Source: a virus
Strand: one strand, 5' to 3'
DNA: 49,164 bases
IMG/VR virus record: IMGVR_UViG_3300023174_000245
Location: 1-49,164 of that record
In this document: piece after piece, positions 1 to 49,164 of the stretch
How the letters are laid out: each line of letters opens with the position of its first letter
Numbering within the stretch: position 1 is the first letter of the stretch
Translations under genes and position numbers: made by a program
Notes under the pieces: generated by a model
Told to the model about the DNA's origin: nothing
Database searches by the model: none
Seen by the model: the letters and a program-made list of their open reading frames with translations, nothing else

Positions 1-91
1 AAGCTCCCGGAAAATTTTAAAATTTAATAGTGGATTACTTAAAAACAGGATCCAATATTGAGAAACCAAAAAGAAAGGAGGTGAAATAACA

Positions 92-283
92 ATGAACTAC
101 GATAACAAGAATCTTCGCCCGAAGACGTTCTTCGTCACGATGGAGCGCAACCGCAATGGTTCCTTCACCGTTAAGAAGGCCCGCGTCCTTAACCGTGCCA
201 ACCAGTACAGCCGTACTGTCAAGCGCGTTGACGCTCGCGATCTTCGCCGCGCCCTGGTTACCAACGACATCACCGTTGCTTAA
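92..283 (+). CDS. small basic highly expressed protein, unknown function
   Basis: 63 residues, rich in Arg and Lys, with no family I recognise. It has a textbook Shine-Dalgarno (AAGGAGGTG at about 75-83, 8 nt before the ATG), which is exceptional in this window. Its codons are biased to C-ending forms (AAC, TTC, CGC, GTC), as in the RadA-like and DUF932-like genes, which points to high expression. It stands alone and is closed by a strong rho-independent terminator at 302-341. Size and charge would suit a nucleic-acid-binding or host-takeover protein, but that is inference only. Confidence 0.85.
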   Translation: MNYDNKNLRPKTFFVTMERNRNGSFTVKKARVLNRANQYSRTVKRVDARDLRRALVTNDITVA

Positions 284-301
284 TCATAGCTGAACAAAGA
301 G

Positions 302-341
302 GAGACCGGCTGCTATAACTTAGGAGTCGGTCTCTTTTTTT
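302..341 (+). terminator. rho-independent terminator after the 63-aa gene
   Basis: Ten-base stem GAGACCGGCT / AGTCGGTCTC (one G-T wobble; 302-311 with 325-334) followed directly by seven T. It isolates the gene at 92-283 from the next promoter at 353-381. Confidence 0.9.
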
Positions 342-352
342 CAACATTTTAA

Positions 353-381
353 TTGCATTATTTTTAACAATTTTATAATAT
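353..381 (+). promoter_or_regulatory. sigma70-type promoter abutting the start at 389
   Basis: TTGCAT (353-358), 17-bp spacer, TAATAT (376-381), then 7 nt to the ATG at 389. No Shine-Dalgarno site. Predicted start of transcription falls at the start codon. Confidence 0.65.
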
Positions 382-388
382 CAAAAAT

Positions 389-691
389 ATGATGGATGCT
401 GCAGAAATTAATAAACGATTTAAGAAAGCTATAGGAAAAGATCCCTCTGTTCTTACCTGTATTATTACCGGGAGAACCCGTCCGACGAATAGTCAGTATC
501 TTGAGGAGAAGGCTAAAGTTGCCGGATCAAAGGAAGAGTTCCTTAAGCATTATATCTGTAGAGACGCTCTCACGTTATTGAAGGCAGGAAAAACACCCTC
601 TGAAGTTCAACAGGAACTTGGAGTTGAAGGAGTTACTATTGCATTAGGTGATGCTTTTATTCAACGGGCCCTTGAAATAAACGGGAAATAA
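389..691 (+). CDS. hypothetical protein, 100 aa
   Basis: Soluble, charged, with a likely helical C-terminal half; no recognised family. The first of two consecutive ATG codons is chosen because the -10 box of the promoter ends 7 nt before it. It is followed by the promoter of the next gene, which begins 3 nt after the stop, so genes here are separate units rather than one operon. Confidence 0.75.
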   Translation: MMDAAEINKRFKKAIGKDPSVLTCIITGRTRPTNSQYLEEKAKVAGSKEEFLKHYICRDALTLLKAGKTPSEVQQELGVEGVTIALGDAFIQRALEINGK

Positions 692-693
692 GC

Positions 694-722
694 TTGCGTT
701 CCCTGTAAAGAATCTATACTAT
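694..722 (+). promoter_or_regulatory. sigma70-type promoter abutting the start at 732
   Basis: TTGCGT (694-699), 17 bp, TACTAT (717-722), 9 nt to the ATG. The -35 lies in the GCTTG context that recurs through the window. Confidence 0.65.
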
Positions 723-731
723 TAAAGAATC

Positions 732-1001
732 ATGAAGACAATACCTAAAACGTTCAATAAAAAGGGATTTAACTACAAGCAGATTAAGCGTGACGGGATG
801 AAGGCAATCTTTGAGCAATCAAGGAAGGGACAAGATAGTGTTTCCTTTGAAGTAGTTAAGATCAGTAAGCACAACGGTTACGAACTTGGAGGTCAGAAGA
901 TTCCCCCTGGTGAAGCCTATCCAGGAACCTCACAGTGGGGAATTGCAGGTTGGACGTTTCAAGATTTAAAGTCCGCTGAAGGAAAGTTTAAGAAACTTTA
1001 A
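732..1001 (+). CDS. hypothetical protein, 89 aa
   Basis: Basic protein of unknown function with a Gly/Pro-rich centre (GGQKIPPGEAYPGTSQWG) and aromatic residues near the C-terminus. No ribosome-binding site; the promoter runs into the start codon. Its stop is followed within 5 nt by the -35 box of the RadA-like gene. Confidence 0.75.
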   Translation: MKTIPKTFNKKGFNYKQIKRDGMKAIFEQSRKGQDSVSFEVVKISKHNGYELGGQKIPPGEAYPGTSQWGIAGWTFQDLKSAEGKFKKL

Positions 1002-1003
1002 GC

Positions 1004-1032
1004 TTGTAATTCCTTTTCAATTCCACCATAAT
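1004..1032 (+). promoter_or_regulatory. sigma70-type promoter abutting the start at 1039
   Basis: TTGTAA (1004-1009), 17 bp, CATAAT (1027-1032), exactly 6 nt to the ATG, so +1 should be the A of the start codon. Confidence 0.7.
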
Positions 1033-1038
1033 AATAAC

Positions 1039-1953
1039 ATGAAACTTAATCATATCGTATCCACTTCATTTACCGCTGTTAAGGACGTTCAGATCCCTGA
1101 GATCTACTTTCGTAGAGTTCGTTCAAATATTCCTGAGATTGATGAGATGTTCGGTGGTGGTATTCTCCCAGGTTCTTGTACTACCTTGTCCTCGAAAGCC
1201 GGTGTTGGTAAGTCTACAATGGTTCTTCAGATCCTTGACGGTATGTCGAAGAATGGTAAGAACGTTGGTTATATTAGCGCTGAAGAGTCTATTCATCAGG
1301 TTGCGTTTAGCTGCCGTCGACTTGGTATCGATGACGTTGGTATCTGTAATGAGTCTAAGTTCAATAAGATCCTGTCCTTTATGGATGGAATGGATCTGAT
1401 CGTTATTGATTCGTTCCAAGCTATGGATAAGGGAGCTCTCGACGAGCGTACTGCTATTGAGAAGCTTATTGAGCATGCTAAGGAGACGGAGTGTGCTGTT
1501 ATTATCATCTGCCATCTTACCAAGGGTGGGGTTATGCGTGGGAGCAATCATCTTACCTATGCCGTCGATGTGAATATGTTCGTCGAGATGGGAGAGTCTG
1601 CGGATTTCCGTAGGATTTACTTCTCCAAGAATCGCTTCGGTCCTGGAATTGACTATGTCTGCTCGTTCACTAGTCGTGGTTATGACTTTACTGCGGTTAC
1701 TGCTAACGCTGAAGAGGGGGAGAAGAAGAATAAGAAAACCGAGCGTAAGGAAAAAGCCAAGGAAGAGATTCTTAAGCTCAATGGTCAGTTCAACGTCACC
1801 GCTGTTTGCGATGCACTAGGTATTGATGCAACGCGTGCCAGTTATCTACTCCGTGAGCTCACACTCGAAGGTAAGCTTAAGAATAATAAAAAGCGTGGAC
1901 TTAAAGCTCTGTGGACGGTAAATAAGATCGAAGCAACAATCACAAAACACTAA
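1039..1953 (+). CDS. RadA/RecA-superfamily ATPase
   Basis: 304 residues. Walker A SSKAGVGKST (residues 51-60), Walker B DLIVIDS (119-125), and a KNRFGP motif (197-202) that is diagnostic of the RadA branch of RecA-fold ATPases. It lacks RadA's N-terminal zinc finger and C-terminal Lon-like domain; instead a basic linker (about 225-240) leads to a winged-helix-like tail (about 245-300). Likely role: ATP-driven processing of recombination or replication intermediates. The codon bias indicates strong early expression. A DnaB/KaiC-like role cannot be excluded. Antisense open frames over this gene are shadows. Confidence 0.85.
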   Translation: MKLNHIVSTSFTAVKDVQIPEIYFRRVRSNIPEIDEMFGGGILPGSCTTLSSKAGVGKSTMVLQILDGMSKNGKNVGYISAEESIHQVAFSCRRLGIDDVGICNESKFNKILSFMDGMDLIVIDSFQAMDKGALDERTAIEKLIEHAKETECAVIIICHLTKGGVMRGSNHLTYAVDVNMFVEMGESADFRRIYFSKNRFGPGIDYVCSFTSRGYDFTAVTANAEEGEKKNKKTERKEKAKEEILKLNGQFNVTAVCDALGIDATRASYLLRELTLEGKLKNNKKRGLKALWTVNKIEATITKH

Positions 1954-1954
1954 T

Positions 1955-2083
1955 ATGGCGGGTAAAGGTTCAAAACATCGTCCAGCGGACTTTAAAAAAA
2001 TTAGAGAAAACTTTCCTAAGCCTTCTGCAAAGAAGGTCGAGGGGTTTGTTAAGATAAAGGGTAAGCTTGTAAAGAAATATTAG
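1955..2083 (+). CDS. small basic protein, 42 aa
   Basis: ATG 1 nt after the stop of the RadA-like gene, so probably co-transcribed. It is rich in Lys (about a third of residues), starts MAGKGSKHRP, and has no recognised family. It may bind nucleic acid. Support comes from the tight spacing and the clean frame; there is no ribosome-binding site. Confidence 0.55.
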   Translation: MAGKGSKHRPADFKKIRENFPKPSAKKVEGFVKIKGKLVKKY

Positions 2084-2089
2084 GCTTTT

Positions 2090-2161
2090 TTCCTTGTAGT
2101 GTAATTGGTAACACCCGTCTCTTTGGAAGACGTATTCTTGGATCGTGCCCAAGCGAGGAAG
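2090..2161 (+). tRNA. tRNA-Gln (anticodon TTG)
   Basis: Acceptor TTCCTTG / CGAGGAA, D-stem GTGT/ACAC, anticodon stem CGTCT/AGACG with loop CTTTGGA, 4-nt variable loop, T-stem CTTGG/CCAAG. The T-loop (ATCGTGC) departs from the usual TTCRANN. CCA is not encoded. It reads CAA. A T-run follows, then the promoter of the next gene. Confidence 0.8.
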
Positions 2162-2169
2162 TTTTTTTA

Positions 2170-2198
2170 TTGCCGTTCAATACAATCTAATATACAAT
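2170..2198 (+). promoter_or_regulatory. sigma70-type promoter abutting the start at 2205
   Basis: TTGCCG (2170-2175), 17 bp, TACAAT (2193-2198), exactly 6 nt to the ATG at 2205. This fixes the start, as the open frame extends upstream into the tRNA. Confidence 0.65.
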
Positions 2199-2204
2199 TC
2201 AAAT

Positions 2205-2849
2205 ATGACGCCTGAAAAACTTGAAGCACGTAATCATAAGCTACGTTGTGACTTTGCTGATTATGAAAAGTATGAAAAATCGTTTCGCTGTAAGTTTAAT
2301 AATTTCTTAGAAGATAAGTTCGGTACAAGAAAGCTTTGGCAGCTTATTCCTTTTGTTCCTCGTTGGGCTGATCTCTACTACTACGATAAGATTCGTCCAA
2401 TTTTTCGTCCACAAAACAAGCGCTATAGAAAAGTTATTCCTCGTACCTGGTCGGATGTATCTCATCTTATTGAAATAGTAAACTTCGAGTTTATTAAAGG
2501 GTTTTACGAAGGAGAGTACCTTCATGGAAACACTGACTGGGAGGGAACAGGAGAACACGCTGTAGAGTTTGCTCGTTGGCTAGAGTCTGCTTACGATTAT
2601 ATTACTATTGAGCGTCCAAAGCTAGAAGAGGATATGGATAACGCCTACCCACCTATCCGTCCTGTAGATGAATGGTTTGAAGAGACTAATGAAACACTTA
2701 ATGGTCAAAAACTCTTTAGGATGAAGGAGCGTAAAGAATCATATGAGGAGCTTTACGGAGAAGTAAATCGTCTTGAACAGCTTATTCAGGATAGAGATAC
2801 TAAAATTTTAACACAACTTATCAAATATCGTCACTTCTTTTGGTCATAA
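2205..2849 (+). CDS. hypothetical protein, 214 aa
   Basis: Rich in aromatic and charged residues, with a probable coiled-coil C-terminus (about 175-205) and no recognised family. The open frame runs back into tRNA-Gln, so the ATG at 2205 is chosen: it is 6 nt downstream of a -10 box. No signal peptide or membrane segment. Confidence 0.75.
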   Translation: MTPEKLEARNHKLRCDFADYEKYEKSFRCKFNNFLEDKFGTRKLWQLIPFVPRWADLYYYDKIRPIFRPQNKRYRKVIPRTWSDVSHLIEIVNFEFIKGFYEGEYLHGNTDWEGTGEHAVEFARWLESAYDYITIERPKLEEDMDNAYPPIRPVDEWFEETNETLNGQKLFRMKERKESYEELYGEVNRLEQLIQDRDTKILTQLIKYRHFFWS

Positions 2850-2854
2850 AAAAG

Positions 2855-2862
2855 ATTAAATA
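2855..2862 (+). promoter_or_regulatory. late-type promoter octamer ATTAAATA
   Basis: ATTAAATA, 9 nt upstream of the ATG at 2872; same class as the TATAAATA boxes elsewhere. Confidence 0.45.
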
Positions 2863-2871
2863 TTTTATGCC

Positions 2872-3111
2872 ATGTCTCTTGTCGATCATAATCCCCTGCA
2901 TGTCGAATCACCAAAAATTGATCGCAATACCATTAAATGGAGCGGGTATTTTGCAACAACAGAGTTAGCACAAAAACATTTAGAAGAGAAGACAAGACAA
3001 TTTGCAGACATAGAAAACAAGCTTGTATTGAGTGCAAAAAAGGATTTTGTTAATAGACATTTCAAAGGATATTTTCTTTATAAGTTCGTCGTAATTTTAA
3101 CAGCAAAATGA
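2872..3111 (+). CDS. hypothetical protein, 79 aa
   Basis: Small protein with no recognised motif. Its TGA overlaps the ATG of the four-cysteine protein (ATGA at 3108-3111), so the two are translationally coupled. Confidence 0.65.
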   Translation: MSLVDHNPLHVESPKIDRNTIKWSGYFATTELAQKHLEEKTRQFADIENKLVLSAKKDFVNRHFKGYFLYKFVVILTAK

Positions 3112-3317
3112 TCTTTAAATCTATATTTGAAAAAACCAAACCCAAGCATTCAAAGGCTGAAGCAGGTTATGTTGGTCATACTGTGAAGGGTCAGCGATGT
3201 GATGAGTGTACGATGTGGATAAAGGGGGGAAAATGTACTGCAGTTGCCGGTGATATTAAGCCCAACGCCTGGTGCAAATGGTGGAAGCAATCACATCGTA
3301 AAGCAGAAAATAAATAA
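3108..3317 (+). CDS. HiPIP-like four-cysteine protein
   Basis: 69 residues with Cys31, Cys34, Cys43 and Cys56 in the arrangement CxxC ... GxCxxVxGxI ... WC, resembling the cluster-binding signature of high-potential iron-sulfur proteins. The chain before the cluster is basic and there is no export signal, so it would act in the cytoplasm. It overlaps the upstream gene by 4 nt and precedes the nucleotidase by 6 nt. A zinc-binding protein is the main alternative. Confidence 0.55.
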   Translation: MIFKSIFEKTKPKHSKAEAGYVGHTVKGQRCDECTMWIKGGKCTAVAGDIKPNAWCKWWKQSHRKAENK

Positions 3318-3323
3318 ACGTCT

Positions 3324-3947
3324 ATGAAAGTTTTTTTGGATATGGATGGACTCCTTGCGTCATTGTTTGACGCTATCAGCTATAGATTCTTCAACAAACA
3401 ATACAAGGATATAACACCTGAAGAGAAAGCAGAGGCTAAAAAGATCTGGTATGATAGAAAACACTTTATAAAAAACTTCGGCGATGTAGAAGAATTCTTT
3501 GCTACACTTCCTGCTTTTGGTAAGAACGGCGAATTAACAAAGGTTATTATCGATACCGTAGTAAAGGAATTTGGGGGGTATAATATTTGTTCTCATCCAG
3601 CAGGCATTGACTCAAAAGCTTCTGAAGCCGGTAAAAGAATTTGGATTCATAAACATCTCAATCCGCTTCCTGACGAAATGTATTTCCCACAAAGTAAAGC
3701 TACCTACGCTAAGAATGAAGATGGTACACCGAATATTCTTATTGATGACTTTCCTCCTTATATCCGATCTTGGAGAGATGCCGGTGGTATTGCAATAGAA
3801 ATGCGTACAGATAGCTTTAATAGCCCAGAACAAGTAAAGGCTTTCTTAACCAAAGAACTTAATGCAGCTAAAGAACATATTAATAAACCGGTTAAGGAAG
3901 CTTTTAATGATCATGTAAATAGAATTCTTTCTCAATTCATTGCTTGA
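3324..3947 (+). CDS. 5'(3')-deoxyribonucleotidase-like HAD phosphatase
   Basis: 207 residues. HAD motif I is FLDMDG (Asp6 nucleophile, Asp8 general acid) and the acidic metal-binding motif is ILIDD (141-142). The spacing fits the NT5C family, which dephosphorylates deoxynucleoside monophosphates. In a phage this would balance dNMP pools, consistent with the RNR and dCMP deaminase further along. It is the third gene of a tightly packed unit (2872-3947). Confidence 0.8.
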   Translation: MKVFLDMDGLLASLFDAISYRFFNKQYKDITPEEKAEAKKIWYDRKHFIKNFGDVEEFFATLPAFGKNGELTKVIIDTVVKEFGGYNICSHPAGIDSKASEAGKRIWIHKHLNPLPDEMYFPQSKATYAKNEDGTPNILIDDFPPYIRSWRDAGGIAIEMRTDSFNSPEQVKAFLTKELNAAKEHINKPVKEAFNDHVNRILSQFIA

Positions 3948-4002
3948 GCTTTTTTAAAAAGACTATATATTAATAAGATGTCCAATAGGACAAATGATCT
4001 TT

Positions 4003-4010
4003 GATAAATA
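4003..4010 (+). promoter_or_regulatory. late-type promoter octamer for the tmRNA
   Basis: GATAAATA, 6 nt before the first base of the predicted mature tmRNA (4017). Transcription would begin at, or one base before, the mature 5' end, making RNase P processing nearly unnecessary. Confidence 0.5.
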
Positions 4011-4016
4011 AATTTC

Positions 4017-4459
4017 GGGGGCGACATAGATTCGACTTATAGTCTGAATTTATATTGCACGCAGTGGTTAGAAGGTTGGCCACTATAAAAGCCTTCTAAA
4101 AAACTAAACGCAGAAGATAATACTGATGCGCTCTTAGCTGAAGCTGAGTACATCTTCAACAACGCTGACCTCTTTGTTGGCGCTGAAGAAGAGATGCTCC
4201 TCGCAGCCTAAAAACTAAGATTAGATCCTATTAAAGATCTTAGGGAGCTAAAACAATAGGTTAATGTAGTATCTGCGATACTTGTAAAATAAGTGCAGAG
4301 GGTGGTATGTGGTCCTTAATCACACATACAGGCAGACTTTAAAAGATAGGTTGGTAAGCCATAGGAGCCTTTAGTCAATCAAATCCTAAATTTACATAAG
4401 CGTGTAGAAGATATAGAAGAAACATTATAAGGACCCGGGGGCAGTACCCGGCGCCTCCA
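4017..4459 (+). ncRNA. ssrA: transfer-messenger RNA (tmRNA) with a 33-residue tag
   Basis: 5' end GGGGGCG pairs with CGCCTCC (4452-4458), discriminator A4459, with the tmRNA-type ACATAGATTCGAC after the 5' strand. An H-type pseudoknot (PK1) is visible: GTGG and AGAAGG interleaved with CCAC and CCTTCT between 4061 and 4097. Twelve nt later comes the resume codon GCA (4110), opening a frame of 33 codons that begins AEDNTDALLA, ends EEEMLLAA and stops at TAA 4209-4211. Most bacterial tags are 8-15 residues. The T-stem CCGGG/CCCGG is intact but its loop GGCAGTA lacks the TTCGA-type signature. CCA is not encoded. Role: rescue of stalled ribosomes and tagging of the nascent chain for proteolysis. 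Confidence 0.9.
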
Positions 4460-4483
4460 GCTCTACTTCGACTCCACCATTTT

Positions 4484-4569
4484 GCTACAATTAGAGAGCA
4501 GGTAGAATTCCTGTTAGGAACGAGGTATTAGTAATCCTCCGAAAGATTGAATTCACTCTTGTTGTAGTC
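4484..4569 (+). ncRNA. tRNA-like or structured RNA, possibly degenerate tRNA-Asn
   Basis: GCTACAA (4484-4490) pairs with TTGTAGT (4562-4568), with the same G1:U72 wobble as other tRNAs here. An anticodon-like hairpin with loop CTGTTAG (anticodon GTT) is followed by a variable-arm-like hairpin GAGG/CCTC. The D-arm and T-arm do not fold canonically and CCA is absent. It lies between tmRNA and tRNA-Thr. It could be a decayed or very divergent tRNA-Asn, or another small RNA. Confidence 0.3.
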
Positions 4570-4583
4570 TAAATATATTTTAC

Positions 4584-4667
4584 GCCTGAGTCCCGTAGTG
4601 ACCAATTGGATCGGTTTTGTAAACCGACGCGAAAGCTTCGTGAGTTTGAATCTCACCTCAGGCTCCA
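4584..4667 (+). tRNA. tRNA-Thr (anticodon TGT) with extended variable arm
   Basis: Acceptor GCCTGAG/CTCAGGC, anticodon stem TCGGT/ACCGA with loop TTTGTAA, T-stem GTGAG/CTCAC with loop TTTGAAT, discriminator T, encoded CCA. The D-stem is weak. The variable region is 12 nt with a small hairpin, whereas tRNA-Thr normally has 4-5 nt. It reads ACA. Confidence 0.75.
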
Positions 4668-4941
4668 TTTTAGATAGAACTCGGTGTATACCTCTCCACG
4701 ATCGATCGCGAAAGATTGCGTGATGTTTCCCGGGTCATCGTGAGTCATAACAAAACTAGAACATAATCAGGGACAAAAGCTTTTCAATTACCACAAATTT
4801 CTTTAGTAATGCTACTAGGGGTACAGAAGAGTATGTCTAACCGTCTCAAGTCGGATCTTAAATGCAGAGGGAATAAAGAAATAGAAAAGCAGAGTTCGAA
4901 CTCACCCCTATTACCCTGATCAGGTGATAGGGGTTTTCTAT
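4668..4941 (+). ncRNA. unassigned non-coding RNA region with attenuator-like 3' end
   Basis: About 270 nt without a plausible gene between tRNA-Thr and a terminator. It has a nested hairpin near 4699-4750 (CACGAT/ATCGTG enclosing ATCGCG/CGTGAT). TAGGGGT at 4816-4822 is complementary to ACCCCTA, the 5' arm of the terminator (4904-4910), so two mutually exclusive folds are possible. I see no RNase P, 6S or group I intron signature. It may be a trailing RNA of the tmRNA/tRNA transcript or a separate small RNA. Confidence 0.45.
4904..4939 (+). terminator. rho-independent terminator closing the RNA block
   Basis: ACCCCTAT (4904-4911) pairs with ATAGGGGT (4927-4934); the loop contains a second perfect stem CCTGA/TCAGG. 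A T-rich run follows. Confidence 0.85.
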
Positions 4942-4952
4942 GTTCTAAAAAC

Positions 4953-4960
4953 ATTAAATA
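4953..4960 (+). promoter_or_regulatory. late-type promoter octamer ATTAAATA
   Basis: ATTAAATA ending 5 nt before the ATG at 4966, the spacing at which T4-type late transcription would start on the start codon. Confidence 0.5.
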
Positions 4961-4965
4961 ATTAT

Positions 4966-5094
4966 ATGCTAGAGCCTTTTGAAGCAGCTATGGCAGGGGT
5001 TTTTACTTTAGGCTTTTTAACAGCTTATGTTTTAATGTTTTTTTATAAAGTAGTTGTTAAGATTACAAAGTATTTTAAGGGAATCAAAAAATAA
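4966..5094 (+). CDS. small single-span membrane protein, 42 aa
   Basis: One hydrophobic segment (about residues 10-32) followed by a Lys-rich tail, predicting an inner-membrane protein with a cytoplasmic C-terminus. No family recognised. A late-type octamer sits 5 nt upstream of the ATG. Confidence 0.55.
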   Translation: MLEPFEAAMAGVFTLGFLTAYVLMFFYKVVVKITKYFKGIKK

Positions 5095-5097
5095 TTC

Positions 5098-5126
5098 TTG
5101 AATTCCTTTCCGAGTGCCCGTATTAT
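5098..5126 (+). promoter_or_regulatory. sigma70-type promoter abutting the start at 5136
   Basis: TTGAAT (5098-5103), 17 bp, TATTAT (5121-5126), 9 nt (AAGGGGGTC) to the ATG. The G-run might act as a very close ribosome-binding site if the transcript begins slightly upstream. Confidence 0.65.
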
Positions 5127-5135
5127 AAGGGGGTC

Positions 5136-6212
5136 ATGAGTACAACAACACTAGATAAGTTCGTTGCCCAAAGCAACACCATTCGCCAGACCCTCCAAGA
5201 CTACAGCTTGGTTCCTCTGGATGTCGAAAACATTGAGAAGAAGGGAAACGATTTTTCCTATAACGGAAATCGTCTTGCGCCTCAATCCTTGAAGAGTCTT
5301 CTTGGAGTTCTCGGTGTTAAGGAGCAACTCGTTAAAGAGATTAAGGATGATAGTTCCCAGTGGGAGCCTCTTCATACTGCTCTTACGAACATTAAGAAGA
5401 ACGTCCGTGTTACTGCAGTTCTTAACAGGCAGAACAACGAGATCAACAATATCTTTAATCGCACGATTAAGGAAGAGCGTCCGGTAGATCTTTCAAACGG
5501 TCTTCGATACACTGAAGAGTATCTTCGTAAGAATGATACTGATCTTGAGCTTAAGGATTTCTACTTTGACCCTAATAATCTTAGTATTAATATTAACTTC
5601 AAGAATCCTGCTACAGACATCGACGTTTTCGGTGATGGTAAGGATATGTGGAAGGGAGGGTTTGGTATGAACCTCTCGGTTAATAAATCGCAGTTCTTTC
5701 CGTACCTTCTACGTCTTGTTTGTTCTAACGGAATGACCGCTGTCCATCGCATGGCCCAGCGTTTCATTGATAGCTCAGACTTCACGCAGAAGACTTTCGA
5801 TACCCAGGTTCGTAAGTTCTTGACCGGTGATGCTCTCAGGGAAGAGGTTGCCTTCTCTTGTAACCGACTCAGGGCAAGTAACGCTTCATTGCGTGAGTTC
5901 TACAACGCCCGGGACCTCATCAGGGATCTTGATAAGGATCTTGCTTCATCAATGTTTGATGATCAGGACATTAAGAGCCGCTACAGGTCCGTAGGGGTTG
6001 ATGTTTCTAAGAAGAGTAATCGTTGGCTTGCAACAGCAAATTCGAATATTAATGCGTACGATCTGTTCAATAACCTGACCAACGTTGCCTCTCATCGTAT
6101 TACCGACGAGAACATCGGTCATCGGATGTCCATTAACCGACTTGCCTCGGATATGTTCTTCACCGGTCCGGATTTTGCAGCAGTTGCTCCTAATCCGTTC
6201 TTGAATAACTAA
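5136..6212 (+). CDS. DUF932-like phage/plasmid protein
   Basis: 358 residues resembling the DUF932 family of phage- and plasmid-borne proteins of unknown biochemical role; the recognisable part is the RLVCSNGMTAVHRM stretch (about 195-208) and the all-helical C-terminal half. It is strongly codon-biased, like the genes at 92 and 1039, and closed by a GC-rich terminator, so probably abundant early in infection. Cytoplasmic; no signal or membrane segments. Confidence 0.65.
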   Translation: MSTTTLDKFVAQSNTIRQTLQDYSLVPLDVENIEKKGNDFSYNGNRLAPQSLKSLLGVLGVKEQLVKEIKDDSSQWEPLHTALTNIKKNVRVTAVLNRQNNEINNIFNRTIKEERPVDLSNGLRYTEEYLRKNDTDLELKDFYFDPNNLSININFKNPATDIDVFGDGKDMWKGGFGMNLSVNKSQFFPYLLRLVCSNGMTAVHRMAQRFIDSSDFTQKTFDTQVRKFLTGDALREEVAFSCNRLRASNASLREFYNARDLIRDLDKDLASSMFDDQDIKSRYRSVGVDVSKKSNRWLATANSNINAYDLFNNLTNVASHRITDENIGHRMSINRLASDMFFTGPDFAAVAPNPFLNN

Positions 6213-6225
6213 GTAATAATAGTAG

Positions 6226-6270
6226 ACCGGGCGGGCCTCTGCACATGCAAGCTATCTCACGCCCGGTTTT
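6226..6270 (+). terminator. rho-independent terminator after the DUF932-like gene
   Basis: ACCGGGCG (6226-6233) pairs with CGCCCGGT (6260-6267), followed by TTTTATTTT. The loop holds a second small palindrome (GCACATGC). Confidence 0.9.
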
Positions 6271-6277
6271 TATTTTG

Positions 6278-6353
6278 GTTCCCGTAGTGTAGTGGCCTAG
6301 CACCGATCCCTCTCACGGATCTAGCACGGGTTCGAATCCCGTCGGGAATGCCA
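6278..6353 (+). tRNA. tRNA-Glu (anticodon CTC)
   Basis: Acceptor GTTCCCG/CGGGAAT (G1:U72), D-stem GTGT/GCAC, anticodon stem GATCC/GGATC with loop CTCTCAC, 4-nt variable loop, T-stem ACGGG/CCCGT with loop TTCGAAT, discriminator G, encoded CCA. It reads GAG. Canonical type I. Confidence 0.9.
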
Positions 6354-6357
6354 AGAG

Positions 6358-6365
6358 GATAAATA
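6358..6365 (+). promoter_or_regulatory. late-type promoter octamer GATAAATA
   Basis: GATAAATA ending 4 nt before the ATG at 6370 and starting 5 nt after the CCA of tRNA-Glu. Confidence 0.5.
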
Positions 6366-6369
6366 TTAG

Positions 6370-7044
6370 ATGAAGGTCAAATATACTCTTAAAAATCTTT
6401 ACCCCGGTATCTATCTTTGTACAATTGAAGATATGTATGATTTAGCGATGACCTTCTGTAGGGTTCAAGAGTTTTATGAATCACCGATTAAGGAGATTCG
6501 CGGTAAGAGATTTACTTTGATTGAGCTTATGGCTCGATATGCAAAGAAGAATAATGGTTCGTTTTCTTATCCTTTAGATTGGGGCGGTTTTAATGTACCT
6601 GGACCTATTATTGATAATCTCTATAAAGAAAAAATTGAAGATTATAATATCTATGATGACATTATTATTAACATTCATAGACAGGCTATAAAAGAGACAG
6701 GTAGTACACAATACTATCTTATCGGTTCAAATAGTGATAAATGTACAATAGCCCATGAATGCGCTCATGCTCTTTTCTTCTTAGATAAAGAATACAAAAA
6801 GAAGACAAAAGAGATTTTAAAAAAACTTCATAAATCCGTATATAAAAAAGCCGAAAAGGTTCTCTTTGAACTTGGATATGACAAATCTGTAATTGATGAT
6901 GAGCTTCAAGCATATCTCTCTACCGAATTTCATTCATTGAGATCAAAAGCAAAATTGAATAAAAAAGAGCTAAACAATCTTACCGATGTCGTGTTAGCAT
7001 TTAAAAATTTCTTTAAAACATATAAAGAAAAAATTAAGATTTAA
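6370..7044 (+). CDS. HExxH metallopeptidase-like protein
   Basis: 224 residues with HECAH at 129-133, the zincin zinc-binding helix (two His ligands and catalytic Glu), preceded by a hydrophobic beta-type strand. The C-terminal half is a Lys-rich helical region with DDELQAYLSTEF downstream, whose Glu may be the third ligand. No export signal, so it would act inside the cell or virion. It is one of three HExxH proteins in the window. A structural protein that kept the motif by chance is possible but unlikely given its context. Confidence 0.6.
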   Translation: MKVKYTLKNLYPGIYLCTIEDMYDLAMTFCRVQEFYESPIKEIRGKRFTLIELMARYAKKNNGSFSYPLDWGGFNVPGPIIDNLYKEKIEDYNIYDDIIINIHRQAIKETGSTQYYLIGSNSDKCTIAHECAHALFFLDKEYKKKTKEILKKLHKSVYKKAEKVLFELGYDKSVIDDELQAYLSTEFHSLRSKAKLNKKELNNLTDVVLAFKNFFKTYKEKIKI

Positions 7045-7066
7045 TTGCTATTTAAAAAATAGCCTC

Positions 7067-7074
7067 TATAAATA
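7067..7074 (+). promoter_or_regulatory. late promoter TATAAATA for hsp20
   Basis: Perfect TATAAATA with a leader of about 63 nt before the Hsp20 ATG. Just upstream (7047-7063) is a small perfect hairpin, GCTATTT/AAATAGC. Confidence 0.7.
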
Positions 7075-7143
7075 ATATCGCTCGGGTGCTCACATTTGGG
7101 ACTAAAGCAAACATATTAACTCGCTTAATAAAGGAGAACACAT

Positions 7144-7626
7144 ATGACACAAACAAACACATACACACTAGGCCGGGTAATTCCGGCAACAGGTACTGGT
7201 TATAGCCAACTTCCAGCCCTGTTTAACGAAAGTTGGTTAACAAGCGTTATCAAGGATTTTGATAAAGCATTTGATATTCCAAATGCTACATATCCTTATA
7301 ACATCGTAGCAGAAACCGATCCAGACGGTACACCGCAGACCTACTATATCGAAGTAGCTCTTGCAGGCGTTGGAAAGGAGCATATTAACGTCAGAGTTAA
7401 AGAAAATAAGCTCGTTATTGACGTTAGTAAGGAAGATGAAGAATATGATGAGACTATCATCTACCACCGTAAAGGAATCAGTCGTAGAAAGGGACAATTG
7501 TCCTTCACGCTGAAAGATAATACGGATGTAAAGTCTATCTCATCAACATACACAGACGGCCTTCTTCGAGTTAAGGTCCCTGTTGTAAAACCGGAGGTAC
7601 AAAATATCAGTATCGAGGTTAAATAA
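7144..7626 (+). CDS. small heat-shock protein (Hsp20/alpha-crystallin)
   Basis: 160 residues with a C-terminal alpha-crystallin domain: YIEVALAGVGKEHINVRV, then a strand-turn module ending in GLLRVKVPV. The N-terminal third is variable, as usual. These ATP-independent holdase chaperones are common in T4-like phages of aquatic bacteria and probably support capsid or tail assembly. It has a real leader and a good Shine-Dalgarno (AAGGAG, about 8 nt before the ATG), unlike most genes here. Confidence 0.92.
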   Translation: MTQTNTYTLGRVIPATGTGYSQLPALFNESWLTSVIKDFDKAFDIPNATYPYNIVAETDPDGTPQTYYIEVALAGVGKEHINVRVKENKLVIDVSKEDEEYDETIIYHRKGISRRKGQLSFTLKDNTDVKSISSTYTDGLLRVKVPVVKPEVQNISIEVK

Positions 7627-7684
7627 AGTTTAATTTAGTTTTTCTGGATTGAGCACCCGGAGCACCTTATAATAAACTTTATAC

Positions 7685-7773
7685 GGGTAGTTAATTCCAG
7701 CGGCCTGGAACACCGCCTTGAAAGCGGTTGGAGCTGTTAAAGGCTTGGGGATCGACACCTCAGCTGCCCGCCA
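7685..7773 (+). tRNA. tRNA-Ser (anticodon TGA)
   Basis: Acceptor GGGTAGT/GCTGCCC, D-stem TTCC/GGAA, anticodon stem ACCGC/GCGGT with loop CTTGAAA, 17-nt variable arm, T-stem TGGGG/CCTCA with loop ATCGACA, discriminator G (as expected for Ser), encoded CCA. It reads TCA. Confidence 0.85.
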
Positions 7774-7785
7774 TTCTAAGCGTCC

Positions 7786-7869
7786 GTGCCCGAGATGGCC
7801 GAAGGGGAGAGTCTGCAAAACTTTCTTGCGTAAGCAGCATCGTAGGTTCAAATCCTACCGGGCGCTCCA
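7786..7869 (+). tRNA. tRNA-Cys (anticodon GCA) with long variable arm
   Basis: Acceptor GTGCCCG/CGGGCGC, anticodon stem AGAGT/ACTTT with loop CTGCAAA, T-stem GTAGG/CCTAC with loop TTCAAAT, encoded CCA. The variable arm is 17 nt with a small hairpin (TGC/GCA), whereas bacterial tRNA-Cys is normally type I. Discriminator U73 is a cysteine identity element. The 3' CCA overlaps the CATAAATA promoter of the next gene. Confidence 0.85.
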
Positions 7870-7875
7870 TAAATA
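7868..7875 (+). promoter_or_regulatory. late-type promoter CATAAATA overlapping the tRNA-Cys end
   Basis: CATAAATA shares its first two bases with the CCA of tRNA-Cys and ends 5 nt before the ATG at 7881. Confidence 0.55.
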
Positions 7876-7880
7876 CCTTT

Positions 7881-8396
7881 ATGACGTTTAAGGATTTTTA
7901 TAGAAACAATGAAGATACAGTTAATGCTCTTCAAGCAGCTTTAGATGTAGTTGGTGCAGTACCTGAAATCGGAGCTCCTGCAGATATTGCTAATACGCTA
8001 ATTTCCACTCTCCGTGCAGCTGCAGCTGATACAGCAGATGAAAGAAAGAAGCATATCCTAAATGCTGGAATTAGCGCTATAGCTACTATTCCTTTTGCCT
8101 CTCTCATTAACTTATTAAAATTACGTAAAGCCAAGCCTGTCGCTAAGCTCGCTGTACAAGGAGCACGAGCTTTAAAGACATACGGTAAAGGACAACAAGC
8201 GACAGGAAAGCGTTTTGATTCTGTAACTGAAAAAAGTGTTCATGATCCTGTTCGTCCAGGTATTCTCAAGAGACAGACGAAAGGCAAGATGACATGCACA
8301 AAAGCACGTGCTCTTAAATCAAAGCAAAAGAATAAAGGTAACAATACAGCTAAAGCAGCTCAAAGATTTTGCAACTATCACAATTGTAAGTGTTAA
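7881..8396 (+). CDS. putative packaged protein with membrane-active helices
   Basis: 171 residues. It begins MTFKDFYRNNED, similar to other T4-like capsid-targeting N-termini here. Residues about 17-85 form Ala/Gly/Ile-rich helices (ALDVVGAVPEIGAPADIAN and a second hydrophobic block ISAIATIPFASLINLL), like the hydrophobic hairpins near toxin or pre-toxin modules. The tail is strongly basic with four Cys near the end (CNYHNCKC). The open frame extends upstream through both tRNAs; the ATG at 7881, 5 nt after CATAAATA, is the credible start. Function inferred, not known. Confidence 0.6.
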   Translation: MTFKDFYRNNEDTVNALQAALDVVGAVPEIGAPADIANTLISTLRAAAADTADERKKHILNAGISAIATIPFASLINLLKLRKAKPVAKLAVQGARALKTYGKGQQATGKRFDSVTEKSVHDPVRPGILKRQTKGKMTCTKARALKSKQKNKGNNTAKAAQRFCNYHNCKC

Positions 8397-8410
8397 AAGC
8401 AGCACAGCGG

Positions 8411-8418
8411 TATAAATA
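8411..8418 (+). promoter_or_regulatory. late promoter TATAAATA for the GIY-YIG gene
   Basis: Perfect TATAAATA ending 5 nt before the GTG start at 8424. Confidence 0.6.
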
Positions 8419-8423
8419 TACGT

Positions 8424-9134
8424 GTGAAGCATATTGTTTATAAAACGACAAATAATTTAAATAAAAAATATTATATCGGTATACATAGTACAGAGGATAT
8501 TAATGATGAATACCTTGGTTGCGGACACTGGAGAGGTAGAAGAATATATGCAGACACTAAAAGCCCTATTTTAAATGCCTTTTTAAAATATGGTGATGAG
8601 AACTTTACAAGAGATGTTCTTTTTATATTTGAGAGCAGAGAAGAGGCTCTTTTAAAGGAACGCGAGTTAATTAATATCGCCGATAGAGATTGCTATAACG
8701 CACGTGAAGGTGGAGAGAATGGTTATGTATATACTGAAGATGCAAAAAGTAAAATGTCGGCATCAGCTAAAGAAAGATCTAAGAGAATTTTATTACAAAC
8801 AAATTTATTAAGAGAATACAATAAATGGAGAACAGGTAAAACATACGCAGAGATATACGGTGATGAAAAAGCGAGAGAGGTTTCTATAAAGAAAGTAAAA
8901 TCGCTAACAGGACGAAAGCTCTCCGATGAACATAGGAGAAAAATGAGCAATAACCGTAAAGGTAAGGATTGCGGTAAATGTAGAGGTAGAGTCCAGATTT
9001 GGAGTGCTTTAGAAAATAAAGGCATAAGATTAACAAAAGAAGATTTGCAGTCTGAACTGAAGGTGGGCAATATAATTGAGCGAGCTTTTATAAAAGATAA
9101 ATTCCATAAATTTAAATTTATAAAAATTAAATAA
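8424..9134 (+). CDS. GIY-YIG homing endonuclease
   Basis: 236 residues starting with GTG. The N-terminus has the GIY-YIG module (VYKTTNNLNKKYYIGIHS, then a Gly-rich loop and a helix with ERELI). The C-terminal half carries NUMOD3-like DNA-binding repeats (KLSDEHRRKMSNNRKGK). It is free-standing, like the Seg endonucleases of T4, with its own late promoter. Its codons are more A/T-rich than its neighbours, fitting an independently mobile gene. Confidence 0.85.
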   Translation: MKHIVYKTTNNLNKKYYIGIHSTEDINDEYLGCGHWRGRRIYADTKSPILNAFLKYGDENFTRDVLFIFESREEALLKERELINIADRDCYNAREGGENGYVYTEDAKSKMSASAKERSKRILLQTNLLREYNKWRTGKTYAEIYGDEKAREVSIKKVKSLTGRKLSDEHRRKMSNNRKGKDCGKCRGRVQIWSALENKGIRLTKEDLQSELKVGNIIERAFIKDKFHKFKFIKIK

Positions 9135-9184
9135 TTTTACAGAAGTAATCGACTCAGCTACGTGGCTTCAATTTGTCTTTATTA

Positions 9185-9192
9185 TATAAATA
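9185..9192 (+). promoter_or_regulatory. late promoter TATAAATA for the flavodoxin-like gene
   Basis: Perfect TATAAATA, 16 nt before the ATG at 9209. This favours 9209 over an upstream TTG at 9173. Confidence 0.55.
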
Positions 9193-9208
9193 TCTTGATA
9201 CAATCTCA

Positions 9209-9982
9209 ATGAATCTAGAAGACATATATAACCAAGTAATCTTAGAAAAGATTAATGCTTCTCCAGCTCCCATACAGAAGAAGATTAAAGATCTTAAATC
9301 GTATCTTCAAACAAAAAAGAACATACTGTTCCTAACAACGTCTAATCGTAGACCAGGTAAGGAAGATGATAAGCCAAAGAGTACACAATTTGCTTATCAT
9401 CTTAGAAACGAATTAAAAGATAAGAACGTTAAAATAATTGAAGTACCGGAGCTAAATATTCTCCCATGTACTGGTAACGTATCGTCTTTAGAAGGTAATA
9501 CATGCGGTTTGAAGGATGCGGCTTTAAAAGATAAAGATAAAAACCCGTCCGGTTACCATCGCTGCTGGGTATCATTCGGTAATAAAGACGATGAACTCTG
9601 GAAAATTTCTAAAGAGCTCTTTGAATCAGATTGTGTAATTTTCTTTAGCAGTGTACGTTGGGGGCAAGCTAATGGTATGTATCAAAAGCTTATTGAAAGA
9701 CTCAATTGGTTGGAAAACAGACATACTACACTTGGTGAAGCAAATATTATAAAAGATATTGATGCTGGGTTTATTGTTATTGGCCATAATTGGAATGGTA
9801 ATGTTGTGGTTGAAACGCAACAGAAGGTATTAGACTTCTATGGCTTCAAGGTACCCAACGAATTATTCTTTAACTGGCAATACACAACAAATGCTTTAGA
9901 TGAGTCAAAGCAAGGATATAAAGACGATCCGAAAGTATTTGAAAAGGTTTTTGACATTAAGCTCGAACATCCAAAAGATTAG
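9209..9982 (+). CDS. flavodoxin-fold NAD(P)H-dependent FMN reductase-like protein
   Basis: 257 residues. A flavodoxin-like Rossmann core starts at about residue 36 (ILFLTTSNRRPGKED, the phosphate-binding loop). It is followed by a strand and Cys-containing loop (LPCTGN...CGLKDAA) and SSVRWGQANGMYQKLIERL, the conserved segment of flavoprotein reductases. Likely binds FMN and reduces flavins or quinones in the cytoplasm. The N-terminal 35 residues are an added helical extension (MNLEDIYNQVILEK). Confidence 0.7.
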   Translation: MNLEDIYNQVILEKINASPAPIQKKIKDLKSYLQTKKNILFLTTSNRRPGKEDDKPKSTQFAYHLRNELKDKNVKIIEVPELNILPCTGNVSSLEGNTCGLKDAALKDKDKNPSGYHRCWVSFGNKDDELWKISKELFESDCVIFFSSVRWGQANGMYQKLIERLNWLENRHTTLGEANIIKDIDAGFIVIGHNWNGNVVVETQQKVLDFYGFKVPNELFFNWQYTTNALDESKQGYKDDPKVFEKVFDIKLEHPKD

Positions 9983-9999
9983 TATAAAGAATAAAAAGC

Positions 10000-10027
10000 T
10001 TGTATATATACAAATAATCTCTATACT
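10000..10027 (+). promoter_or_regulatory. sigma70-type promoter abutting the start at 10035
   Basis: TTGTAT (10000-10005), 16 bp, TATACT (10022-10027), 7 nt to the ATG. Confidence 0.65.
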
Positions 10028-10034
10028 ACAAGGA

Positions 10035-10262
10035 ATGGCTAAACAACCTACAAAAGCAAAGTCTAAACCTAAGAACGAAGTAAAGTATACGAAGACTATT
10101 GTCTTTAAGTACGAGCCTACCTATGATGAACGTGAAGCAATTATTCGTAGAGCTATTTACTGTGAACAAGCTCAATACACCGGTAAGCCATTTCGTTATA
10201 TTATTGCCGAGAAGACAATGGAGTCAGCTAAGATTAATTTCTTTGTACGTAAGAAGAGGTGA
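10035..10262 (+). CDS. hypothetical protein, 75 aa
   Basis: Basic N-terminus (MAKQPTKAKSKPK) then a compact alpha/beta-like domain; unrecognised. The start at 10035 rather than the longer frame from 9900 is set by the promoter spacing. Its TGA overlaps the GTG of the deaminase-like gene, so it leads a four-gene coupled operon to 11209. Confidence 0.7.
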   Translation: MAKQPTKAKSKPKNEVKYTKTIVFKYEPTYDEREAIIRRAIYCEQAQYTGKPFRYIIAEKTMESAKINFFVRKKR

Positions 10263-10693
10263 ACAAAGATACAAAGAAAAGATCAACAACATTACGACAG
10301 CTGGAAGATACAGCTAGGTCTCTTCTGTATACGAATGATAGTAACCGCTGTAGACACTTCTCGTTCATTCTCTATAAGAATCGGTTGATTGCTACGGGGA
10401 TGAACTGTAATAAGACTCATCCTTTAAATCTTTTAAATAGAAAGATATCTAAAATTACTGGTGAGGATTATTCAGAGTATAAACATACATGTTCAGAACT
10501 TAACGCTATTCTCAAGCTCAAGCGCTTAACAAATATTGATACGAAAAAATGTACCTTAGTTAATATTCGTTTTGATAGGAATGATAAAGTATCATTAGCT
10601 AAGCCCTGTTCAAGCTGTGATAGCTTATTACAATACCATAACTTTAAACAAATTACCTGGTCTACAAATAACGGTGATTATATATCTATATGA
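10259..10693 (+). CDS. zinc-dependent cytidine-deaminase-like protein
   Basis: 144 residues, GTG start overlapping the previous stop. Motifs CSE (Cys78, Glu80) and PCSSC (Cys117, Cys120) form the zinc site and proton-shuttle Glu of the cytidine deaminase fold. The C-x-E form matches nucleoside (CDA-type) rather than dCMP (HAE) deaminases. It may deaminate cytidine or deoxycytidine, or act on RNA/DNA cytosines; the substrate cannot be read. It complements the dCMP deaminase at 28180. Confidence 0.65.
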   Translation: MNKDTKKRSTTLRQLEDTARSLLYTNDSNRCRHFSFILYKNRLIATGMNCNKTHPLNLLNRKISKITGEDYSEYKHTCSELNAILKLKRLTNIDTKKCTLVNIRFDRNDKVSLAKPCSSCDSLLQYHNFKQITWSTNNGDYISI

Positions 10694-10890
10694 ATAAGTT
10701 TCTAGCATATCTTTTTTACTATCTCGGTGATTTTACTTGGAAGGTAATTTGCTTGACAGATTGGTGCGAAATTACACGAAAGCTTATCTCAACTCCCTGT
10801 TGGTCTTTATATCAAAAATTCATGAATTTTTCTCTTGCTTACGATGAGAAAGCAGGATACATTGTATGGAAATTACCTGAAAATGAGTGA
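10690..10890 (+). CDS. hypothetical protein, 66 aa
   Basis: Overlaps the deaminase-like gene by 4 nt (ATGA) and the next gene by 8 nt, so translation is coupled. Aromatic-rich, with a weakly hydrophobic N-terminal helix (FLAYLFYYLGDFTWKVI) that may associate with membrane. Family unknown. Confidence 0.6.
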   Translation: MNKFLAYLFYYLGDFTWKVICLTDWCEITRKLISTPCWSLYQKFMNFSLAYDEKAGYIVWKLPENE

Positions 10891-11209
10891 AGAATATACA
10901 TTTGAAGAGATTGAACTAACAGAGGATTTTGCACGCTATATCTATGATTGGTATTGTGAAAATATAATTGTAAATCATCCACTTTCTCGTGCTGATTTTG
11001 TTCGTGCAAATAATCAGCGGGTTCAAGTTATTTTTGATGATCTTAAGGAACTTAATTACCTGATTGAAGAGCGGAAGACAGATCAGATCATTAGTCATTA
11101 CGGATGGATGAATGAGGAAGCTAAAGAACTTGTACCTCAAAATATTGTCGATCATATTGAAAAACTTAAAGCAGAGTATACTCTTATAGAAAACAACGAC
11201 GACTTTTAA
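10883..11209 (+). CDS. hypothetical protein, 108 aa
   Basis: Acidic helical protein, last gene of the coupled operon that starts at 10035. The ATG at 10883 is preferred over the upstream in-frame ATG because it gives a normal 8-nt overlap with the preceding gene. No recognised family. Confidence 0.65.
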   Translation: MSEEYTFEEIELTEDFARYIYDWYCENIIVNHPLSRADFVRANNQRVQVIFDDLKELNYLIEERKTDQIISHYGWMNEEAKELVPQNIVDHIEKLKAEYTLIENNDDF

Positions 11210-11215
11210 TAAATA
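11208..11215 (+). promoter_or_regulatory. late-type promoter AATAAATA
   Basis: AATAAATA ending 9 nt before the ATG at 11225. Confidence 0.5.
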
Positions 11216-11224
11216 TTTTGATAT

Positions 11225-11671
11225 ATGTATAATGACGAGAAACTTATAGCTGAAGCTTATACACGAATTTATCATGAATCTGATAAAGAGTTTGCTATGG
11301 ATGATTTAGCAGCTGCTGCTTCTGAACACGAGCAACAAAACGCCGATCAAGAAGACGGATTAAAGAAGTACACTTACGAGATACTTTATAAAACAGATTA
11401 TAAATATGATCCTAAGACAAAGAAAGCTATAAGTTGGTCTTATAAGTCTCATTCTAGTGGTCGCCCGGATATTCGTCATAAATTTGCTCATTCAGAAGAT
11501 GAGTTCTGGGATCAGATGGAAAACTCCGGACTTGGTGAACATGGTGATGAGTTGAGAGAAAAAATTGTTATTAAAGACGTTGAACTTGCAGATCCTAAGG
11601 AAGTGGAAAGAGAGAGATCACATGCTGAAACCATGCACGATTACTATCATGGACCAGGGAGTAAAAAATAG
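11225..11671 (+). CDS. putative capsid-packaged internal protein, 148 aa
   Basis: The N-terminus MYNDEKLIAEAYTRIYHES matches the T4 internal-protein pattern (MKTYQEFIAEA in T4 IPs), with LIAE|A as a candidate prohead-protease site. The remainder is hydrophilic and acidic with a His-rich tail, unrecognised. It has a late-type promoter and lies next to bS21 and a second targeted protein. Inference: processed in the prohead and packaged with DNA. Confidence 0.6.
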   Translation: MYNDEKLIAEAYTRIYHESDKEFAMDDLAAAASEHEQQNADQEDGLKKYTYEILYKTDYKYDPKTKKAISWSYKSHSSGRPDIRHKFAHSEDEFWDQMENSGLGEHGDELREKIVIKDVELADPKEVERERSHAETMHDYYHGPGSKK

Positions 11672-11692
11672 ATATTTCGGCGATTAATTTTT

Positions 11693-11875
11693 ATGCATTC
11701 GGTTGAAGTAAGAAAAGGCGAAGATATCGATCGCGCGTTAAAGCGGTTAAAGAATAAAATGGACATGGACTATGTTATGGATGAAGTCCGTGCACGTCGT
11801 TATTTTGAAACAGCTAGTGATAAGAAAAAGCGCAAAGCTAAGGCTCTAGATAAGAAGAGAAAATTTAATCGATAA
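11693..11875 (+). CDS. rpsU: ribosomal protein bS21 homologue
   Basis: 60 residues aligning end to end with bS21: N-terminal VEVRKGEDIDRALKRLKNK, central MDEVRARRYFETASDKKKRK, and a Lys/Arg-rich C-terminal helix. bS21 sits on the 30S platform beside the 3' end of 16S rRNA (the anti-Shine-Dalgarno) and influences initiation. A phage copy could replace the host protein on ribosomes. No obvious Shine-Dalgarno; it follows the packaged-protein gene by 21 nt and precedes the HELFH protein by 9 nt. Confidence 0.9.
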   Translation: MHSVEVRKGEDIDRALKRLKNKMDMDYVMDEVRARRYFETASDKKKRKAKALDKKRKFNR

Positions 11876-11884
11876 GTATTATCG

Positions 11885-12679
11885 ATGTATCCTTTTAAAG
11901 CATTTGTAATAGAGAGTGATCTATCGAATGATGAGGAAGAACAGGTTTCTCTTGTCTTTAAGACATATTTAAAATATTTTAATCCTAGAGTTTTAGGTAA
12001 TAATAATCCAAAAGAAGTATATTCAAAGCGCCTACAACCTGATGGTACAATGGTTCTTGGGTCAATAAAGTATTACGATGAGGTAAAGCGCAAAGAGGAC
12101 AAGGTGTATGTAGTAGTTAATTTCGATCAGAGTCTTGGTGATGCTGAATATGATAGAAAGGATAATACTATTACCCTTTACTATCAAAAGTACGATAAAC
12201 TTAATAATAGTTTAAAACGGAATAAAATTGTTCACGAGCTCTTTCATGCTAAAGATTATAAGAAGCCAACAGCGGAGTATATCAAAGCAACATCAGGTAG
12301 CACTGTAGGTAGTAAGAGAGATTATTATACAGCTAAGAATGAGTTTCCTGTTCAAATAGCTGCTATTATGCATGAAATTAATTTACAGCAAAAAGAACTT
12401 CTCCGCCGTAGTAAAGCTGGAACTGGTATGAGCTTTTGGAAGAACAGAAGAAATCTCCTCCTTCAATCAATAGCTAATCTTATTAATGCTACGAAGATGA
12501 CTGAGGTACATGTACCGCAATTTCTATCTGACTATAAAGGTTTTATCGATACCCTTTATCGTAATAAAAACAATCCCTCTTATAAGAAATATTATAATGA
12601 ATATAAACAAAAACTGAAACAGCTATATAGCAATATTCAGAGAACAAGGTTTACGAATTCAAATGAAGAAGGAGCTTGA
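11885..12679 (+). CDS. HExxH protease-like protein with capsid-targeting-like N-terminus
   Basis: 264 residues. It begins MYPFKAFVIES, resembling a T4 capsid-targeting peptide with VIE|S as a possible cleavage site. HELFH at 117-121 is a zincin zinc-binding helix, and the preceding strands (VYVVVNFD, TITLYYQKYD) fit a metallopeptidase core. The C-terminal 130 residues are Lys/Asn-rich and helical. If packaged, it would enter the host with DNA or mature the head. The ATG sits inside a CGATAA/TTATCG inverted repeat. Confidence 0.6.
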   Translation: MYPFKAFVIESDLSNDEEEQVSLVFKTYLKYFNPRVLGNNNPKEVYSKRLQPDGTMVLGSIKYYDEVKRKEDKVYVVVNFDQSLGDAEYDRKDNTITLYYQKYDKLNNSLKRNKIVHELFHAKDYKKPTAEYIKATSGSTVGSKRDYYTAKNEFPVQIAAIMHEINLQQKELLRRSKAGTGMSFWKNRRNLLLQSIANLINATKMTEVHVPQFLSDYKGFIDTLYRNKNNPSYKKYYNEYKQKLKQLYSNIQRTRFTNSNEEGA

Positions 12680-12893
12680 GACAATTTATAAAAACCTTGA
12701 TTGGTTATATGAGAAAATGGATGAGCTTCACGAGCGTATAAACGATTATATTTTTTTCGGTAATTGTGATTTATATTCAAAGAAAGCAAATCAAGAAAAA
12801 CTTCAAGCTTTTGATAGAGAGTGTGATGAGTTGAAGGCTCGATTTGAAAAAGAAATGAGAGAGATTGAAAAATTAGCTGGTAAGGACGAATAA
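12663..12893 (+). CDS. coiled-coil protein, 76 aa
   Basis: Starts inside the end of the HELFH gene (17-nt overlap). Heptad-like, highly charged helix throughout (ETIYKNLDWLYEKMDELHER). Unrecognised; possibly a small regulatory or scaffold protein coupled to the upstream gene. Confidence 0.6.
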   Translation: MKKELETIYKNLDWLYEKMDELHERINDYIFFGNCDLYSKKANQEKLQAFDRECDELKARFEKEMREIEKLAGKDE

Positions 12894-12912
12894 AGGCATT
12901 TATTATATACGG

Positions 12913-13302
12913 ATGTACGGTCAAGAACAACTACTCAAATATAAGAACATTAAAGCCTATCTCGTTCGCTTTATTAACAAAGAGACAGGCGAAAGGTTTT
13001 TTAAATTCGGTGTCACCGGTAAGTACGACGCCGCCGAACGCTTTACGGATGAGGAGTATTACCCGTGGTATATTAAAATCATGACCACAGCTTACGGGCC
13101 AACTCTTGAAGTACTCGAGCTTGAGCAAGAAATGCTTCGTAAATATCCAAAGAACTTTTACCTTCATGAGAAGATCAAAGGTGTTACAGAGATTTTTAAA
13201 GTAGAAAGAGAGAAAGAAAATAAAATGGTAGATGAAGTTAAAACATATTTTGCAAAAAAAGGTACAGAGTGGTATACTCAAAGACAACATGCTCAAGCTT
13301 AA
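12913..13302 (+). CDS. GIY-YIG/T5orf172-like small nuclease-fold protein
   Basis: 129 residues. The segment AYLVRFINKETGERFFKFGV followed by an Arg-containing helix resembles the compact GIY-YIG relatives (T5orf172-type), in which the GIY and YIG strands read YLV and KFGV. A helix with ELEQEML follows. It lacks the DNA-binding tail of homing enzymes, so it may be a domesticated nuclease-fold protein. Moderate confidence on family. Confidence 0.5.
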   Translation: MYGQEQLLKYKNIKAYLVRFINKETGERFFKFGVTGKYDAAERFTDEEYYPWYIKIMTTAYGPTLEVLELEQEMLRKYPKNFYLHEKIKGVTEIFKVEREKENKMVDEVKTYFAKKGTEWYTQRQHAQA

Positions 13303-13414
13303 TCCTATTAGAATCTTTTTACAAAACATTTGGAACCATCCTGTTGTAATTGCTATTTTGATTATTGTATTTTTTATTTTCTTTTTACTTGAGTGCCTGT
13401 GGTGCTTAGGTTAA
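13289..13414 (+). CDS. small membrane protein, 41 aa
   Basis: ATG lies 14 nt before the stop of the preceding gene. One strongly hydrophobic segment (VVIAILIIVFFIFFLL) makes it a single-span membrane peptide, as seen among phage lysis or superinfection proteins. Family unknown. Confidence 0.55.
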   Translation: MLKLNPIRIFLQNIWNHPVVIAILIIVFFIFFLLECLWCLG

Positions 13415-13429
13415 TATAGGTGTCAATTT

Positions 13430-13591
13430 ATGACACAGATAACCACAACTAAAGAAGCACGAGTCTTTCAACTCGTTCAAGAACTCGAAACTACAAAGCT
13501 TCAAAAGAAAGCTACAGCCAAGGGCTTTAATGACGAGATCAAACGTATTAACGAAGAGATTAAGGAACTCCTTGACCCAGAGACTGAATAA
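13430..13591 (+). CDS. small coiled-coil protein, 53 aa
   Basis: Short hydrophilic protein predicted as one long helix (VFQLVQELETTKLQKKATAK, then IKRINEEIKELL). It ends 10 nt before the next tRNA. Unknown function; supported by clean frame and codon use like its neighbours. Confidence 0.55.
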   Translation: MTQITTTKEARVFQLVQELETTKLQKKATAKGFNDEIKRINEEIKELLDPETE

Positions 13592-13601
13592 CAGATTTTA
13601 T

Positions 13602-13696
13602 GCTCCCGTAGCACAATTGGTCAGTGCACTAAGCTTATACCTTAGCCGTGGATAGATAATCCAGAGATGCAGGTTCGAGTCCTGCCGGGAGTACCA
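13602..13696 (+). tRNA. tRNA with anticodon TAT (Ile AUA reader), type II variable arm
   Basis: Acceptor GCTCCCG/CGGGAGT (G1:U72), D-stem GCAC/GTGC, anticodon stem CTAAG/CTTAG with loop CTTATAC, a 23-nt variable arm with stem TGGAT/ATCCA, T-stem GCAGG/CCTGC with loop TTCGAGT, discriminator A, encoded CCA. The anticodon predicts isoleucine, but a long variable arm is a Leu/Ser/Tyr feature, so the amino acid is uncertain. Confidence 0.85.
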
Positions 13697-13701
13697 TTTA
13701 A

Positions 13702-14025
13702 ATGAAACAATACATTCTTAAAGACGTAGAGTATAAAGCTAAAGACCTTGAAAAGTCCTTTAAGAAGGCTCATAAGATTATTGAGCGTGCGCAGAAGAAA
13801 GTATCTAGAACTGGTAAAGATAAGTCTCTCCTTAGAGCAGCTTGTGAGCTAGGGTACATATGTAATAAGGCGCCTATCACCAAAGATGGTAAGAGGTATG
13901 TTAATCCTATGACAATGGGAGATAAACTATTCCTCGAAGAAATAGGAACATATAAATGCATAGAATTTAAACAAAATGAATTTTTAGATTGCCTGGGCAA
14001 GCAAGTTTATCTACAATGGTATTAA
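13702..14025 (+). CDS. hypothetical protein, 107 aa
   Basis: Basic, helical N-terminal half (KAKDLEKSFKKAHKIIERAQ) and a mixed C-terminal half containing three Cys. Lies between two tRNAs with 5-7 nt gaps, so probably in the same transcript. No recognised family. Confidence 0.65.
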   Translation: MKQYILKDVEYKAKDLEKSFKKAHKIIERAQKKVSRTGKDKSLLRAACELGYICNKAPITKDGKRYVNPMTMGDKLFLEEIGTYKCIEFKQNEFLDCLGKQVYLQWY

Positions 14026-14032
14026 CAATTAT

Positions 14033-14108
14033 GCCTGTGTAGTCCAACGGCAGAGACAAGCGACTTAAAATCGCTCCAGTGTCGGTTCGAATCCGACCAC
14101 AGGTACCA
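14033..14108 (+). tRNA. tRNA-Leu (anticodon TAA) with short variable loop
   Basis: Acceptor GCCTGTG/CACAGGT (G1:U72), D-stem GTC/GAC, anticodon stem AGCGA/TCGCT with loop CTTAAAA, 5-nt variable loop, T-stem GTCGG/CCGAC with loop TTCGAAT, discriminator A, encoded CCA. It reads TTA. Bacterial tRNA-Leu normally has a long variable arm; this one is type I. Confidence 0.88.
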
Positions 14109-14116
14109 ATCAAACA

Positions 14117-14263
14117 ATGAAAACAAAAAATAATATTATCCCTAACGTCAAGCCTTCAACGTTTAAATCGGATAGTCCAAAGACGAAGGCAGCTAATATT
14201 AGGAAGTTCTATAACCCTAATACCCGAGCCCAGCGCTCTGATGCTGGAAGGAAGAGGAAGTAA
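14117..14263 (+). CDS. small basic protein, 48 aa
   Basis: Follows tRNA-Leu by 8 nt. Rich in Lys, Arg, Asn and Ser with no hydrophobic core, ending in a basic run (RRKRK-like). Probably nucleic-acid associated. Unrecognised. Confidence 0.5.
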   Translation: MKTKNNIIPNVKPSTFKSDSPKTKAANIRKFYNPNTRAQRSDAGRKRK

Positions 14264-14273
14264 TCGTTCTACC

Positions 14274-14302
14274 TTGTAATATCTAGAGATATAATATATA
14301 AG
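14274..14302 (+). promoter_or_regulatory. promoter of tRNA-Arg
   Basis: TTGTAA (14274-14279), 17 bp, TATAAG (14297-14302), 7 nt to the first base of tRNA-Arg, so transcription would begin at the mature 5' end. Confidence 0.5.
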
Positions 14303-14309
14303 CTTTAAT

Positions 14310-14382
14310 GCCTCCTCTGGTGGACTCCAGGCTCGCCGCTTCTAACGGTAATGAGAAGATTCGATTTCTTCAGGAGGTACCA
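14310..14382 (+). tRNA. tRNA-Arg (anticodon TCT)
   Basis: Acceptor GCCTCCT/AGGAGGT (G1:U72), anticodon stem of four pairs with loop CTTCTAA, 4-nt variable loop, T-stem GAAGA/TCTTC with loop TTCGATT, discriminator A, encoded CCA. The D-arm is compact (CTGG/CCAG). It reads AGA. An HNH endonuclease gene ends 3 nt downstream on the other strand. Confidence 0.8.
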
Positions 14383-14384
14383 TT

Positions 14385-15131
14385 TTATGTAATATTTAAA
14401 TTTGTTAATATGTGTTTAATTCTTTGGTAATAAAGGCCCATAGCGCCTGGATATCCAAGAGCCTTGCAAATGGCGTTCATGCTCTTACCGTCTTTATGCA
14501 TTGCTATGATTTTTTCCTTATTGAGATTTATACTACCGTGTATCGTGCTGCTGTCTGCTCTATTATTAATAATAGATATATTTCGGCATGATTTACTACA
14601 GTATTTTCGTTTACTTGTTTTGTCCTTTACTTCAAAACTCTGATCACAAATTGGACATATCTTACTTTTTCCGTCAAATTTTATAACCCTTCCACGCTTC
14701 CAGCCACTCTCAATAAAAGCGTCAAGTTCCTCTTTTTGTATTCTTATTGATATTTTTTGATCTATGTTATATATCCATACTTTACCGTAATTGTTATTTT
14801 TTTCTCCGATTTGCCTCTCTGAGGCGTATGCAGAATATTTTTTTCTTAGCCATTCGTATTGCCTATTTTTACTCATACGTTGCATATTAGTTTTTGAGGC
14901 CACGCACATCATCATTGCAGCGCTAATTAATTTATAATTTTTAGGGTAAATTTTCAATAATAATTGATGAGCGATGAAATGTTCTCTCGCAGTGAGGTTA
15001 ACGAGATTATCATCATCGTCATTGCCCCCTAAGCACCTTGGTATTATATGGTGGTTCTCGATATATCCTTGTTGTTTTTTTCTATTTTTCGCTCTATTAA
15101 TAAGATCCGTGTATATTTTTGAATAATGCAT
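14385..15131 (-). CDS. HNH homing endonuclease
   Basis: 248 residues. N-terminal HNH nuclease: ENHHIIPRCLGG (His27-His28), then NLVNLTAREHFIAH, the arrangement of phage free-standing HNH enzymes. The middle carries a two-pair Cys zinc ribbon (CPICDQSF ... YCSKSCRN), and the C-terminus a helix-turn-helix-like segment (NKEKIIAMHKDGKSMNAICK). It is inserted on the minus strand against the 3' end of tRNA-Arg, a classic site for mobile genes. A/T-rich codons fit recent acquisition. Confidence 0.88.
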   Translation of the reverse strand: MHYSKIYTDLINRAKNRKKQQGYIENHHIIPRCLGGNDDDDNLVNLTAREHFIAHQLLLKIYPKNYKLISAAMMMCVASKTNMQRMSKNRQYEWLRKKYSAYASERQIGEKNNNYGKVWIYNIDQKISIRIQKEELDAFIESGWKRGRVIKFDGKSKICPICDQSFEVKDKTSKRKYCSKSCRNISIINNRADSSTIHGSINLNKEKIIAMHKDGKSMNAICKALGYPGAMGLYYQRIKHILTNLNIT

Positions 15132-15229
15132 TCTAATTACTTAATCAACCGTACGCCTACTAATTAGAATATAATAAAGGATTATTTAATAGTTGCCTAA
15201 CAGATATTTGCCGCTAATATTATAAAAAT

Positions 15230-15436
15230 ATGAAAGTTATTTCCGGTATTGGTCTTATTGTATTTGCTATATTTTTGTTTATTATTTGTCCGATTGCTTT
15301 AATTGCTGCAATTAATACACTGTTTAATTTTTATATTCCATATACCGTTGAAACCTGGTTTGCATCAGCTATGCTATATTATTCTTTTGCTCGACCAGGT
15401 CGTTTTATTGATGTTAAGACAAAAACTACTAAATGA
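15230..15436 (+). CDS. small membrane protein, 68 aa
   Basis: Two hydrophobic segments (about 5-30 and 38-50), so a small inner-membrane protein with a basic C-terminus. The next gene overlaps it by 4 nt. The preceding 100 nt hold a possible promoter (TTGCCT and TATTAT 6 nt before the ATG, spacer 19). Family unknown. Confidence 0.6.
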   Translation: MKVISGIGLIVFAIFLFIICPIALIAAINTLFNFYIPYTVETWFASAMLYYSFARPGRFIDVKTKTTK

Positions 15437-15666
15437 AATACGTTGTTGAACGTTGGACAGGTAAAGCTTGGTATCCTTCTATGTGCTCACCATATAAGAC
15501 AATGTCCGAGGTAACCAAACACCTTAGAGAGTATTACTGGCATTATACAGTAGAGAATCCCTATCGTATTAAAGAATACAAAGAAAAGAAGAAAGCCAGG
15601 TACAATCAACCTAAGTTTAGCTTTCAAGATTGGAATTCAGACATTGGAATGGCAGTAAAAATATAA
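15433..15666 (+). CDS. hypothetical protein, 77 aa
   Basis: Overlaps the upstream membrane gene by 4 nt (ATGA). Rich in Trp, Tyr and Lys with no recognised motif. Cytoplasmic by composition. Confidence 0.6.
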   Translation: MKYVVERWTGKAWYPSMCSPYKTMSEVTKHLREYYWHYTVENPYRIKEYKEKKKARYNQPKFSFQDWNSDIGMAVKI

Positions 15667-15715
15667 TTTAACTACTGCATTCATAGGTTTTGTAGATTGA
15701 AATCCTATAAAATCC

Positions 15716-15723
15716 TATAAATA
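15716..15723 (+). promoter_or_regulatory. late promoter TATAAATA for the first large fibre gene
   Basis: Perfect TATAAATA ending 5 nt before the GTG at 15729. It is preceded by a 12-nt direct duplication (AAATCCTATAAA region, 15710-15722). Confidence 0.65.
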
Positions 15724-15728
15724 AACAT

Positions 15729-18700
15729 GTGCAGCTTGTTGACATTATATTAGATAATCGTATCTCTTGTTCCTTCATTGATGATAGCGGTGTTGAGAAT
15801 GTTATTTTCTGCCGTCCGTTAGAGGAAAGTCTTGATAATGTTTCACTAATAGCTACAAAAGATAATGAGTTCATTCATAATTATCTTGAAGAATCAACAG
15901 GCAAGTACCTTGAAACTAGTGTTATTCTAAATGACGGAACTATCTATGAAGGAGTTCGCTTTAAATTAGTTACTATAGAAGAGGGTAAAGAGCTCCCGGC
16001 ATCTACTGTTAACTTCTCATCCTTAGGGGTCCCGTCAGCTACTGATGTTCTCCCTCCTGCACGTTTAATTGAAGAAGATTATAACACAACACTTGAAAAT
16101 ATAGAAGAAGAGGATGACTTTAGTATTCTTTATGATGTTCCAGAAGCTATTGACAATTCCGGAATCGTTAAAAAGGTAAAGGCTCTTGAAACTAAGCTTG
16201 TTACCGAACAGCAAAAGCTTGAGCAGGAAAAGAATAAGCTCAATAAAGAGCGTGTAATTCTAGAAAATGAACGTCGGTTGTCTAAGGCTTTAGAAGATTA
16301 TAAAGCCGAACTCCTCCAGGAAACGTTTTTAGTTAGCAATCATCAAAAAGAGCTTCTTGAGAAATCAATTCAAGATCTTAGTAATTCATTTCAAGAACAA
16401 TTTGATGGTCAACAAATAAATGTTGAAAAGTATCTTGATACCCTCTCTTCAGCAAATTTAGAGGAAGTTAAAAAGTATCAAGACAGTCAGGTTGATAGAA
16501 TTAAAGATCAAATTAATACTCTCATATCTGAACGTCAAGAGAAAAATACTCTAACTACAGACAAGCTCTTACTTGAACGTACTTCTGAGCTTGAATCTAT
16601 TTTTACAGAAAAGCTTATTACCGAGCTTGAAGACCATAAGCGTAACGTAAAGATTGAGATTGACGGTATTAATAATGCATTAGATAACCTTATTGATGAA
16701 AAGCTAAAAGAGAATAACGATAATGTTGATCAACTCTTGGTTAGTAGAGCTGGTGTTCTTCAAGAACAGTTCAATGACAAGCTAACCAAGGACTTAATCG
16801 AACATAAAGATAGTCTCTTCAATGAATTTAAGACTGTATCAACGGAAACAGCTTCAACACTCTTTACTAAAAAAACTGAAGAGCTTAATAGCGCTCTAAC
16901 TATTGTTCTCAATGAACATAGACAGAATTTAGACAACACAGTTACCGGTAAGCTTAATGAAATTAGTTCTACAGTTAATACCTTTAAAACTGAAATTGAT
17001 GGTAAGCTCCCCCAGCTTGACGAAACAATTAAGGACATTAATAAGAGAATTCAAACCCTTGTTATTGAAAAAAAGAACGTTCAACTCTTAGTTGATGATG
17101 CTAGAAAGTATACAGACACTAAGGTAGCCCAGGTATCGGAAGAGGTCATGAATTACGCACGCCGTATTCTTGACTTAGGCAGCGGTGGTGGTTCTAATGC
17201 TGTTCAATACGCCAATGGCGGTACAATGAACGGTAGTCTTAATGTAACCGGTCAATATCTCTCCGGTGGTATTGATATTAGTACCCTTTTTGGTAAGGGA
17301 GGTGGCGGTACAAGTACAGCACAATCAATTTACGTATCCGGTGGTGCAATAGGATCGATTCAACCATTATCAGGATCTAATACAGCTTCTGGATATTTTT
17401 CCAACGTAGCTGGTGGTTCTGGTAATAATGCTTTTGGAGCTTATTCTTTTATAGGCGGTGGATGTCATAATATCACGGTATCTAATTGTTGTGGTTGTGT
17501 AGATTACGCTAGTATTATAAGTGGTGAGAATAATATTATAAGTAGTAATAGTGATAATGTTAGCCGACCTGGTTCCGCAAATCATTCAACCATAGTTGGC
17601 GGTAAGAATAACGTCATGTGTTCCGTGGGAGAAGGTCTTTTTGGCTATAGCTATGTAACTTATTCAAATATAGCCGGGGGCTATGGTAATGTCATGTGTT
17701 CACCCAATGGCGGTGAAGATATATCATACTCAAATATTGCAGGTGGTGGGTGTAATGTTATGTACGGTAATGCAAGTTACTCAAATATAGCTGGAGGTGT
17801 TGGTAATGTCATGTGTGTTACCACTAATAGTGTTTATACGCCGGATAGTTCTGCAAGTTACTCAAATATAGCAGGCGGGCAGGGTAATATTATACACAGT
17901 ATATACGCTGCTATAAATCACTCTGGTATTACAAGTGGTGAGAGTAATAGATTATGTGCTGTAACTTTAGGACCTTTAGCTCCTTATCCACCTATTCGGT
18001 ATGCTATAATAGATCATTCAAATATATCAGGCGGTCAGGGTAATATTATTACAAGCTGTGGGTGCAGTACTGTAAAACACGTAAGTATTGTTGGTGGTCA
18101 TAATAATATTGTTTGTAGTAACACTAATAGTGCTTATTACTGTGCTTGCGTTGTTACTGCAAATATAGCCGGAGGTTGTAGTAATAAAATAATCTCTTCT
18201 TGCGGTGGATCTGTTGTTGGAAATTCAAATATAGCTGGTGGTTGTAATAATACCGTATCTGGTGTTTCACCTACCTACCGAGGTGGGGGAGCTGTTGGTA
18301 ATTCAAATATAGCTGGTGGTACCAATAATACGGTAAGTGCAAGTTATTGTGCTAGTGTTGGTAATTCAAATATAGCCGGGGGTTGTAATAATACTGTATC
18401 TGCTTATGCTAATAGTGTAGACAGCTCTGGTATTGCAAGTGGTTTACATAATACTATATCATCTTTTTATGCCTTTATAAACAATTCAGGTATTGCAAGC
18501 GGGAAGAATAATACAATATGCGCTTGCGGTAGCATAGGTAATTACGGTTTTGGTTATGGAATATGTAGCTCGAACATAGCAGGTGGTGAGAGTAATAGTA
18601 TATGCTCTTATTGCTATAATGAAGTAAGATATGCAAGTATAGCCGGTGGTTCTAATAATACTATTACTGGTAGTGGTAGTTATTCTAATCCCGGTTGTTG

Positions 18701-19244
18701 TACGTTTCATTCTAGCATTGCAGGTGGTTACAACAATTTAATATGTAGTGCTTCTTGTTCTTTCATAGGTGGTGGTGACACAAATTGTACGACAAGTGTA
18801 CTCGCAGTCGTGGTTGGTGGTAATCATAATTGCGCTACAGGTGGTACTTCATTCGTAGGTGGTGGTAGAGTGAATACATCATCAGCACAGTACTCTACAG
18901 TTGTCGGTGGTAATCAGAATTCTAGTACTGGCTATGCAGCTTTTGTCGGGGGTGGTTATAATAATAATGCTTCTGGAGAGTATTCATCCATCATAGGCGG
19001 TGCTAGTAATGATACTAATAGTCAAGCTAATACATTTATTTTAGGCTCTAGTATAACAGCTCCACAATCTGGCTACACCTACGTGAATAATCTCTCATCA
19101 CAAGGTACAATTGCTGCAGCGAATATAAAAATTAATACAGCACCAAGTACATTTACAAATCCTGTAACTGCCTCTGGAACGTTCTTGATAGTAAATATCA
19201 ATGGAACAAATAAAGCACTACAACTCTGGGATTACTCTTCATAA
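15729..19244 (+). CDS. giant tail-fibre/adhesin with coiled coil and YadA-like beta-roll
   Basis: 1171 residues, GTG start set by TATAAATA. Domains: a globular N-terminus (1-130), probably for virion attachment; a very long coiled coil (about 145-475); a linker module YARRILDLGSGGGS plus ANGGTMNGSLNVTGQYLSGG; then about 550 residues of degenerate 14-20-residue repeats of the form SNIAGGxxN / SFIGGGxxN, as in the left-handed beta-roll head of YadA-type trimeric adhesins. The C-terminal module NTFILGSSITAPQSGYTYVN is shared with two other fibres here. Expected to be trimeric and to bind the host surface. The repeats are unusually rich in Cys. Confidence 0.85.
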   Translation: MQLVDIILDNRISCSFIDDSGVENVIFCRPLEESLDNVSLIATKDNEFIHNYLEESTGKYLETSVILNDGTIYEGVRFKLVTIEEGKELPASTVNFSSLGVPSATDVLPPARLIEEDYNTTLENIEEEDDFSILYDVPEAIDNSGIVKKVKALETKLVTEQQKLEQEKNKLNKERVILENERRLSKALEDYKAELLQETFLVSNHQKELLEKSIQDLSNSFQEQFDGQQINVEKYLDTLSSANLEEVKKYQDSQVDRIKDQINTLISERQEKNTLTTDKLLLERTSELESIFTEKLITELEDHKRNVKIEIDGINNALDNLIDEKLKENNDNVDQLLVSRAGVLQEQFNDKLTKDLIEHKDSLFNEFKTVSTETASTLFTKKTEELNSALTIVLNEHRQNLDNTVTGKLNEISSTVNTFKTEIDGKLPQLDETIKDINKRIQTLVIEKKNVQLLVDDARKYTDTKVAQVSEEVMNYARRILDLGSGGGSNAVQYANGGTMNGSLNVTGQYLSGGIDISTLFGKGGGGTSTAQSIYVSGGAIGSIQPLSGSNTASGYFSNVAGGSGNNAFGAYSFIGGGCHNITVSNCCGCVDYASIISGENNIISSNSDNVSRPGSANHSTIVGGKNNVMCSVGEGLFGYSYVTYSNIAGGYGNVMCSPNGGEDISYSNIAGGGCNVMYGNASYSNIAGGVGNVMCVTTNSVYTPDSSASYSNIAGGQGNIIHSIYAAINHSGITSGESNRLCAVTLGPLAPYPPIRYAIIDHSNISGGQGNIITSCGCSTVKHVSIVGGHNNIVCSNTNSAYYCACVVTANIAGGCSNKIISSCGGSVVGNSNIAGGCNNTVSGVSPTYRGGGAVGNSNIAGGTNNTVSASYCASVGNSNIAGGCNNTVSAYANSVDSSGIASGLHNTISSFYAFINNSGIASGKNNTICACGSIGNYGFGYGICSSNIAGGESNSICSYCYNEVRYASIAGGSNNTITGSGSYSNPGCCTFHSSIAGGYNNLICSASCSFIGGGDTNCTTSVLAVVVGGNHNCATGGTSFVGGGRVNTSSAQYSTVVGGNQNSSTGYAAFVGGGYNNNASGEYSSIIGGASNDTNSQANTFILGSSITAPQSGYTYVNNLSSQGTIAAANIKINTAPSTFTNPVTASGTFLIVNINGTNKALQLWDYSS

Positions 19245-19247
19245 TAT

Positions 19248-22200
19248 ATGTCTTTACAAATCGAAACACAACCATTTCAGTTTAATAGTAGTTTAACTAC
19301 ACTAGACGGTCTTACAGCTAGCGGTGCAGTAAGAATAGGTAATAACCTGACCGTTCTTGGTAATATATCTGCCGGTGGTACTGCGACATTTGCCAACACC
19401 GTATTTACAACAACTAGTGCTTTGTGCGCAGTAGCGAATAGTACAGGACCTGCTTTGTATATTGGTCAACAAGGAATCGGTGATCTTGCTTCTTTCTATG
19501 ATCTTAATCCAACGCCGGTTGAAGTCTTACACGTTGGTGCGTCAATTGGTATACCAGGTGTTGGTATCTATACATCAACACCTAATACAGCTCTAACAGT
19601 CGTCGGTGATATATCGGCAACAGGTGTTCTATATACAGCTAATAGTGTTAATTGGAATACAGCATACGCTTCTACTACTGCTTTAAATCTTTCTTCTTCT
19701 TCATGGAACAACTCCTTTACAGTCGTACAGTCAAATAGTGCTAACTGGAATAATGCATATCAATCTGTTTCTTCACAGCCGTATACCTTTATTGCTAGTA
19801 CATCGTCTATTGACACTGTCTTTGGTAGTAATAATGCAACCAATAATTTCTCTAGCGTATTAGGAGGTAATTGTAATTTAGCATCAGGAAACTATTCAAC
19901 TCTTGTTAATGGTTTTAGTAGCTGTGCTACAGGCTATGCAACTTTTGTAGGAGCAGGTTCAGGAAATAGAGCAACTGGTGATTATGCTGTTGTTGTAGGC
20001 GGTAGATGCAATAATGCGTCGGGTGTAGATTCAACAGTCGGCGGTGGTTGTTTCAATAGAGCATTAAATAAGTGCTCAACAGTAGGAGGAGGCGCCCAAA
20101 ATTGTGCAGCTGGAGATCAAGGCACTATCTCCGGTGGTTATCAGAACAGCCTCACAGGTACGTGGGGAACGATAGCGGGCGGACAGAGACATTGTATCAG
20201 TGGAAGCTGTTCATTTATTGGAGGCGGTACTAATAACACGATTGCAGCGGCTGCAGCAGTAATAGCCGGTGGAAGATGTCAGACTTCGTCGGGCATTTAT
20301 TCGACTATCGCAGGTGGCCTTGGTAACTACAATCCCTTAAGAGACTCAATCATCGGTGGAGGTGTTGCAAACCATACTGGTGGTTATGCTCCTTTTAATA
20401 TTACAGCAGCTGCTTCAATCTCTGGTAACGGTTCTCAAACCTGCTTGATTGGTACAGGTATTCAGAGCTGCTTCTCATCACCTTTTACATCTAACAATAT
20501 TTCTGTTTATTATGCTACAGCTGCTAATCCATTAAGCGCTGGTACATTTAGTACAGCTACAATTGCTGCAACTGGTACAAACTATATTATTATTAATGGT
20601 GACTATAGTACCTGTACTGCATCTGGTCTCAGTGCTACAAGCATCTATGTCTATGATAGAGCAATTAATAATACTGGTTATGATAATGTAATTGCTGGTG
20701 GAAAGCTTAATACAGCTTCAGGGTGTTATTCTACTATTGGTGGTGGTCGTTTGAATTGTATAGCAGGTAATTTCTCCACTATTGGTAGCGGATCTAATAA
20801 TAAAGTACTTTCTAATAACTCAACTGTGGGCGGAGGTGGTAACAATACTGCCTCAGGAAGTTATTCTACTGTAGCTGGTGGTTGTGGAAATACGGCAGGT
20901 GGCTTTTTTAGTAACGTCGCTGGTGGTTTTGGTAATAACGCTACTAATAGAGGGGCCATACTAGGTGGTAGAGGTAATACAAATTCTGGTTATTACTCTT
21001 CAATAGCTGGTGGTCAGGGTAACTGTATATGCTCGTCTACATGTTATAATCTTATTGGTACAGGTCATTGTAATGTTATATCATCTAACACATGCTTTAA
21101 CTCCATTGTTGCTGGTAGATTTAATTATAACCCGCTGTCGTTTTCTAATATCGAAGGTGGTTCTTTTAATCATATGGGCGGCTATGCTCCTAATAATATA
21201 ACAGCAGCTGCTTCAATCTCCGGTAATGGTACTAATACTGCTTTAATTCAAACGGGTATTGGTTCGTGCTTTAGCGCTTCTAGTACAACAGGTGCTGTAT
21301 CATTAATGTGGATGACCTCAGGTACAGCTTTCAGTAACCTATCCTCTGCATGTTTTACGACAGCTAACGTTGTTACAAATGCAGCTAACTGTATTATCAT
21401 TAACGGTGATTATAGTACTTGTACAGGAACAGGATTAAGTGCTTGTAATATTTGGGTCTTTGATAGATGCTTAAACCAAGGCGGATGCTTTAACTTTATT
21501 GGTGGTGGTGTATTGAATACAGCTTCTAACTGTTATAGTACTATTGGTGGTGGAATAAGAAACGTAGCATCATGTTTCTATACAACAGTTGGCGGTGGCT
21601 TTTTCAACGCAGCATCATGTAACTATTCAACTGTAGCTGGCGGTCAATGTAATACAGCTTCAGGAACTTATAGCTTTGTTGGTGGTGGTCTTATTAATAA
21701 TGCTGGTCCAAGAAGTGGTATATTAGGCGGTAGAAGCAATACAGCATCAGCATATTATAGTGCTATTGTTGCAGGAAATAATAACTGTATCTGTAGTACA
21801 AACAGCAATCCTAACAATAGCTTTATTGGTGCGGGGTCCCGAAACACCACACAAAACCGCTGGGCTGTAATTGGTGGTGGTTGTTGTAATAACGTAAGTG
21901 GGTGTTGGGGGGTTATAGGTGGTGGTTATTTGAATACAGTATCTGGATTGTATTCATTTGTCGCAGGTGGTTCTGCTAATGATACAAAAGGATTCACTAA
22001 CACATTTATTTTAGGTTCAAACTTGAGTGCTTCACAAGTTAACTATACATATGTTAACAACATTAGTGCCCAAAGTACAATAAGTGCTCCATCAATTAGT
22101 GCGGTAACGTTCTACGGGGATGGATCAAAATTAACAGGCATTACAAGCGGTGGTGGTAGTGGTCTATATTTGCCGCTCTCTGGCGGAACAATGACAGGTG

Positions 22201-22850
22201 GTTTGTCGGCTCCATCGTTATCTGCAAATAATTTTTATGGGTCAGGGAGTGAAGCTATACTATCTGATGGGTTGTCAGCAAATAATACAGGCCAGGGAAC
22301 AAATACACTTTCCTTGAATTTCTCAAATGGTGTATATATTGGAGGTAATGGTTCATTATCAGCTACAAATATCTATGCTAATGGTGTATCTAGATTTAAC
22401 TATCTGAGCGCTGATGGTAGCGCGACACCTACAGGAAATTCTATCGCACCATACGGCTTGACATCTTTTACATTAGCGGCTAATGGTGTGTATGAGTTGT
22501 TATATGAATTACATTTTGCAAAAACGGTTACAGGTAATACTGTGTACACGGTATCTGCATCTAACACAATGACAACTGTTAGCTTAGAAGCTGTTAATAC
22601 TGCTGCAGCGGGAGGCGGTTCATTTGGTACTGCTGTAAAAGCTTCTGCACTAGGTAGCTCTATATCAACCCTCGCTACATCTGCAGCAACAACAAATACA
22701 GGTACCACACAAAATGTTACTATAAGAAGTCTTATTATTAATGGTAGTACGAATAATACAGTTACCATAGCTGTCACAAATTCAACAGGAACAAACCCAA
22801 CACTAACTCCTAAGGCAGGTAGCTACGGTACATTAACGAGAATAGCATAA
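19248..22850 (+). CDS. giant fibre protein with YadA-like beta-roll repeats
   Basis: 1200 residues, starting 3 nt after the previous stop. N-terminal beta-rich region (1-170) without coiled coil, then two long blocks of YadA-like repeats (STIGGGxxNxASGxY) separated by a conserved spacer that occurs twice (NITAAASISGNG ... IIINGDYSTCTASGLSA). The shared NTFILGS/YTYVNN module follows, then a collagen-like SGGGSG linker and a C-terminal beta domain (about 1030-1200) that may be the receptor-binding tip. Probably the distal part of the fibre begun at 15729. Confidence 0.85.
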   Translation: MSLQIETQPFQFNSSLTTLDGLTASGAVRIGNNLTVLGNISAGGTATFANTVFTTTSALCAVANSTGPALYIGQQGIGDLASFYDLNPTPVEVLHVGASIGIPGVGIYTSTPNTALTVVGDISATGVLYTANSVNWNTAYASTTALNLSSSSWNNSFTVVQSNSANWNNAYQSVSSQPYTFIASTSSIDTVFGSNNATNNFSSVLGGNCNLASGNYSTLVNGFSSCATGYATFVGAGSGNRATGDYAVVVGGRCNNASGVDSTVGGGCFNRALNKCSTVGGGAQNCAAGDQGTISGGYQNSLTGTWGTIAGGQRHCISGSCSFIGGGTNNTIAAAAAVIAGGRCQTSSGIYSTIAGGLGNYNPLRDSIIGGGVANHTGGYAPFNITAAASISGNGSQTCLIGTGIQSCFSSPFTSNNISVYYATAANPLSAGTFSTATIAATGTNYIIINGDYSTCTASGLSATSIYVYDRAINNTGYDNVIAGGKLNTASGCYSTIGGGRLNCIAGNFSTIGSGSNNKVLSNNSTVGGGGNNTASGSYSTVAGGCGNTAGGFFSNVAGGFGNNATNRGAILGGRGNTNSGYYSSIAGGQGNCICSSTCYNLIGTGHCNVISSNTCFNSIVAGRFNYNPLSFSNIEGGSFNHMGGYAPNNITAAASISGNGTNTALIQTGIGSCFSASSTTGAVSLMWMTSGTAFSNLSSACFTTANVVTNAANCIIINGDYSTCTGTGLSACNIWVFDRCLNQGGCFNFIGGGVLNTASNCYSTIGGGIRNVASCFYTTVGGGFFNAASCNYSTVAGGQCNTASGTYSFVGGGLINNAGPRSGILGGRSNTASAYYSAIVAGNNNCICSTNSNPNNSFIGAGSRNTTQNRWAVIGGGCCNNVSGCWGVIGGGYLNTVSGLYSFVAGGSANDTKGFTNTFILGSNLSASQVNYTYVNNISAQSTISAPSISAVTFYGDGSKLTGITSGGGSGLYLPLSGGTMTGGLSAPSLSANNFYGSGSEAILSDGLSANNTGQGTNTLSLNFSNGVYIGGNGSLSATNIYANGVSRFNYLSADGSATPTGNSIAPYGLTSFTLAANGVYELLYELHFAKTVTGNTVYTVSASNTMTTVSLEAVNTAAAGGGSFGTAVKASALGSSISTLATSAATTNTGTTQNVTIRSLIINGSTNNTVTIAVTNSTGTNPTLTPKAGSYGTLTRIA

Positions 22851-22857
22851 TACCAGT

Positions 22858-23838
22858 ATGAATTTAATTGTCAATAATAAGGGTGATTCAAACAACTTTG
22901 CGTTCATTAATAACAATAAAGGCGCTACTAATACTACTAGTATTATTACAAATAATCCAAGTTATAATATTACCTATTTAGTTATAGGTGGTGGCGGAGG
23001 GGCTAGTGGGGTTAACGCTAGCGGTGGTGGTGGTGCAGGTGGAGTACTATATGGTAGCACTAGTATTTTTAAAAATGATATTTTAACTATTACAGTAGGT
23101 AGCGGCGGCGCAGTTAATTCAAACGGACAAAGTTCTTCAATAAAAATTGGTAGCAGCTATGTTCCTCTCTCTGCTGTAGGTGGAGGTAGTGCGGGTAACT
23201 CTGGCGGATCTGGTAGTGGTGGTCAAGATAATAATAGTATTGGTACATTTGCTGGAGCATTGGGTACTACCGGACAAGGTACTAGTGGTGGTAGTACAAC
23301 ATCAATTGCTGGAAACTATGGAGCAAATGTTGTAGGTTATGGTGGTGGCGGCGGAAAAGGATTTGCTGGTATTAACGGGACAGTTGATGCTGGCACTTTT
23401 AATGGAATTGGTGGTACTGGTGGTATTGGTATACAAAACCCTATAAGATTGTCACAAATTGGACAATTATCAGCAGGTAATTATTGGATAGCAGGTGGTG
23501 GTGCTGGCGGAGCTAGTTCTGAGGCTGGTCTTACTGTAGGTAACTTTAACGGTGGTCTGGGCGGAGGCGGTAGTAGTGGATTTGCAAATGCTCAAACTCA
23601 AACAAGTACACCAGGTACTTCTGGGTTAGCGAATACTGGCGGTGGAGGAGGTGCAGGGGTATATTATAGTGGTTCTGATAATTCAATTGGTGCTACTGGT
23701 GGAGCAGGAGGCTCTGGTGCTGCAATTATAACATATAATAACCCTACACAACTAGCAACTGGAGGAACAGTAACAAATCCAGAAACAAATTATTGGATTC
23801 ATACGTTTACAAGCTCTGGGACATTTGCTTTACTTTAG
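22858..23838 (+). CDS. glycine-rich fibre-tip adhesin
   Basis: 326 residues. After an Asn-rich start comes YLVIGGGGGASGVNASGGGG and several more poly-Gly blocks separated by hydrophobic strands. This resembles phage glycine-rich tip adhesins, in which Gly runs pack as polyglycine-II helices and variable loops bind receptors (gp38-like in T4 relatives). It ends in a small beta domain (NYWIHTFTSSGTFALL). Third gene of the 15.7-23.8 kb fibre operon. Confidence 0.75.
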   Translation: MNLIVNNKGDSNNFAFINNNKGATNTTSIITNNPSYNITYLVIGGGGGASGVNASGGGGAGGVLYGSTSIFKNDILTITVGSGGAVNSNGQSSSIKIGSSYVPLSAVGGGSAGNSGGSGSGGQDNNSIGTFAGALGTTGQGTSGGSTTSIAGNYGANVVGYGGGGGKGFAGINGTVDAGTFNGIGGTGGIGIQNPIRLSQIGQLSAGNYWIAGGGAGGASSEAGLTVGNFNGGLGGGGSSGFANAQTQTSTPGTSGLANTGGGGGAGVYYSGSDNSIGATGGAGGSGAAIITYNNPTQLATGGTVTNPETNYWIHTFTSSGTFALL

Positions 23839-24246
23839 ATACTCAGCATTAATAACAACTCTATTTTGATTCCTTATAGAAAAAGCTTGTTTAGCAATTG
23901 ATTTAGGATCGTTTTTATCTGCAATAACTCGATAACTTCCATAAGAATCATATGTCCATAGAGTATCTTTACCAATTGGATAAACAAAAATAACAAAGGA
24001 ATGCCCTCGCATTTTACTGTCTTTTACATCAAAATAAGTTACAGCTAGTATCTGACACCATACATTATATTTTCTAAGACATTCTCTAAAAGCTATAGCT
24101 ATAGGTAAACAGGCATTACTCTCTTTTAACATCCAGCTTTCTGGATTCAATGGTGTTGTTAGATTTTCAGAATTAGCTACTCTTGTTCCATACGATAAAA
24201 AACAAAAACAAAGCAAGAAGAGTAAGATGTATCTCTTGCCAGTCAT
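23830..24246 (-). CDS. secreted transglutaminase/papain-like cysteine protein
   Basis: 138 residues. Signal peptide MTGKRYILLFLLCFCFLSYG, then ESWMLKESNACLPIAIAF with Cys46, GHSFVIFVY with His82 and LWTYDSYG with Asp100: a Cys-His-Asp order and spacing like bacterial transglutaminase-like cysteine proteases. If active it would work in the periplasm or outside, for example on cell-wall or surface proteins. The 3' end overlaps the glycine-rich gene by 9 nt; the start is 5 nt from ATTAAATA. Confidence 0.6.
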   Translation of the reverse strand: MTGKRYILLFLLCFCFLSYGTRVANSENLTTPLNPESWMLKESNACLPIAIAFRECLRKYNVWCQILAVTYFDVKDSKMRGHSFVIFVYPIGKDTLWTYDSYGSYRVIADKNDPKSIAKQAFSIRNQNRVVINAEYLK

Positions 24247-24251
24247 ATAAG

Positions 24252-24264
24252 TATTTAATAAATA
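24252..24264. promoter_or_regulatory. overlapping divergent late promoters
   Basis: ATTAAATA on the minus strand (24252-24259) and AATAAATA on the plus strand (24257-24264) overlap in a near-perfect palindrome. They end 5 nt from the start at 24246 (minus) and 6 nt from the ATG at 24271 (plus). Confidence 0.6.
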
Positions 24265-24270
24265 CTATAT

Positions 24271-24534
24271 ATGGATATTACAATTACACCGATGCAGACT
24301 GTGGTAACCCCCGCTGTAACCGTTTCGCTTAGCGATATAGAGGTTATGGCGGTTAGAGATGATTTTAAACAGCAACAAATCTTTGCCTTTATTAAGGGTC
24401 TTCCTAAGCCAGTTATTCTCTGGAAGGGTGAGGAAGAATACGCTGCAGCAGGTGCTTGGACAAACGAAAGCGTTCTAGCTCGAGCTACAGAGGTTATTAA
24501 CCTTTCAGCTTCTTCACTGCCCTGGGCTTTTTAA
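24271..24534 (+). CDS. hypothetical protein, 87 aa
   Basis: Begins with beta-type repeats (ITITPMQTVVTPAVTVSL), then an alpha/beta region. The late promoter suggests a virion or late function. Unrecognised. Confidence 0.6.
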   Translation: MDITITPMQTVVTPAVTVSLSDIEVMAVRDDFKQQQIFAFIKGLPKPVILWKGEEEYAAAGAWTNESVLARATEVINLSASSLPWAF

Positions 24535-24536
24535 GC

Positions 24537-24565
24537 TTGCCTAATTTTACAGTACCCTATATGAT
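24537..24565 (+). promoter_or_regulatory. sigma70-type promoter abutting the start at 24572
   Basis: TTGCCT (24537-24542), 17 bp, TATGAT (24560-24565), exactly 6 nt (GGGGGT) to the ATG. Confidence 0.7.
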
Positions 24566-24571
24566 GGGGGT

Positions 24572-24826
24572 ATGAATTGTAGAGTATGTAATAACGCTAT
24601 TGAACCCGAGCGCCTGGAAGTACTACCGAGTACGGTTTGTTGTTCGGCGTGCGCACATAAGCATAATTTTATTAAACCAAGGCTTGGAAGAATGGTATAT
24701 TCACATAAAACAGGTTCAGAAATTCAGATTATGTCTCCTAAGTCCTTCTCAGAGACGAAGATGTATTATGAGCCAAATGGTGCAAGAAGTTGTGTTAAAA
24801 ATTTCTCTCGTAGTGCTTGCGCTTAA
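24572..24826 (+). CDS. TraR/DksA-type C4 zinc-finger protein
   Basis: 84 residues. CRVCNNAIEPERLEVLPS followed by CCSAC reproduces the DksA/TraR zinc-finger pattern (CxxC-x3-I-x3-RL-x3-P-x-T-x-C-x-x-C). DksA/TraR proteins insert into the RNA polymerase secondary channel and alter promoter response; phage and plasmid versions are common. Here the finger is N-terminal and the acidic coiled-coil tip of DksA is absent, so an RNAP role is only suggested. Confidence 0.55.
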   Translation: MNCRVCNNAIEPERLEVLPSTVCCSACAHKHNFIKPRLGRMVYSHKTGSEIQIMSPKSFSETKMYYEPNGARSCVKNFSRSACA

Positions 24827-24986
24827 TTGTTCATAATTAATTAGTTATAGCAATTTTTACTTTATAGAAGTATCTATTGCTTTAGCCGGTATTTAGGCTA
24901 ATATTGTATTAGATTTTTACACTAAAGTTTCGTTTTACCTACGGGATGGCTTGTGAGAACCTGATAAATAAATTCAACTAAGCACT
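24827..24986 (+). other. non-coding leader region upstream of nrdB
   Basis: 160 nt without a gene. It contains a hairpin TTAGCC/GGCTAA (about 24883-24902) followed at a distance by a T-run, and GATAAATA at about 24962-24969, 17 nt before the nrdB ATG. This suggests a regulated leader for the RNR operon. I see no NrdR-type box or known riboswitch. Confidence 0.4.
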
Positions 24987-25958
24987 ATGATCTTTGACGA
25001 ACAAATCTCACGTAAACCAAATAACTACAAATGGACAGATGAATTTATTGAAGCCATGCACAATGGTTTCTGGACAGATAAGGAATTTGGATTCAAATCC
25101 GATGTTCAGCAATTTAAAGTAAATTTAACCGAACAGGAAAGAGAGATTATTATTCGCTGTTTGTCAGCTATCGGTCAGATTGAAATCGCTGTTAAGACAT
25201 TCTGGGCTAAGTTAGGTGAAAATCTACCCCAGCCCTGCTTTCAGGATCTTGGTTATGTTATGGCTAATACCGAAGTTATTCATAATAATGCCTATGAGCG
25301 TTTAATTTCTATTCTCGGGCTTGAAGATGTATTTGAAGAGAACTTAAAATTAGAGTGGATTGAAGGGCGAGTTAAATATCTCCGTAAATATACTCACAAG
25401 TTCTATAAGGATTCAAAAAAGCAATATCTTTATGCTATTATTCTCTTTACTCTCTTTGTTGAAAACGTATCGCTCTTTAGTCAGTTTTATGTAATCAATT
25501 GGTTTGCACGTTTTAAGAATGTTCTCAAGGATACTGACCAACAGGTAAAGTATACTCGCAACGAAGAAAACATTCACGGCATCGTTGGTACAAAGATCAT
25601 TAACACAATTAGAGAAGAATATCCTGAGCTCTTTGATGAAGAGCTTACGGAGCGTATTCTCCACGAAGCCGAAGAAGCTTATAAGTCTGAAGCCAAAATT
25701 GTTGACTGGATGGTTAATGGTATTAAAGAAGAAGGATTATCAGCTCCAATTCTTAAAGAATTTATTAAGGAAAGAATCAACGACTCTTTAAAGGGTATTG
25801 GCTTTCCTACAGCTTTTGAAACAGATAAAGAGCTTATCAAAAAAACAATGTGGTTTTCCGAAGAATTATTAGGAAATAATATGGTCGATTTTTTTCATAG
25901 TCGTCCCGTGGAATACTCTAAGAAGTCACAATCTTTTTCAGAAGACGATCTATTCTAG
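24987..25958 (+). CDS. nrdB: class I ribonucleotide reductase, small (radical) subunit
   Basis: 323 residues. Diiron/dimanganese ligands: Glu66 (QIEIAV; Asp in E. coli NrdB), Glu96 and His99 in EVIHNNAY, Glu159 (FVEN), Glu194 and His197 (ENIH). Tyr103, four residues after His99, matches the radical tyrosine. It generates the radical passed to NrdA for reduction of ribonucleotides to deoxyribonucleotides. Followed after 35 nt by nrdA, so one operon. Confidence 0.93.
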   Translation: MIFDEQISRKPNNYKWTDEFIEAMHNGFWTDKEFGFKSDVQQFKVNLTEQEREIIIRCLSAIGQIEIAVKTFWAKLGENLPQPCFQDLGYVMANTEVIHNNAYERLISILGLEDVFEENLKLEWIEGRVKYLRKYTHKFYKDSKKQYLYAIILFTLFVENVSLFSQFYVINWFARFKNVLKDTDQQVKYTRNEENIHGIVGTKIINTIREEYPELFDEELTERILHEAEEAYKSEAKIVDWMVNGIKEEGLSAPILKEFIKERINDSLKGIGFPTAFETDKELIKKTMWFSEELLGNNMVDFFHSRPVEYSKKSQSFSEDDLF

Positions 25959-25993
25959 TTGTTATCTAGAAAGAGTATATTACAATAATTTTT

Positions 25994-27643
25994 ATGAACA
26001 AGGACATCTATTGGCTTAATAAAGACTCGAGAAAGTTTCTCAGTCGTGGTTACCTTCTAGAAGGAGAAACTGCCGAACAGCGTATTAAAGATATTGCCGA
26101 CCAGGCTGAAAAATACCTCAATCTTCCAGGCTTTGCAGATAAATTTGAAGATTATGTTTCTCGTGGATTTTTTAGTTTAGCATCTCCTATATGGAGTAAT
26201 TTCGGTCGTAAGCGCGGATTACCTATCTCGTGTTTCGGGTCATATGTTAATGACGATATGGATGATATTCTCTATAAGATGTCAGAGGTTGGCGTTATGT
26301 CTAAAGTCGGTGGCGGTACGTCTGGTTACTTTGGTGCTATTCGCTCTCGTGGGACCCCTATCTCTTCAGGTGGTGAAGCAACAGGTGTCCATCATCAATT
26401 GACAGTTTTTGAATCTCTTACAAATTATATTTCCCAAGGTAATGTCCGTCGTGGATCGTTTGCTGCTTACCTTCCTATTGATCATGCTGATATCGAGGAG
26501 TTCTTAAAGATTAGAGGTGAAGGTGATGATATTCAAAACCTTTCTATTGGAGTCTGTGTAACTGATAAATGGATGAAGGATATGGTTGACGGTGATAAGG
26601 AGAAGCGTAGAATTTGGGGGTTAGTTATTAAGAAGCGTTTTGAATCCGGGTATCCTTATATCTTCTTTAGTGATAACGCCAATAAACAGGCTCCAAAAGT
26701 TTATAAAGATAAAGGTCTGAAGATTCATAATTCAAATCTTTGCACAGAGATTATGCTTTCAAATGATGTCGATGAATCATTTGTATGTGATCTCTCATCA
26801 TTAAATCTTGAGCGCTGGGAGGATTGGAAAGACACAGATGCTGTTGAGACTTTAGTATATTTTCTTGATGCGGTAATGACTGAGTTCATTAATAAGACCG
26901 AAGGTATGAAGTTTATGGAGCATCCTAGAAACTTTGCTATTAATCAAAGAGCACTCGGTGTTGGTGTTTTGGGCTGGCATTCCCTTCTTCAGGCTAAGAT
27001 GATTGCGTTTGAATCAATGGCTGCAAAAATGCTCAACAATCAGATTTGGAAATTTATTCGAGAAAAAGCAGATTTAGCTTCTGAGACGTTAGCAAAAGAG
27101 TACGGCGAACCACCACTCCTTAAGGGGTATGGTCGCCGTAACTCTACTACGCTCGCTGTAGCACCTACGACATCGAGTGCATTTATTCTCGGTCAAGTAA
27201 GTCCCTCTATTGAGCCGCTTAACTCAAATTATTACGTTCGCGATCTTGCGAAAGGTAAGTTTACATATAAAAATCCCTATCTTAAGCATCTTTTAAAAGC
27301 AAAGAATAAGGATGATGATGAGACCTGGATGTCTGTCTTGACAAGAGGTGGTTCTGTGCAGCATTTAGATTTTTTAACGCAAGATGAAAAGGACGTCTTT
27401 AAAACATTTGGTGAAATCTCACAAAAAGAAATTGTTATTCAAGCTGCTAACCGGCAAAAATATATTGATCAAGGTCAGTCTTTGAATCTCATGATACCGC
27501 CAACTACCAAGCCTAAGGATGTTAATGAATTGCTTATCTTTGCCTGGGAGAGCGGTATTAAAAGTCTTTATTATCAAAGGTCGAGTAATCCCGCGCAGGA
27601 GCTTGCCCGGAGCATTTTAGCATGCAAAAGCTGTGAAGCATAA
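25994..27643 (+). CDS. nrdA: class I ribonucleotide reductase, large (catalytic) subunit, compact form
   Basis: 549 residues against about 760 for E. coli NrdA: the N-terminal ATP-cone is missing, so the activity-regulating site is absent. Catalytic elements are present: Cys80 (PISCFGSY), NLCTE (the N-x-C-x-E loop), VCDLSSLNL (second redox Cys), the radical-transfer tyrosine pair in LYYQR, and the C-terminal CKSC that relays electrons. It should be an active reductase insensitive to dATP through a cone. Such compact forms are known in phages and some Bacteroidetes. Confidence 0.93.
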   Translation: MNKDIYWLNKDSRKFLSRGYLLEGETAEQRIKDIADQAEKYLNLPGFADKFEDYVSRGFFSLASPIWSNFGRKRGLPISCFGSYVNDDMDDILYKMSEVGVMSKVGGGTSGYFGAIRSRGTPISSGGEATGVHHQLTVFESLTNYISQGNVRRGSFAAYLPIDHADIEEFLKIRGEGDDIQNLSIGVCVTDKWMKDMVDGDKEKRRIWGLVIKKRFESGYPYIFFSDNANKQAPKVYKDKGLKIHNSNLCTEIMLSNDVDESFVCDLSSLNLERWEDWKDTDAVETLVYFLDAVMTEFINKTEGMKFMEHPRNFAINQRALGVGVLGWHSLLQAKMIAFESMAAKMLNNQIWKFIREKADLASETLAKEYGEPPLLKGYGRRNSTTLAVAPTTSSAFILGQVSPSIEPLNSNYYVRDLAKGKFTYKNPYLKHLLKAKNKDDDETWMSVLTRGGSVQHLDFLTQDEKDVFKTFGEISQKEIVIQAANRQKYIDQGQSLNLMIPPTTKPKDVNELLIFAWESGIKSLYYQRSSNPAQELARSILACKSCEA

Positions 27644-27646
27644 ATA
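27639..27646 (+). promoter_or_regulatory. late-type promoter CATAAATA
   Basis: CATAAATA overlapping the stop codon of nrdA and ending 7 nt before the ATG at 27654, giving a separate late unit after the RNR operon. Confidence 0.55.
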
Positions 27647-27653
27647 ATATCAT

Positions 27654-28022
27654 ATGAGATTAGAAGCATTAATGGAAGCGGTAAAGTCCGGGCTAAACAC
27701 AGCAGAATCGTTTTTAGAATTTCTTCATAAGCGATTAGCGGGTGCTATTAAGATTGAGAAGATGACAAGAAAGAAGGGTGGTTATAGCCTTTTAACAGCT
27801 ATTCATTATAAAGCAAAGCTTAAGCCTTATAAAGACGCCATTAAGCATGCCAATAAAGAAGATAGAGATAAGCATTACAAGATGATGGCGGACGAGACCT
27901 ATAAGAAGCTTAAGGATTGGGACAAGATGTCTCAGCGTGAATTCCAAGCTGCTATGGGAATTCTTGAAGTATACGGAGAGGTTTACATTCGTTCAACCAA
28001 ACCTGAGAGTATTCGGTTGTAA
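27654..28022 (+). CDS. putative head-associated basic protein, 122 aa
   Basis: Begins MRLEALMEAVKSG (ALME|A is a possible prohead-protease site), followed by a Lys-rich helical protein of unknown family. Late promoter upstream; its TAA overlaps the next ATG (TAATG). A DNA-binding or internal head role would fit but is not shown. Confidence 0.6.
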   Translation: MRLEALMEAVKSGLNTAESFLEFLHKRLAGAIKIEKMTRKKGGYSLLTAIHYKAKLKPYKDAIKHANKEDRDKHYKMMADETYKKLKDWDKMSQREFQAAMGILEVYGEVYIRSTKPESIRL

Positions 28023-28177
28023 TGTATCGTCCTGAACCTCCACAAGAAAAGATCTGGATGTCCAAAGAGGACTATCAATACTATCAACAAAGACGGAGGG
28101 AATGTAAGGTATACGATCCTAATGAAGTTCAGTTTAGATCTTTTAATCCAAAAAAGAAGTATTATAATAAAAGATAA
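28022..28177 (+). CDS. hypothetical protein, 51 aa
   Basis: ATG overlaps the upstream stop; it ends 2 nt before the dCMP deaminase start. Rich in Tyr, Gln, Arg and Pro, basic C-terminus. Unknown; the tight overlaps support it as real. Confidence 0.55.
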   Translation: MYRPEPPQEKIWMSKEDYQYYQQRRRECKVYDPNEVQFRSFNPKKKYYNKR

Positions 28178-28179
28178 TT

Positions 28180-28626
28180 ATGAGACCGACCTGGGAGGAA
28201 TACGCTTTACGCCTCGCGGAAGCTGCATCACTTCGATCAGAAGATCCCTATGTCCAAGTCGGTGCATGCGCACTTGACAGCGATAATAGAGTTCTTGGAG
28301 TGGCTTATAACGGACTGTCACCAGGAACAACGATGTCAGAGTACTTCTGGTCCGATCGTGACGGTCGGCGACCGTTTATAATTCATGCAGAGTGTAACTT
28401 ATTGTCGCTTTTTAAGCGCGGTGAAGGACGATTGATTGCTTGTACCTTATTACCCTGTCCCTGTTGTGCTCGTCAGATTGTTGCCCATGGCATTAAGAGG
28501 GTTGTCTATAGAGATACCTATACTAAGGATACCGGTTCTCTTGACATCTTTAAGTTCTATAACATTGAGTGTAAAAAAATAGAGTTGCCTTCTCTACCAG
28601 CTGGCCCTACACTCTATAAAGAATGA
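28180..28626 (+). CDS. dCMP deaminase
   Basis: 148 residues with zinc-site motifs HAE (His69, Glu71) and PCPCC (Cys93, Cys96), plus the N-terminal VGACALDSDNRVLGVAYNG typical of deoxycytidylate deaminases. It converts dCMP to dUMP, feeding dTMP synthesis, and works with RNR upstream and the nucleotidase at 3324. Its stop overlaps the next start (ATGA). Confidence 0.92.
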   Translation: MRPTWEEYALRLAEAASLRSEDPYVQVGACALDSDNRVLGVAYNGLSPGTTMSEYFWSDRDGRRPFIIHAECNLLSLFKRGEGRLIACTLLPCPCCARQIVAHGIKRVVYRDTYTKDTGSLDIFKFYNIECKKIELPSLPAGPTLYKE

Positions 28627-29168
28627 CAACAACAAATACAACTCCACTTGAGGCAAAGCTTGCTAAAGTTATCTACAACAATCTTACACCTTTTGTTGTA
28701 AGAGCTTCTATACATCCTGTTCTTAGTAAACTTAATCTTCATAATAATAGGTTGCTTAGAAAGATTAACACCAAAGCTAAAATGATGTATTATATGAGCT
28801 ATGAACAAGATGCTATTATTAAGGCTTCGTATGATAAGGGAGGTGAGGATAATATTGAAAATGCACTCATTGCAATTCGTGAACTTGTAACAGAGGACAA
28901 CCATGCCGATCATAAAGAATATATCTTTAAGAGGTTAGAGTTTTTGGCTAATGAAGCGATTAATGCTTTGTATAACCGAAATCATCAGGATTGGACCTAT
29001 CGTATTAATACTGCAATTGATGAAGCGAGGCAGAAGGCTAAGTCTTCCAAAAAGAAGTCTACTACTACTACAAAGTCAAAGTTAAAGAAGAAGCCTGTTA
29101 GGAAAAAGACCAAGTCTCTTCAACGTCGTCGTAATAAGAAGGGACAATTTATTAAGTCTCGGCGATAA
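28623..29168 (+). CDS. hypothetical protein with basic tail, 181 aa
   Basis: Helical N-terminal 135 residues, then about 45 residues of Lys/Arg/Thr/Ser resembling a histone-like or DNA-binding tail. Coupled by 4-nt overlap to dCMP deaminase. Probably binds DNA or RNA; the globular part is unrecognised. Confidence 0.6.
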   Translation: MTTTNTTPLEAKLAKVIYNNLTPFVVRASIHPVLSKLNLHNNRLLRKINTKAKMMYYMSYEQDAIIKASYDKGGEDNIENALIAIRELVTEDNHADHKEYIFKRLEFLANEAINALYNRNHQDWTYRINTAIDEARQKAKSSKKKSTTTTKSKLKKKPVRKKTKSLQRRRNKKGQFIKSRR

Positions 29169-29171
29169 ATA
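29164..29171 (+). promoter_or_regulatory. late-type promoter GATAAATA
   Basis: GATAAATA overlapping the preceding stop codon and ending 5 nt before the GTG at 29177. Confidence 0.55.
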
Positions 29172-29176
29172 ATTAG

Positions 29177-29398
29177 GTGACGTTTAAAGCCTTTGTTGAA
29201 AACTGTAAATTTAAACCTGGTGACGAGGTAAAAAACGTTAATCCAGACTGCAAGCAATACGGTACCCAAGGTAAGGTTACTAAAATTAGCAATATTAAAG
29301 GAAAAAGAGGAAATATCATTGGCAAGAAAGTAGAATACAAATGCGATTGCAATGGTAAGAAGCTTGAAAAAACTGTCGATCAATTAAAAAAGAAGTAG
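29177..29398 (+). CDS. KOW/SH3-like small late protein
   Basis: 73 residues, GTG start. MTFKAFVENC is a capsid-targeting-like N-terminus, then FKPGDEVKNVNP and YGTQGKVTKI form an SH3/KOW-like barrel with four Cys (possible metal site). Similar short proteins occur in T4-like aquatic phages. Role unknown; the late promoter and N-terminus suggest a virion component. Confidence 0.55.
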   Translation: MTFKAFVENCKFKPGDEVKNVNPDCKQYGTQGKVTKISNIKGKRGNIIGKKVEYKCDCNGKKLEKTVDQLKKK

Positions 29399-29432
29399 AA
29401 TATAGCTTTATTGTATTATAAAATAATACACA

Positions 29433-29648
29433 ATGTCACTAGATACACTTAAAAGCGATTTACAGGTTTTAGCTGAAGCACAGGTTGCTTTTGAGCTTAA
29501 TAATTGGGAGCGAGTTGGATCTGTTCAGAAAGAACCACAAAGTAATTCTCAAGCTTGGGGAACCATTTATGAAAAAGATGGTAAGCAGTTTTATCTAAAC
29601 ATATTTTCAGCATCTAAGGCTATTCAGCTTCTTCGTAGAGCAGTTTAA
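29433..29648 (+). CDS. hypothetical protein, 71 aa
   Basis: Small alpha/beta protein followed directly (0 nt) by the next gene. Contains LQVLAEAQVAF near its start, weakly like the capsid-targeting pattern but further in. Unrecognised. Confidence 0.6.
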   Translation: MSLDTLKSDLQVLAEAQVAFELNNWERVGSVQKEPQSNSQAWGTIYEKDGKQFYLNIFSASKAIQLLRRAV

Positions 29649-29843
29649 ATGAAAAAAGGATTTTCATCCTTTAATATAGTCTTTCAGGGTATAGAATATA
29701 TTGTTGATGTACTCAAACAAGGGAAGGATACAACAGTATTCGTAGAGTATGCTGAAATAGAAGAGGACGTCGAAGAAGACGTCCTCTCTAAGCTCACCAA
29801 TTATTTAATTGGTGAGGGATTTGTTGAATATAACGAAGATTAG
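29649..29843 (+). CDS. hypothetical protein, 64 aa, with two RNA hairpins in its 3' end
   Basis: Starts immediately after the previous stop. Its fold pattern (FSSFNIVFQGIEYIVDV ... LTNYLIGEGF) resembles the protein at 43438-43659 (HKITFKGIKYLFIL ... LTDYLFTEGW), so the two are probably paralogues. The last 80 nt encode two perfect hairpins and the gene converges on, and overlaps by 4 nt, the histone-like gene. Confidence 0.6.
   Translation: MKKGFSSFNIVFQGIEYIVDVLKQGKDTTVFVEYAEIEEDVEEDVLSKLTNYLIGEGFVEYNED
29762..29816. repeat. two consecutive perfect inverted repeats inside a coding end
   Basis: AGAGGACGTC/GACGTCCTCT (29762-29771 with 29778-29787, 6-nt loop) and CTCACCAATTA/TAATTGGTGAG (29793-29803 with 29806-29816, 2-nt loop). 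They lie at the junction of two convergent genes and may limit read-through from either side. Confidence 0.7.
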
Positions 29844-30034
29844 GCCTTAGTAGCCTTTCTAGCGTTCTTTGTTTCTTGGATGTTCTTTCGCTCAGAACGA
29901 CCATACTTAATAATCTCCTGAAGTGTCTTACGAGCACGGGCTCCGGCAGCATTATTACCATTATAAAACTTCTCAGCATCAGCGGCGAAGTTAGCGACGA
30001 GTTCAGTGAGGGTAGCAGATGTATTTGTTGACAT
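29840..30034 (-). CDS. histone H1-like nucleoid protein
   Basis: 64 residues: FAADAEKFYNGNNAAGARAR followed by KTLQEIIKYGRSERKNIQE and a Lys-rich end. This matches the short H1-like (Hc1-type) proteins of Bacteroidetes and some phages, with the recognisable KFYxGNxAAGxRARKxLQE core. Expected to bind and compact DNA. Convergent with the 64-aa gene upstream. Confidence 0.7.
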   Translation of the reverse strand: MSTNTSATLTELVANFAADAEKFYNGNNAAGARARKTLQEIIKYGRSERKNIQETKNARKATKA

Positions 30035-30064
30035 ATAAATGATTTATTCTCTATTTTATATTTT

Positions 30065-30280
30065 TCAACTCATTGACGGTTGATTGCCTGAAGTGGCTGC
30101 AGGGAGCTGTTGTGTGCTTCCCATATTACCTGAATCCATATGTCGTGATTGTTTAGATTGAGGGAGAATAACACGATCCTTCATTCTTTTAATTTTCTTT
30201 TTTACCTCGGGATGTTTTTTGAGATAGTTCTTAAGTTCAGCTTTACCTTTTTTAGTATGAATATATTCTTTAAATGTCAT
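30065..30280 (-). CDS. small basic late protein, 71 aa
   Basis: MTFKEYIHTKKGKAEL is similar to the other MTFK-type N-termini. Lys-rich helix, then a Gln/Ser/Pro-rich disordered tail. Its start overlaps the end of the holin-like gene by 11 nt. Possibly an internal head protein; unrecognised. Confidence 0.55.
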   Translation of the reverse strand: MTFKEYIHTKKGKAELKNYLKKHPEVKKKIKRMKDRVILPQSKQSRHMDSGNMGSTQQLPAATSGNQPSMS

Positions 30281-30569
30281 GTGAATTCGAATGAGTAGTA
30301 GGATTTAATATTTGTTCTCTTTGTTTTTGAGCTGATCCGTCAATAAACGCTCGCCATGCAATAACTGCTTGTACTATAGAACCGAGTACAATTGTTGTCC
30401 AGTGAATCTGTGTAATATCTTTCCAGGTATAATGCTCACAGGTATAACGAGACAATTCACTAGTCAATGATGTTAAAGCAGCAGCAGCAACTGCGAGTAT
30501 TAATTTTGCTTTTACGCTACTATAAAATGGTACTGCAGCTATTTGTTTTTTAATACGTTTTACCATCAT
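30270..30569 (-). CDS. putative holin-like membrane protein
   Basis: 99 residues: short basic N-terminus, transmembrane segment about 22-40 (KLILAVAAAALTSL), a polar loop with His and Cys, a second segment about 57-75 (WTTIVLGSIVQAVIAW), then a charged tail. This is the topology of class II holins. ATTAAATA ends 6 nt before the start. No endolysin is visible in the window, so the assignment is tentative. Confidence 0.45.
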   Translation of the reverse strand: MMVKRIKKQIAAVPFYSSVKAKLILAVAAAALTSLTSELSRYTCEHYTWKDITQIHWTTIVLGSIVQAVIAWRAFIDGSAQKQREQILNPTTHSNSHDI

Positions 30570-30601
30570 ATAGAATATTTAATTCTATATGCATAGATAT
30601 G

Positions 30602-31420
30602 TTACTTAATGTAACCAAAGAGTCGTTGATAATTCTGATGGACATTATCAATCCAATCACAGATTTGTGGACCTAACACCTTATCATAATCAGGAGTCAG
30701 CGGGCGGACAGATTTTCTAATAGTATGAAGACTATCAGATATACCGTAAATAGAATCATCTTCTTTAACAGTTTGTTCAACGTTATCGAAATCATGCTTA
30801 TATGGCCCAAGATTAAGATAATTGTAGATCTTATTCATCTCACGATCTGGGTAGCTGGTAAGATCTTCGGCTCTAATATATAAGAAGTTCTTATTAGTAC
30901 CTTCTAAGAAGCATTGATTAAGACGTTCTAAAGCTAGGCCAACTGGAGGGCCACCAAACCATTGATCGACACGTTTAGCTGTAGCCGTACCTGTCATCTG
31001 TGAATGGTTCTGAATTTCTTGATGCTTCTCTTGATTGGCTCTAAAAAGCTTTTCCATCGAAGAGATAATACTCTTCATATTTCTTACCATGACAATACAC
31101 TTCATATCATATGGCATAAACTTTTGAAACCAAGGATAATGAATAGTAGCTCCTCTTGTCTTAATACAAATATTAGGCTTATCGGTATATGTCTTAGCAT
31201 ATCCTTCAAGACCACCCCAACAAAAACCACGCCAAGATCTTTGAGCTACCTCGGAATCAATTGCTTTAACTTCTGGAGTCGACGTATAATTAGCACGAGC
31301 CCCGTAAAGATACTCCAATACACCATCAGTAGGTGTAGCACAAATCTCTGGGTTCTGATTAAGAATACATTGCAACAAGGTCGACATCGACCGAGGCATA
31401 GAAGAATTAAAGAAGATCAT
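30602..31420 (-). CDS. sulfotransferase
   Basis: 272 residues. The PAPS-binding loop is SMPRSMSTLLQ (residues 7-17), and the 3'-phosphate motif is in IVMVRNMKSIISS. The overall layout fits the sulfotransferase family, which moves sulfate from PAPS to hydroxyl groups of glycans, peptides or small molecules. Its start overlaps the stop of the glycosyltransferase by 1 nt, so both act in one operon. Confidence 0.8.
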   Translation of the reverse strand: MIFFNSSMPRSMSTLLQCILNQNPEICATPTDGVLEYLYGARANYTSTPEVKAIDSEVAQRSWRGFCWGGLEGYAKTYTDKPNICIKTRGATIHYPWFQKFMPYDMKCIVMVRNMKSIISSMEKLFRANQEKHQEIQNHSQMTGTATAKRVDQWFGGPPVGLALERLNQCFLEGTNKNFLYIRAEDLTSYPDREMNKIYNYLNLGPYKHDFDNVEQTVKEDDSIYGISDSLHTIRKSVRPLTPDYDKVLGPQICDWIDNVHQNYQRLFGYIK

Positions 31421-32373
31421 TAGACTGTAATTGTATGGTCATTTACATTAAAATCAAATAGTAATTCTTTACTCTTTGAACCTAATAACGACTCTACAAT
31501 CTGATCCCTATTAAAGATCTGATTAAGGTCAGCGTAATCACATTGATAGAAATTATTACCAATCCAATCCGCCTGATCAAGATAGTGATCAATCTGATGA
31601 CTGAAGTTCTTATGACCATCGGCCATAATATTGGTATGTAATTCATATCCAAATACCTTTGGATCATTAGTAATCCAACAAACGGTGGCAGGCTTACCTA
31701 GAGCTGCAGCAACATGTTGGATAAGTGAGTCGACTCCAAGAATCTTATCAGCTAAAGCAACATAACAGAATAGGTTTCTTAGGTTATCGGTTACATGGAA
31801 TGTGTTTTCTAAAGCCGGTTGATTCTCTCTTCTAATATGAAGTATCTTCTTAAAATTATCCTTAACAGAATTAACAACATCCTGGGCAATACTAGGGGGG
31901 AGGTCTCTAGCCCAGCTATATGGATGTTGCTGATTATCAGCTCCTCCAGAAGATTGTACAATTAAAACCGGTCCATTCTTTTCAAGCTTCCGTTCAATAA
32001 ACATGAGCTCTCGCTGGGTAAGAAAGATCTCCGGCCTCTCGCCTGTTGTATTAATACCAAAGAGATCACACCAAATCTCACATAAATGCTTTCGACGATA
32101 GAGAAAATCTTCAGTATGATATGGCTCAAGTCTTAAAATCTTTGAGTCCTTGTTCTTGACGTAATCATCATAAAAGTATGGAAGATTACCAAACTTATAG
32201 ACTCTATAAACATTTGGATTGTGAAGAAAGATTTCCGGCCAAGCCGTTACCACTACAAGTTTATGGTCAGGGTAAGCAGCTTTAATAGATCGGCAAACAG
32301 CGGTAGCAATAACATTCTTACCAGCTCCTCCATCAATATGAAATACAATATACTTGTCAGTTTTATCAGGCAT
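31420..32373 (-). CDS. family 9-like (heptosyltransferase-type) glycosyltransferase
   Basis: 317 residues with a GT-B fold. N-terminal HIDGGAGKNVIATAVCRSIK is the loop for acceptor/donor binding; C-terminal GVDSLIQHVAAALGKPATV is the sugar-nucleotide motif of ADP-heptose-type transferases. It could glycosylate a fibre protein or modify LPS. Upstream is a TATAAAATA-like late box. Paired with the sulfotransferase between two fibre loci. Confidence 0.75.
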   Translation of the reverse strand: MPDKTDKYIVFHIDGGAGKNVIATAVCRSIKAAYPDHKLVVVTAWPEIFLHNPNVYRVYKFGNLPYFYDDYVKNKDSKILRLEPYHTEDFLYRRKHLCEIWCDLFGINTTGERPEIFLTQRELMFIERKLEKNGPVLIVQSSGGADNQQHPYSWARDLPPSIAQDVVNSVKDNFKKILHIRRENQPALENTFHVTDNLRNLFCYVALADKILGVDSLIQHVAAALGKPATVCWITNDPKVFGYELHTNIMADGHKNFSHQIDHYLDQADWIGNNFYQCDYADLNQIFNRDQIVESLLGSKSKELLFDFNVNDHTITV

Positions 32374-32426
32374 ACAATTATTTTATATGCGAAAAAGTAC
32401 TATTCAACATTAAATAATTGTATATT

Positions 32427-32972
32427 ATGGCTGATCCGCAGACTCCTATTTCTAATGCTTCGTATAACCCTTCACGTGTTGTGAATCGCGCGCAATACGA
32501 ACAGGCTATTTACGTTGAAATTAACAATGATACACGTTTTCCAGCAATCTCAACCACCGTTGTTACCCCTGTTTGGCCAGATAATACGCAGGCATATATT
32601 CCTTCTGATAAAAAGCTTGGTACCCAGCCCCTCTCTGGTAGCTTCTGGACACCAAATAATCCGCCTCCGTCCTTAACAGCTGTTACCGTATATCCTAAGT
32701 TCGCGACACTTAACTACGTCGTAAACTCCGGTGACTTTATCTTAGGTCAGGGCGGTTTTACAACAATTACAGCCGGTCAATCAGCCTATGGAACATTTGG
32801 TGCATTACAGATTCTTGGCACAAATGCAACCTTCAACAGTCTTACAGCTACAGGCAGCTTTGTTAGTGCTATAACCGGTGTCTCAATCGCGTCAACCGTT
32901 GGTATTATCTACGGACCGTTCACTGGAGTTGCTTGTAGTGCTGGTGGTCCTGTTATTGTTTATAACGCTTAA
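32427..32972 (+). CDS. putative virion surface/fibre-associated protein, 181 aa
   Basis: Beta-rich, Thr/Ser/Gly/Pro-rich protein without membrane segments. The second half (YGTFGALQILGTNATFNSLTA style) resembles the repetitive beta-structure of phage decoration or fibre proteins. ATG at 32427 is preferred to an upstream TTG; ATTAAATA lies 10 nt upstream. Family unknown. Confidence 0.6.
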   Translation: MADPQTPISNASYNPSRVVNRAQYEQAIYVEINNDTRFPAISTTVVTPVWPDNTQAYIPSDKKLGTQPLSGSFWTPNNPPPSLTAVTVYPKFATLNYVVNSGDFILGQGGFTTITAGQSAYGTFGALQILGTNATFNSLTATGSFVSAITGVSIASTVGIIYGPFTGVACSAGGPVIVYNA

Positions 32973-33043
32973 AACTTTTTTAACTAAAAGTTTTCTTTAC
33001 GATAAAAATTGGTGATACATGTCACTAAATAGTTTTATCGTAT

Positions 33044-33181
33044 ATGATGCGCGCGATAAAAGAGATTGTTAATCAGCTTTTAAATAAAAAAAAGCTCGAG
33101 CCTGGTCCTGTTTATAAGACACGCTCTCAAATTATTGCCGAAGGTAGAGGTGCTTGTATTTGCCGACGTATAAAAAAATAA
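33044..33181 (+). CDS. small basic protein, 45 aa
   Basis: First of two adjacent ATG codons. Lys/Arg-rich with CIC near the C-terminus. Ends 2 nt from the convergent 598-aa virion gene. An ACTAAATA late-like box lies 12 nt upstream. Unrecognised. Confidence 0.5.
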   Translation: MMRAIKEIVNQLLNKKKLEPGPVYKTRSQIIAEGRGACICRRIKK

Positions 33182-33183
33182 GC

Positions 33184-34980
33184 TTATAGGGCTTCGATAG
33201 CATTAATTGACCCAACGATAGTTGATGTACTAGATCCAGCTGCAACAAGTCTTGCTGTAAGAATAACTTTATCTGCATCTGTATAATTAATATTTGATCC
33301 GAGATTTAAGAAGTTTAATGCAGTCTTAACATCAATTGGTGCTTGTGATGTAGCGAAACCAGACATAAGCTCAATACCCTGGGAAGTAATAGCTGTTGTT
33401 GTAGTATATGCCCATTGTCTAGATGATTTACCAATATCTTTTGAAGCTGGTACACCTGAAAGACCTGGATTAAACAATAGCTTCCACTGAATAACAGATT
33501 GTGTTGTATTATTCTGATTTGATAAATTAGCCGTATCTATAACATTCATTTCCTGGATCTGCATATCAGATCTCTGGTACGGTTCACCAGCTCTTAACCC
33601 AAGTCCGAGAATAGGCTGATCTTTTCCAGCAGCAAGAGTAATAGGAGTTATATTATAAGAGGCAATAAATGCTGGGTTTAATTCCGACTCTGCTTCAACA
33701 ACAAATGCTGTCCCATCAATTGTCATCGATGGGTTATAAGATAATGTTTTATAGTTAAGAATCTCTTTTCTATCCATTAGTGCGGGAGCACTCTCGTATT
33801 GAAGACCAAGAGTATTAGAGAAGTCAAAAGTATGAAGATAAGTAGGACCCGCTGATCCATTAATACCGAAATGAGTTACTGCTGTTCTCCCGCCATTAAA
33901 TTCAAAGAAGAGGGTGTGAGCATTATGATAACCATCATGGGTTATAGTAGCATTACTAACACTGCTATAAACATCAGGGTCAATAGTATAGGTCGCTGTT
34001 AACTTATTTGTTGCTGTATTAATTGCAGCAATGGCAGCTGTTCCATTATAACCGGAAGGAGTAACACCTAAGATAGTAGCCTTTGTACCCGGCTTAAGAG
34101 CTGATAAAGCATTACCAGAATAAGTGAACTCTGTGTTGTAGACATTTCCATCACCAGCAATAGCAACAGGCCATCTATTTGTTCCAGCAGTTATAGAACC
34201 AGATAAAACTGTTGACCAATTTTGACCCGATGGTCCATTTCCATCGAGCTTATCACCATTGAAATTATTTCTGTTTACTCTTTCTTCGGCTAATGTACCA
34301 TCAGTTAATCTTCTGCGAACAACAACATTAAGATCTGCTCCAGATAGCTCAAAGAACATACCATTAAAGTTTGTAAACAATCCAAGTCTCTTTATAGTTC
34401 CATCATCCTGTCCATCAAAATTAACTGTTCCTGACCATTGATGCGATACACCAGGGCGAACTTTAAACCTTCTTCTTGATGCTCTGATTATCGAGCCTGT
34501 TGAACTTGTACCAGGTGTCATTGTAACAGATGCTATATTCTGAACAAAGATACTAGAAGCACCGGGTGTTGCTGTTTCAATTAATCTTAAATCTCCATCC
34601 TTATCAACCGATGACACATACCACCAGCCCTGTTGAGGTAATACTACTCTCAGACGATGATTGGCGTCAAGCTGAGGCCCATCGGCGTATGTTACAAAAG
34701 CAGCTGCAGACCCCGGGTTAGTAACAGTTACGTTCATCGTTGTTGTTGGATTGACAACAGAGACGGGAAAAGTTTGGGTTGTACTAACTGCTACAGTATT
34801 TGTTATATTGAGTGCGGTAACGGGATTGATTATTGTAAAGCTACCTGATACGGATAGGGTATTATTATTTGTACTAACAACGACAGCGGTTGTAGGATTG
34901 AGAATAGTAGCACTTAATGAAGTTACAGGATTCAGCGTATAGCTGCTAGTAGGCTGTAATAACGACGTTAAGGGAATCAT
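33184..34980 (-). CDS. large virion/fibre structural protein, 598 aa
   Basis: Thr/Asn/Val-rich beta repeats at the N-terminus (NPVTSLSATI, NPTTAVVVS, NPVTALNITN, NPTTTMNVTV), a central beta domain with VSHQWSGTVNFDGQDDGTIKR, and a C-terminal globular region. Looks like a baseplate or fibre component; similar proteins occur in aquatic T4-like phages. A perfect TATAAATA (34990-34997, minus) lies 9 nt upstream. No enzymatic motif seen. Confidence 0.65.
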   Translation of the reverse strand: MIPLTSLLQPTSSYTLNPVTSLSATILNPTTAVVVSTNNNTLSVSGSFTIINPVTALNITNTVAVSTTQTFPVSVVNPTTTMNVTVTNPGSAAAFVTYADGPQLDANHRLRVVLPQQGWWYVSSVDKDGDLRLIETATPGASSIFVQNIASVTMTPGTSSTGSIIRASRRRFKVRPGVSHQWSGTVNFDGQDDGTIKRLGLFTNFNGMFFELSGADLNVVVRRRLTDGTLAEERVNRNNFNGDKLDGNGPSGQNWSTVLSGSITAGTNRWPVAIAGDGNVYNTEFTYSGNALSALKPGTKATILGVTPSGYNGTAAIAAINTATNKLTATYTIDPDVYSSVSNATITHDGYHNAHTLFFEFNGGRTAVTHFGINGSAGPTYLHTFDFSNTLGLQYESAPALMDRKEILNYKTLSYNPSMTIDGTAFVVEAESELNPAFIASYNITPITLAAGKDQPILGLGLRAGEPYQRSDMQIQEMNVIDTANLSNQNNTTQSVIQWKLLFNPGLSGVPASKDIGKSSRQWAYTTTTAITSQGIELMSGFATSQAPIDVKTALNFLNLGSNINYTDADKVILTARLVAAGSSTSTIVGSINAIEAL

Positions 34981-34989
34981 ACTTTTGTT

Positions 34990-34997
34990 TATTTATA
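34990..34997 (-). promoter_or_regulatory. late promoter TATAAATA for the 598-aa virion gene
   Basis: Perfect octamer on the minus strand, 9 nt before the start at 34980. Confidence 0.6.
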
Positions 34998-34999
34998 GA

Positions 35000-36805
35000 C
35001 TATTGCGTCAATCTCCATCCGTAAGACCCACCTAGATAGAGTGCTTTAAGTGCAATTCCGGCGAGATTCATTGCAATCGGTTGATTTTGACCTTCGATAT
35101 TAACGTTTGCTGATAATACAAAGTTCTTTGTGGCCCAAGAATAATAAGGATCTATGAAACCTATAATCCTACCGATAGTTGGTGATGAGGGTAATAACCC
35201 GGTAACTCCAGATGTCGTTGTATCAACAGCATAATAATTTGGAGCTGTAGCTGTAAAGTTACTAGAAACATAATTATATGTTGTATTCCAGACATTTGAA
35301 TTCGATACCCCATCATAAACAATTCCTGTTGCGTTTATGTTACCCGAAACACTTAATGTCTGGGTTGGATTACTTGTACCAATACCAACATTACCAGAAG
35401 AATTAATAACCATTCTTTGATTCTCAGTTGTTGTGCCGCCGGTAAAGAATAGTAAGTTGTTATTTATAGCTGTACCAATTCCGAGATTTCCGGCATAGCT
35501 ATAGATATACGAATCATTAGCACCGACGACGTTAAATGTAGGTGAATAAAGATTACCGTTATACAGTGAGCTATTAATGCCCATGTCGATGTAGCTTATA
35601 TTTGTATCGTTATAAATTGCTATATCTGAGCTTGCACTGACTCCGGCGTATGAATTCTGAATTTCATTATAAACAGATCCTAGAGCTTGTGCTAAAACTG
35701 TTAGTGGCTGCTGATTGAATAATCCCGGTACTAGAGAATTGATACCAACGGTAAAGCTTGTTAAGGTTGTTGTATTAGTCGTTGTCGCGCTAATTACATT
35801 TAAATTGGTAACATTCAGTGTATCAAAATAGCTAGTACCTGGCACATTTACCGGGCATAAGAAACTGACACCCGGAAGACTATTACCACCTATAATCATC
35901 GGATATGATGGATATGCAGGATCGGCATTAATATTATAACCGCTTAGAATTAAGCCACTGGTATAAAAGCTATTTGACTTTACGCTATTATTTGCTGTAA
36001 TATTACTAGCTGTAAGACTAGTAACAGATGTATCAGTTAATAATATAGGTCTTCCATTTGTCGTATAAATTTGATTACCGCTAAACGCAATATTTCCTGT
36101 ACTAAAGTCGCTTAAAATAACAGTAGCGAGATCAACTCCGCCAGATAGATATTGTCCGGTAACGTTAAGATTACCATTCATTGTACCACCGTTAGCAAAT
36201 TGCTGGGCTACCGACCCTCCACCACCACCGAGATCTAAAATTCTTCTAGCATATTTTGTTACATATTCTTCAATTAGTTTTTTTACATCCTCTATTTTTT
36301 CAGGTTGCTTTTCATTGACAACTTTTGTAGTAAGTTTATCAAGGTCATTAATATATTTGCTTGATTCCGGTGTCTTTTCAACAGATTGTTTTTGTAATTC
36401 TTGAACATATGGATTAACTACTGGCTCCAGCTCTTTTATAGGCTCTTCTTCTACAGGAGCCTCTTCCTGCATAACATTAGGTACCAATACTTCCTGTCTT
36501 GGGGTTGTAAGAATATTCTTAAGCTTATCAACAAAATCTTCAAAATTCTTTTCTTCGACAACCAATGGTGTTTTATCTATAACAATCTCTGGTATAGTCT
36601 CATTAACTGGCGTTGTTTCTTGAAGGTGGGCCTGAACTTGCTGATTAATTTTCTCTTGTAGATTCAATAATGTTTCTTCTAAAGGCAGAACTGAAGGTAT
36701 CTCAGTATTTGAGTTTATCTTCTCCATAAGAGCTTTATGCTCTTTCTCTACTCTAATCTTCTCGGTAAGATTAGATAGAAAGTTTATAAACGGATCTTGT
36801 TCCAC
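35000..36805 (-). CDS. tail-fibre protein sharing the coiled-coil/YARRILDLG module
   Basis: 601 residues, GTG start. An N-terminal helical/acidic region (1-200) leads to YARRILDLGGGGGS and ANGGTMNGNLNVTGQYLSGG, almost identical in pattern to the 1171-aa fibre. It continues as beta-rich fibre (200-540) with an LGIGTAINN/VGIGTSNPTQTLSVSG segment typical of trimeric fibres, and ends in a small tip domain (GSYGWRLTQ). It probably attaches to the virion by a different N-terminus while reusing the same shaft module. Confidence 0.75.
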   Translation of the reverse strand: MEQDPFINFLSNLTEKIRVEKEHKALMEKINSNTEIPSVLPLEETLLNLQEKINQQVQAHLQETTPVNETIPEIVIDKTPLVVEEKNFEDFVDKLKNILTTPRQEVLVPNVMQEEAPVEEEPIKELEPVVNPYVQELQKQSVEKTPESSKYINDLDKLTTKVVNEKQPEKIEDVKKLIEEYVTKYARRILDLGGGGGSVAQQFANGGTMNGNLNVTGQYLSGGVDLATVILSDFSTGNIAFSGNQIYTTNGRPILLTDTSVTSLTASNITANNSVKSNSFYTSGLILSGYNINADPAYPSYPMIIGGNSLPGVSFLCPVNVPGTSYFDTLNVTNLNVISATTTNTTTLTSFTVGINSLVPGLFNQQPLTVLAQALGSVYNEIQNSYAGVSASSDIAIYNDTNISYIDMGINSSLYNGNLYSPTFNVVGANDSYIYSYAGNLGIGTAINNNLLFFTGGTTTENQRMVINSSGNVGIGTSNPTQTLSVSGNINATGIVYDGVSNSNVWNTTYNYVSSNFTATAPNYYAVDTTTSGVTGLLPSSPTIGRIIGFIDPYYSWATKNFVLSANVNIEGQNQPIAMNLAGIALKALYLGGSYGWRLTQ

Positions 36806-36810
36806 GTCAT

Positions 36811-36818
36811 TATTTACG
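36811..36818 (-). promoter_or_regulatory. late-type promoter CGTAAATA
   Basis: CGTAAATA on the minus strand ending 5 nt before the GTG start at 36805. Confidence 0.45.
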
Positions 36819-36881
36819 TATAAATCACAAGAATTCGAGTTCTTTTATTGATAGCCTATCACCTAAATACTATAGTAATAC

Positions 36882-37223
36882 ATGAGCTTTACTTACATTA
36901 CCACCACGTCAGCAATTACTGCTTTTGTTAATATTCCAGGTTATATAATGGATAAATCAACAAATGTTTATTTGAGCTCTAGTACAGTAAGGATTCCAGG
37001 ATCTCTTACCGCTATTAATAACTTCACAACAAATGCTTTGGTCTCTTCAATATTCCCTGTTATATCAGGATATAATTACCCTTATTTTCAAGTAATTGAT
37101 AAAAACCATATTACGGTGAATGTTTACGGCTTATCAGGTACCGGATTTACGGATATTATAGTCTACGGTCAAGCAGGATTTTCCAAGCTATCTGATCACG
37201 GATTCTTAATACAAGTTAGATAA
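36882..37223 (+). CDS. putative virion protein, 113 aa
   Basis: Beta-rich, Thr/Ser/Ile-rich, with no recognised motif. CCTAAATA lies 12 nt upstream. It sits between two fibre genes on the opposite strand, so likely a fibre or baseplate accessory. Confidence 0.6.
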   Translation: MSFTYITTTSAITAFVNIPGYIMDKSTNVYLSSSTVRIPGSLTAINNFTTNALVSSIFPVISGYNYPYFQVIDKNHITVNVYGLSGTGFTDIIVYGQAGFSKLSDHGFLIQVR

Positions 37224-37229
37224 GTTCGT

Positions 37230-38576
37230 TTAGACGTAAATTGGTATATTACCAATACAGACACCGGCTGCGTTATAGACCGGCATCTTTGAAACAAATG
37301 ATCCTATAGCTCCGGAGGCGGTTGTACCAACAGCGTATGTATTGCCAAATACTCTACCCTGGGAGCTAATATTATTGACGTAAGTATAATTTGTTTGAGA
37401 TGCACTTAAGCTAGATCCAAGAATAAAGATATTTGAAGAGACGATCGTATTACCATAACCACCCACGATAGATGAGCAATTACCTGATGCTATATTATTC
37501 TGCGCGCCGCCTAAAATAGTGTTACAATTACCGGCTACACAGTTTTTAAACCCACCAACAACGACACCATAGTTACCTGAAATTGTATTACAAACACCGT
37601 TTCCAATATAGGAATAACAGCCTGTGTTTAAGCTACTGAATCCGCCAAATATTGTTGACATGCATCCGGATGTTACATTACAGCATCCGCCGACAATACT
37701 ACTGTAAGTACTGTTTGTTGTGTTACAAGCTCCACCAACAACACTGGATGTACAGCCTAAACTACAGTTGCATTGACCGCCAACTACATTGCTATAACTC
37801 AAACCTGTGCAGTTACAAAAGCCACCGACAATATTTGAATACATGCATGCTGTGGTATTCTTACAACCAGATCCTATGAAAGAAAAGGCTGATAACGTGC
37901 AATTAACGTTTCCAGCGACTACAGCGTTAGCTACTTCAAATGTCTTATTATTACACCCACCACCAATGAACGAACTACAGCAGTTTATAGTATTAAAACA
38001 CCCACCACCAATAAACGATCCTATACCGCAATTTTTATTTTGTGTACCAGCGCCGATTCCGCTACAAGAACTTAAAGTCCAGTTAGCTGTACCACCGCCA
38101 ATAAAACTATATGATCCATTTGCAAATGTACAGTTCTGTGAACCACCAGCAATTGTACTGTAGACACCGGAGGAAGTGGTGCTAGCAGCGCTTATTGGTA
38201 CAACAGAGCCGTTAGCTGTTGAATATTTATAAGGTCCAGCAAACGTGTAATTACTGTTTATCTGTTGAACAGGTCGGTAGGAAGCGTAAGTGTTGTAGCT
38301 ACCACCGGAGAGAATATAAAAGATTCCACGAGGACCATCAAAGACAATATCACCAGTTTGAATAGTAGCAAGATTGCTATCATTACCGGTAATACCTAAT
38401 GTACTTGTATAGAACTTAATACCCGCACTAATTCCCCCGGCTGTTGATCCATCGCCTACGAATAAGCGCTTAGAGTCTGTTGTATAACCGATTTCACCCT
38501 GATCGAGGGTAACTAGTTGACGCTGGGCGTCCGTACCTCTACGGACTTTAAGTTTAATAACTGATACGTTAGCCAT
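37230..38576 (-). CDS. short fibre with RRGT-type N-terminus and Cys-rich YadA-like beta-roll
   Basis: 448 residues. The N-terminus IKLKVRRGTDAQRQLVTLDQ, then GEIGYTTDSKRLFVGDGST, is a widespread phage fibre/appendage attachment module. Residues about 135-385 are YadA-like repeats (SFIGGGxxN / SNVVGGxxN) with a Cys in most turns. The module NIFILGSSLSASQTNYTYVN is shared with the 15.7-22.8 kb fibres. TATAAATA ends 6 nt upstream. Confidence 0.8.
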   Translation of the reverse strand: MANVSVIKLKVRRGTDAQRQLVTLDQGEIGYTTDSKRLFVGDGSTAGGISAGIKFYTSTLGITGNDSNLATIQTGDIVFDGPRGIFYILSGGSYNTYASYRPVQQINSNYTFAGPYKYSTANGSVVPISAASTTSSGVYSTIAGGSQNCTFANGSYSFIGGGTANWTLSSCSGIGAGTQNKNCGIGSFIGGGCFNTINCCSSFIGGGCNNKTFEVANAVVAGNVNCTLSAFSFIGSGCKNTTACMYSNIVGGFCNCTGLSYSNVVGGQCNCSLGCTSSVVGGACNTTNSTYSSIVGGCCNVTSGCMSTIFGGFSSLNTGCYSYIGNGVCNTISGNYGVVVGGFKNCVAGNCNTILGGAQNNIASGNCSSIVGGYGNTIVSSNIFILGSSLSASQTNYTYVNNISSQGRVFGNTYAVGTTASGAIGSFVSKMPVYNAAGVCIGNIPIYV

Positions 38577-38582
38577 TAAGAT

Positions 38583-38590
38583 TATTTATA
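38583..38590 (-). promoter_or_regulatory. late promoter TATAAATA for the short fibre
   Basis: Perfect octamer on the minus strand, 6 nt before the ATG at 38576. Confidence 0.65.
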
Positions 38591-38644
38591 TCTTAATATC
38601 AAATATCAATGTATTTGATATAGTATTAGTATCAGTTCAAACTC

Positions 38645-38845
38645 TTACTTATTGACGTACTTACCGAACTTCTCCTTGAGCTGAGCGGTGTACTTTTGAA
38701 CAAAGCCATCAAGAGCCTTATTACCGCCATCAAGGCCATGGTTCTTTACGATAACAGCCAATTCATCCATATCAAGGATAGCTGAAAAGGTATCAGTCTC
38801 GTTGTTCTTGTCATTCTTAAGTGATGTTTCGATTACGATCTTCAT
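38645..38845 (-). CDS. hypothetical protein, 66 aa
   Basis: Small alpha/beta protein (MKIVIETSLKND start, Lys-rich helix at the end), divergent from the HECVH gene. Well-biased codons suggest good expression. Unrecognised. Confidence 0.6.
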   Translation of the reverse strand: MKIVIETSLKNDKNNETDTFSAILDMDELAVIVKNHGLDGGNKALDGFVQKYTAQLKEKFGKYVNK

Positions 38846-38877
38846 GTGTACTAAATAATTAAGAGGTCAGGCTGATT

Positions 38878-39201
38878 ATGCAACATATTATACAGAATAT
38901 TATTGCTTTTATGAAATCAAAGCCTCCGGAGTTTTTTCAGTTTAAACGGATCTATGGTCGTACGACAGGATTTTTTAAAGGTGATCATATAGAGCTTGAC
39001 TTTCGAAAAGATCTCGTTCAATCTATTATTCATGAATGCGTTCACGCTTTGCACCCCGAGTTATCTGAAACAAAAGTACTCAAGATGGAGAGAGCTATTT
39101 TAAAAGTTATTACAAATCTAGAAGTTGCCGAGATCCTAGCAATTTTAGCCAAGAAGATTAAACATACTGAGAACCACCAAAGTTATCTAAAACGTGAATA
39201 A
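38878..39201 (+). CDS. compact HExxH metallopeptidase-like protein
   Basis: 107 residues with HECVH at 52-56, preceded by a strand and a Gly turn (GDHIELDFRKDL) and followed by a Lys-rich helix with a candidate third-ligand Glu. This is near the minimal size of a zincin-like domain (compare IrrE/SprT-type). Overlaps the next gene by 8 nt. Could act on a host or virion protein; target unknown. Confidence 0.6.
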   Translation: MQHIIQNIIAFMKSKPPEFFQFKRIYGRTTGFFKGDHIELDFRKDLVQSIIHECVHALHPELSETKVLKMERAILKVITNLEVAEILAILAKKIKHTENHQSYLKRE

Positions 39202-39406
39202 GGAGGAACTTATACATAGTGCTCTAGAGGCAATGAAAGAACAGGATCAAGATCTACCACAATCTTCTCCTAAAATTATGATGAGTATAGAAACGTATGA
39301 GCAAATGCAGAAAGATCCTGAAAGAGCTAAAGACATATGTAACCGTATTCTTACACCGAACAATGATCCTCTTGAGAAAGAAAAAGATTTTCTTAAAAAG
39401 TGGTAA
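39194..39406 (+). CDS. hypothetical protein, 70 aa
   Basis: GTG start inside the end of the HECVH gene, so coupled. Acidic helical protein (EELIHSALEAMKEQDQDLPQ). Might be a partner or inhibitor of the upstream protease-like protein, inferred only from coupling. Confidence 0.55.
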   Translation: MNKEELIHSALEAMKEQDQDLPQSSPKIMMSIETYEQMQKDPERAKDICNRILTPNNDPLEKEKDFLKKW

Positions 39407-39414
39407 ATTCTGGC

Positions 39415-39443
39415 TTGCATTCTTCTTGAGATTAAATTACTAT
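39415..39443 (+). promoter_or_regulatory. sigma70-type promoter with a G-free leader
   Basis: TTGCAT (39415-39420), 17 bp, TACTAT (39438-39443). Unlike its relatives it leaves about 40 nt before the ATG at 39491; that leader is A/C/T only from about 39445. Confidence 0.6.
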
Positions 39444-39490
39444 GAACATCTCAACATTAAACACACATAACACTAAACACAATACATTAA

Positions 39491-39805
39491 ATGACAATTA
39501 AAGAATATTTGAAGGAGTATCTTTCAAAAGTTGGTAACGTTCCTGGATCCTCTATTGAAATCTGGGATGTCGCAGTCCCTGGTAGAGGTAAGGTAATTGT
39601 AGAATTCTCTCCTGAAACGGATAGTGCGGATATTATTCACGAGAAGCACAACAGGGGTAGCGACTTCTATGATGCTCGTAACGGTAAAGAGCTTAAGGAT
39701 ATTGTAGAGTTCTGTCTTGGGCCAGTTGTATCCGACAGTCAGTGGAATCAGGTAAAGGAAACAGAAATATACGCCGGGGATTACGAGGAAGAGGATTTTA
39801 ATTAA
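39491..39805 (+). CDS. hypothetical protein, 104 aa
   Basis: MTIKEYLKEYLSKVG at the start, then a beta-rich centre (IEIWDVAVPGRGKVIVEFS) and an acidic tail. Could carry a capsid-targeting-like N-terminus (YLKE), but its promoter is of the sigma70 type, so more likely a cytoplasmic early protein. Confidence 0.6.
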   Translation: MTIKEYLKEYLSKVGNVPGSSIEIWDVAVPGRGKVIVEFSPETDSADIIHEKHNRGSDFYDARNGKELKDIVEFCLGPVVSDSQWNQVKETEIYAGDYEEEDFN

Positions 39806-39894
39806 TCCTCACCATTGAAGTAATTATGAAGTGTGATAAGTGCTAGAATTATAGTTACAGCTACAATAATAGAAACGTAGGAGTTTATACCCAT
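39802..39894 (-). CDS. possible 30-aa membrane peptide
   Basis: Short minus-strand frame with one hydrophobic helix (VSIIVAVTIILALITL) and a polar tail. Its start codon overlaps that of the lipoprotein on the other strand. It fills an otherwise empty 87-nt gap, but chance is possible. Confidence 0.3.
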   Translation of the reverse strand: MGINSYVSIIVAVTIILALITLHNYFNGED

Positions 39895-40162
39895 GAGATT
39901 ATTTTATTCTTTTCTCTTAATGTTATCAACTCTAGCTCTTTCCGGATGCTTTACTGTTCCAGGTAATGATCGTATAGTAACTGTTAATAGCTTTGTTAAT
40001 GAGGATCTAGGATGTATTAAACCGTTGGGAAAGCCAATAGATCGGGTTGAATATATTCCTGCTGATCAATCCTTAAAGTCAAAAGTTCACTATATTGATC
40101 AATGTATGATCAACTATAGTTGGGGAAGGGGATGGAATAATAGGACAGATTTTCAAAATTAG
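39893..40162 (+). CDS. small lipoprotein, possible outer spanin
   Basis: 89 residues with signal peptide and lipobox LALSGC (Cys19); no Asp at +2, so outer-membrane sorting is predicted. The mature part is short, with two more Cys. Could be an o-spanin for lysis or a superinfection-exclusion lipoprotein. The lipobox indicates a host with lipoprotein processing, most likely Gram-negative. Confidence 0.6.
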   Translation: MRLFYSFLLMLSTLALSGCFTVPGNDRIVTVNSFVNEDLGCIKPLGKPIDRVEYIPADQSLKSKVHYIDQCMINYSWGRGWNNRTDFQN

Positions 40163-40186
40163 TGCTCAAGAACATTATATAATAAT

Positions 40187-40375
40187 ATGACCAAAAAGAA
40201 ACTCAAATTGATACTCATTGATCAAATTCAATTAGCTCTAGAAGATCAAAAAGAGATCATATTAGATAATGTGGCTATCGAAGCTACAGAAGTAGATGAT
40301 GACGGTGAGTCTTTGACTCCGGATATCGATGTTCTTGAGGAAGCTTGGGAAGAGCTTTTAGAAAGCTTATTTTAA
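40187..40375 (+). CDS. small acidic protein, 62 aa
   Basis: Basic start (MTKKKLK), then strongly acidic (ATEVDDDGES ... EEAWEELLESLF). Convergent with the next minus-strand gene with 3 nt between. Unrecognised; possibly a DNA-mimic-like small protein, though that is speculation. Confidence 0.55.
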   Translation: MTKKKLKLILIDQIQLALEDQKEIILDNVAIEATEVDDDGESLTPDIDVLEEAWEELLESLF

Positions 40376-40378
40376 AGC

Positions 40379-40870
40379 CTACTTCTTTTTCTTCTTAATA
40401 CCAGCCTTTGTCAAGGCAATCGCTACGGCTTGTTTTTGAGGATGGCCTTTCTTAACTTCTTTTGAGATTGTCTTACCGACTTCCTTTTGCTTTTCCTTCT
40501 TTGTCTTCTCTTCAACAAGACCTAATGAAGGAAGAATGTTTTCACCAACAAAGCTCTTAAGCTCGTTGTCATAAAGACCTGTCATGATATATTCAAGGAA
40601 CGTATCAACGGCTTTATTGTTTTGAGTGCGTGCACGATTTAATGAACGCTCAAGAAGGGTCTTGTTAATCTTACCTTCATACCACTTGTAAGCAATAAAC
40701 TTTACTGTATTCTCCTGGATAGGATTGTAAGCAGCTGAAAAGAGAGTAAAGCTTGAAGTAATCTTTGAAACGATATCAAGCATAAGATCACCATCTTCAA
40801 TGCTAATTTGCTCAGGTTGATTGTAAATGCTTGTGTAAGCTTCAGCTAAGATCTTATAGTCGTCTCTCAT
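40379..40870 (-). CDS. putative capsid-packaged internal protein with basic tail, 163 aa
   Basis: MRDDYKILAEAYTSIYNQPE closely parallels the protein at 11225 (same spacing of LAEAY and IY) and T4 internal proteins; ILAE|A is the predicted cleavage site. The body is helical, and the tail GHPQKQAVAIALTKAGIKKK resembles a Lys-rich motif seen in many DUF6496-like proteins. ATTAAATA ends 5 nt upstream. Confidence 0.65.
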   Translation of the reverse strand: MRDDYKILAEAYTSIYNQPEQISIEDGDLMLDIVSKITSSFTLFSAAYNPIQENTVKFIAYKWYEGKINKTLLERSLNRARTQNNKAVDTFLEYIMTGLYDNELKSFVGENILPSLGLVEEKTKKEKQKEVGKTISKEVKKGHPQKQAVAIALTKAGIKKKKK

Positions 40871-40875
40871 ATCAT

Positions 40876-40883
40876 TATTTAAT
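40876..40883 (-). promoter_or_regulatory. late-type promoter ATTAAATA
   Basis: Minus-strand octamer ending 5 nt before the ATG at 40870; only 8 nt separate it from the -35 of the divergent promoter at 40892. Confidence 0.55.
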
Positions 40884-40891
40884 GTATTAGC

Positions 40892-40919
40892 TTGCTTTAA
40901 GTTAAGTATTCTCTATACT
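40892..40919 (+). promoter_or_regulatory. sigma70-type promoter abutting the start at 40927
   Basis: TTGCTT (40892-40897), 16 bp, TATACT (40914-40919), 7 nt to the ATG. Confidence 0.65.
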
Positions 40920-40926
40920 ACTTTCT

Positions 40927-41157
40927 ATGCGAACAATTCGAGCTAAAGCAACGGTAACGTTTAAGGTTGACATTAATCAGATAATTGAAGTAAGTGAAGA
41001 GGATAATAGAATCTCTATTGCCAGAAAAATGTCCGAGCTTGCCAAGGAAGAGTTTGTTGAACCTATTAAGAATGAAAAGGTACAAATTATTGTTGATGAT
41101 CTCTATCTTTCAGATGTTGATAGTGAAGGTAGTCCATTGCTTTGGGTTCGACCATAG
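40927..41157 (+). CDS. hypothetical protein, 76 aa
   Basis: Beta-alpha-beta-like small protein (RTIRAKATVTFKVDINQIIE start, acidic middle). Single-gene unit with its own promoter and no ribosome-binding site. Unrecognised. Confidence 0.65.
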   Translation: MRTIRAKATVTFKVDINQIIEVSEEDNRISIARKMSELAKEEFVEPIKNEKVQIIVDDLYLSDVDSEGSPLLWVRP

Positions 41158-41164
41158 AATTCTA

Positions 41165-41193
41165 TTGCCGGTTCCTTTTCTCTTAGCCATAAT
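41165..41193 (+). promoter_or_regulatory. sigma70-type promoter abutting the start at 41200
   Basis: TTGCCG (41165-41170), 17 bp, CATAAT (41188-41193), exactly 6 nt (AGGAGT) to the ATG. Confidence 0.7.
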
Positions 41194-41199
41194 AGGAGT

Positions 41200-41370
41200 A
41201 TGAAAATTAAAACACATGAGGGTGCTCTTATAAGCCCTGCTGTTGCAGCAGAGATCGAAGCGCTATATCAGGAGATCAATAATCTGAAAGAGATTGTTAA
41301 TGCTAATAAGAACGTTCTTCACGAGCTCCTGGAGGTTCTTAAGAACGCTAAAATCCCTTATAGAGATTAA
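41200..41370 (+). CDS. small coiled-coil protein, 56 aa
   Basis: Mostly one amphipathic helix (AAEIEALYQEINNLKEIVNA). Followed by the next gene after 2 nt. Function unknown. Confidence 0.6.
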   Translation: MKIKTHEGALISPAVAAEIEALYQEINNLKEIVNANKNVLHELLEVLKNAKIPYRD

Positions 41371-41372
41371 AA

Positions 41373-41717
41373 ATGGGTGCGTACATCTATCGCCTTAAGG
41401 GTACTAAAGCATTCGAAGTCCTCAACATTGAGGGTAAGCAGGAGAGGGTTTACGATTATGTCTACTGGTACAAGCCTTATTATACAGGTATCCTTGAGAA
41501 AGAGCCTTCTTGGATGAAGCCTATCAAGATGCTAGATGCCAGGCTTCGTAATGCCTTTGAGAAGGTTGAACCTGTTAAGTGGGTTCGTCACGTTGATGAT
41601 AAGGGTATGAAGGATGATGAGATCATGGAATGGCCTGGTGGTATTTGTATTAGCGATTATAATGAGCGATATCAGAACGCTCGAAAGATTAATATCAACA
41701 GTATTCAAAAATGTTAA
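41373..41717 (+). CDS. hypothetical protein, 114 aa
   Basis: Tyr/Trp-rich with YIYRLKGTKAFEVLNIEGKQ at the start. Overlaps the next gene by 7 nt. Codon use favours good expression. Unrecognised. Confidence 0.65.
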   Translation: MGAYIYRLKGTKAFEVLNIEGKQERVYDYVYWYKPYYTGILEKEPSWMKPIKMLDARLRNAFEKVEPVKWVRHVDDKGMKDDEIMEWPGGICISDYNERYQNARKININSIQKC

Positions 41718-41968
41718 AACGTGATTTATGGACAAACGATGAAGTCATTAACATCTTAGAGGGTCGAAAGATCTCTATTAAGATGGATGATGCTAAAAAT
41801 TGGGATGATGTATCATACAAGCATGCTGTCAGGCATAATGAAGCTATCGATCAGTGCATTTATCAGTTCTGGGACTTCAAAGCTGACCCAGAAGAATCTG
41901 ATAGTGCTATGGCCTATGATCCAGTTCTCGGTAGAATCTTTGTTATCAGTCCACCAATGCCGCAATAG
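41711..41968 (+). CDS. hypothetical protein, 85 aa
   Basis: Third gene of the 41200-41968 operon, coupled by a 7-nt overlap. Acidic, with HNEAIDQCIYQFWDFKADPE in the middle. Unrecognised. Confidence 0.6.
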   Translation: MLKRDLWTNDEVINILEGRKISIKMDDAKNWDDVSYKHAVRHNEAIDQCIYQFWDFKADPEESDSAMAYDPVLGRIFVISPPMPQ

Positions 41969-41971
41969 AGC

Positions 41972-42000
41972 TTGCTACTTCCTTTTTATCTAGCCATAAT
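41972..42000 (+). promoter_or_regulatory. sigma70-type promoter abutting the start at 42007
   Basis: TTGCTA (41972-41977), 17 bp, CATAAT (41995-42000), exactly 6 nt to the ATG. Confidence 0.7.
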
Positions 42001-42006
42001 AATCGT

Positions 42007-42201
42007 ATGAAAAATAATGACTACGAAATTATTGTAACAGGTTATAACAATCAGCTCCTTCGTTGGGATGCTCGAAAGAAGGTTCTAGACGAGATGATTA
42101 AGAATCTAGTCGATCAGCATCATGCAGCATGCAGTGAATGGGATGATGTCTGGAGGGAGAGGCAGCATTATATTAACGAGCATGAGGAAAAGCTGAGTTA
42201 A
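42007..42201 (+). CDS. small helical protein, paralogue of the protein at 48637
   Basis: 64 residues: GYNNQLLRWDARKKVLDEMI and EWDDVWRERQHYINEHEEK align along the whole length with the 62-aa protein at 48637. Both stand behind the same promoter type. Likely a duplicated early gene; function unknown. Overlaps the end of the HNH gene on the opposite strand by 4 nt. Confidence 0.65.
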   Translation: MKNNDYEIIVTGYNNQLLRWDARKKVLDEMIKNLVDQHHAACSEWDDVWRERQHYINEHEEKLS

Positions 42202-42857
42202 TCTATTACATCTGAACCATTTTTAGGTCTAGACCAATTTTCTTTAGCCCATAGAGGTCGAAGATTAGTATAATGAAAGCACTGTTTTTGCTGATTTACG
42301 TCTGTTAAATCGAACGTATTGATAGGTCTGATATGATCAATATGCCAGGTATGTAAATTATAATTTTCCCATGACATTCCAGGCTGCCATAATTTTTCAA
42401 TATGTAAGCGCGCTTCCTCTACACTACACCCAAGTAGTTGCAACGTACTTTCACTTTTTCTTAAACCTAAATGCTTAAAGACGTGATACATTCTATTGCG
42501 CAATCTACACTCAAGCTTATATTTTTGATCTATTTTTAATCTCTGCTTTGTCCAGGATCTATTATATTGTAAGATGCGCTCTCTATTATGTTTATAATAT
42601 AAACGACTTTTAGTTTTCTTCTCTTCTCTATTATTAAGATAATATTCCTTAACATCAATTAAAATTTGTTCCTTGTTGTTATTATAATAATTTTTATTAT
42701 AATCTCTTCTTAAAGGTAGTAATTGTTCTCTTTTCTTCATGTATGTTTCCATACATGCTTTAATTCGTTTTTCTCGATTACGTTGATAACTCTGCCTATT
42801 AGCTAGACGCTGTTTTTCTTTTTTAGACAGTTTTTGTGTTGTTAAATCTTCATTCAT
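42198..42857 (-). CDS. HNH homing endonuclease
   Basis: 219 residues from the ATG at 42857, chosen because CATAAATA (minus strand) lies 8 nt upstream; the frame stays open to 42971. C-terminal nuclease core: WHIDHIRPINTFDLTD (His-Asp-His), then FHYTNLRPLWAKENWSR (Asn and closing residues). The N-terminal half is a run of basic Asn/Tyr-rich repeats (YNNNKEQI, YLNNREEK, YKHNRERI) probably tracking DNA. Inserted on the minus strand in the middle of an early operon region. Confidence 0.85.
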   Translation of the reverse strand: MNEDLTTQKLSKKEKQRLANRQSYQRNREKRIKACMETYMKKREQLLPLRRDYNKNYYNNNKEQILIDVKEYYLNNREEKKTKSRLYYKHNRERILQYNRSWTKQRLKIDQKYKLECRLRNRMYHVFKHLGLRKSESTLQLLGCSVEEARLHIEKLWQPGMSWENYNLHTWHIDHIRPINTFDLTDVNQQKQCFHYTNLRPLWAKENWSRPKNGSDVID

Positions 42858-42872
42858 TGCATATATATTTAT

Positions 42873-42948
42873 GTCTCCAGGTACTCTTTTCGTATACATA
42901 CTACGAGTTGTGTGATCATTCATTGCAGAAGATACAGTACCTGGAGAC
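42873..42948. repeat. perfect 13-bp inverted repeat with internal direct repeats
   Basis: GTCTCCAGGTACT (42873-42885) and its exact complement AGTACCTGGAGAC (42936-42948), followed by a T-run on the plus strand. CATTCATTGCA occurs at 42851-42861 and again at 42918-42928. The structure covers the upstream edge of the HNH gene. Confidence 0.75.
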
Positions 42949-42997
42949 CTTTTTTTTTCTTGCAGGTTCATAAAATTTTATATATTATGAAAGAATA

Positions 42998-43435
42998 ATG
43001 AGAACAAAACCAGAATCACCACTGCTTGACCTAACCGCAACCAGCTCTTTTAATTCCTTGCAGGAAGCTGCTAAAGCAATGTGTAAGCATAGAAGTAAGC
43101 TTGGTAGAGTTGGTCTTGAATTTTCGATGTTTGAGAGTGCTTATGGTTGTCCTATTAAAGGTGATTGGGTTGTAAAGCATCCAGACATCTGGTCAGATGA
43201 GCCAGTCTTTGAAGGTAATTGTGTATTTTTCTCCAACTACTGGCGCATTGCCGATCATCAGGTCAATAGTGAGATTATGCCAAGTCCTCGTTGGAGCGAA
43301 ATAATCTGCGAAGCTAACCGTCAACTTATCGATCCTGAGGACCAATCAACAGCATGCTTATTTTTAGAAGGCTTTCAAGAATTAGAGCCCGATAGTTGTG
43401 GTGTTCGGTTCTTTGAGATCATTTGGGGAAGCTGA
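42998..43435 (+). CDS. hypothetical protein, 145 aa
   Basis: Soluble protein with several Cys and Trp, no family recognised. It is separated from the HNH gene by 26 nt and followed after 2 nt by the next gene. Confidence 0.65.
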   Translation: MRTKPESPLLDLTATSSFNSLQEAAKAMCKHRSKLGRVGLEFSMFESAYGCPIKGDWVVKHPDIWSDEPVFEGNCVFFSNYWRIADHQVNSEIMPSPRWSEIICEANRQLIDPEDQSTACLFLEGFQELEPDSCGVRFFEIIWGS

Positions 43436-43437
43436 TT

Positions 43438-43659
43438 ATGCGTAAATTCATATCCAATAATCAAAATATTCATAAGATTACCTTTAAAGGTATCAAGTAT
43501 CTTTTCATTCTAGATGAAAATGGAGTTGGTGTTCGTCGAGAGGATGATAAAAAGCCTAAAGAAGGTGAAGTTGAAGCATTAACAGATTATCTTTTTACAG
43601 AAGGTTGGGCAAATAAAGAAGACTTCGAAGAAAGAGAGAGTTGGAAAGATAATGCTTGA
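43438..43659 (+). CDS. hypothetical protein, 73 aa, paralogue of the protein at 29649
   Basis: HKITFKGIKYLFILDENGVG and LTDYLFTEGW mirror the fold pattern of the 64-aa protein at 29649. ATG at 43438, 2 nt after the previous stop. Unknown function. Confidence 0.6.
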   Translation: MRKFISNNQNIHKITFKGIKYLFILDENGVGVRREDDKKPKEGEVEALTDYLFTEGWANKEDFEERESWKDNA

Positions 43660-43684
43660 ATTAACTATCTTTTGACTCTAGACT
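43656..43684 (+). promoter_or_regulatory. sigma70-type promoter abutting the start at 43691
   Basis: TTGAAT (43656-43661), 17 bp, TAGACT (43679-43684), exactly 6 nt to the ATG. The -35 overlaps the preceding stop codon. Confidence 0.6.
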
Positions 43685-43690
43685 CTATAT

Positions 43691-43948
43691 ATGGCTAAGA
43701 ACATCTGGAAAGAAGCAATCATTGAAGAGCTCATGTCCATTGGAATCTATACAGAGGAATGGGCAAAGGACCCTAAAAAGGCTCTGCATCACATCATCTG
43801 TTGGCATATTGAGACAGGAATGCATTTAGCAGAATCAGAGAGAAAGCAAAATAGTCTCAAGTTTAAGCTAGAATGTCTTTGGTACAGAACTCCATTTCCA
43901 TATTGGATTTGGAGAATAAAGTACAGGGATAATCAGCCTCCTTTTTAA
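43691..43948 (+). CDS. hypothetical protein, 85 aa
   Basis: Trp/His-rich with a helical N-terminus (NIWKEAIIEELMSIGIYTEE). First of three closely spaced genes to 44355, the latter two membrane-associated. Unrecognised. Confidence 0.65.
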   Translation: MAKNIWKEAIIEELMSIGIYTEEWAKDPKKALHHIICWHIETGMHLAESERKQNSLKFKLECLWYRTPFPYWIWRIKYRDNQPPF

Positions 43949-43949
43949 T

Positions 43950-44072
43950 ATGAAAGACAAACACCCTAGTAATTGGATCATTGCATTCTATTACTTTATT
44001 GCTCTAGGCTTTATTGTATCCCTGACGGTATTTACAACTATTGTAACACTCTGGGTTCTTAGCAAGTTCTAA
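43950..44072 (+). CDS. small membrane protein, 40 aa
   Basis: 1 nt after the preceding stop and 1 nt before the next start. One long hydrophobic helix (IIAFYYFIALGFIVSLTVFT). Unknown; the packing supports it. Confidence 0.55.
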   Translation: MKDKHPSNWIIAFYYFIALGFIVSLTVFTTIVTLWVLSKF

Positions 44073-44073
44073 G

Positions 44074-44355
44074 ATGATCGGCTTTGATTTCCTTCTAGGT
44101 TGGTTTATGATCAACATTTGTTTGATTGATCTTCTTGACCTTAGATATAATAAAGAACGTTCAATTGTTCTTATTCCTAGTATTGTTTTTACCTGGGTAG
44201 GAAAAGGTAAATCAAGAATTTTAACTCTTATTATATCTTGGCTTAACTTGGAGTTTAATATTATTGTTATAAATTTTGATTATTATTGTGATAAGCTTGA
44301 GGATATCATTGAGCAGATGGAGCGGTTTCCAGAAGATAATGACAAAGAAGAATAA
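44074..44355 (+). CDS. membrane-associated hypothetical protein, 93 aa
   Basis: Hydrophobic N-terminus (FDFLLGWFMINICLIDLLDL) and a second apolar stretch (ILTLIISWL) with an acidic tail. Possibly membrane-attached. Unrecognised. Confidence 0.6.
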   Translation: MIGFDFLLGWFMINICLIDLLDLRYNKERSIVLIPSIVFTWVGKGKSRILTLIISWLNLEFNIIVINFDYYCDKLEDIIEQMERFPEDNDKEE

Positions 44356-44357
44356 TA

Positions 44358-44386
44358 TTGCCTGTTCTTTCTAATCTCTATATCAT
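44358..44386 (+). promoter_or_regulatory. sigma70-type promoter near the start at 44396
   Basis: TTGCCT (44358-44363), 17 bp, TATCAT (44381-44386), 9 nt to the ATG. Confidence 0.65.
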
Positions 44387-44395
44387 ATAGAAATC

Positions 44396-44683
44396 ATGAA
44401 TAGAAAATCTATTGCTGACAATCTAAAGCATAAAAGGCACAAGCTTAAGCAGATCGGTGAAGCCCTTAAGCTTATTGAAGATCTGGATTGGAGAATATCA
44501 TGGGCTTTGGACTTCTCTGAACATCAAGATATTAATGATGCTTTAGATCCTGTTCAAACTATGCTTTCAGAAGCTCAAGAAGAGCTAGAGGAAGTTCAAG
44601 AGCGAATTGAAGAGCAACTTCAAGAGTATAAAGAACAAGTTAATCGAATGAAATCTGAAATTGCTTACGAGGTTTTAGCATGA
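44396..44683 (+). CDS. coiled-coil protein, 95 aa
   Basis: The C-terminal half is a Glu/Gln-rich heptad helix (EAQEELEEVQERIEEQLQEY). ATGA overlap with the next (membrane) gene, suggesting a cytoplasmic partner of a membrane protein. Confidence 0.65.
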   Translation: MNRKSIADNLKHKRHKLKQIGEALKLIEDLDWRISWALDFSEHQDINDALDPVQTMLSEAQEELEEVQERIEEQLQEYKEQVNRMKSEIAYEVLA

Positions 44684-44961
44684 ACTATCATAAACTAAAG
44701 CGGAAATATTGGTACCCGATTTCTGTCTCTATTGAGCTCAGACTTAGGAGGATTCGTATTTGGATTGATCGGCTTTATAGAAAATACTGGCCTGTCCTTC
44801 TTACCGGTTTCATTATGCTGTGGTTATCTATAGGCTTTGTTCAAGTGCTACGTGATTATTTTTTTATTGGAAACTACGCACACTTTGAAGCTCTCTCCTC
44901 TGATTACTACAATCATTGGAATACAGAAGGATCACCGGGTCAAGAACCTCCCAAGCAGTAA
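44680..44961 (+). CDS. single-span membrane protein, 93 aa
   Basis: Basic N-terminal region (about 1-37), one transmembrane helix (WPVLLTGFIMLWLSIGFVQV) and a periplasmic-type C-terminus. Coupled by 4-nt overlap to the coiled-coil gene. Could be an inner-spanin-like or superinfection protein, but evidence is only topology. Confidence 0.6.
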   Translation: MNYHKLKRKYWYPISVSIELRLRRIRIWIDRLYRKYWPVLLTGFIMLWLSIGFVQVLRDYFFIGNYAHFEALSSDYYNHWNTEGSPGQEPPKQ

Positions 44962-44985
44962 TAGAATAAATACTTCTGGCACAAT

Positions 44986-45180
44986 ATGTCAGAGGATCAG
45001 GCAGAAATATCAAAGCTAATCGGTCTCCTAAAAAGAGTAGGAAGGACGGATGAAGAGATTATTTCTATACTTGAAGATATGATTAAATGTCATATGATGT
45101 ATGGCGGCTCTCTCAGGGATGCTATAACATATAGATTTGTAACCACAGAGAAAGAAGGCTTGCGTTCGGGTAGGATTTAA
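44986..45180 (+). CDS. hypothetical protein, 64 aa
   Basis: Helical, charged (SEDQAEISKLIGLLKRVGRT), with AATAAATA about 12 nt upstream. Unrecognised. Confidence 0.55.
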   Translation: MSEDQAEISKLIGLLKRVGRTDEEIISILEDMIKCHMMYGGSLRDAITYRFVTTEKEGLRSGRI

Positions 45181-45188
45181 ATTACTAT
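45160..45188 (+). promoter_or_regulatory. sigma70-type promoter abutting the start at 45195
   Basis: TTGCGT (45160-45165), 17 bp, TACTAT (45183-45188), exactly 6 nt to the ATG. The -35 box lies inside the preceding gene. Confidence 0.7.
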
Positions 45189-45194
45189 TGTGGT

Positions 45195-45410
45195 ATGATA
45201 AATCTACAGGAGTACGTTGATAAGGTTTGGGCAGCGACCGATCGCGGTGAAAAAATTAAATATCTTTCTCAAATGGTAGAAGCATCTCACGCTAAGAAGC
45301 TCACCAAGATAAAGACACTTCGTGATATGGCCCACATGAGTGCTACTCAGCTAGACTTTCTAGCCACTAATTATTCAATGTCCGGAGAAGGTCTTAAAGT
45401 ACTTCGTTAA
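45195..45410 (+). CDS. hypothetical protein, 71 aa
   Basis: Helical, Lys-rich (MINLQEYVDKVWAATDRGEK start). Convergent and overlapping by 4 nt with the nuclease-like gene. Unrecognised. Confidence 0.6.
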   Translation: MINLQEYVDKVWAATDRGEKIKYLSQMVEASHAKKLTKIKTLRDMAHMSATQLDFLATNYSMSGEGLKVLR

Positions 45411-46474
45411 GCAGGCTTAATAGCGAAGAACGCACCCTGAGCTCCTGCTCCTGCAGTAAGAGATGGTGCACCATCTGGCTGAATACGCGAGAGAATTTGA
45501 CTCTCATCATCTCCAAGAATAGCGCTTCTACTGAGATACGTCACATCACCAATTGGCTTCTTCGTAGTATTTAATAGTGCTATATATGCAAACTCCTCCA
45601 TAGAAGCATAATAGCGAAGGGCAAATATAAAGTAATTCTTGTAGAATGAATTAGTATCTGTGCCTCCGATCACTACGGTACCTTCATCTGTAAGACTTCC
45701 TCTCAACCAATCTGTAAGTACTTCATCAGATGCACTTTGATATAACTCTTTAAAACCTTTTGCATAGACCTTTACAATATCCTCTTTGGTCACCTTACCT
45801 GATGCAATAAGTTGAGGTGCGTAAAAATTAATCGCACCTAGGTCTTTCTTACCAATGGTAAAGCTTAGAGAATCAGCGAGTTTAATATTAGCTTTTTTAG
45901 CGAGAGCGTTGAGTCCGTTTTTAAATGAAACTATAGCTGATGTAACAGTACCGAAGCCTTTTTGACCGCGCAGTCTTGCATCCGATCCCTTAATCTCATA
46001 GACAATACCATCATTTACAACAACATCACCTGTCTTGCCTTTTTTTGCACCTTGTACAAAGAGAAGAACTATCGCTTCACCCTTACCTGTTACAGGCTGT
46101 GTTGCCGCCTGATAGTTTAAGAGATTGACTATTAACTCTCTATCAATATTATATCTCTTTGCAATAGCTTCTACAATATTACCGCTACCAAAGAACTCAT
46201 CAGATGTCATCTTATTTTGTAGAGCATTAAAAAAATTACCCGGGTTATCATGTTGTAGTACTGTGCTTATAATCTGCTTCACAGACATATCACCCAATCC
46301 AAGAGATTTGATATGCTTACGCGCCTCTTCAACCACTTCTTCATTTACCTGAAGATATCTAAACGCTTGATTGAACTGACTATCTGATACAGACATTTGT
46401 GCATAGTCTCTATCATTCTCTTTCTTATATAAAACATTATACTTTTCAGAAACAAACTTTTTAAACGGAAGCAT
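45407..46474 (-). CDS. PD-(D/E)xK nuclease-like protein with capsid-targeting-like N-terminus
   Basis: 355 residues. MLPFKKFVSEKYNVLY resembles a T4 capsid-targeting peptide (FVSE|K). At 130-170, GKGEAIVLLFV ... KTGDVVVNDGIVYEIKGSDA has the order Glu133, Asp150, Glu160-x-Lys162 expected for a PD-(D/E)xK active site. The N-terminal part (30-125) is helical; the C-terminus is mixed. AATAAATA lies 6 nt upstream. Inference: a nuclease packaged in the head and injected with DNA, or a head-maturation factor. Confidence 0.6.
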   Translation of the reverse strand: MLPFKKFVSEKYNVLYKKENDRDYAQMSVSDSQFNQAFRYLQVNEEVVEEARKHIKSLGLGDMSVKQIISTVLQHDNPGNFFNALQNKMTSDEFFGSGNIVEAIAKRYNIDRELIVNLLNYQAATQPVTGKGEAIVLLFVQGAKKGKTGDVVVNDGIVYEIKGSDARLRGQKGFGTVTSAIVSFKNGLNALAKKANIKLADSLSFTIGKKDLGAINFYAPQLIASGKVTKEDIVKVYAKGFKELYQSASDEVLTDWLRGSLTDEGTVVIGGTDTNSFYKNYFIFALRYYASMEEFAYIALLNTTKKPIGDVTYLSRSAILGDDESQILSRIQPDGAPSLTAGAGAQGAFFAIKPA

Positions 46475-46480
46475 ACAAAT

Positions 46481-46488
46481 TATTTATT
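46481..46488 (-). promoter_or_regulatory. late-type promoter AATAAATA
   Basis: Minus-strand octamer ending 6 nt before the ATG at 46474. Confidence 0.55.
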
Positions 46489-46762
46489 CTAACTCTATAC
46501 CTGTCCACTCCTCTCTATAGACCTTAAGTTTCTTAAAGACTTGGGCTGTTGGCGAATCCTCAAAATAGCTCGTTGGATCACCATAGACATAATAAAAGAG
46601 CGCTCTATAAATATCTTCTTTAGTAGCTTCAGGATCATCCTCATAGAGCTCTTCTACTGGTTCAAGTAACTGACGACGAATCTTCCAGGGTATTTGTAGT
46701 ACATCAGATTGAAATTCTTGAAGAATTCCTTTCTTTAAGAGTTTGAGTTCATAAGTCTTCAT
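46484..46762 (-). CDS. hypothetical protein, 92 aa
   Basis: Acidic alpha-helical protein (EPVEELYEDDPEATKEDIYR). Followed by the packaged-nuclease gene; its stop overlaps that gene's promoter. Unrecognised. Confidence 0.6.
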   Translation of the reverse strand: MKTYELKLLKKGILQEFQSDVLQIPWKIRRQLLEPVEELYEDDPEATKEDIYRALFYYVYGDPTSYFEDSPTAQVFKKLKVYREEWTGIELE

Positions 46763-46771
46763 AAAGATTAA

Positions 46772-46972
46772 TTATAGTTTATTAATAAGAAGGAGTAATA
46801 GAGTGCCATAACATCCGTATACAAAAAGCATTACACTTCGTTCAAGCCAATAAAACGACCAATCACTTAATCCTTTCCATTGATAAGGAATAGTGATAGT
46901 AATGAGGGTCAAAAAGAAGAAGCAAAGAATAAAAGGTATACCAATTAATACACCATACAAGATATCCATCAC
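46772..46972 (-). CDS. two-span membrane protein, 66 aa
   Basis: Hydrophobic segments at about 4-28 and 45-64 with a short Trp-rich loop. TATAAT lies 11 nt upstream on the minus strand, overlapping the divergent promoter at 46997. Holin-like size, but unsupported beyond topology. Confidence 0.55.
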   Translation of the reverse strand: MMDILYGVLIGIPFILCFFFLTLITITIPYQWKGLSDWSFYWLERSVMLFVYGCYGTLLLLLINKL

Positions 46973-46996
46973 AGGGTAATATTATATGAAAGAGGC

Positions 46997-47024
46997 TTGA
47001 AGTCAAATGATAATCATATATTAT
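46997..47024 (+). promoter_or_regulatory. sigma70-type promoter abutting the start at 47031
   Basis: TTGAAG (46997-47002), 16 bp, TATTAT (47019-47024), exactly 6 nt to the ATG at 47031; this selects 47031 over the in-frame ATG at 47007, which lies inside the promoter. Confidence 0.65.
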
Positions 47025-47030
47025 AAAAAT

Positions 47031-47246
47031 ATGCAGTATAAGCTCATTCAACATAAAGATAAAGATCTTAAGAAGTTCAATGACGAGGTAAACAAATACC
47101 TAAAAGATGGCTGGGAACTTCACGGAGACTATCGAGTGATTGTTATTGATGGTACGGATATTAATAATCCTGGATACATTATTAATTCCCAGCTTCTACA
47201 AAAAGAAGAGGATAAACCAAAGCTAGGTTTTAACGTCAAGTCCTAG
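47031..47246 (+). CDS. DUF1737-like small protein
   Basis: 71 residues. MQYKLIQHKDKDLKKFNDEV followed by NKYLKDGWELHGDY is the usual DUF1737-type pattern (strand, helix, GW-x-x-x-G turn, strand). Biochemical role of the family unknown. Convergent with the next gene (4-nt overlap). Confidence 0.6.
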   Translation: MQYKLIQHKDKDLKKFNDEVNKYLKDGWELHGDYRVIVIDGTDINNPGYIINSQLLQKEEDKPKLGFNVKS

Positions 47247-47641
47247 ACCTCAGTAATTGAGATCTTATATCCCTTATCCTTACTATAACGAACGGATAGG
47301 TAGTTATCTACGAGTTGACTAGGAATGTCCTGGACATCTAGAGCATTAGCTATAATTGTATAGAGGTTATCAATATCCTCATCGAGTACTACCTGTTCGG
47401 CGTCTTCCTCAGTTTCCGGTCTAAGTTCAACATCTAGGGCATTTACCTCTTCGTGACCTCCATCATGTTGGATAACAAGAATGTTATTAGGAAGCACTTC
47501 ACGAACCTCACCAATGGCTTCAGGTTCATCAATTAAAGAAACAAAGTCACCGATTGTAATCGTCTGCCCTCTCCCGTCTTTAACGTTCTTAGAAGATGGG
47601 CTAGCGTAGGCTTCGAAAATAAGATCGGTATCCTTATTCAT
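47243..47641 (-). CDS. putative capsid-packaged internal protein, 132 aa
   Basis: Starts at the second Met of the open frame: MNKDTDLIFEAYASPSSK, with LIFE|A as candidate prohead cleavage site, like the next gene upstream (MRNDDHLIFENY). The following part (GDFVSLIDEPEAIGEVREVL) is SH3/KOW-like, with an acidic C-terminal half. Co-transcribed with 47649-48179. Confidence 0.6.
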   Translation of the reverse strand: MNKDTDLIFEAYASPSSKNVKDGRGQTITIGDFVSLIDEPEAIGEVREVLPNNILVIQHDGGHEEVNALDVELRPETEEDAEQVVLDEDIDNLYTIIANALDVQDIPSQLVDNYLSVRYSKDKGYKISITEV

Positions 47642-47648
47642 AAATAAA

Positions 47649-48179
47649 TTAGGAATCCTGAAGACCCTTCTCGTAATAAGCACTGAGTACGTGCTCTAAG
47701 GCCTGAACTACGTGACCGTATGAATCACCCCAGTTACCCGGGGCCCCGACAACGAGTTTGGCCATTTCCTTACAATCAAGATGATCACCAGTGTAGCCAA
47801 AGCCTTCGACTTCATGAAGGGCCATCTTAATCTTTTCTTCTACACTGTAAGTCTCAGCATCCTCAGACTTTGATTGATTAGCCTCACATTCTTCACACTC
47901 ATTACAATCACATCCTTTTTGGGCGTAAGAGCAGTGTGATTTTTCATCATCCTCAGAACGTACAGAACCGATGTTCTTTCTTTCCTTCCTCTTTTGCTCA
48001 ATTTTGGCCATGATGTCATCACCGGTGGCTTCATTGTCTTCAGACTTTGTTTGGTTATCTTTACACTCCTGGCACCCATCACAATCACATCCCTCTTCAG
48101 CGTACTTACAAGTATGTTCAAAGGCCTCGTGGAGCTTCTTAAAGTAGTTTTCAAAAATTAAATGATCATCATTACGCAT
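47649..48179 (-). CDS. putative packaged protein with duplicated Cys-rich metal-binding repeat
   Basis: 176 residues. MRNDDHLIFENYFKKLHEAF is a capsid-targeting-like start. Two copies of a repeat follow: CKYAEEGCDCDGCQEC and CSYAQKGCDCNECEEC, each with five Cys and followed by a KSED-type linker. A helical C-terminal domain (about 110-176) follows. The repeats should bind zinc or another metal. AATAAATA ends 5 nt upstream. Confidence 0.65.
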   Translation of the reverse strand: MRNDDHLIFENYFKKLHEAFEHTCKYAEEGCDCDGCQECKDNQTKSEDNEATGDDIMAKIEQKRKERKNIGSVRSEDDEKSHCSYAQKGCDCNECEECEANQSKSEDAETYSVEEKIKMALHEVEGFGYTGDHLDCKEMAKLVVGAPGNWGDSYGHVVQALEHVLSAYYEKGLQDS

Positions 48180-48184
48180 AGAAG

Positions 48185-48192
48185 TATTTATT
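48185..48192 (-). promoter_or_regulatory. late-type promoter AATAAATA
   Basis: Minus-strand octamer ending 5 nt before the ATG at 48179, back to back with the plus-strand promoter at 48212. Confidence 0.55.
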
Positions 48193-48211
48193 CCTAAAGG
48201 ACAGAAAAAGC

Positions 48212-48240
48212 TTGTAGTTCATAAAGAATTTCAATACTAT
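48212..48240 (+). promoter_or_regulatory. sigma70-type promoter abutting the start at 48247
   Basis: TTGTAG (48212-48217), 17 bp, TACTAT (48235-48240), exactly 6 nt (AAGGGT) to the ATG. Confidence 0.7.
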
Positions 48241-48246
48241 AAGGGT

Positions 48247-48612
48247 ATGACAATTAAAACTACAAAAAAGGAAATCGTTCGGTTTAATGATACAATGAAG
48301 CCAATTATTGCCGATCTTTTAGAGACAATCGGGAATGATGGACATACGGTGTGGTTGCCGTCTATTCTTAATAACTTTCCGGAAGGTATTCAGTCCAGGT
48401 TTATTAAGAAGATTAAGTCTGATACGTCTGATTATAAGTCCACAATCTTTGATAACAATGGTCAGGTGGTGGAGGAGTGTGAGGGTATCTACGGGTTATC
48501 TCTTCTTGGAACTATCTGTAATGATCTAGGTCTTGAGTATGATAGTAAGCTTGGAAGGGGGTTTCAGGCCCGGTGTTACACGGAATCAATTGAAAAGTGG
48601 CTTGCACTTTAA
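48247..48612 (+). CDS. hypothetical protein, 121 aa
   Basis: Mixed alpha/beta cytoplasmic protein with two Cys near the middle and one near the end. Own promoter, and the next gene's -35 overlaps its last codons. Unrecognised. Confidence 0.65.
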   Translation: MTIKTTKKEIVRFNDTMKPIIADLLETIGNDGHTVWLPSILNNFPEGIQSRFIKKIKSDTSDYKSTIFDNNGQVVEECEGIYGLSLLGTICNDLGLEYDSKLGRGFQARCYTESIEKWLAL

Positions 48613-48630
48613 TTCAGATTCCAGTATCAT
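48602..48630 (+). promoter_or_regulatory. sigma70-type promoter abutting the start at 48637
   Basis: TTGCAC (48602-48607), 17 bp, TATCAT (48625-48630), exactly 6 nt (AAGGGT) to the ATG. Confidence 0.7.
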
Positions 48631-48636
48631 AAGGGT

Positions 48637-48825
48637 ATGAAAAATGAAACATACGACAAGGTAGTTGAGGGGTATAACAATCAGCTCATTCATTGGGATA
48701 CAAAGAAGAAAGTTCTAGAGCAGATGATTAAGGATTTGAATGTTCAGTATACGTTTGCCTCTGAGGAATGGGATCATATCTGGCGGGAGAAGCATTCATA
48801 TATCCTAGAACACGAAAACAAGTAA
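48637..48825 (+). CDS. small helical protein, paralogue of the protein at 42007
   Basis: 62 residues: GYNNQLIHWDTKKKVLEQMI and EWDHIWREKHSYILEHENK match the 64-aa protein at 42007 through nearly the full length. Followed by the next gene after 1 nt. Unknown function. Confidence 0.65.
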   Translation: MKNETYDKVVEGYNNQLIHWDTKKKVLEQMIKDLNVQYTFASEEWDHIWREKHSYILEHENK

Positions 48826-48826
48826 T

Positions 48827-49006
48827 ATGAATAAATTATCTATCTGGAAGGAATTTGAAAAGAAATCTAAAGCTACCCAGAATAAGATCTATAAGCAGGT
48901 AATCAATGTTATCAAAACATCTGGGAGAAGGAATGTTACAAAGGATGATGACATAGTAATGGATGAAATCATTAATAAGCGGTCAACCTGGATTCAAGAG
49001 ATCTAA
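48827..49006 (+). CDS. hypothetical protein, 59 aa
   Basis: Starts 1 nt after the upstream stop (TAATATG). Lys-rich and helical (IWKEFEKKSKATQNKIYKQV). Overlaps by 4 nt the end of the partial minus-strand gene. Unrecognised. Confidence 0.55.
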   Translation: MNKLSIWKEFEKKSKATQNKIYKQVINVIKTSGRRNVTKDDDIVMDEIINKRSTWIQEI

Positions 49007-49164
49007 AGACTACAGGAACGGAGAAGAACGAGAATAAAGAAGCAGATAAAGAAGTAGATAGAAAAACGAAAGAGTTTATTCTTCTTGGATTTAGAAATTA
49101 ATTCCCTGTTATTTTGTTCATCTTCTAAAAGCTGTTTATGTTCTTCCTCTAGATGAAGCTGTTC
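49003..49164 (-). CDS. partial C-terminally anchored coiled-coil membrane protein
   Basis: Only the last 53 codons lie in the window; the gene continues past 49164. A Glu/Gln/Leu-rich coiled coil (EQLHLEEEHKQLLEDEQ) leads to a Lys-rich boundary and a hydrophobic tail anchor (FSIYFFICFFILVLL) just before the stop. A tail-anchored membrane protein is predicted. Confidence 0.5.
   Translation of the reverse strand, partial: EQLHLEEEHKQLLEDEQNNRELISKSKKNKLFRFSIYFFICFFILVLLRSCSL

Follow-up and report, generated by a model that had tools for sequence, protein, structure and literature searches.

The ribosomal protein bS21 is reported to be the one that phages carry most often, and both the presence of bS21 genes in phages and the proposal that their products are swapped into host ribosomes have already been published (PMC6375957, PMC9723584). 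The bS21 of the Pelagibacter phage HTVC008M enters the ribosomes of E. coli (Mizuno et al. 2019, PMC6375957); since in vitro translation then drops to about 5% of wild type (PMC6375957), incorporation can also do harm in a foreign host. Phage bS21 genes are transcribed together with late structural genes (PMC9723584), and in Flavobacterium johnsoniae the cellular bS21 depresses initiation on messages with a strong Shine–Dalgarno (SD) sequence and promotes it on those that have no SD (PMC9976891).

Here we describe a bS21 gene from a 49-kb IMG/VR virus record, a fragment of a T4-like phage (hereinafter the window, meaning the whole stretch of 49,164 nucleotides analyzed). New here are the leaderless promoter architecture predicted throughout this lineage of the T4 superfamily, the distinct bS21 clade paired with it, and a single conserved SD gene. 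Neither a leaderless layout across the genomes of a T4-type phage lineage nor its pairing with bS21 turned up in the open-access literature searched. The combination of bS21, an SD-poor leaderless layout and one invariant SD gene offers a built-in contrast for the effect of bS21 on message choice.

The bS21 gene, its lineage and its transcription

The gene lies between two conserved hypothetical genes:

11209..11215, + strand: T4-type late box ATAAATA, 9 nt 5′ of the ATG at 11225; probable promoter of the 11225–bS21 transcript
11225..11671, + strand: upstream cistron, conserved hypothetical, predicted to be late and leaderless; N-terminus MYNDEKLIAE/AY, resembling a T4-type capsid-targeting peptide
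11693..11875, + strand: bS21 (ribosomal protein S21) gene, 60 aa, ATG start, without an SD or late box of its own
11885..12679, + strand: downstream gene, conserved hypothetical; N-terminus MYPFKAFVIE, resembling a capsid-targeting peptide

The 60-aa product, MHSVEVRKGEDIDRALKRLKNKMDMDYVMDEVRARRYFETASDKKKRKAKALDKKRKFNR, matches the Ribosomal_S21 profile PF01165 with 62.5 bits (E 3e-17; curated cut-off 27 bits) over profile positions 1–54 of 55, as well as PHROG 21469, ribosomal protein S21. It is a genuine full-length phage bS21, as the sequence-only reading of this DNA had maintained. Close relatives share the N-terminus MHSV and the ATG, and the pairwise dN (0.06–0.34) is far below dS (0.7 to saturated) in all pairs of relatives; the protein is under purifying selection. 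Homologues at 58–77% identity come from virus contigs only. As the best cellular matches reach just 36–45% identity and no INPHARED phage gave a bS21 match at E 0.01, the host is not assignable via bS21.

The relatives are all metagenomic contigs; the large ones are G001 (198,847 b), G013 (193,220 b), G002 (130,033 b), G005 (76,300 b), G014 (54,024 b) and G009 (36,370 b). The window has about 35 proteins in common with G001, at identities of up to 89%. Homologues of the T4-superfamily markers gp20, gp43 and gp55 are found in G001 and are absent from the window fragment; its portal (gp20) and DNA polymerase (gp43) show about 30–35% identity to those of cyanophages, pelagiphages and Melnitz. Judged by these markers, the lineage is placed as a deep branch of the T4 superfamily. 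The bS21 gene is present in the window and in all six of these relatives, and no relative that retains the region lacks it. A further contig, G015, was considered as a leaderless control without bS21, but as an 18.6-kb fragment of a rearranged region it is uninformative. In G001, where bS21 is at 167046 and the portal gene occupies 33339–35108, bS21 stands outside the terminase/capsid/protease/portal cluster. The relative G005 also carries a group I intron (RF00028; L042, 14260–14484) and densely arrayed tRNA genes.

In the window, a 21-nt spacer without an SD separates bS21 from the stop codon of 11225–11671, and bS21 itself, going by the predicted promoter, is not leaderless. The same layout recurs in L002, L003, L017 and L019: bS21 is the second cistron and, in these as in the window, the ATG of the first lies 8–9 nt past ATAAATA. 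Elsewhere the late box is directly 5′ of bS21, at 6–20 nt (L021, L074, L075), or is a TTAAATA, 16 nt ahead of the preceding gene in L020 and 89 nt 5′ of bS21 in L005. Nearly all members of the lineage have a late box immediately 5′ of bS21 or one cistron further up, in most relatives bS21 comes second behind a late promoter, and G001 encodes a gp55-like late sigma factor (38–44% identity, E 5e-20 to 2e-23). Together these make late transcription of bS21 from a gp55-type promoter a well-supported prediction and bear out the earlier placement of the gene in a late-gene region.

The N-termini of the two flanking genes belong to a recurrent set. Peptides of the MNxDxxLIxE/AY and MLxFKxFxxE types begin the products of mostly late, predicted leaderless genes, namely those starting at 11225 and 11885 on either side of bS21 and those at 40379–40870, 45407–46474, 47243–47683 and 47649–48179. 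They resemble the capsid-targeting peptides that the prohead protease of T4 cleaves, which suggests a putative family of packaged internal head proteins.

Promoter position and the leaderless layout

Late boxes, counted with the pattern [AT]TAAATA, end 3–10 nt 5′ of an ATG 15 times in the window versus 0.28 expected, 48 times versus 0.98 in G001, 30 versus 0.61 in G002 and 16 versus 0.33 in G005. Across 850 genes of five related phages, 151 of the 193 T4-type late boxes within 40 nt of a start are at 3–10 nt, with a peak at 5–9. The sigma-70 promoters of these five phages behave alike: 173 of 212 TTG-N16-18-TATAAT-like promoters end 3–10 nt ahead of the start codon, and for 85 this distance is exactly 6 nt. 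Since the distance from the −10 box to the transcription start is usually 6–7 nt, the +1 would fall on the start codon. Examples from the window are as follows:

41972..42000, + strand: sigma-70 promoter TTGCTA-N17-CATAAT, with a 6-nt gap to the ATG of 42007–42201, at which the start site is predicted
24258..24264, + strand: late box ATAAATA, separated by 6 nt from the ATG of 24271–24534
37230..38576, − strand: tail-fiber-like gene whose late box ATAAATA ends 6 nt before the ATG

The −10 boxes come with −35 elements in register. In the window, 10 of the 16 near-start sigma-70-like −10 boxes have a TTG at a 16–18 nt spacer, versus 1% off-register; the corresponding counts are 33/50 in G001 and 24/33 in G002 (off-register 1–6%), and the in-register share is 50–73% over the five larger sets, with 0/10 in the small set of G014. 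These boxes mark first genes and not tight operon-internal genes. Their consensus is of the sigma-70 type and differs from the generally known Bacteroidota type. Start codons 4–10 nt after late boxes are ATG (181) or GTG (43), 224 in total, versus 7 that are TTG (3) or CTG (4). SD-like pairing is found for 0.08–0.17 of genes in the window, G001, G002 and G005, which is near background, as compared to 0.53 in T4, 0.42 in HTVC008M, 0.33 in C48C1 and 0.49 in Melnitz, each represented by a stretch of about 49 kb; in the same stretches HTVC008M, C48C1 and Melnitz have almost no late boxes at 3–10 nt.

Genes with sigma-70 promoters, presumed to be early, share the leaderless layout to the same degree as the late ones. 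About half of all genes have no recognizable promoter of their own. With gene starts predicted mechanically and leaderlessness judged from promoter position, a leaderless layout across the lineage is strongly supported as a prediction. The initial proposal that most phage genes are leaderless thus holds for most promoter-proximal genes, on the strength of the late-box excess and the −35 register, but not for “most genes” as such. For the late genes, the positions show what would be an entire T4-type promoter system shifted to the start codon. Leaderless genes are known in Thermus phages; a T4-type phage with leaderless late genes was not found in the open-access literature searched.

Against this layout stands one gene:

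74..84, + strand: perfect extended Shine–Dalgarno AAAGGAGGTGA, 11 nt, 5′ of gene 92–283
92..283, + strand: 63-aa conserved gene, the lineage's single gene with strong SD dependence

Its relatives in every phage checked keep AAAGGAGGTGAAATAA with an ATG a few bases on, and its product has no relatives in PHROGs. As this gene keeps a perfect SD, the anti-SD of the host must be usable at least sometimes. Separately, an Hsp20-like gene at 7144–7626 of the window has a Shine–Dalgarno AAAGGAGAA, as do its counterparts in G005 and G009.

Among the other window genes there are two homing endonucleases, a GIY-YIG at 8424–9134, with a late box 5 nt before its GTG start, and an HNH at 14385–15131. Very large, repeat-rich adhesin- or tail-fiber-like proteins with GGG-x-N-x-(A/S)-SG repeats are encoded at 15729–22850 and 37230–38576; neither has a PHROG match.

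Possible roles of the phage bS21

The reading we favor, with moderate confidence, combines a true late phage bS21, acting as a generic top-up or replacement in the 30S subunit, with a leaderless layout that is a separate trait of the lineage. By this account bS21, which the sequence places under a late gp55-type promoter and mostly second on a leaderless transcript, would be translated and, by analogy with its family and HTVC008M, built into the host 30S beside the anti-SD. Its likeliest role there would be to top up or replace host bS21, providing enough complete, phage-favoring 30S subunits during the late burst. The leaderless layout would probably reflect a host that translates AUG/GUG-first messages well, and the two traits may interact.

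The sequence-only reading had instead tied bS21 specifically to leaderless messages, a tie that is not supported because the leadered, SD-bearing HTVC008M and Melnitz carry bS21 too. Together with its presence in several unrelated jumbo phages, this means that the usefulness of bS21 does not depend on messages being leaderless; likewise, the virus contig L008, with a bS21 of a different clade, is leadered. A bS21 gene does not suffice for the leaderless layout, nor is it specific to it. The bS21 clade of the lineage (DRALKRLKNK-type), followed out to distant members at about 51–53% identity (L022, L023), was found with leaderless genomes only, but as this association lies entirely within one lineage it amounts to a single evolutionary observation. 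A special link of this clade to leaderlessness is possible.

The alternative that survives best, although we hold it to be unlikely, is that, late in infection, the phage protein takes the place of host bS21 and moves 30S/70S selection away from SD-led messages toward leaderless phage ones; a corollary is that the strongly SD-led phage gene 92–283 would be shut off as well, which makes this gene a natural test of the re-specialization idea. The lineage-wide layout, the restriction of a perfect SD to one gene in all members, the confinement of the clade to leaderless genomes and the preference of F. johnsoniae bS21 ribosomes for SD-less over strong-SD messages (PMC9976891) are all in line with it. 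Set against these, leadered T4-like phages have bS21 too, and the equally leaderless sigma-70 genes mean that host ribosomes must read leaderless phage messages before the late phage bS21 is made. Further, the premise of the original proposal points the opposite way, because ribosomes lacking bS21 are the ones it ties to leaderless translation; in our control set, the bacteria without a bS21 match (Thermus, Deinobacterium, Corynebacterium) belong to groups known for leaderless translation. The position equivalent to Tyr54 of F. johnsoniae (aligned without gaps), the residue of the Bacteroidia-type anti-SD lock, is Lys or Arg in the bS21 of the lineage; Tyr54 is confined to Bacteroidia, Tyr-bearing bS21 chains being those of 9i5v and 7jil. 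A search of five records for a phage initiation factor favoring leaderless messages gave no IF1-family or IF3 match. The available sequence tests do not separate such re-specialization from generic ribosome capture. Its switch-like form, in which phage bS21 would close the anti-SD late in infection, silencing the SD-led messages of the host and the one phage SD gene so that the leaderless phage transcriptome is preferred, strikes us as slightly less likely again.

A second alternative, which we consider improbable, would have the phage supply bS21 to a host with none or little of it, such as a leaderless-rich actinobacterium, completing ribosomes without any swap. The ATG/GTG preference after late boxes (224 versus 7) agrees with the rule found in mycobacteria (PMC4633059). 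The window also encodes a tmRNA:

4017..4462, + strand: one-piece tmRNA (RF00023, 92.6 bits; missed by ARAGORN), with the long predicted tag AEDNTDALLAEAEYIFNNADLFVGAEEEMLLAA

Such a one-piece form is compatible with this supply scenario, as in most Alphaproteobacteria and Cyanobacteria tmRNA is not one-piece (PMC9004378). However, the T4-superfamily phages of known host in our searches mostly infect Gram-negative bacteria. G001, G002 and G013 carry a one-piece tmRNA as well; the window copy departs from these in an aberrant-looking T-loop region and in the lack of a CCA right after the acceptor stem. An alphaproteobacterial host, suggested by NrdA similarity and CTTG-type −35 elements, is weakened by the one-piece tmRNA; a Bacteroidetes host, suggested by Chen 2022, is weakened by the canonical TTG/TATAAT promoters and the missing Tyr54. 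Taken together, the one-piece tmRNA, canonical sigma-70 promoters and usable anti-SD narrow the host and do not name one.

Slightly more doubtful is an extra-ribosomal function, with the basic bS21 binding phage or host RNA or being packaged into the head with its neighbors. One report places bS21 in the OLE RNA complex of Bacillota (PMC12054373), Chen et al. raised packaging as a possibility (PMC9723584), and the genes flanking bS21 in the window and G001 have capsid-targeting-like N-termini. Yet bS21 itself lacks such a peptide and conserves the entire Pfam profile, and in G013 the flanking genes do not adjoin it.

AT-rich DNA ahead of starts is common in low-GC phages, and the boxes might accordingly be translation enhancers with the leaderless reading wrong; this we rejected on the −35 register (50–73% in the five larger sets versus 1–6% off-register), and its probability is very low given also the placement at first genes and not at tight operon-internal ones, the sharp peak at 6 nt (85 genes) and the lack of the pattern in related phages of similar GC.

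Comparison with known systems

HTVC008M resembles the window lineage in being a T4-superfamily phage with a PF01165 bS21 and an Hsp20 gene nearby, but its bS21 belongs to another clade and its genome is leadered, with an SD in 0.42 of genes versus 0.08–0.17. The Bacteroidetes phages with bS21 described by Chen et al. 2022 (PMC9723584) are likewise aquatic myoviruses for which late expression was inferred and ribosome takeover proposed. In those, however, bS21 lies in the terminase/capsid/protease cluster and has an aromatic residue at position 54, whereas in G001 about 130 kb separate it from the portal gene, and in the window lineage residue 54 is replaced by Lys or Arg.

F. johnsoniae (McNutt et al. 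2023, PMC9976891) offers a cellular parallel in its SD-poor messages, a rare gene with a perfect extended SD and a bS21 located by the 16S tail; there, however, the cell's own bS21 is at work and rpsU itself bears the SD, whereas in the window lineage the SD belongs to a 63-aa phage gene unrelated to rpsU. Mycobacterial leaderless translation (Shell et al. 2015, PMC4633059) shares the RTG-only starts at the predicted mRNA 5′ end, though the mycobacterial transcripts were mapped and those of the window lineage are predicted from promoter position. Finally, T4 late transcription uses the gp55 sigma factor, of which a gp55-like version occurs here, and the same TATAAATA box. In T4, where genes have an SD, this box is mostly 19–34 nt from the start, while in the window lineage it is mostly at 5–9 nt with no SD. 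Even apart from bS21, the predicted leaderless layout is noteworthy as an apparent wholesale relocation of T4-type late promoters to the start codon.
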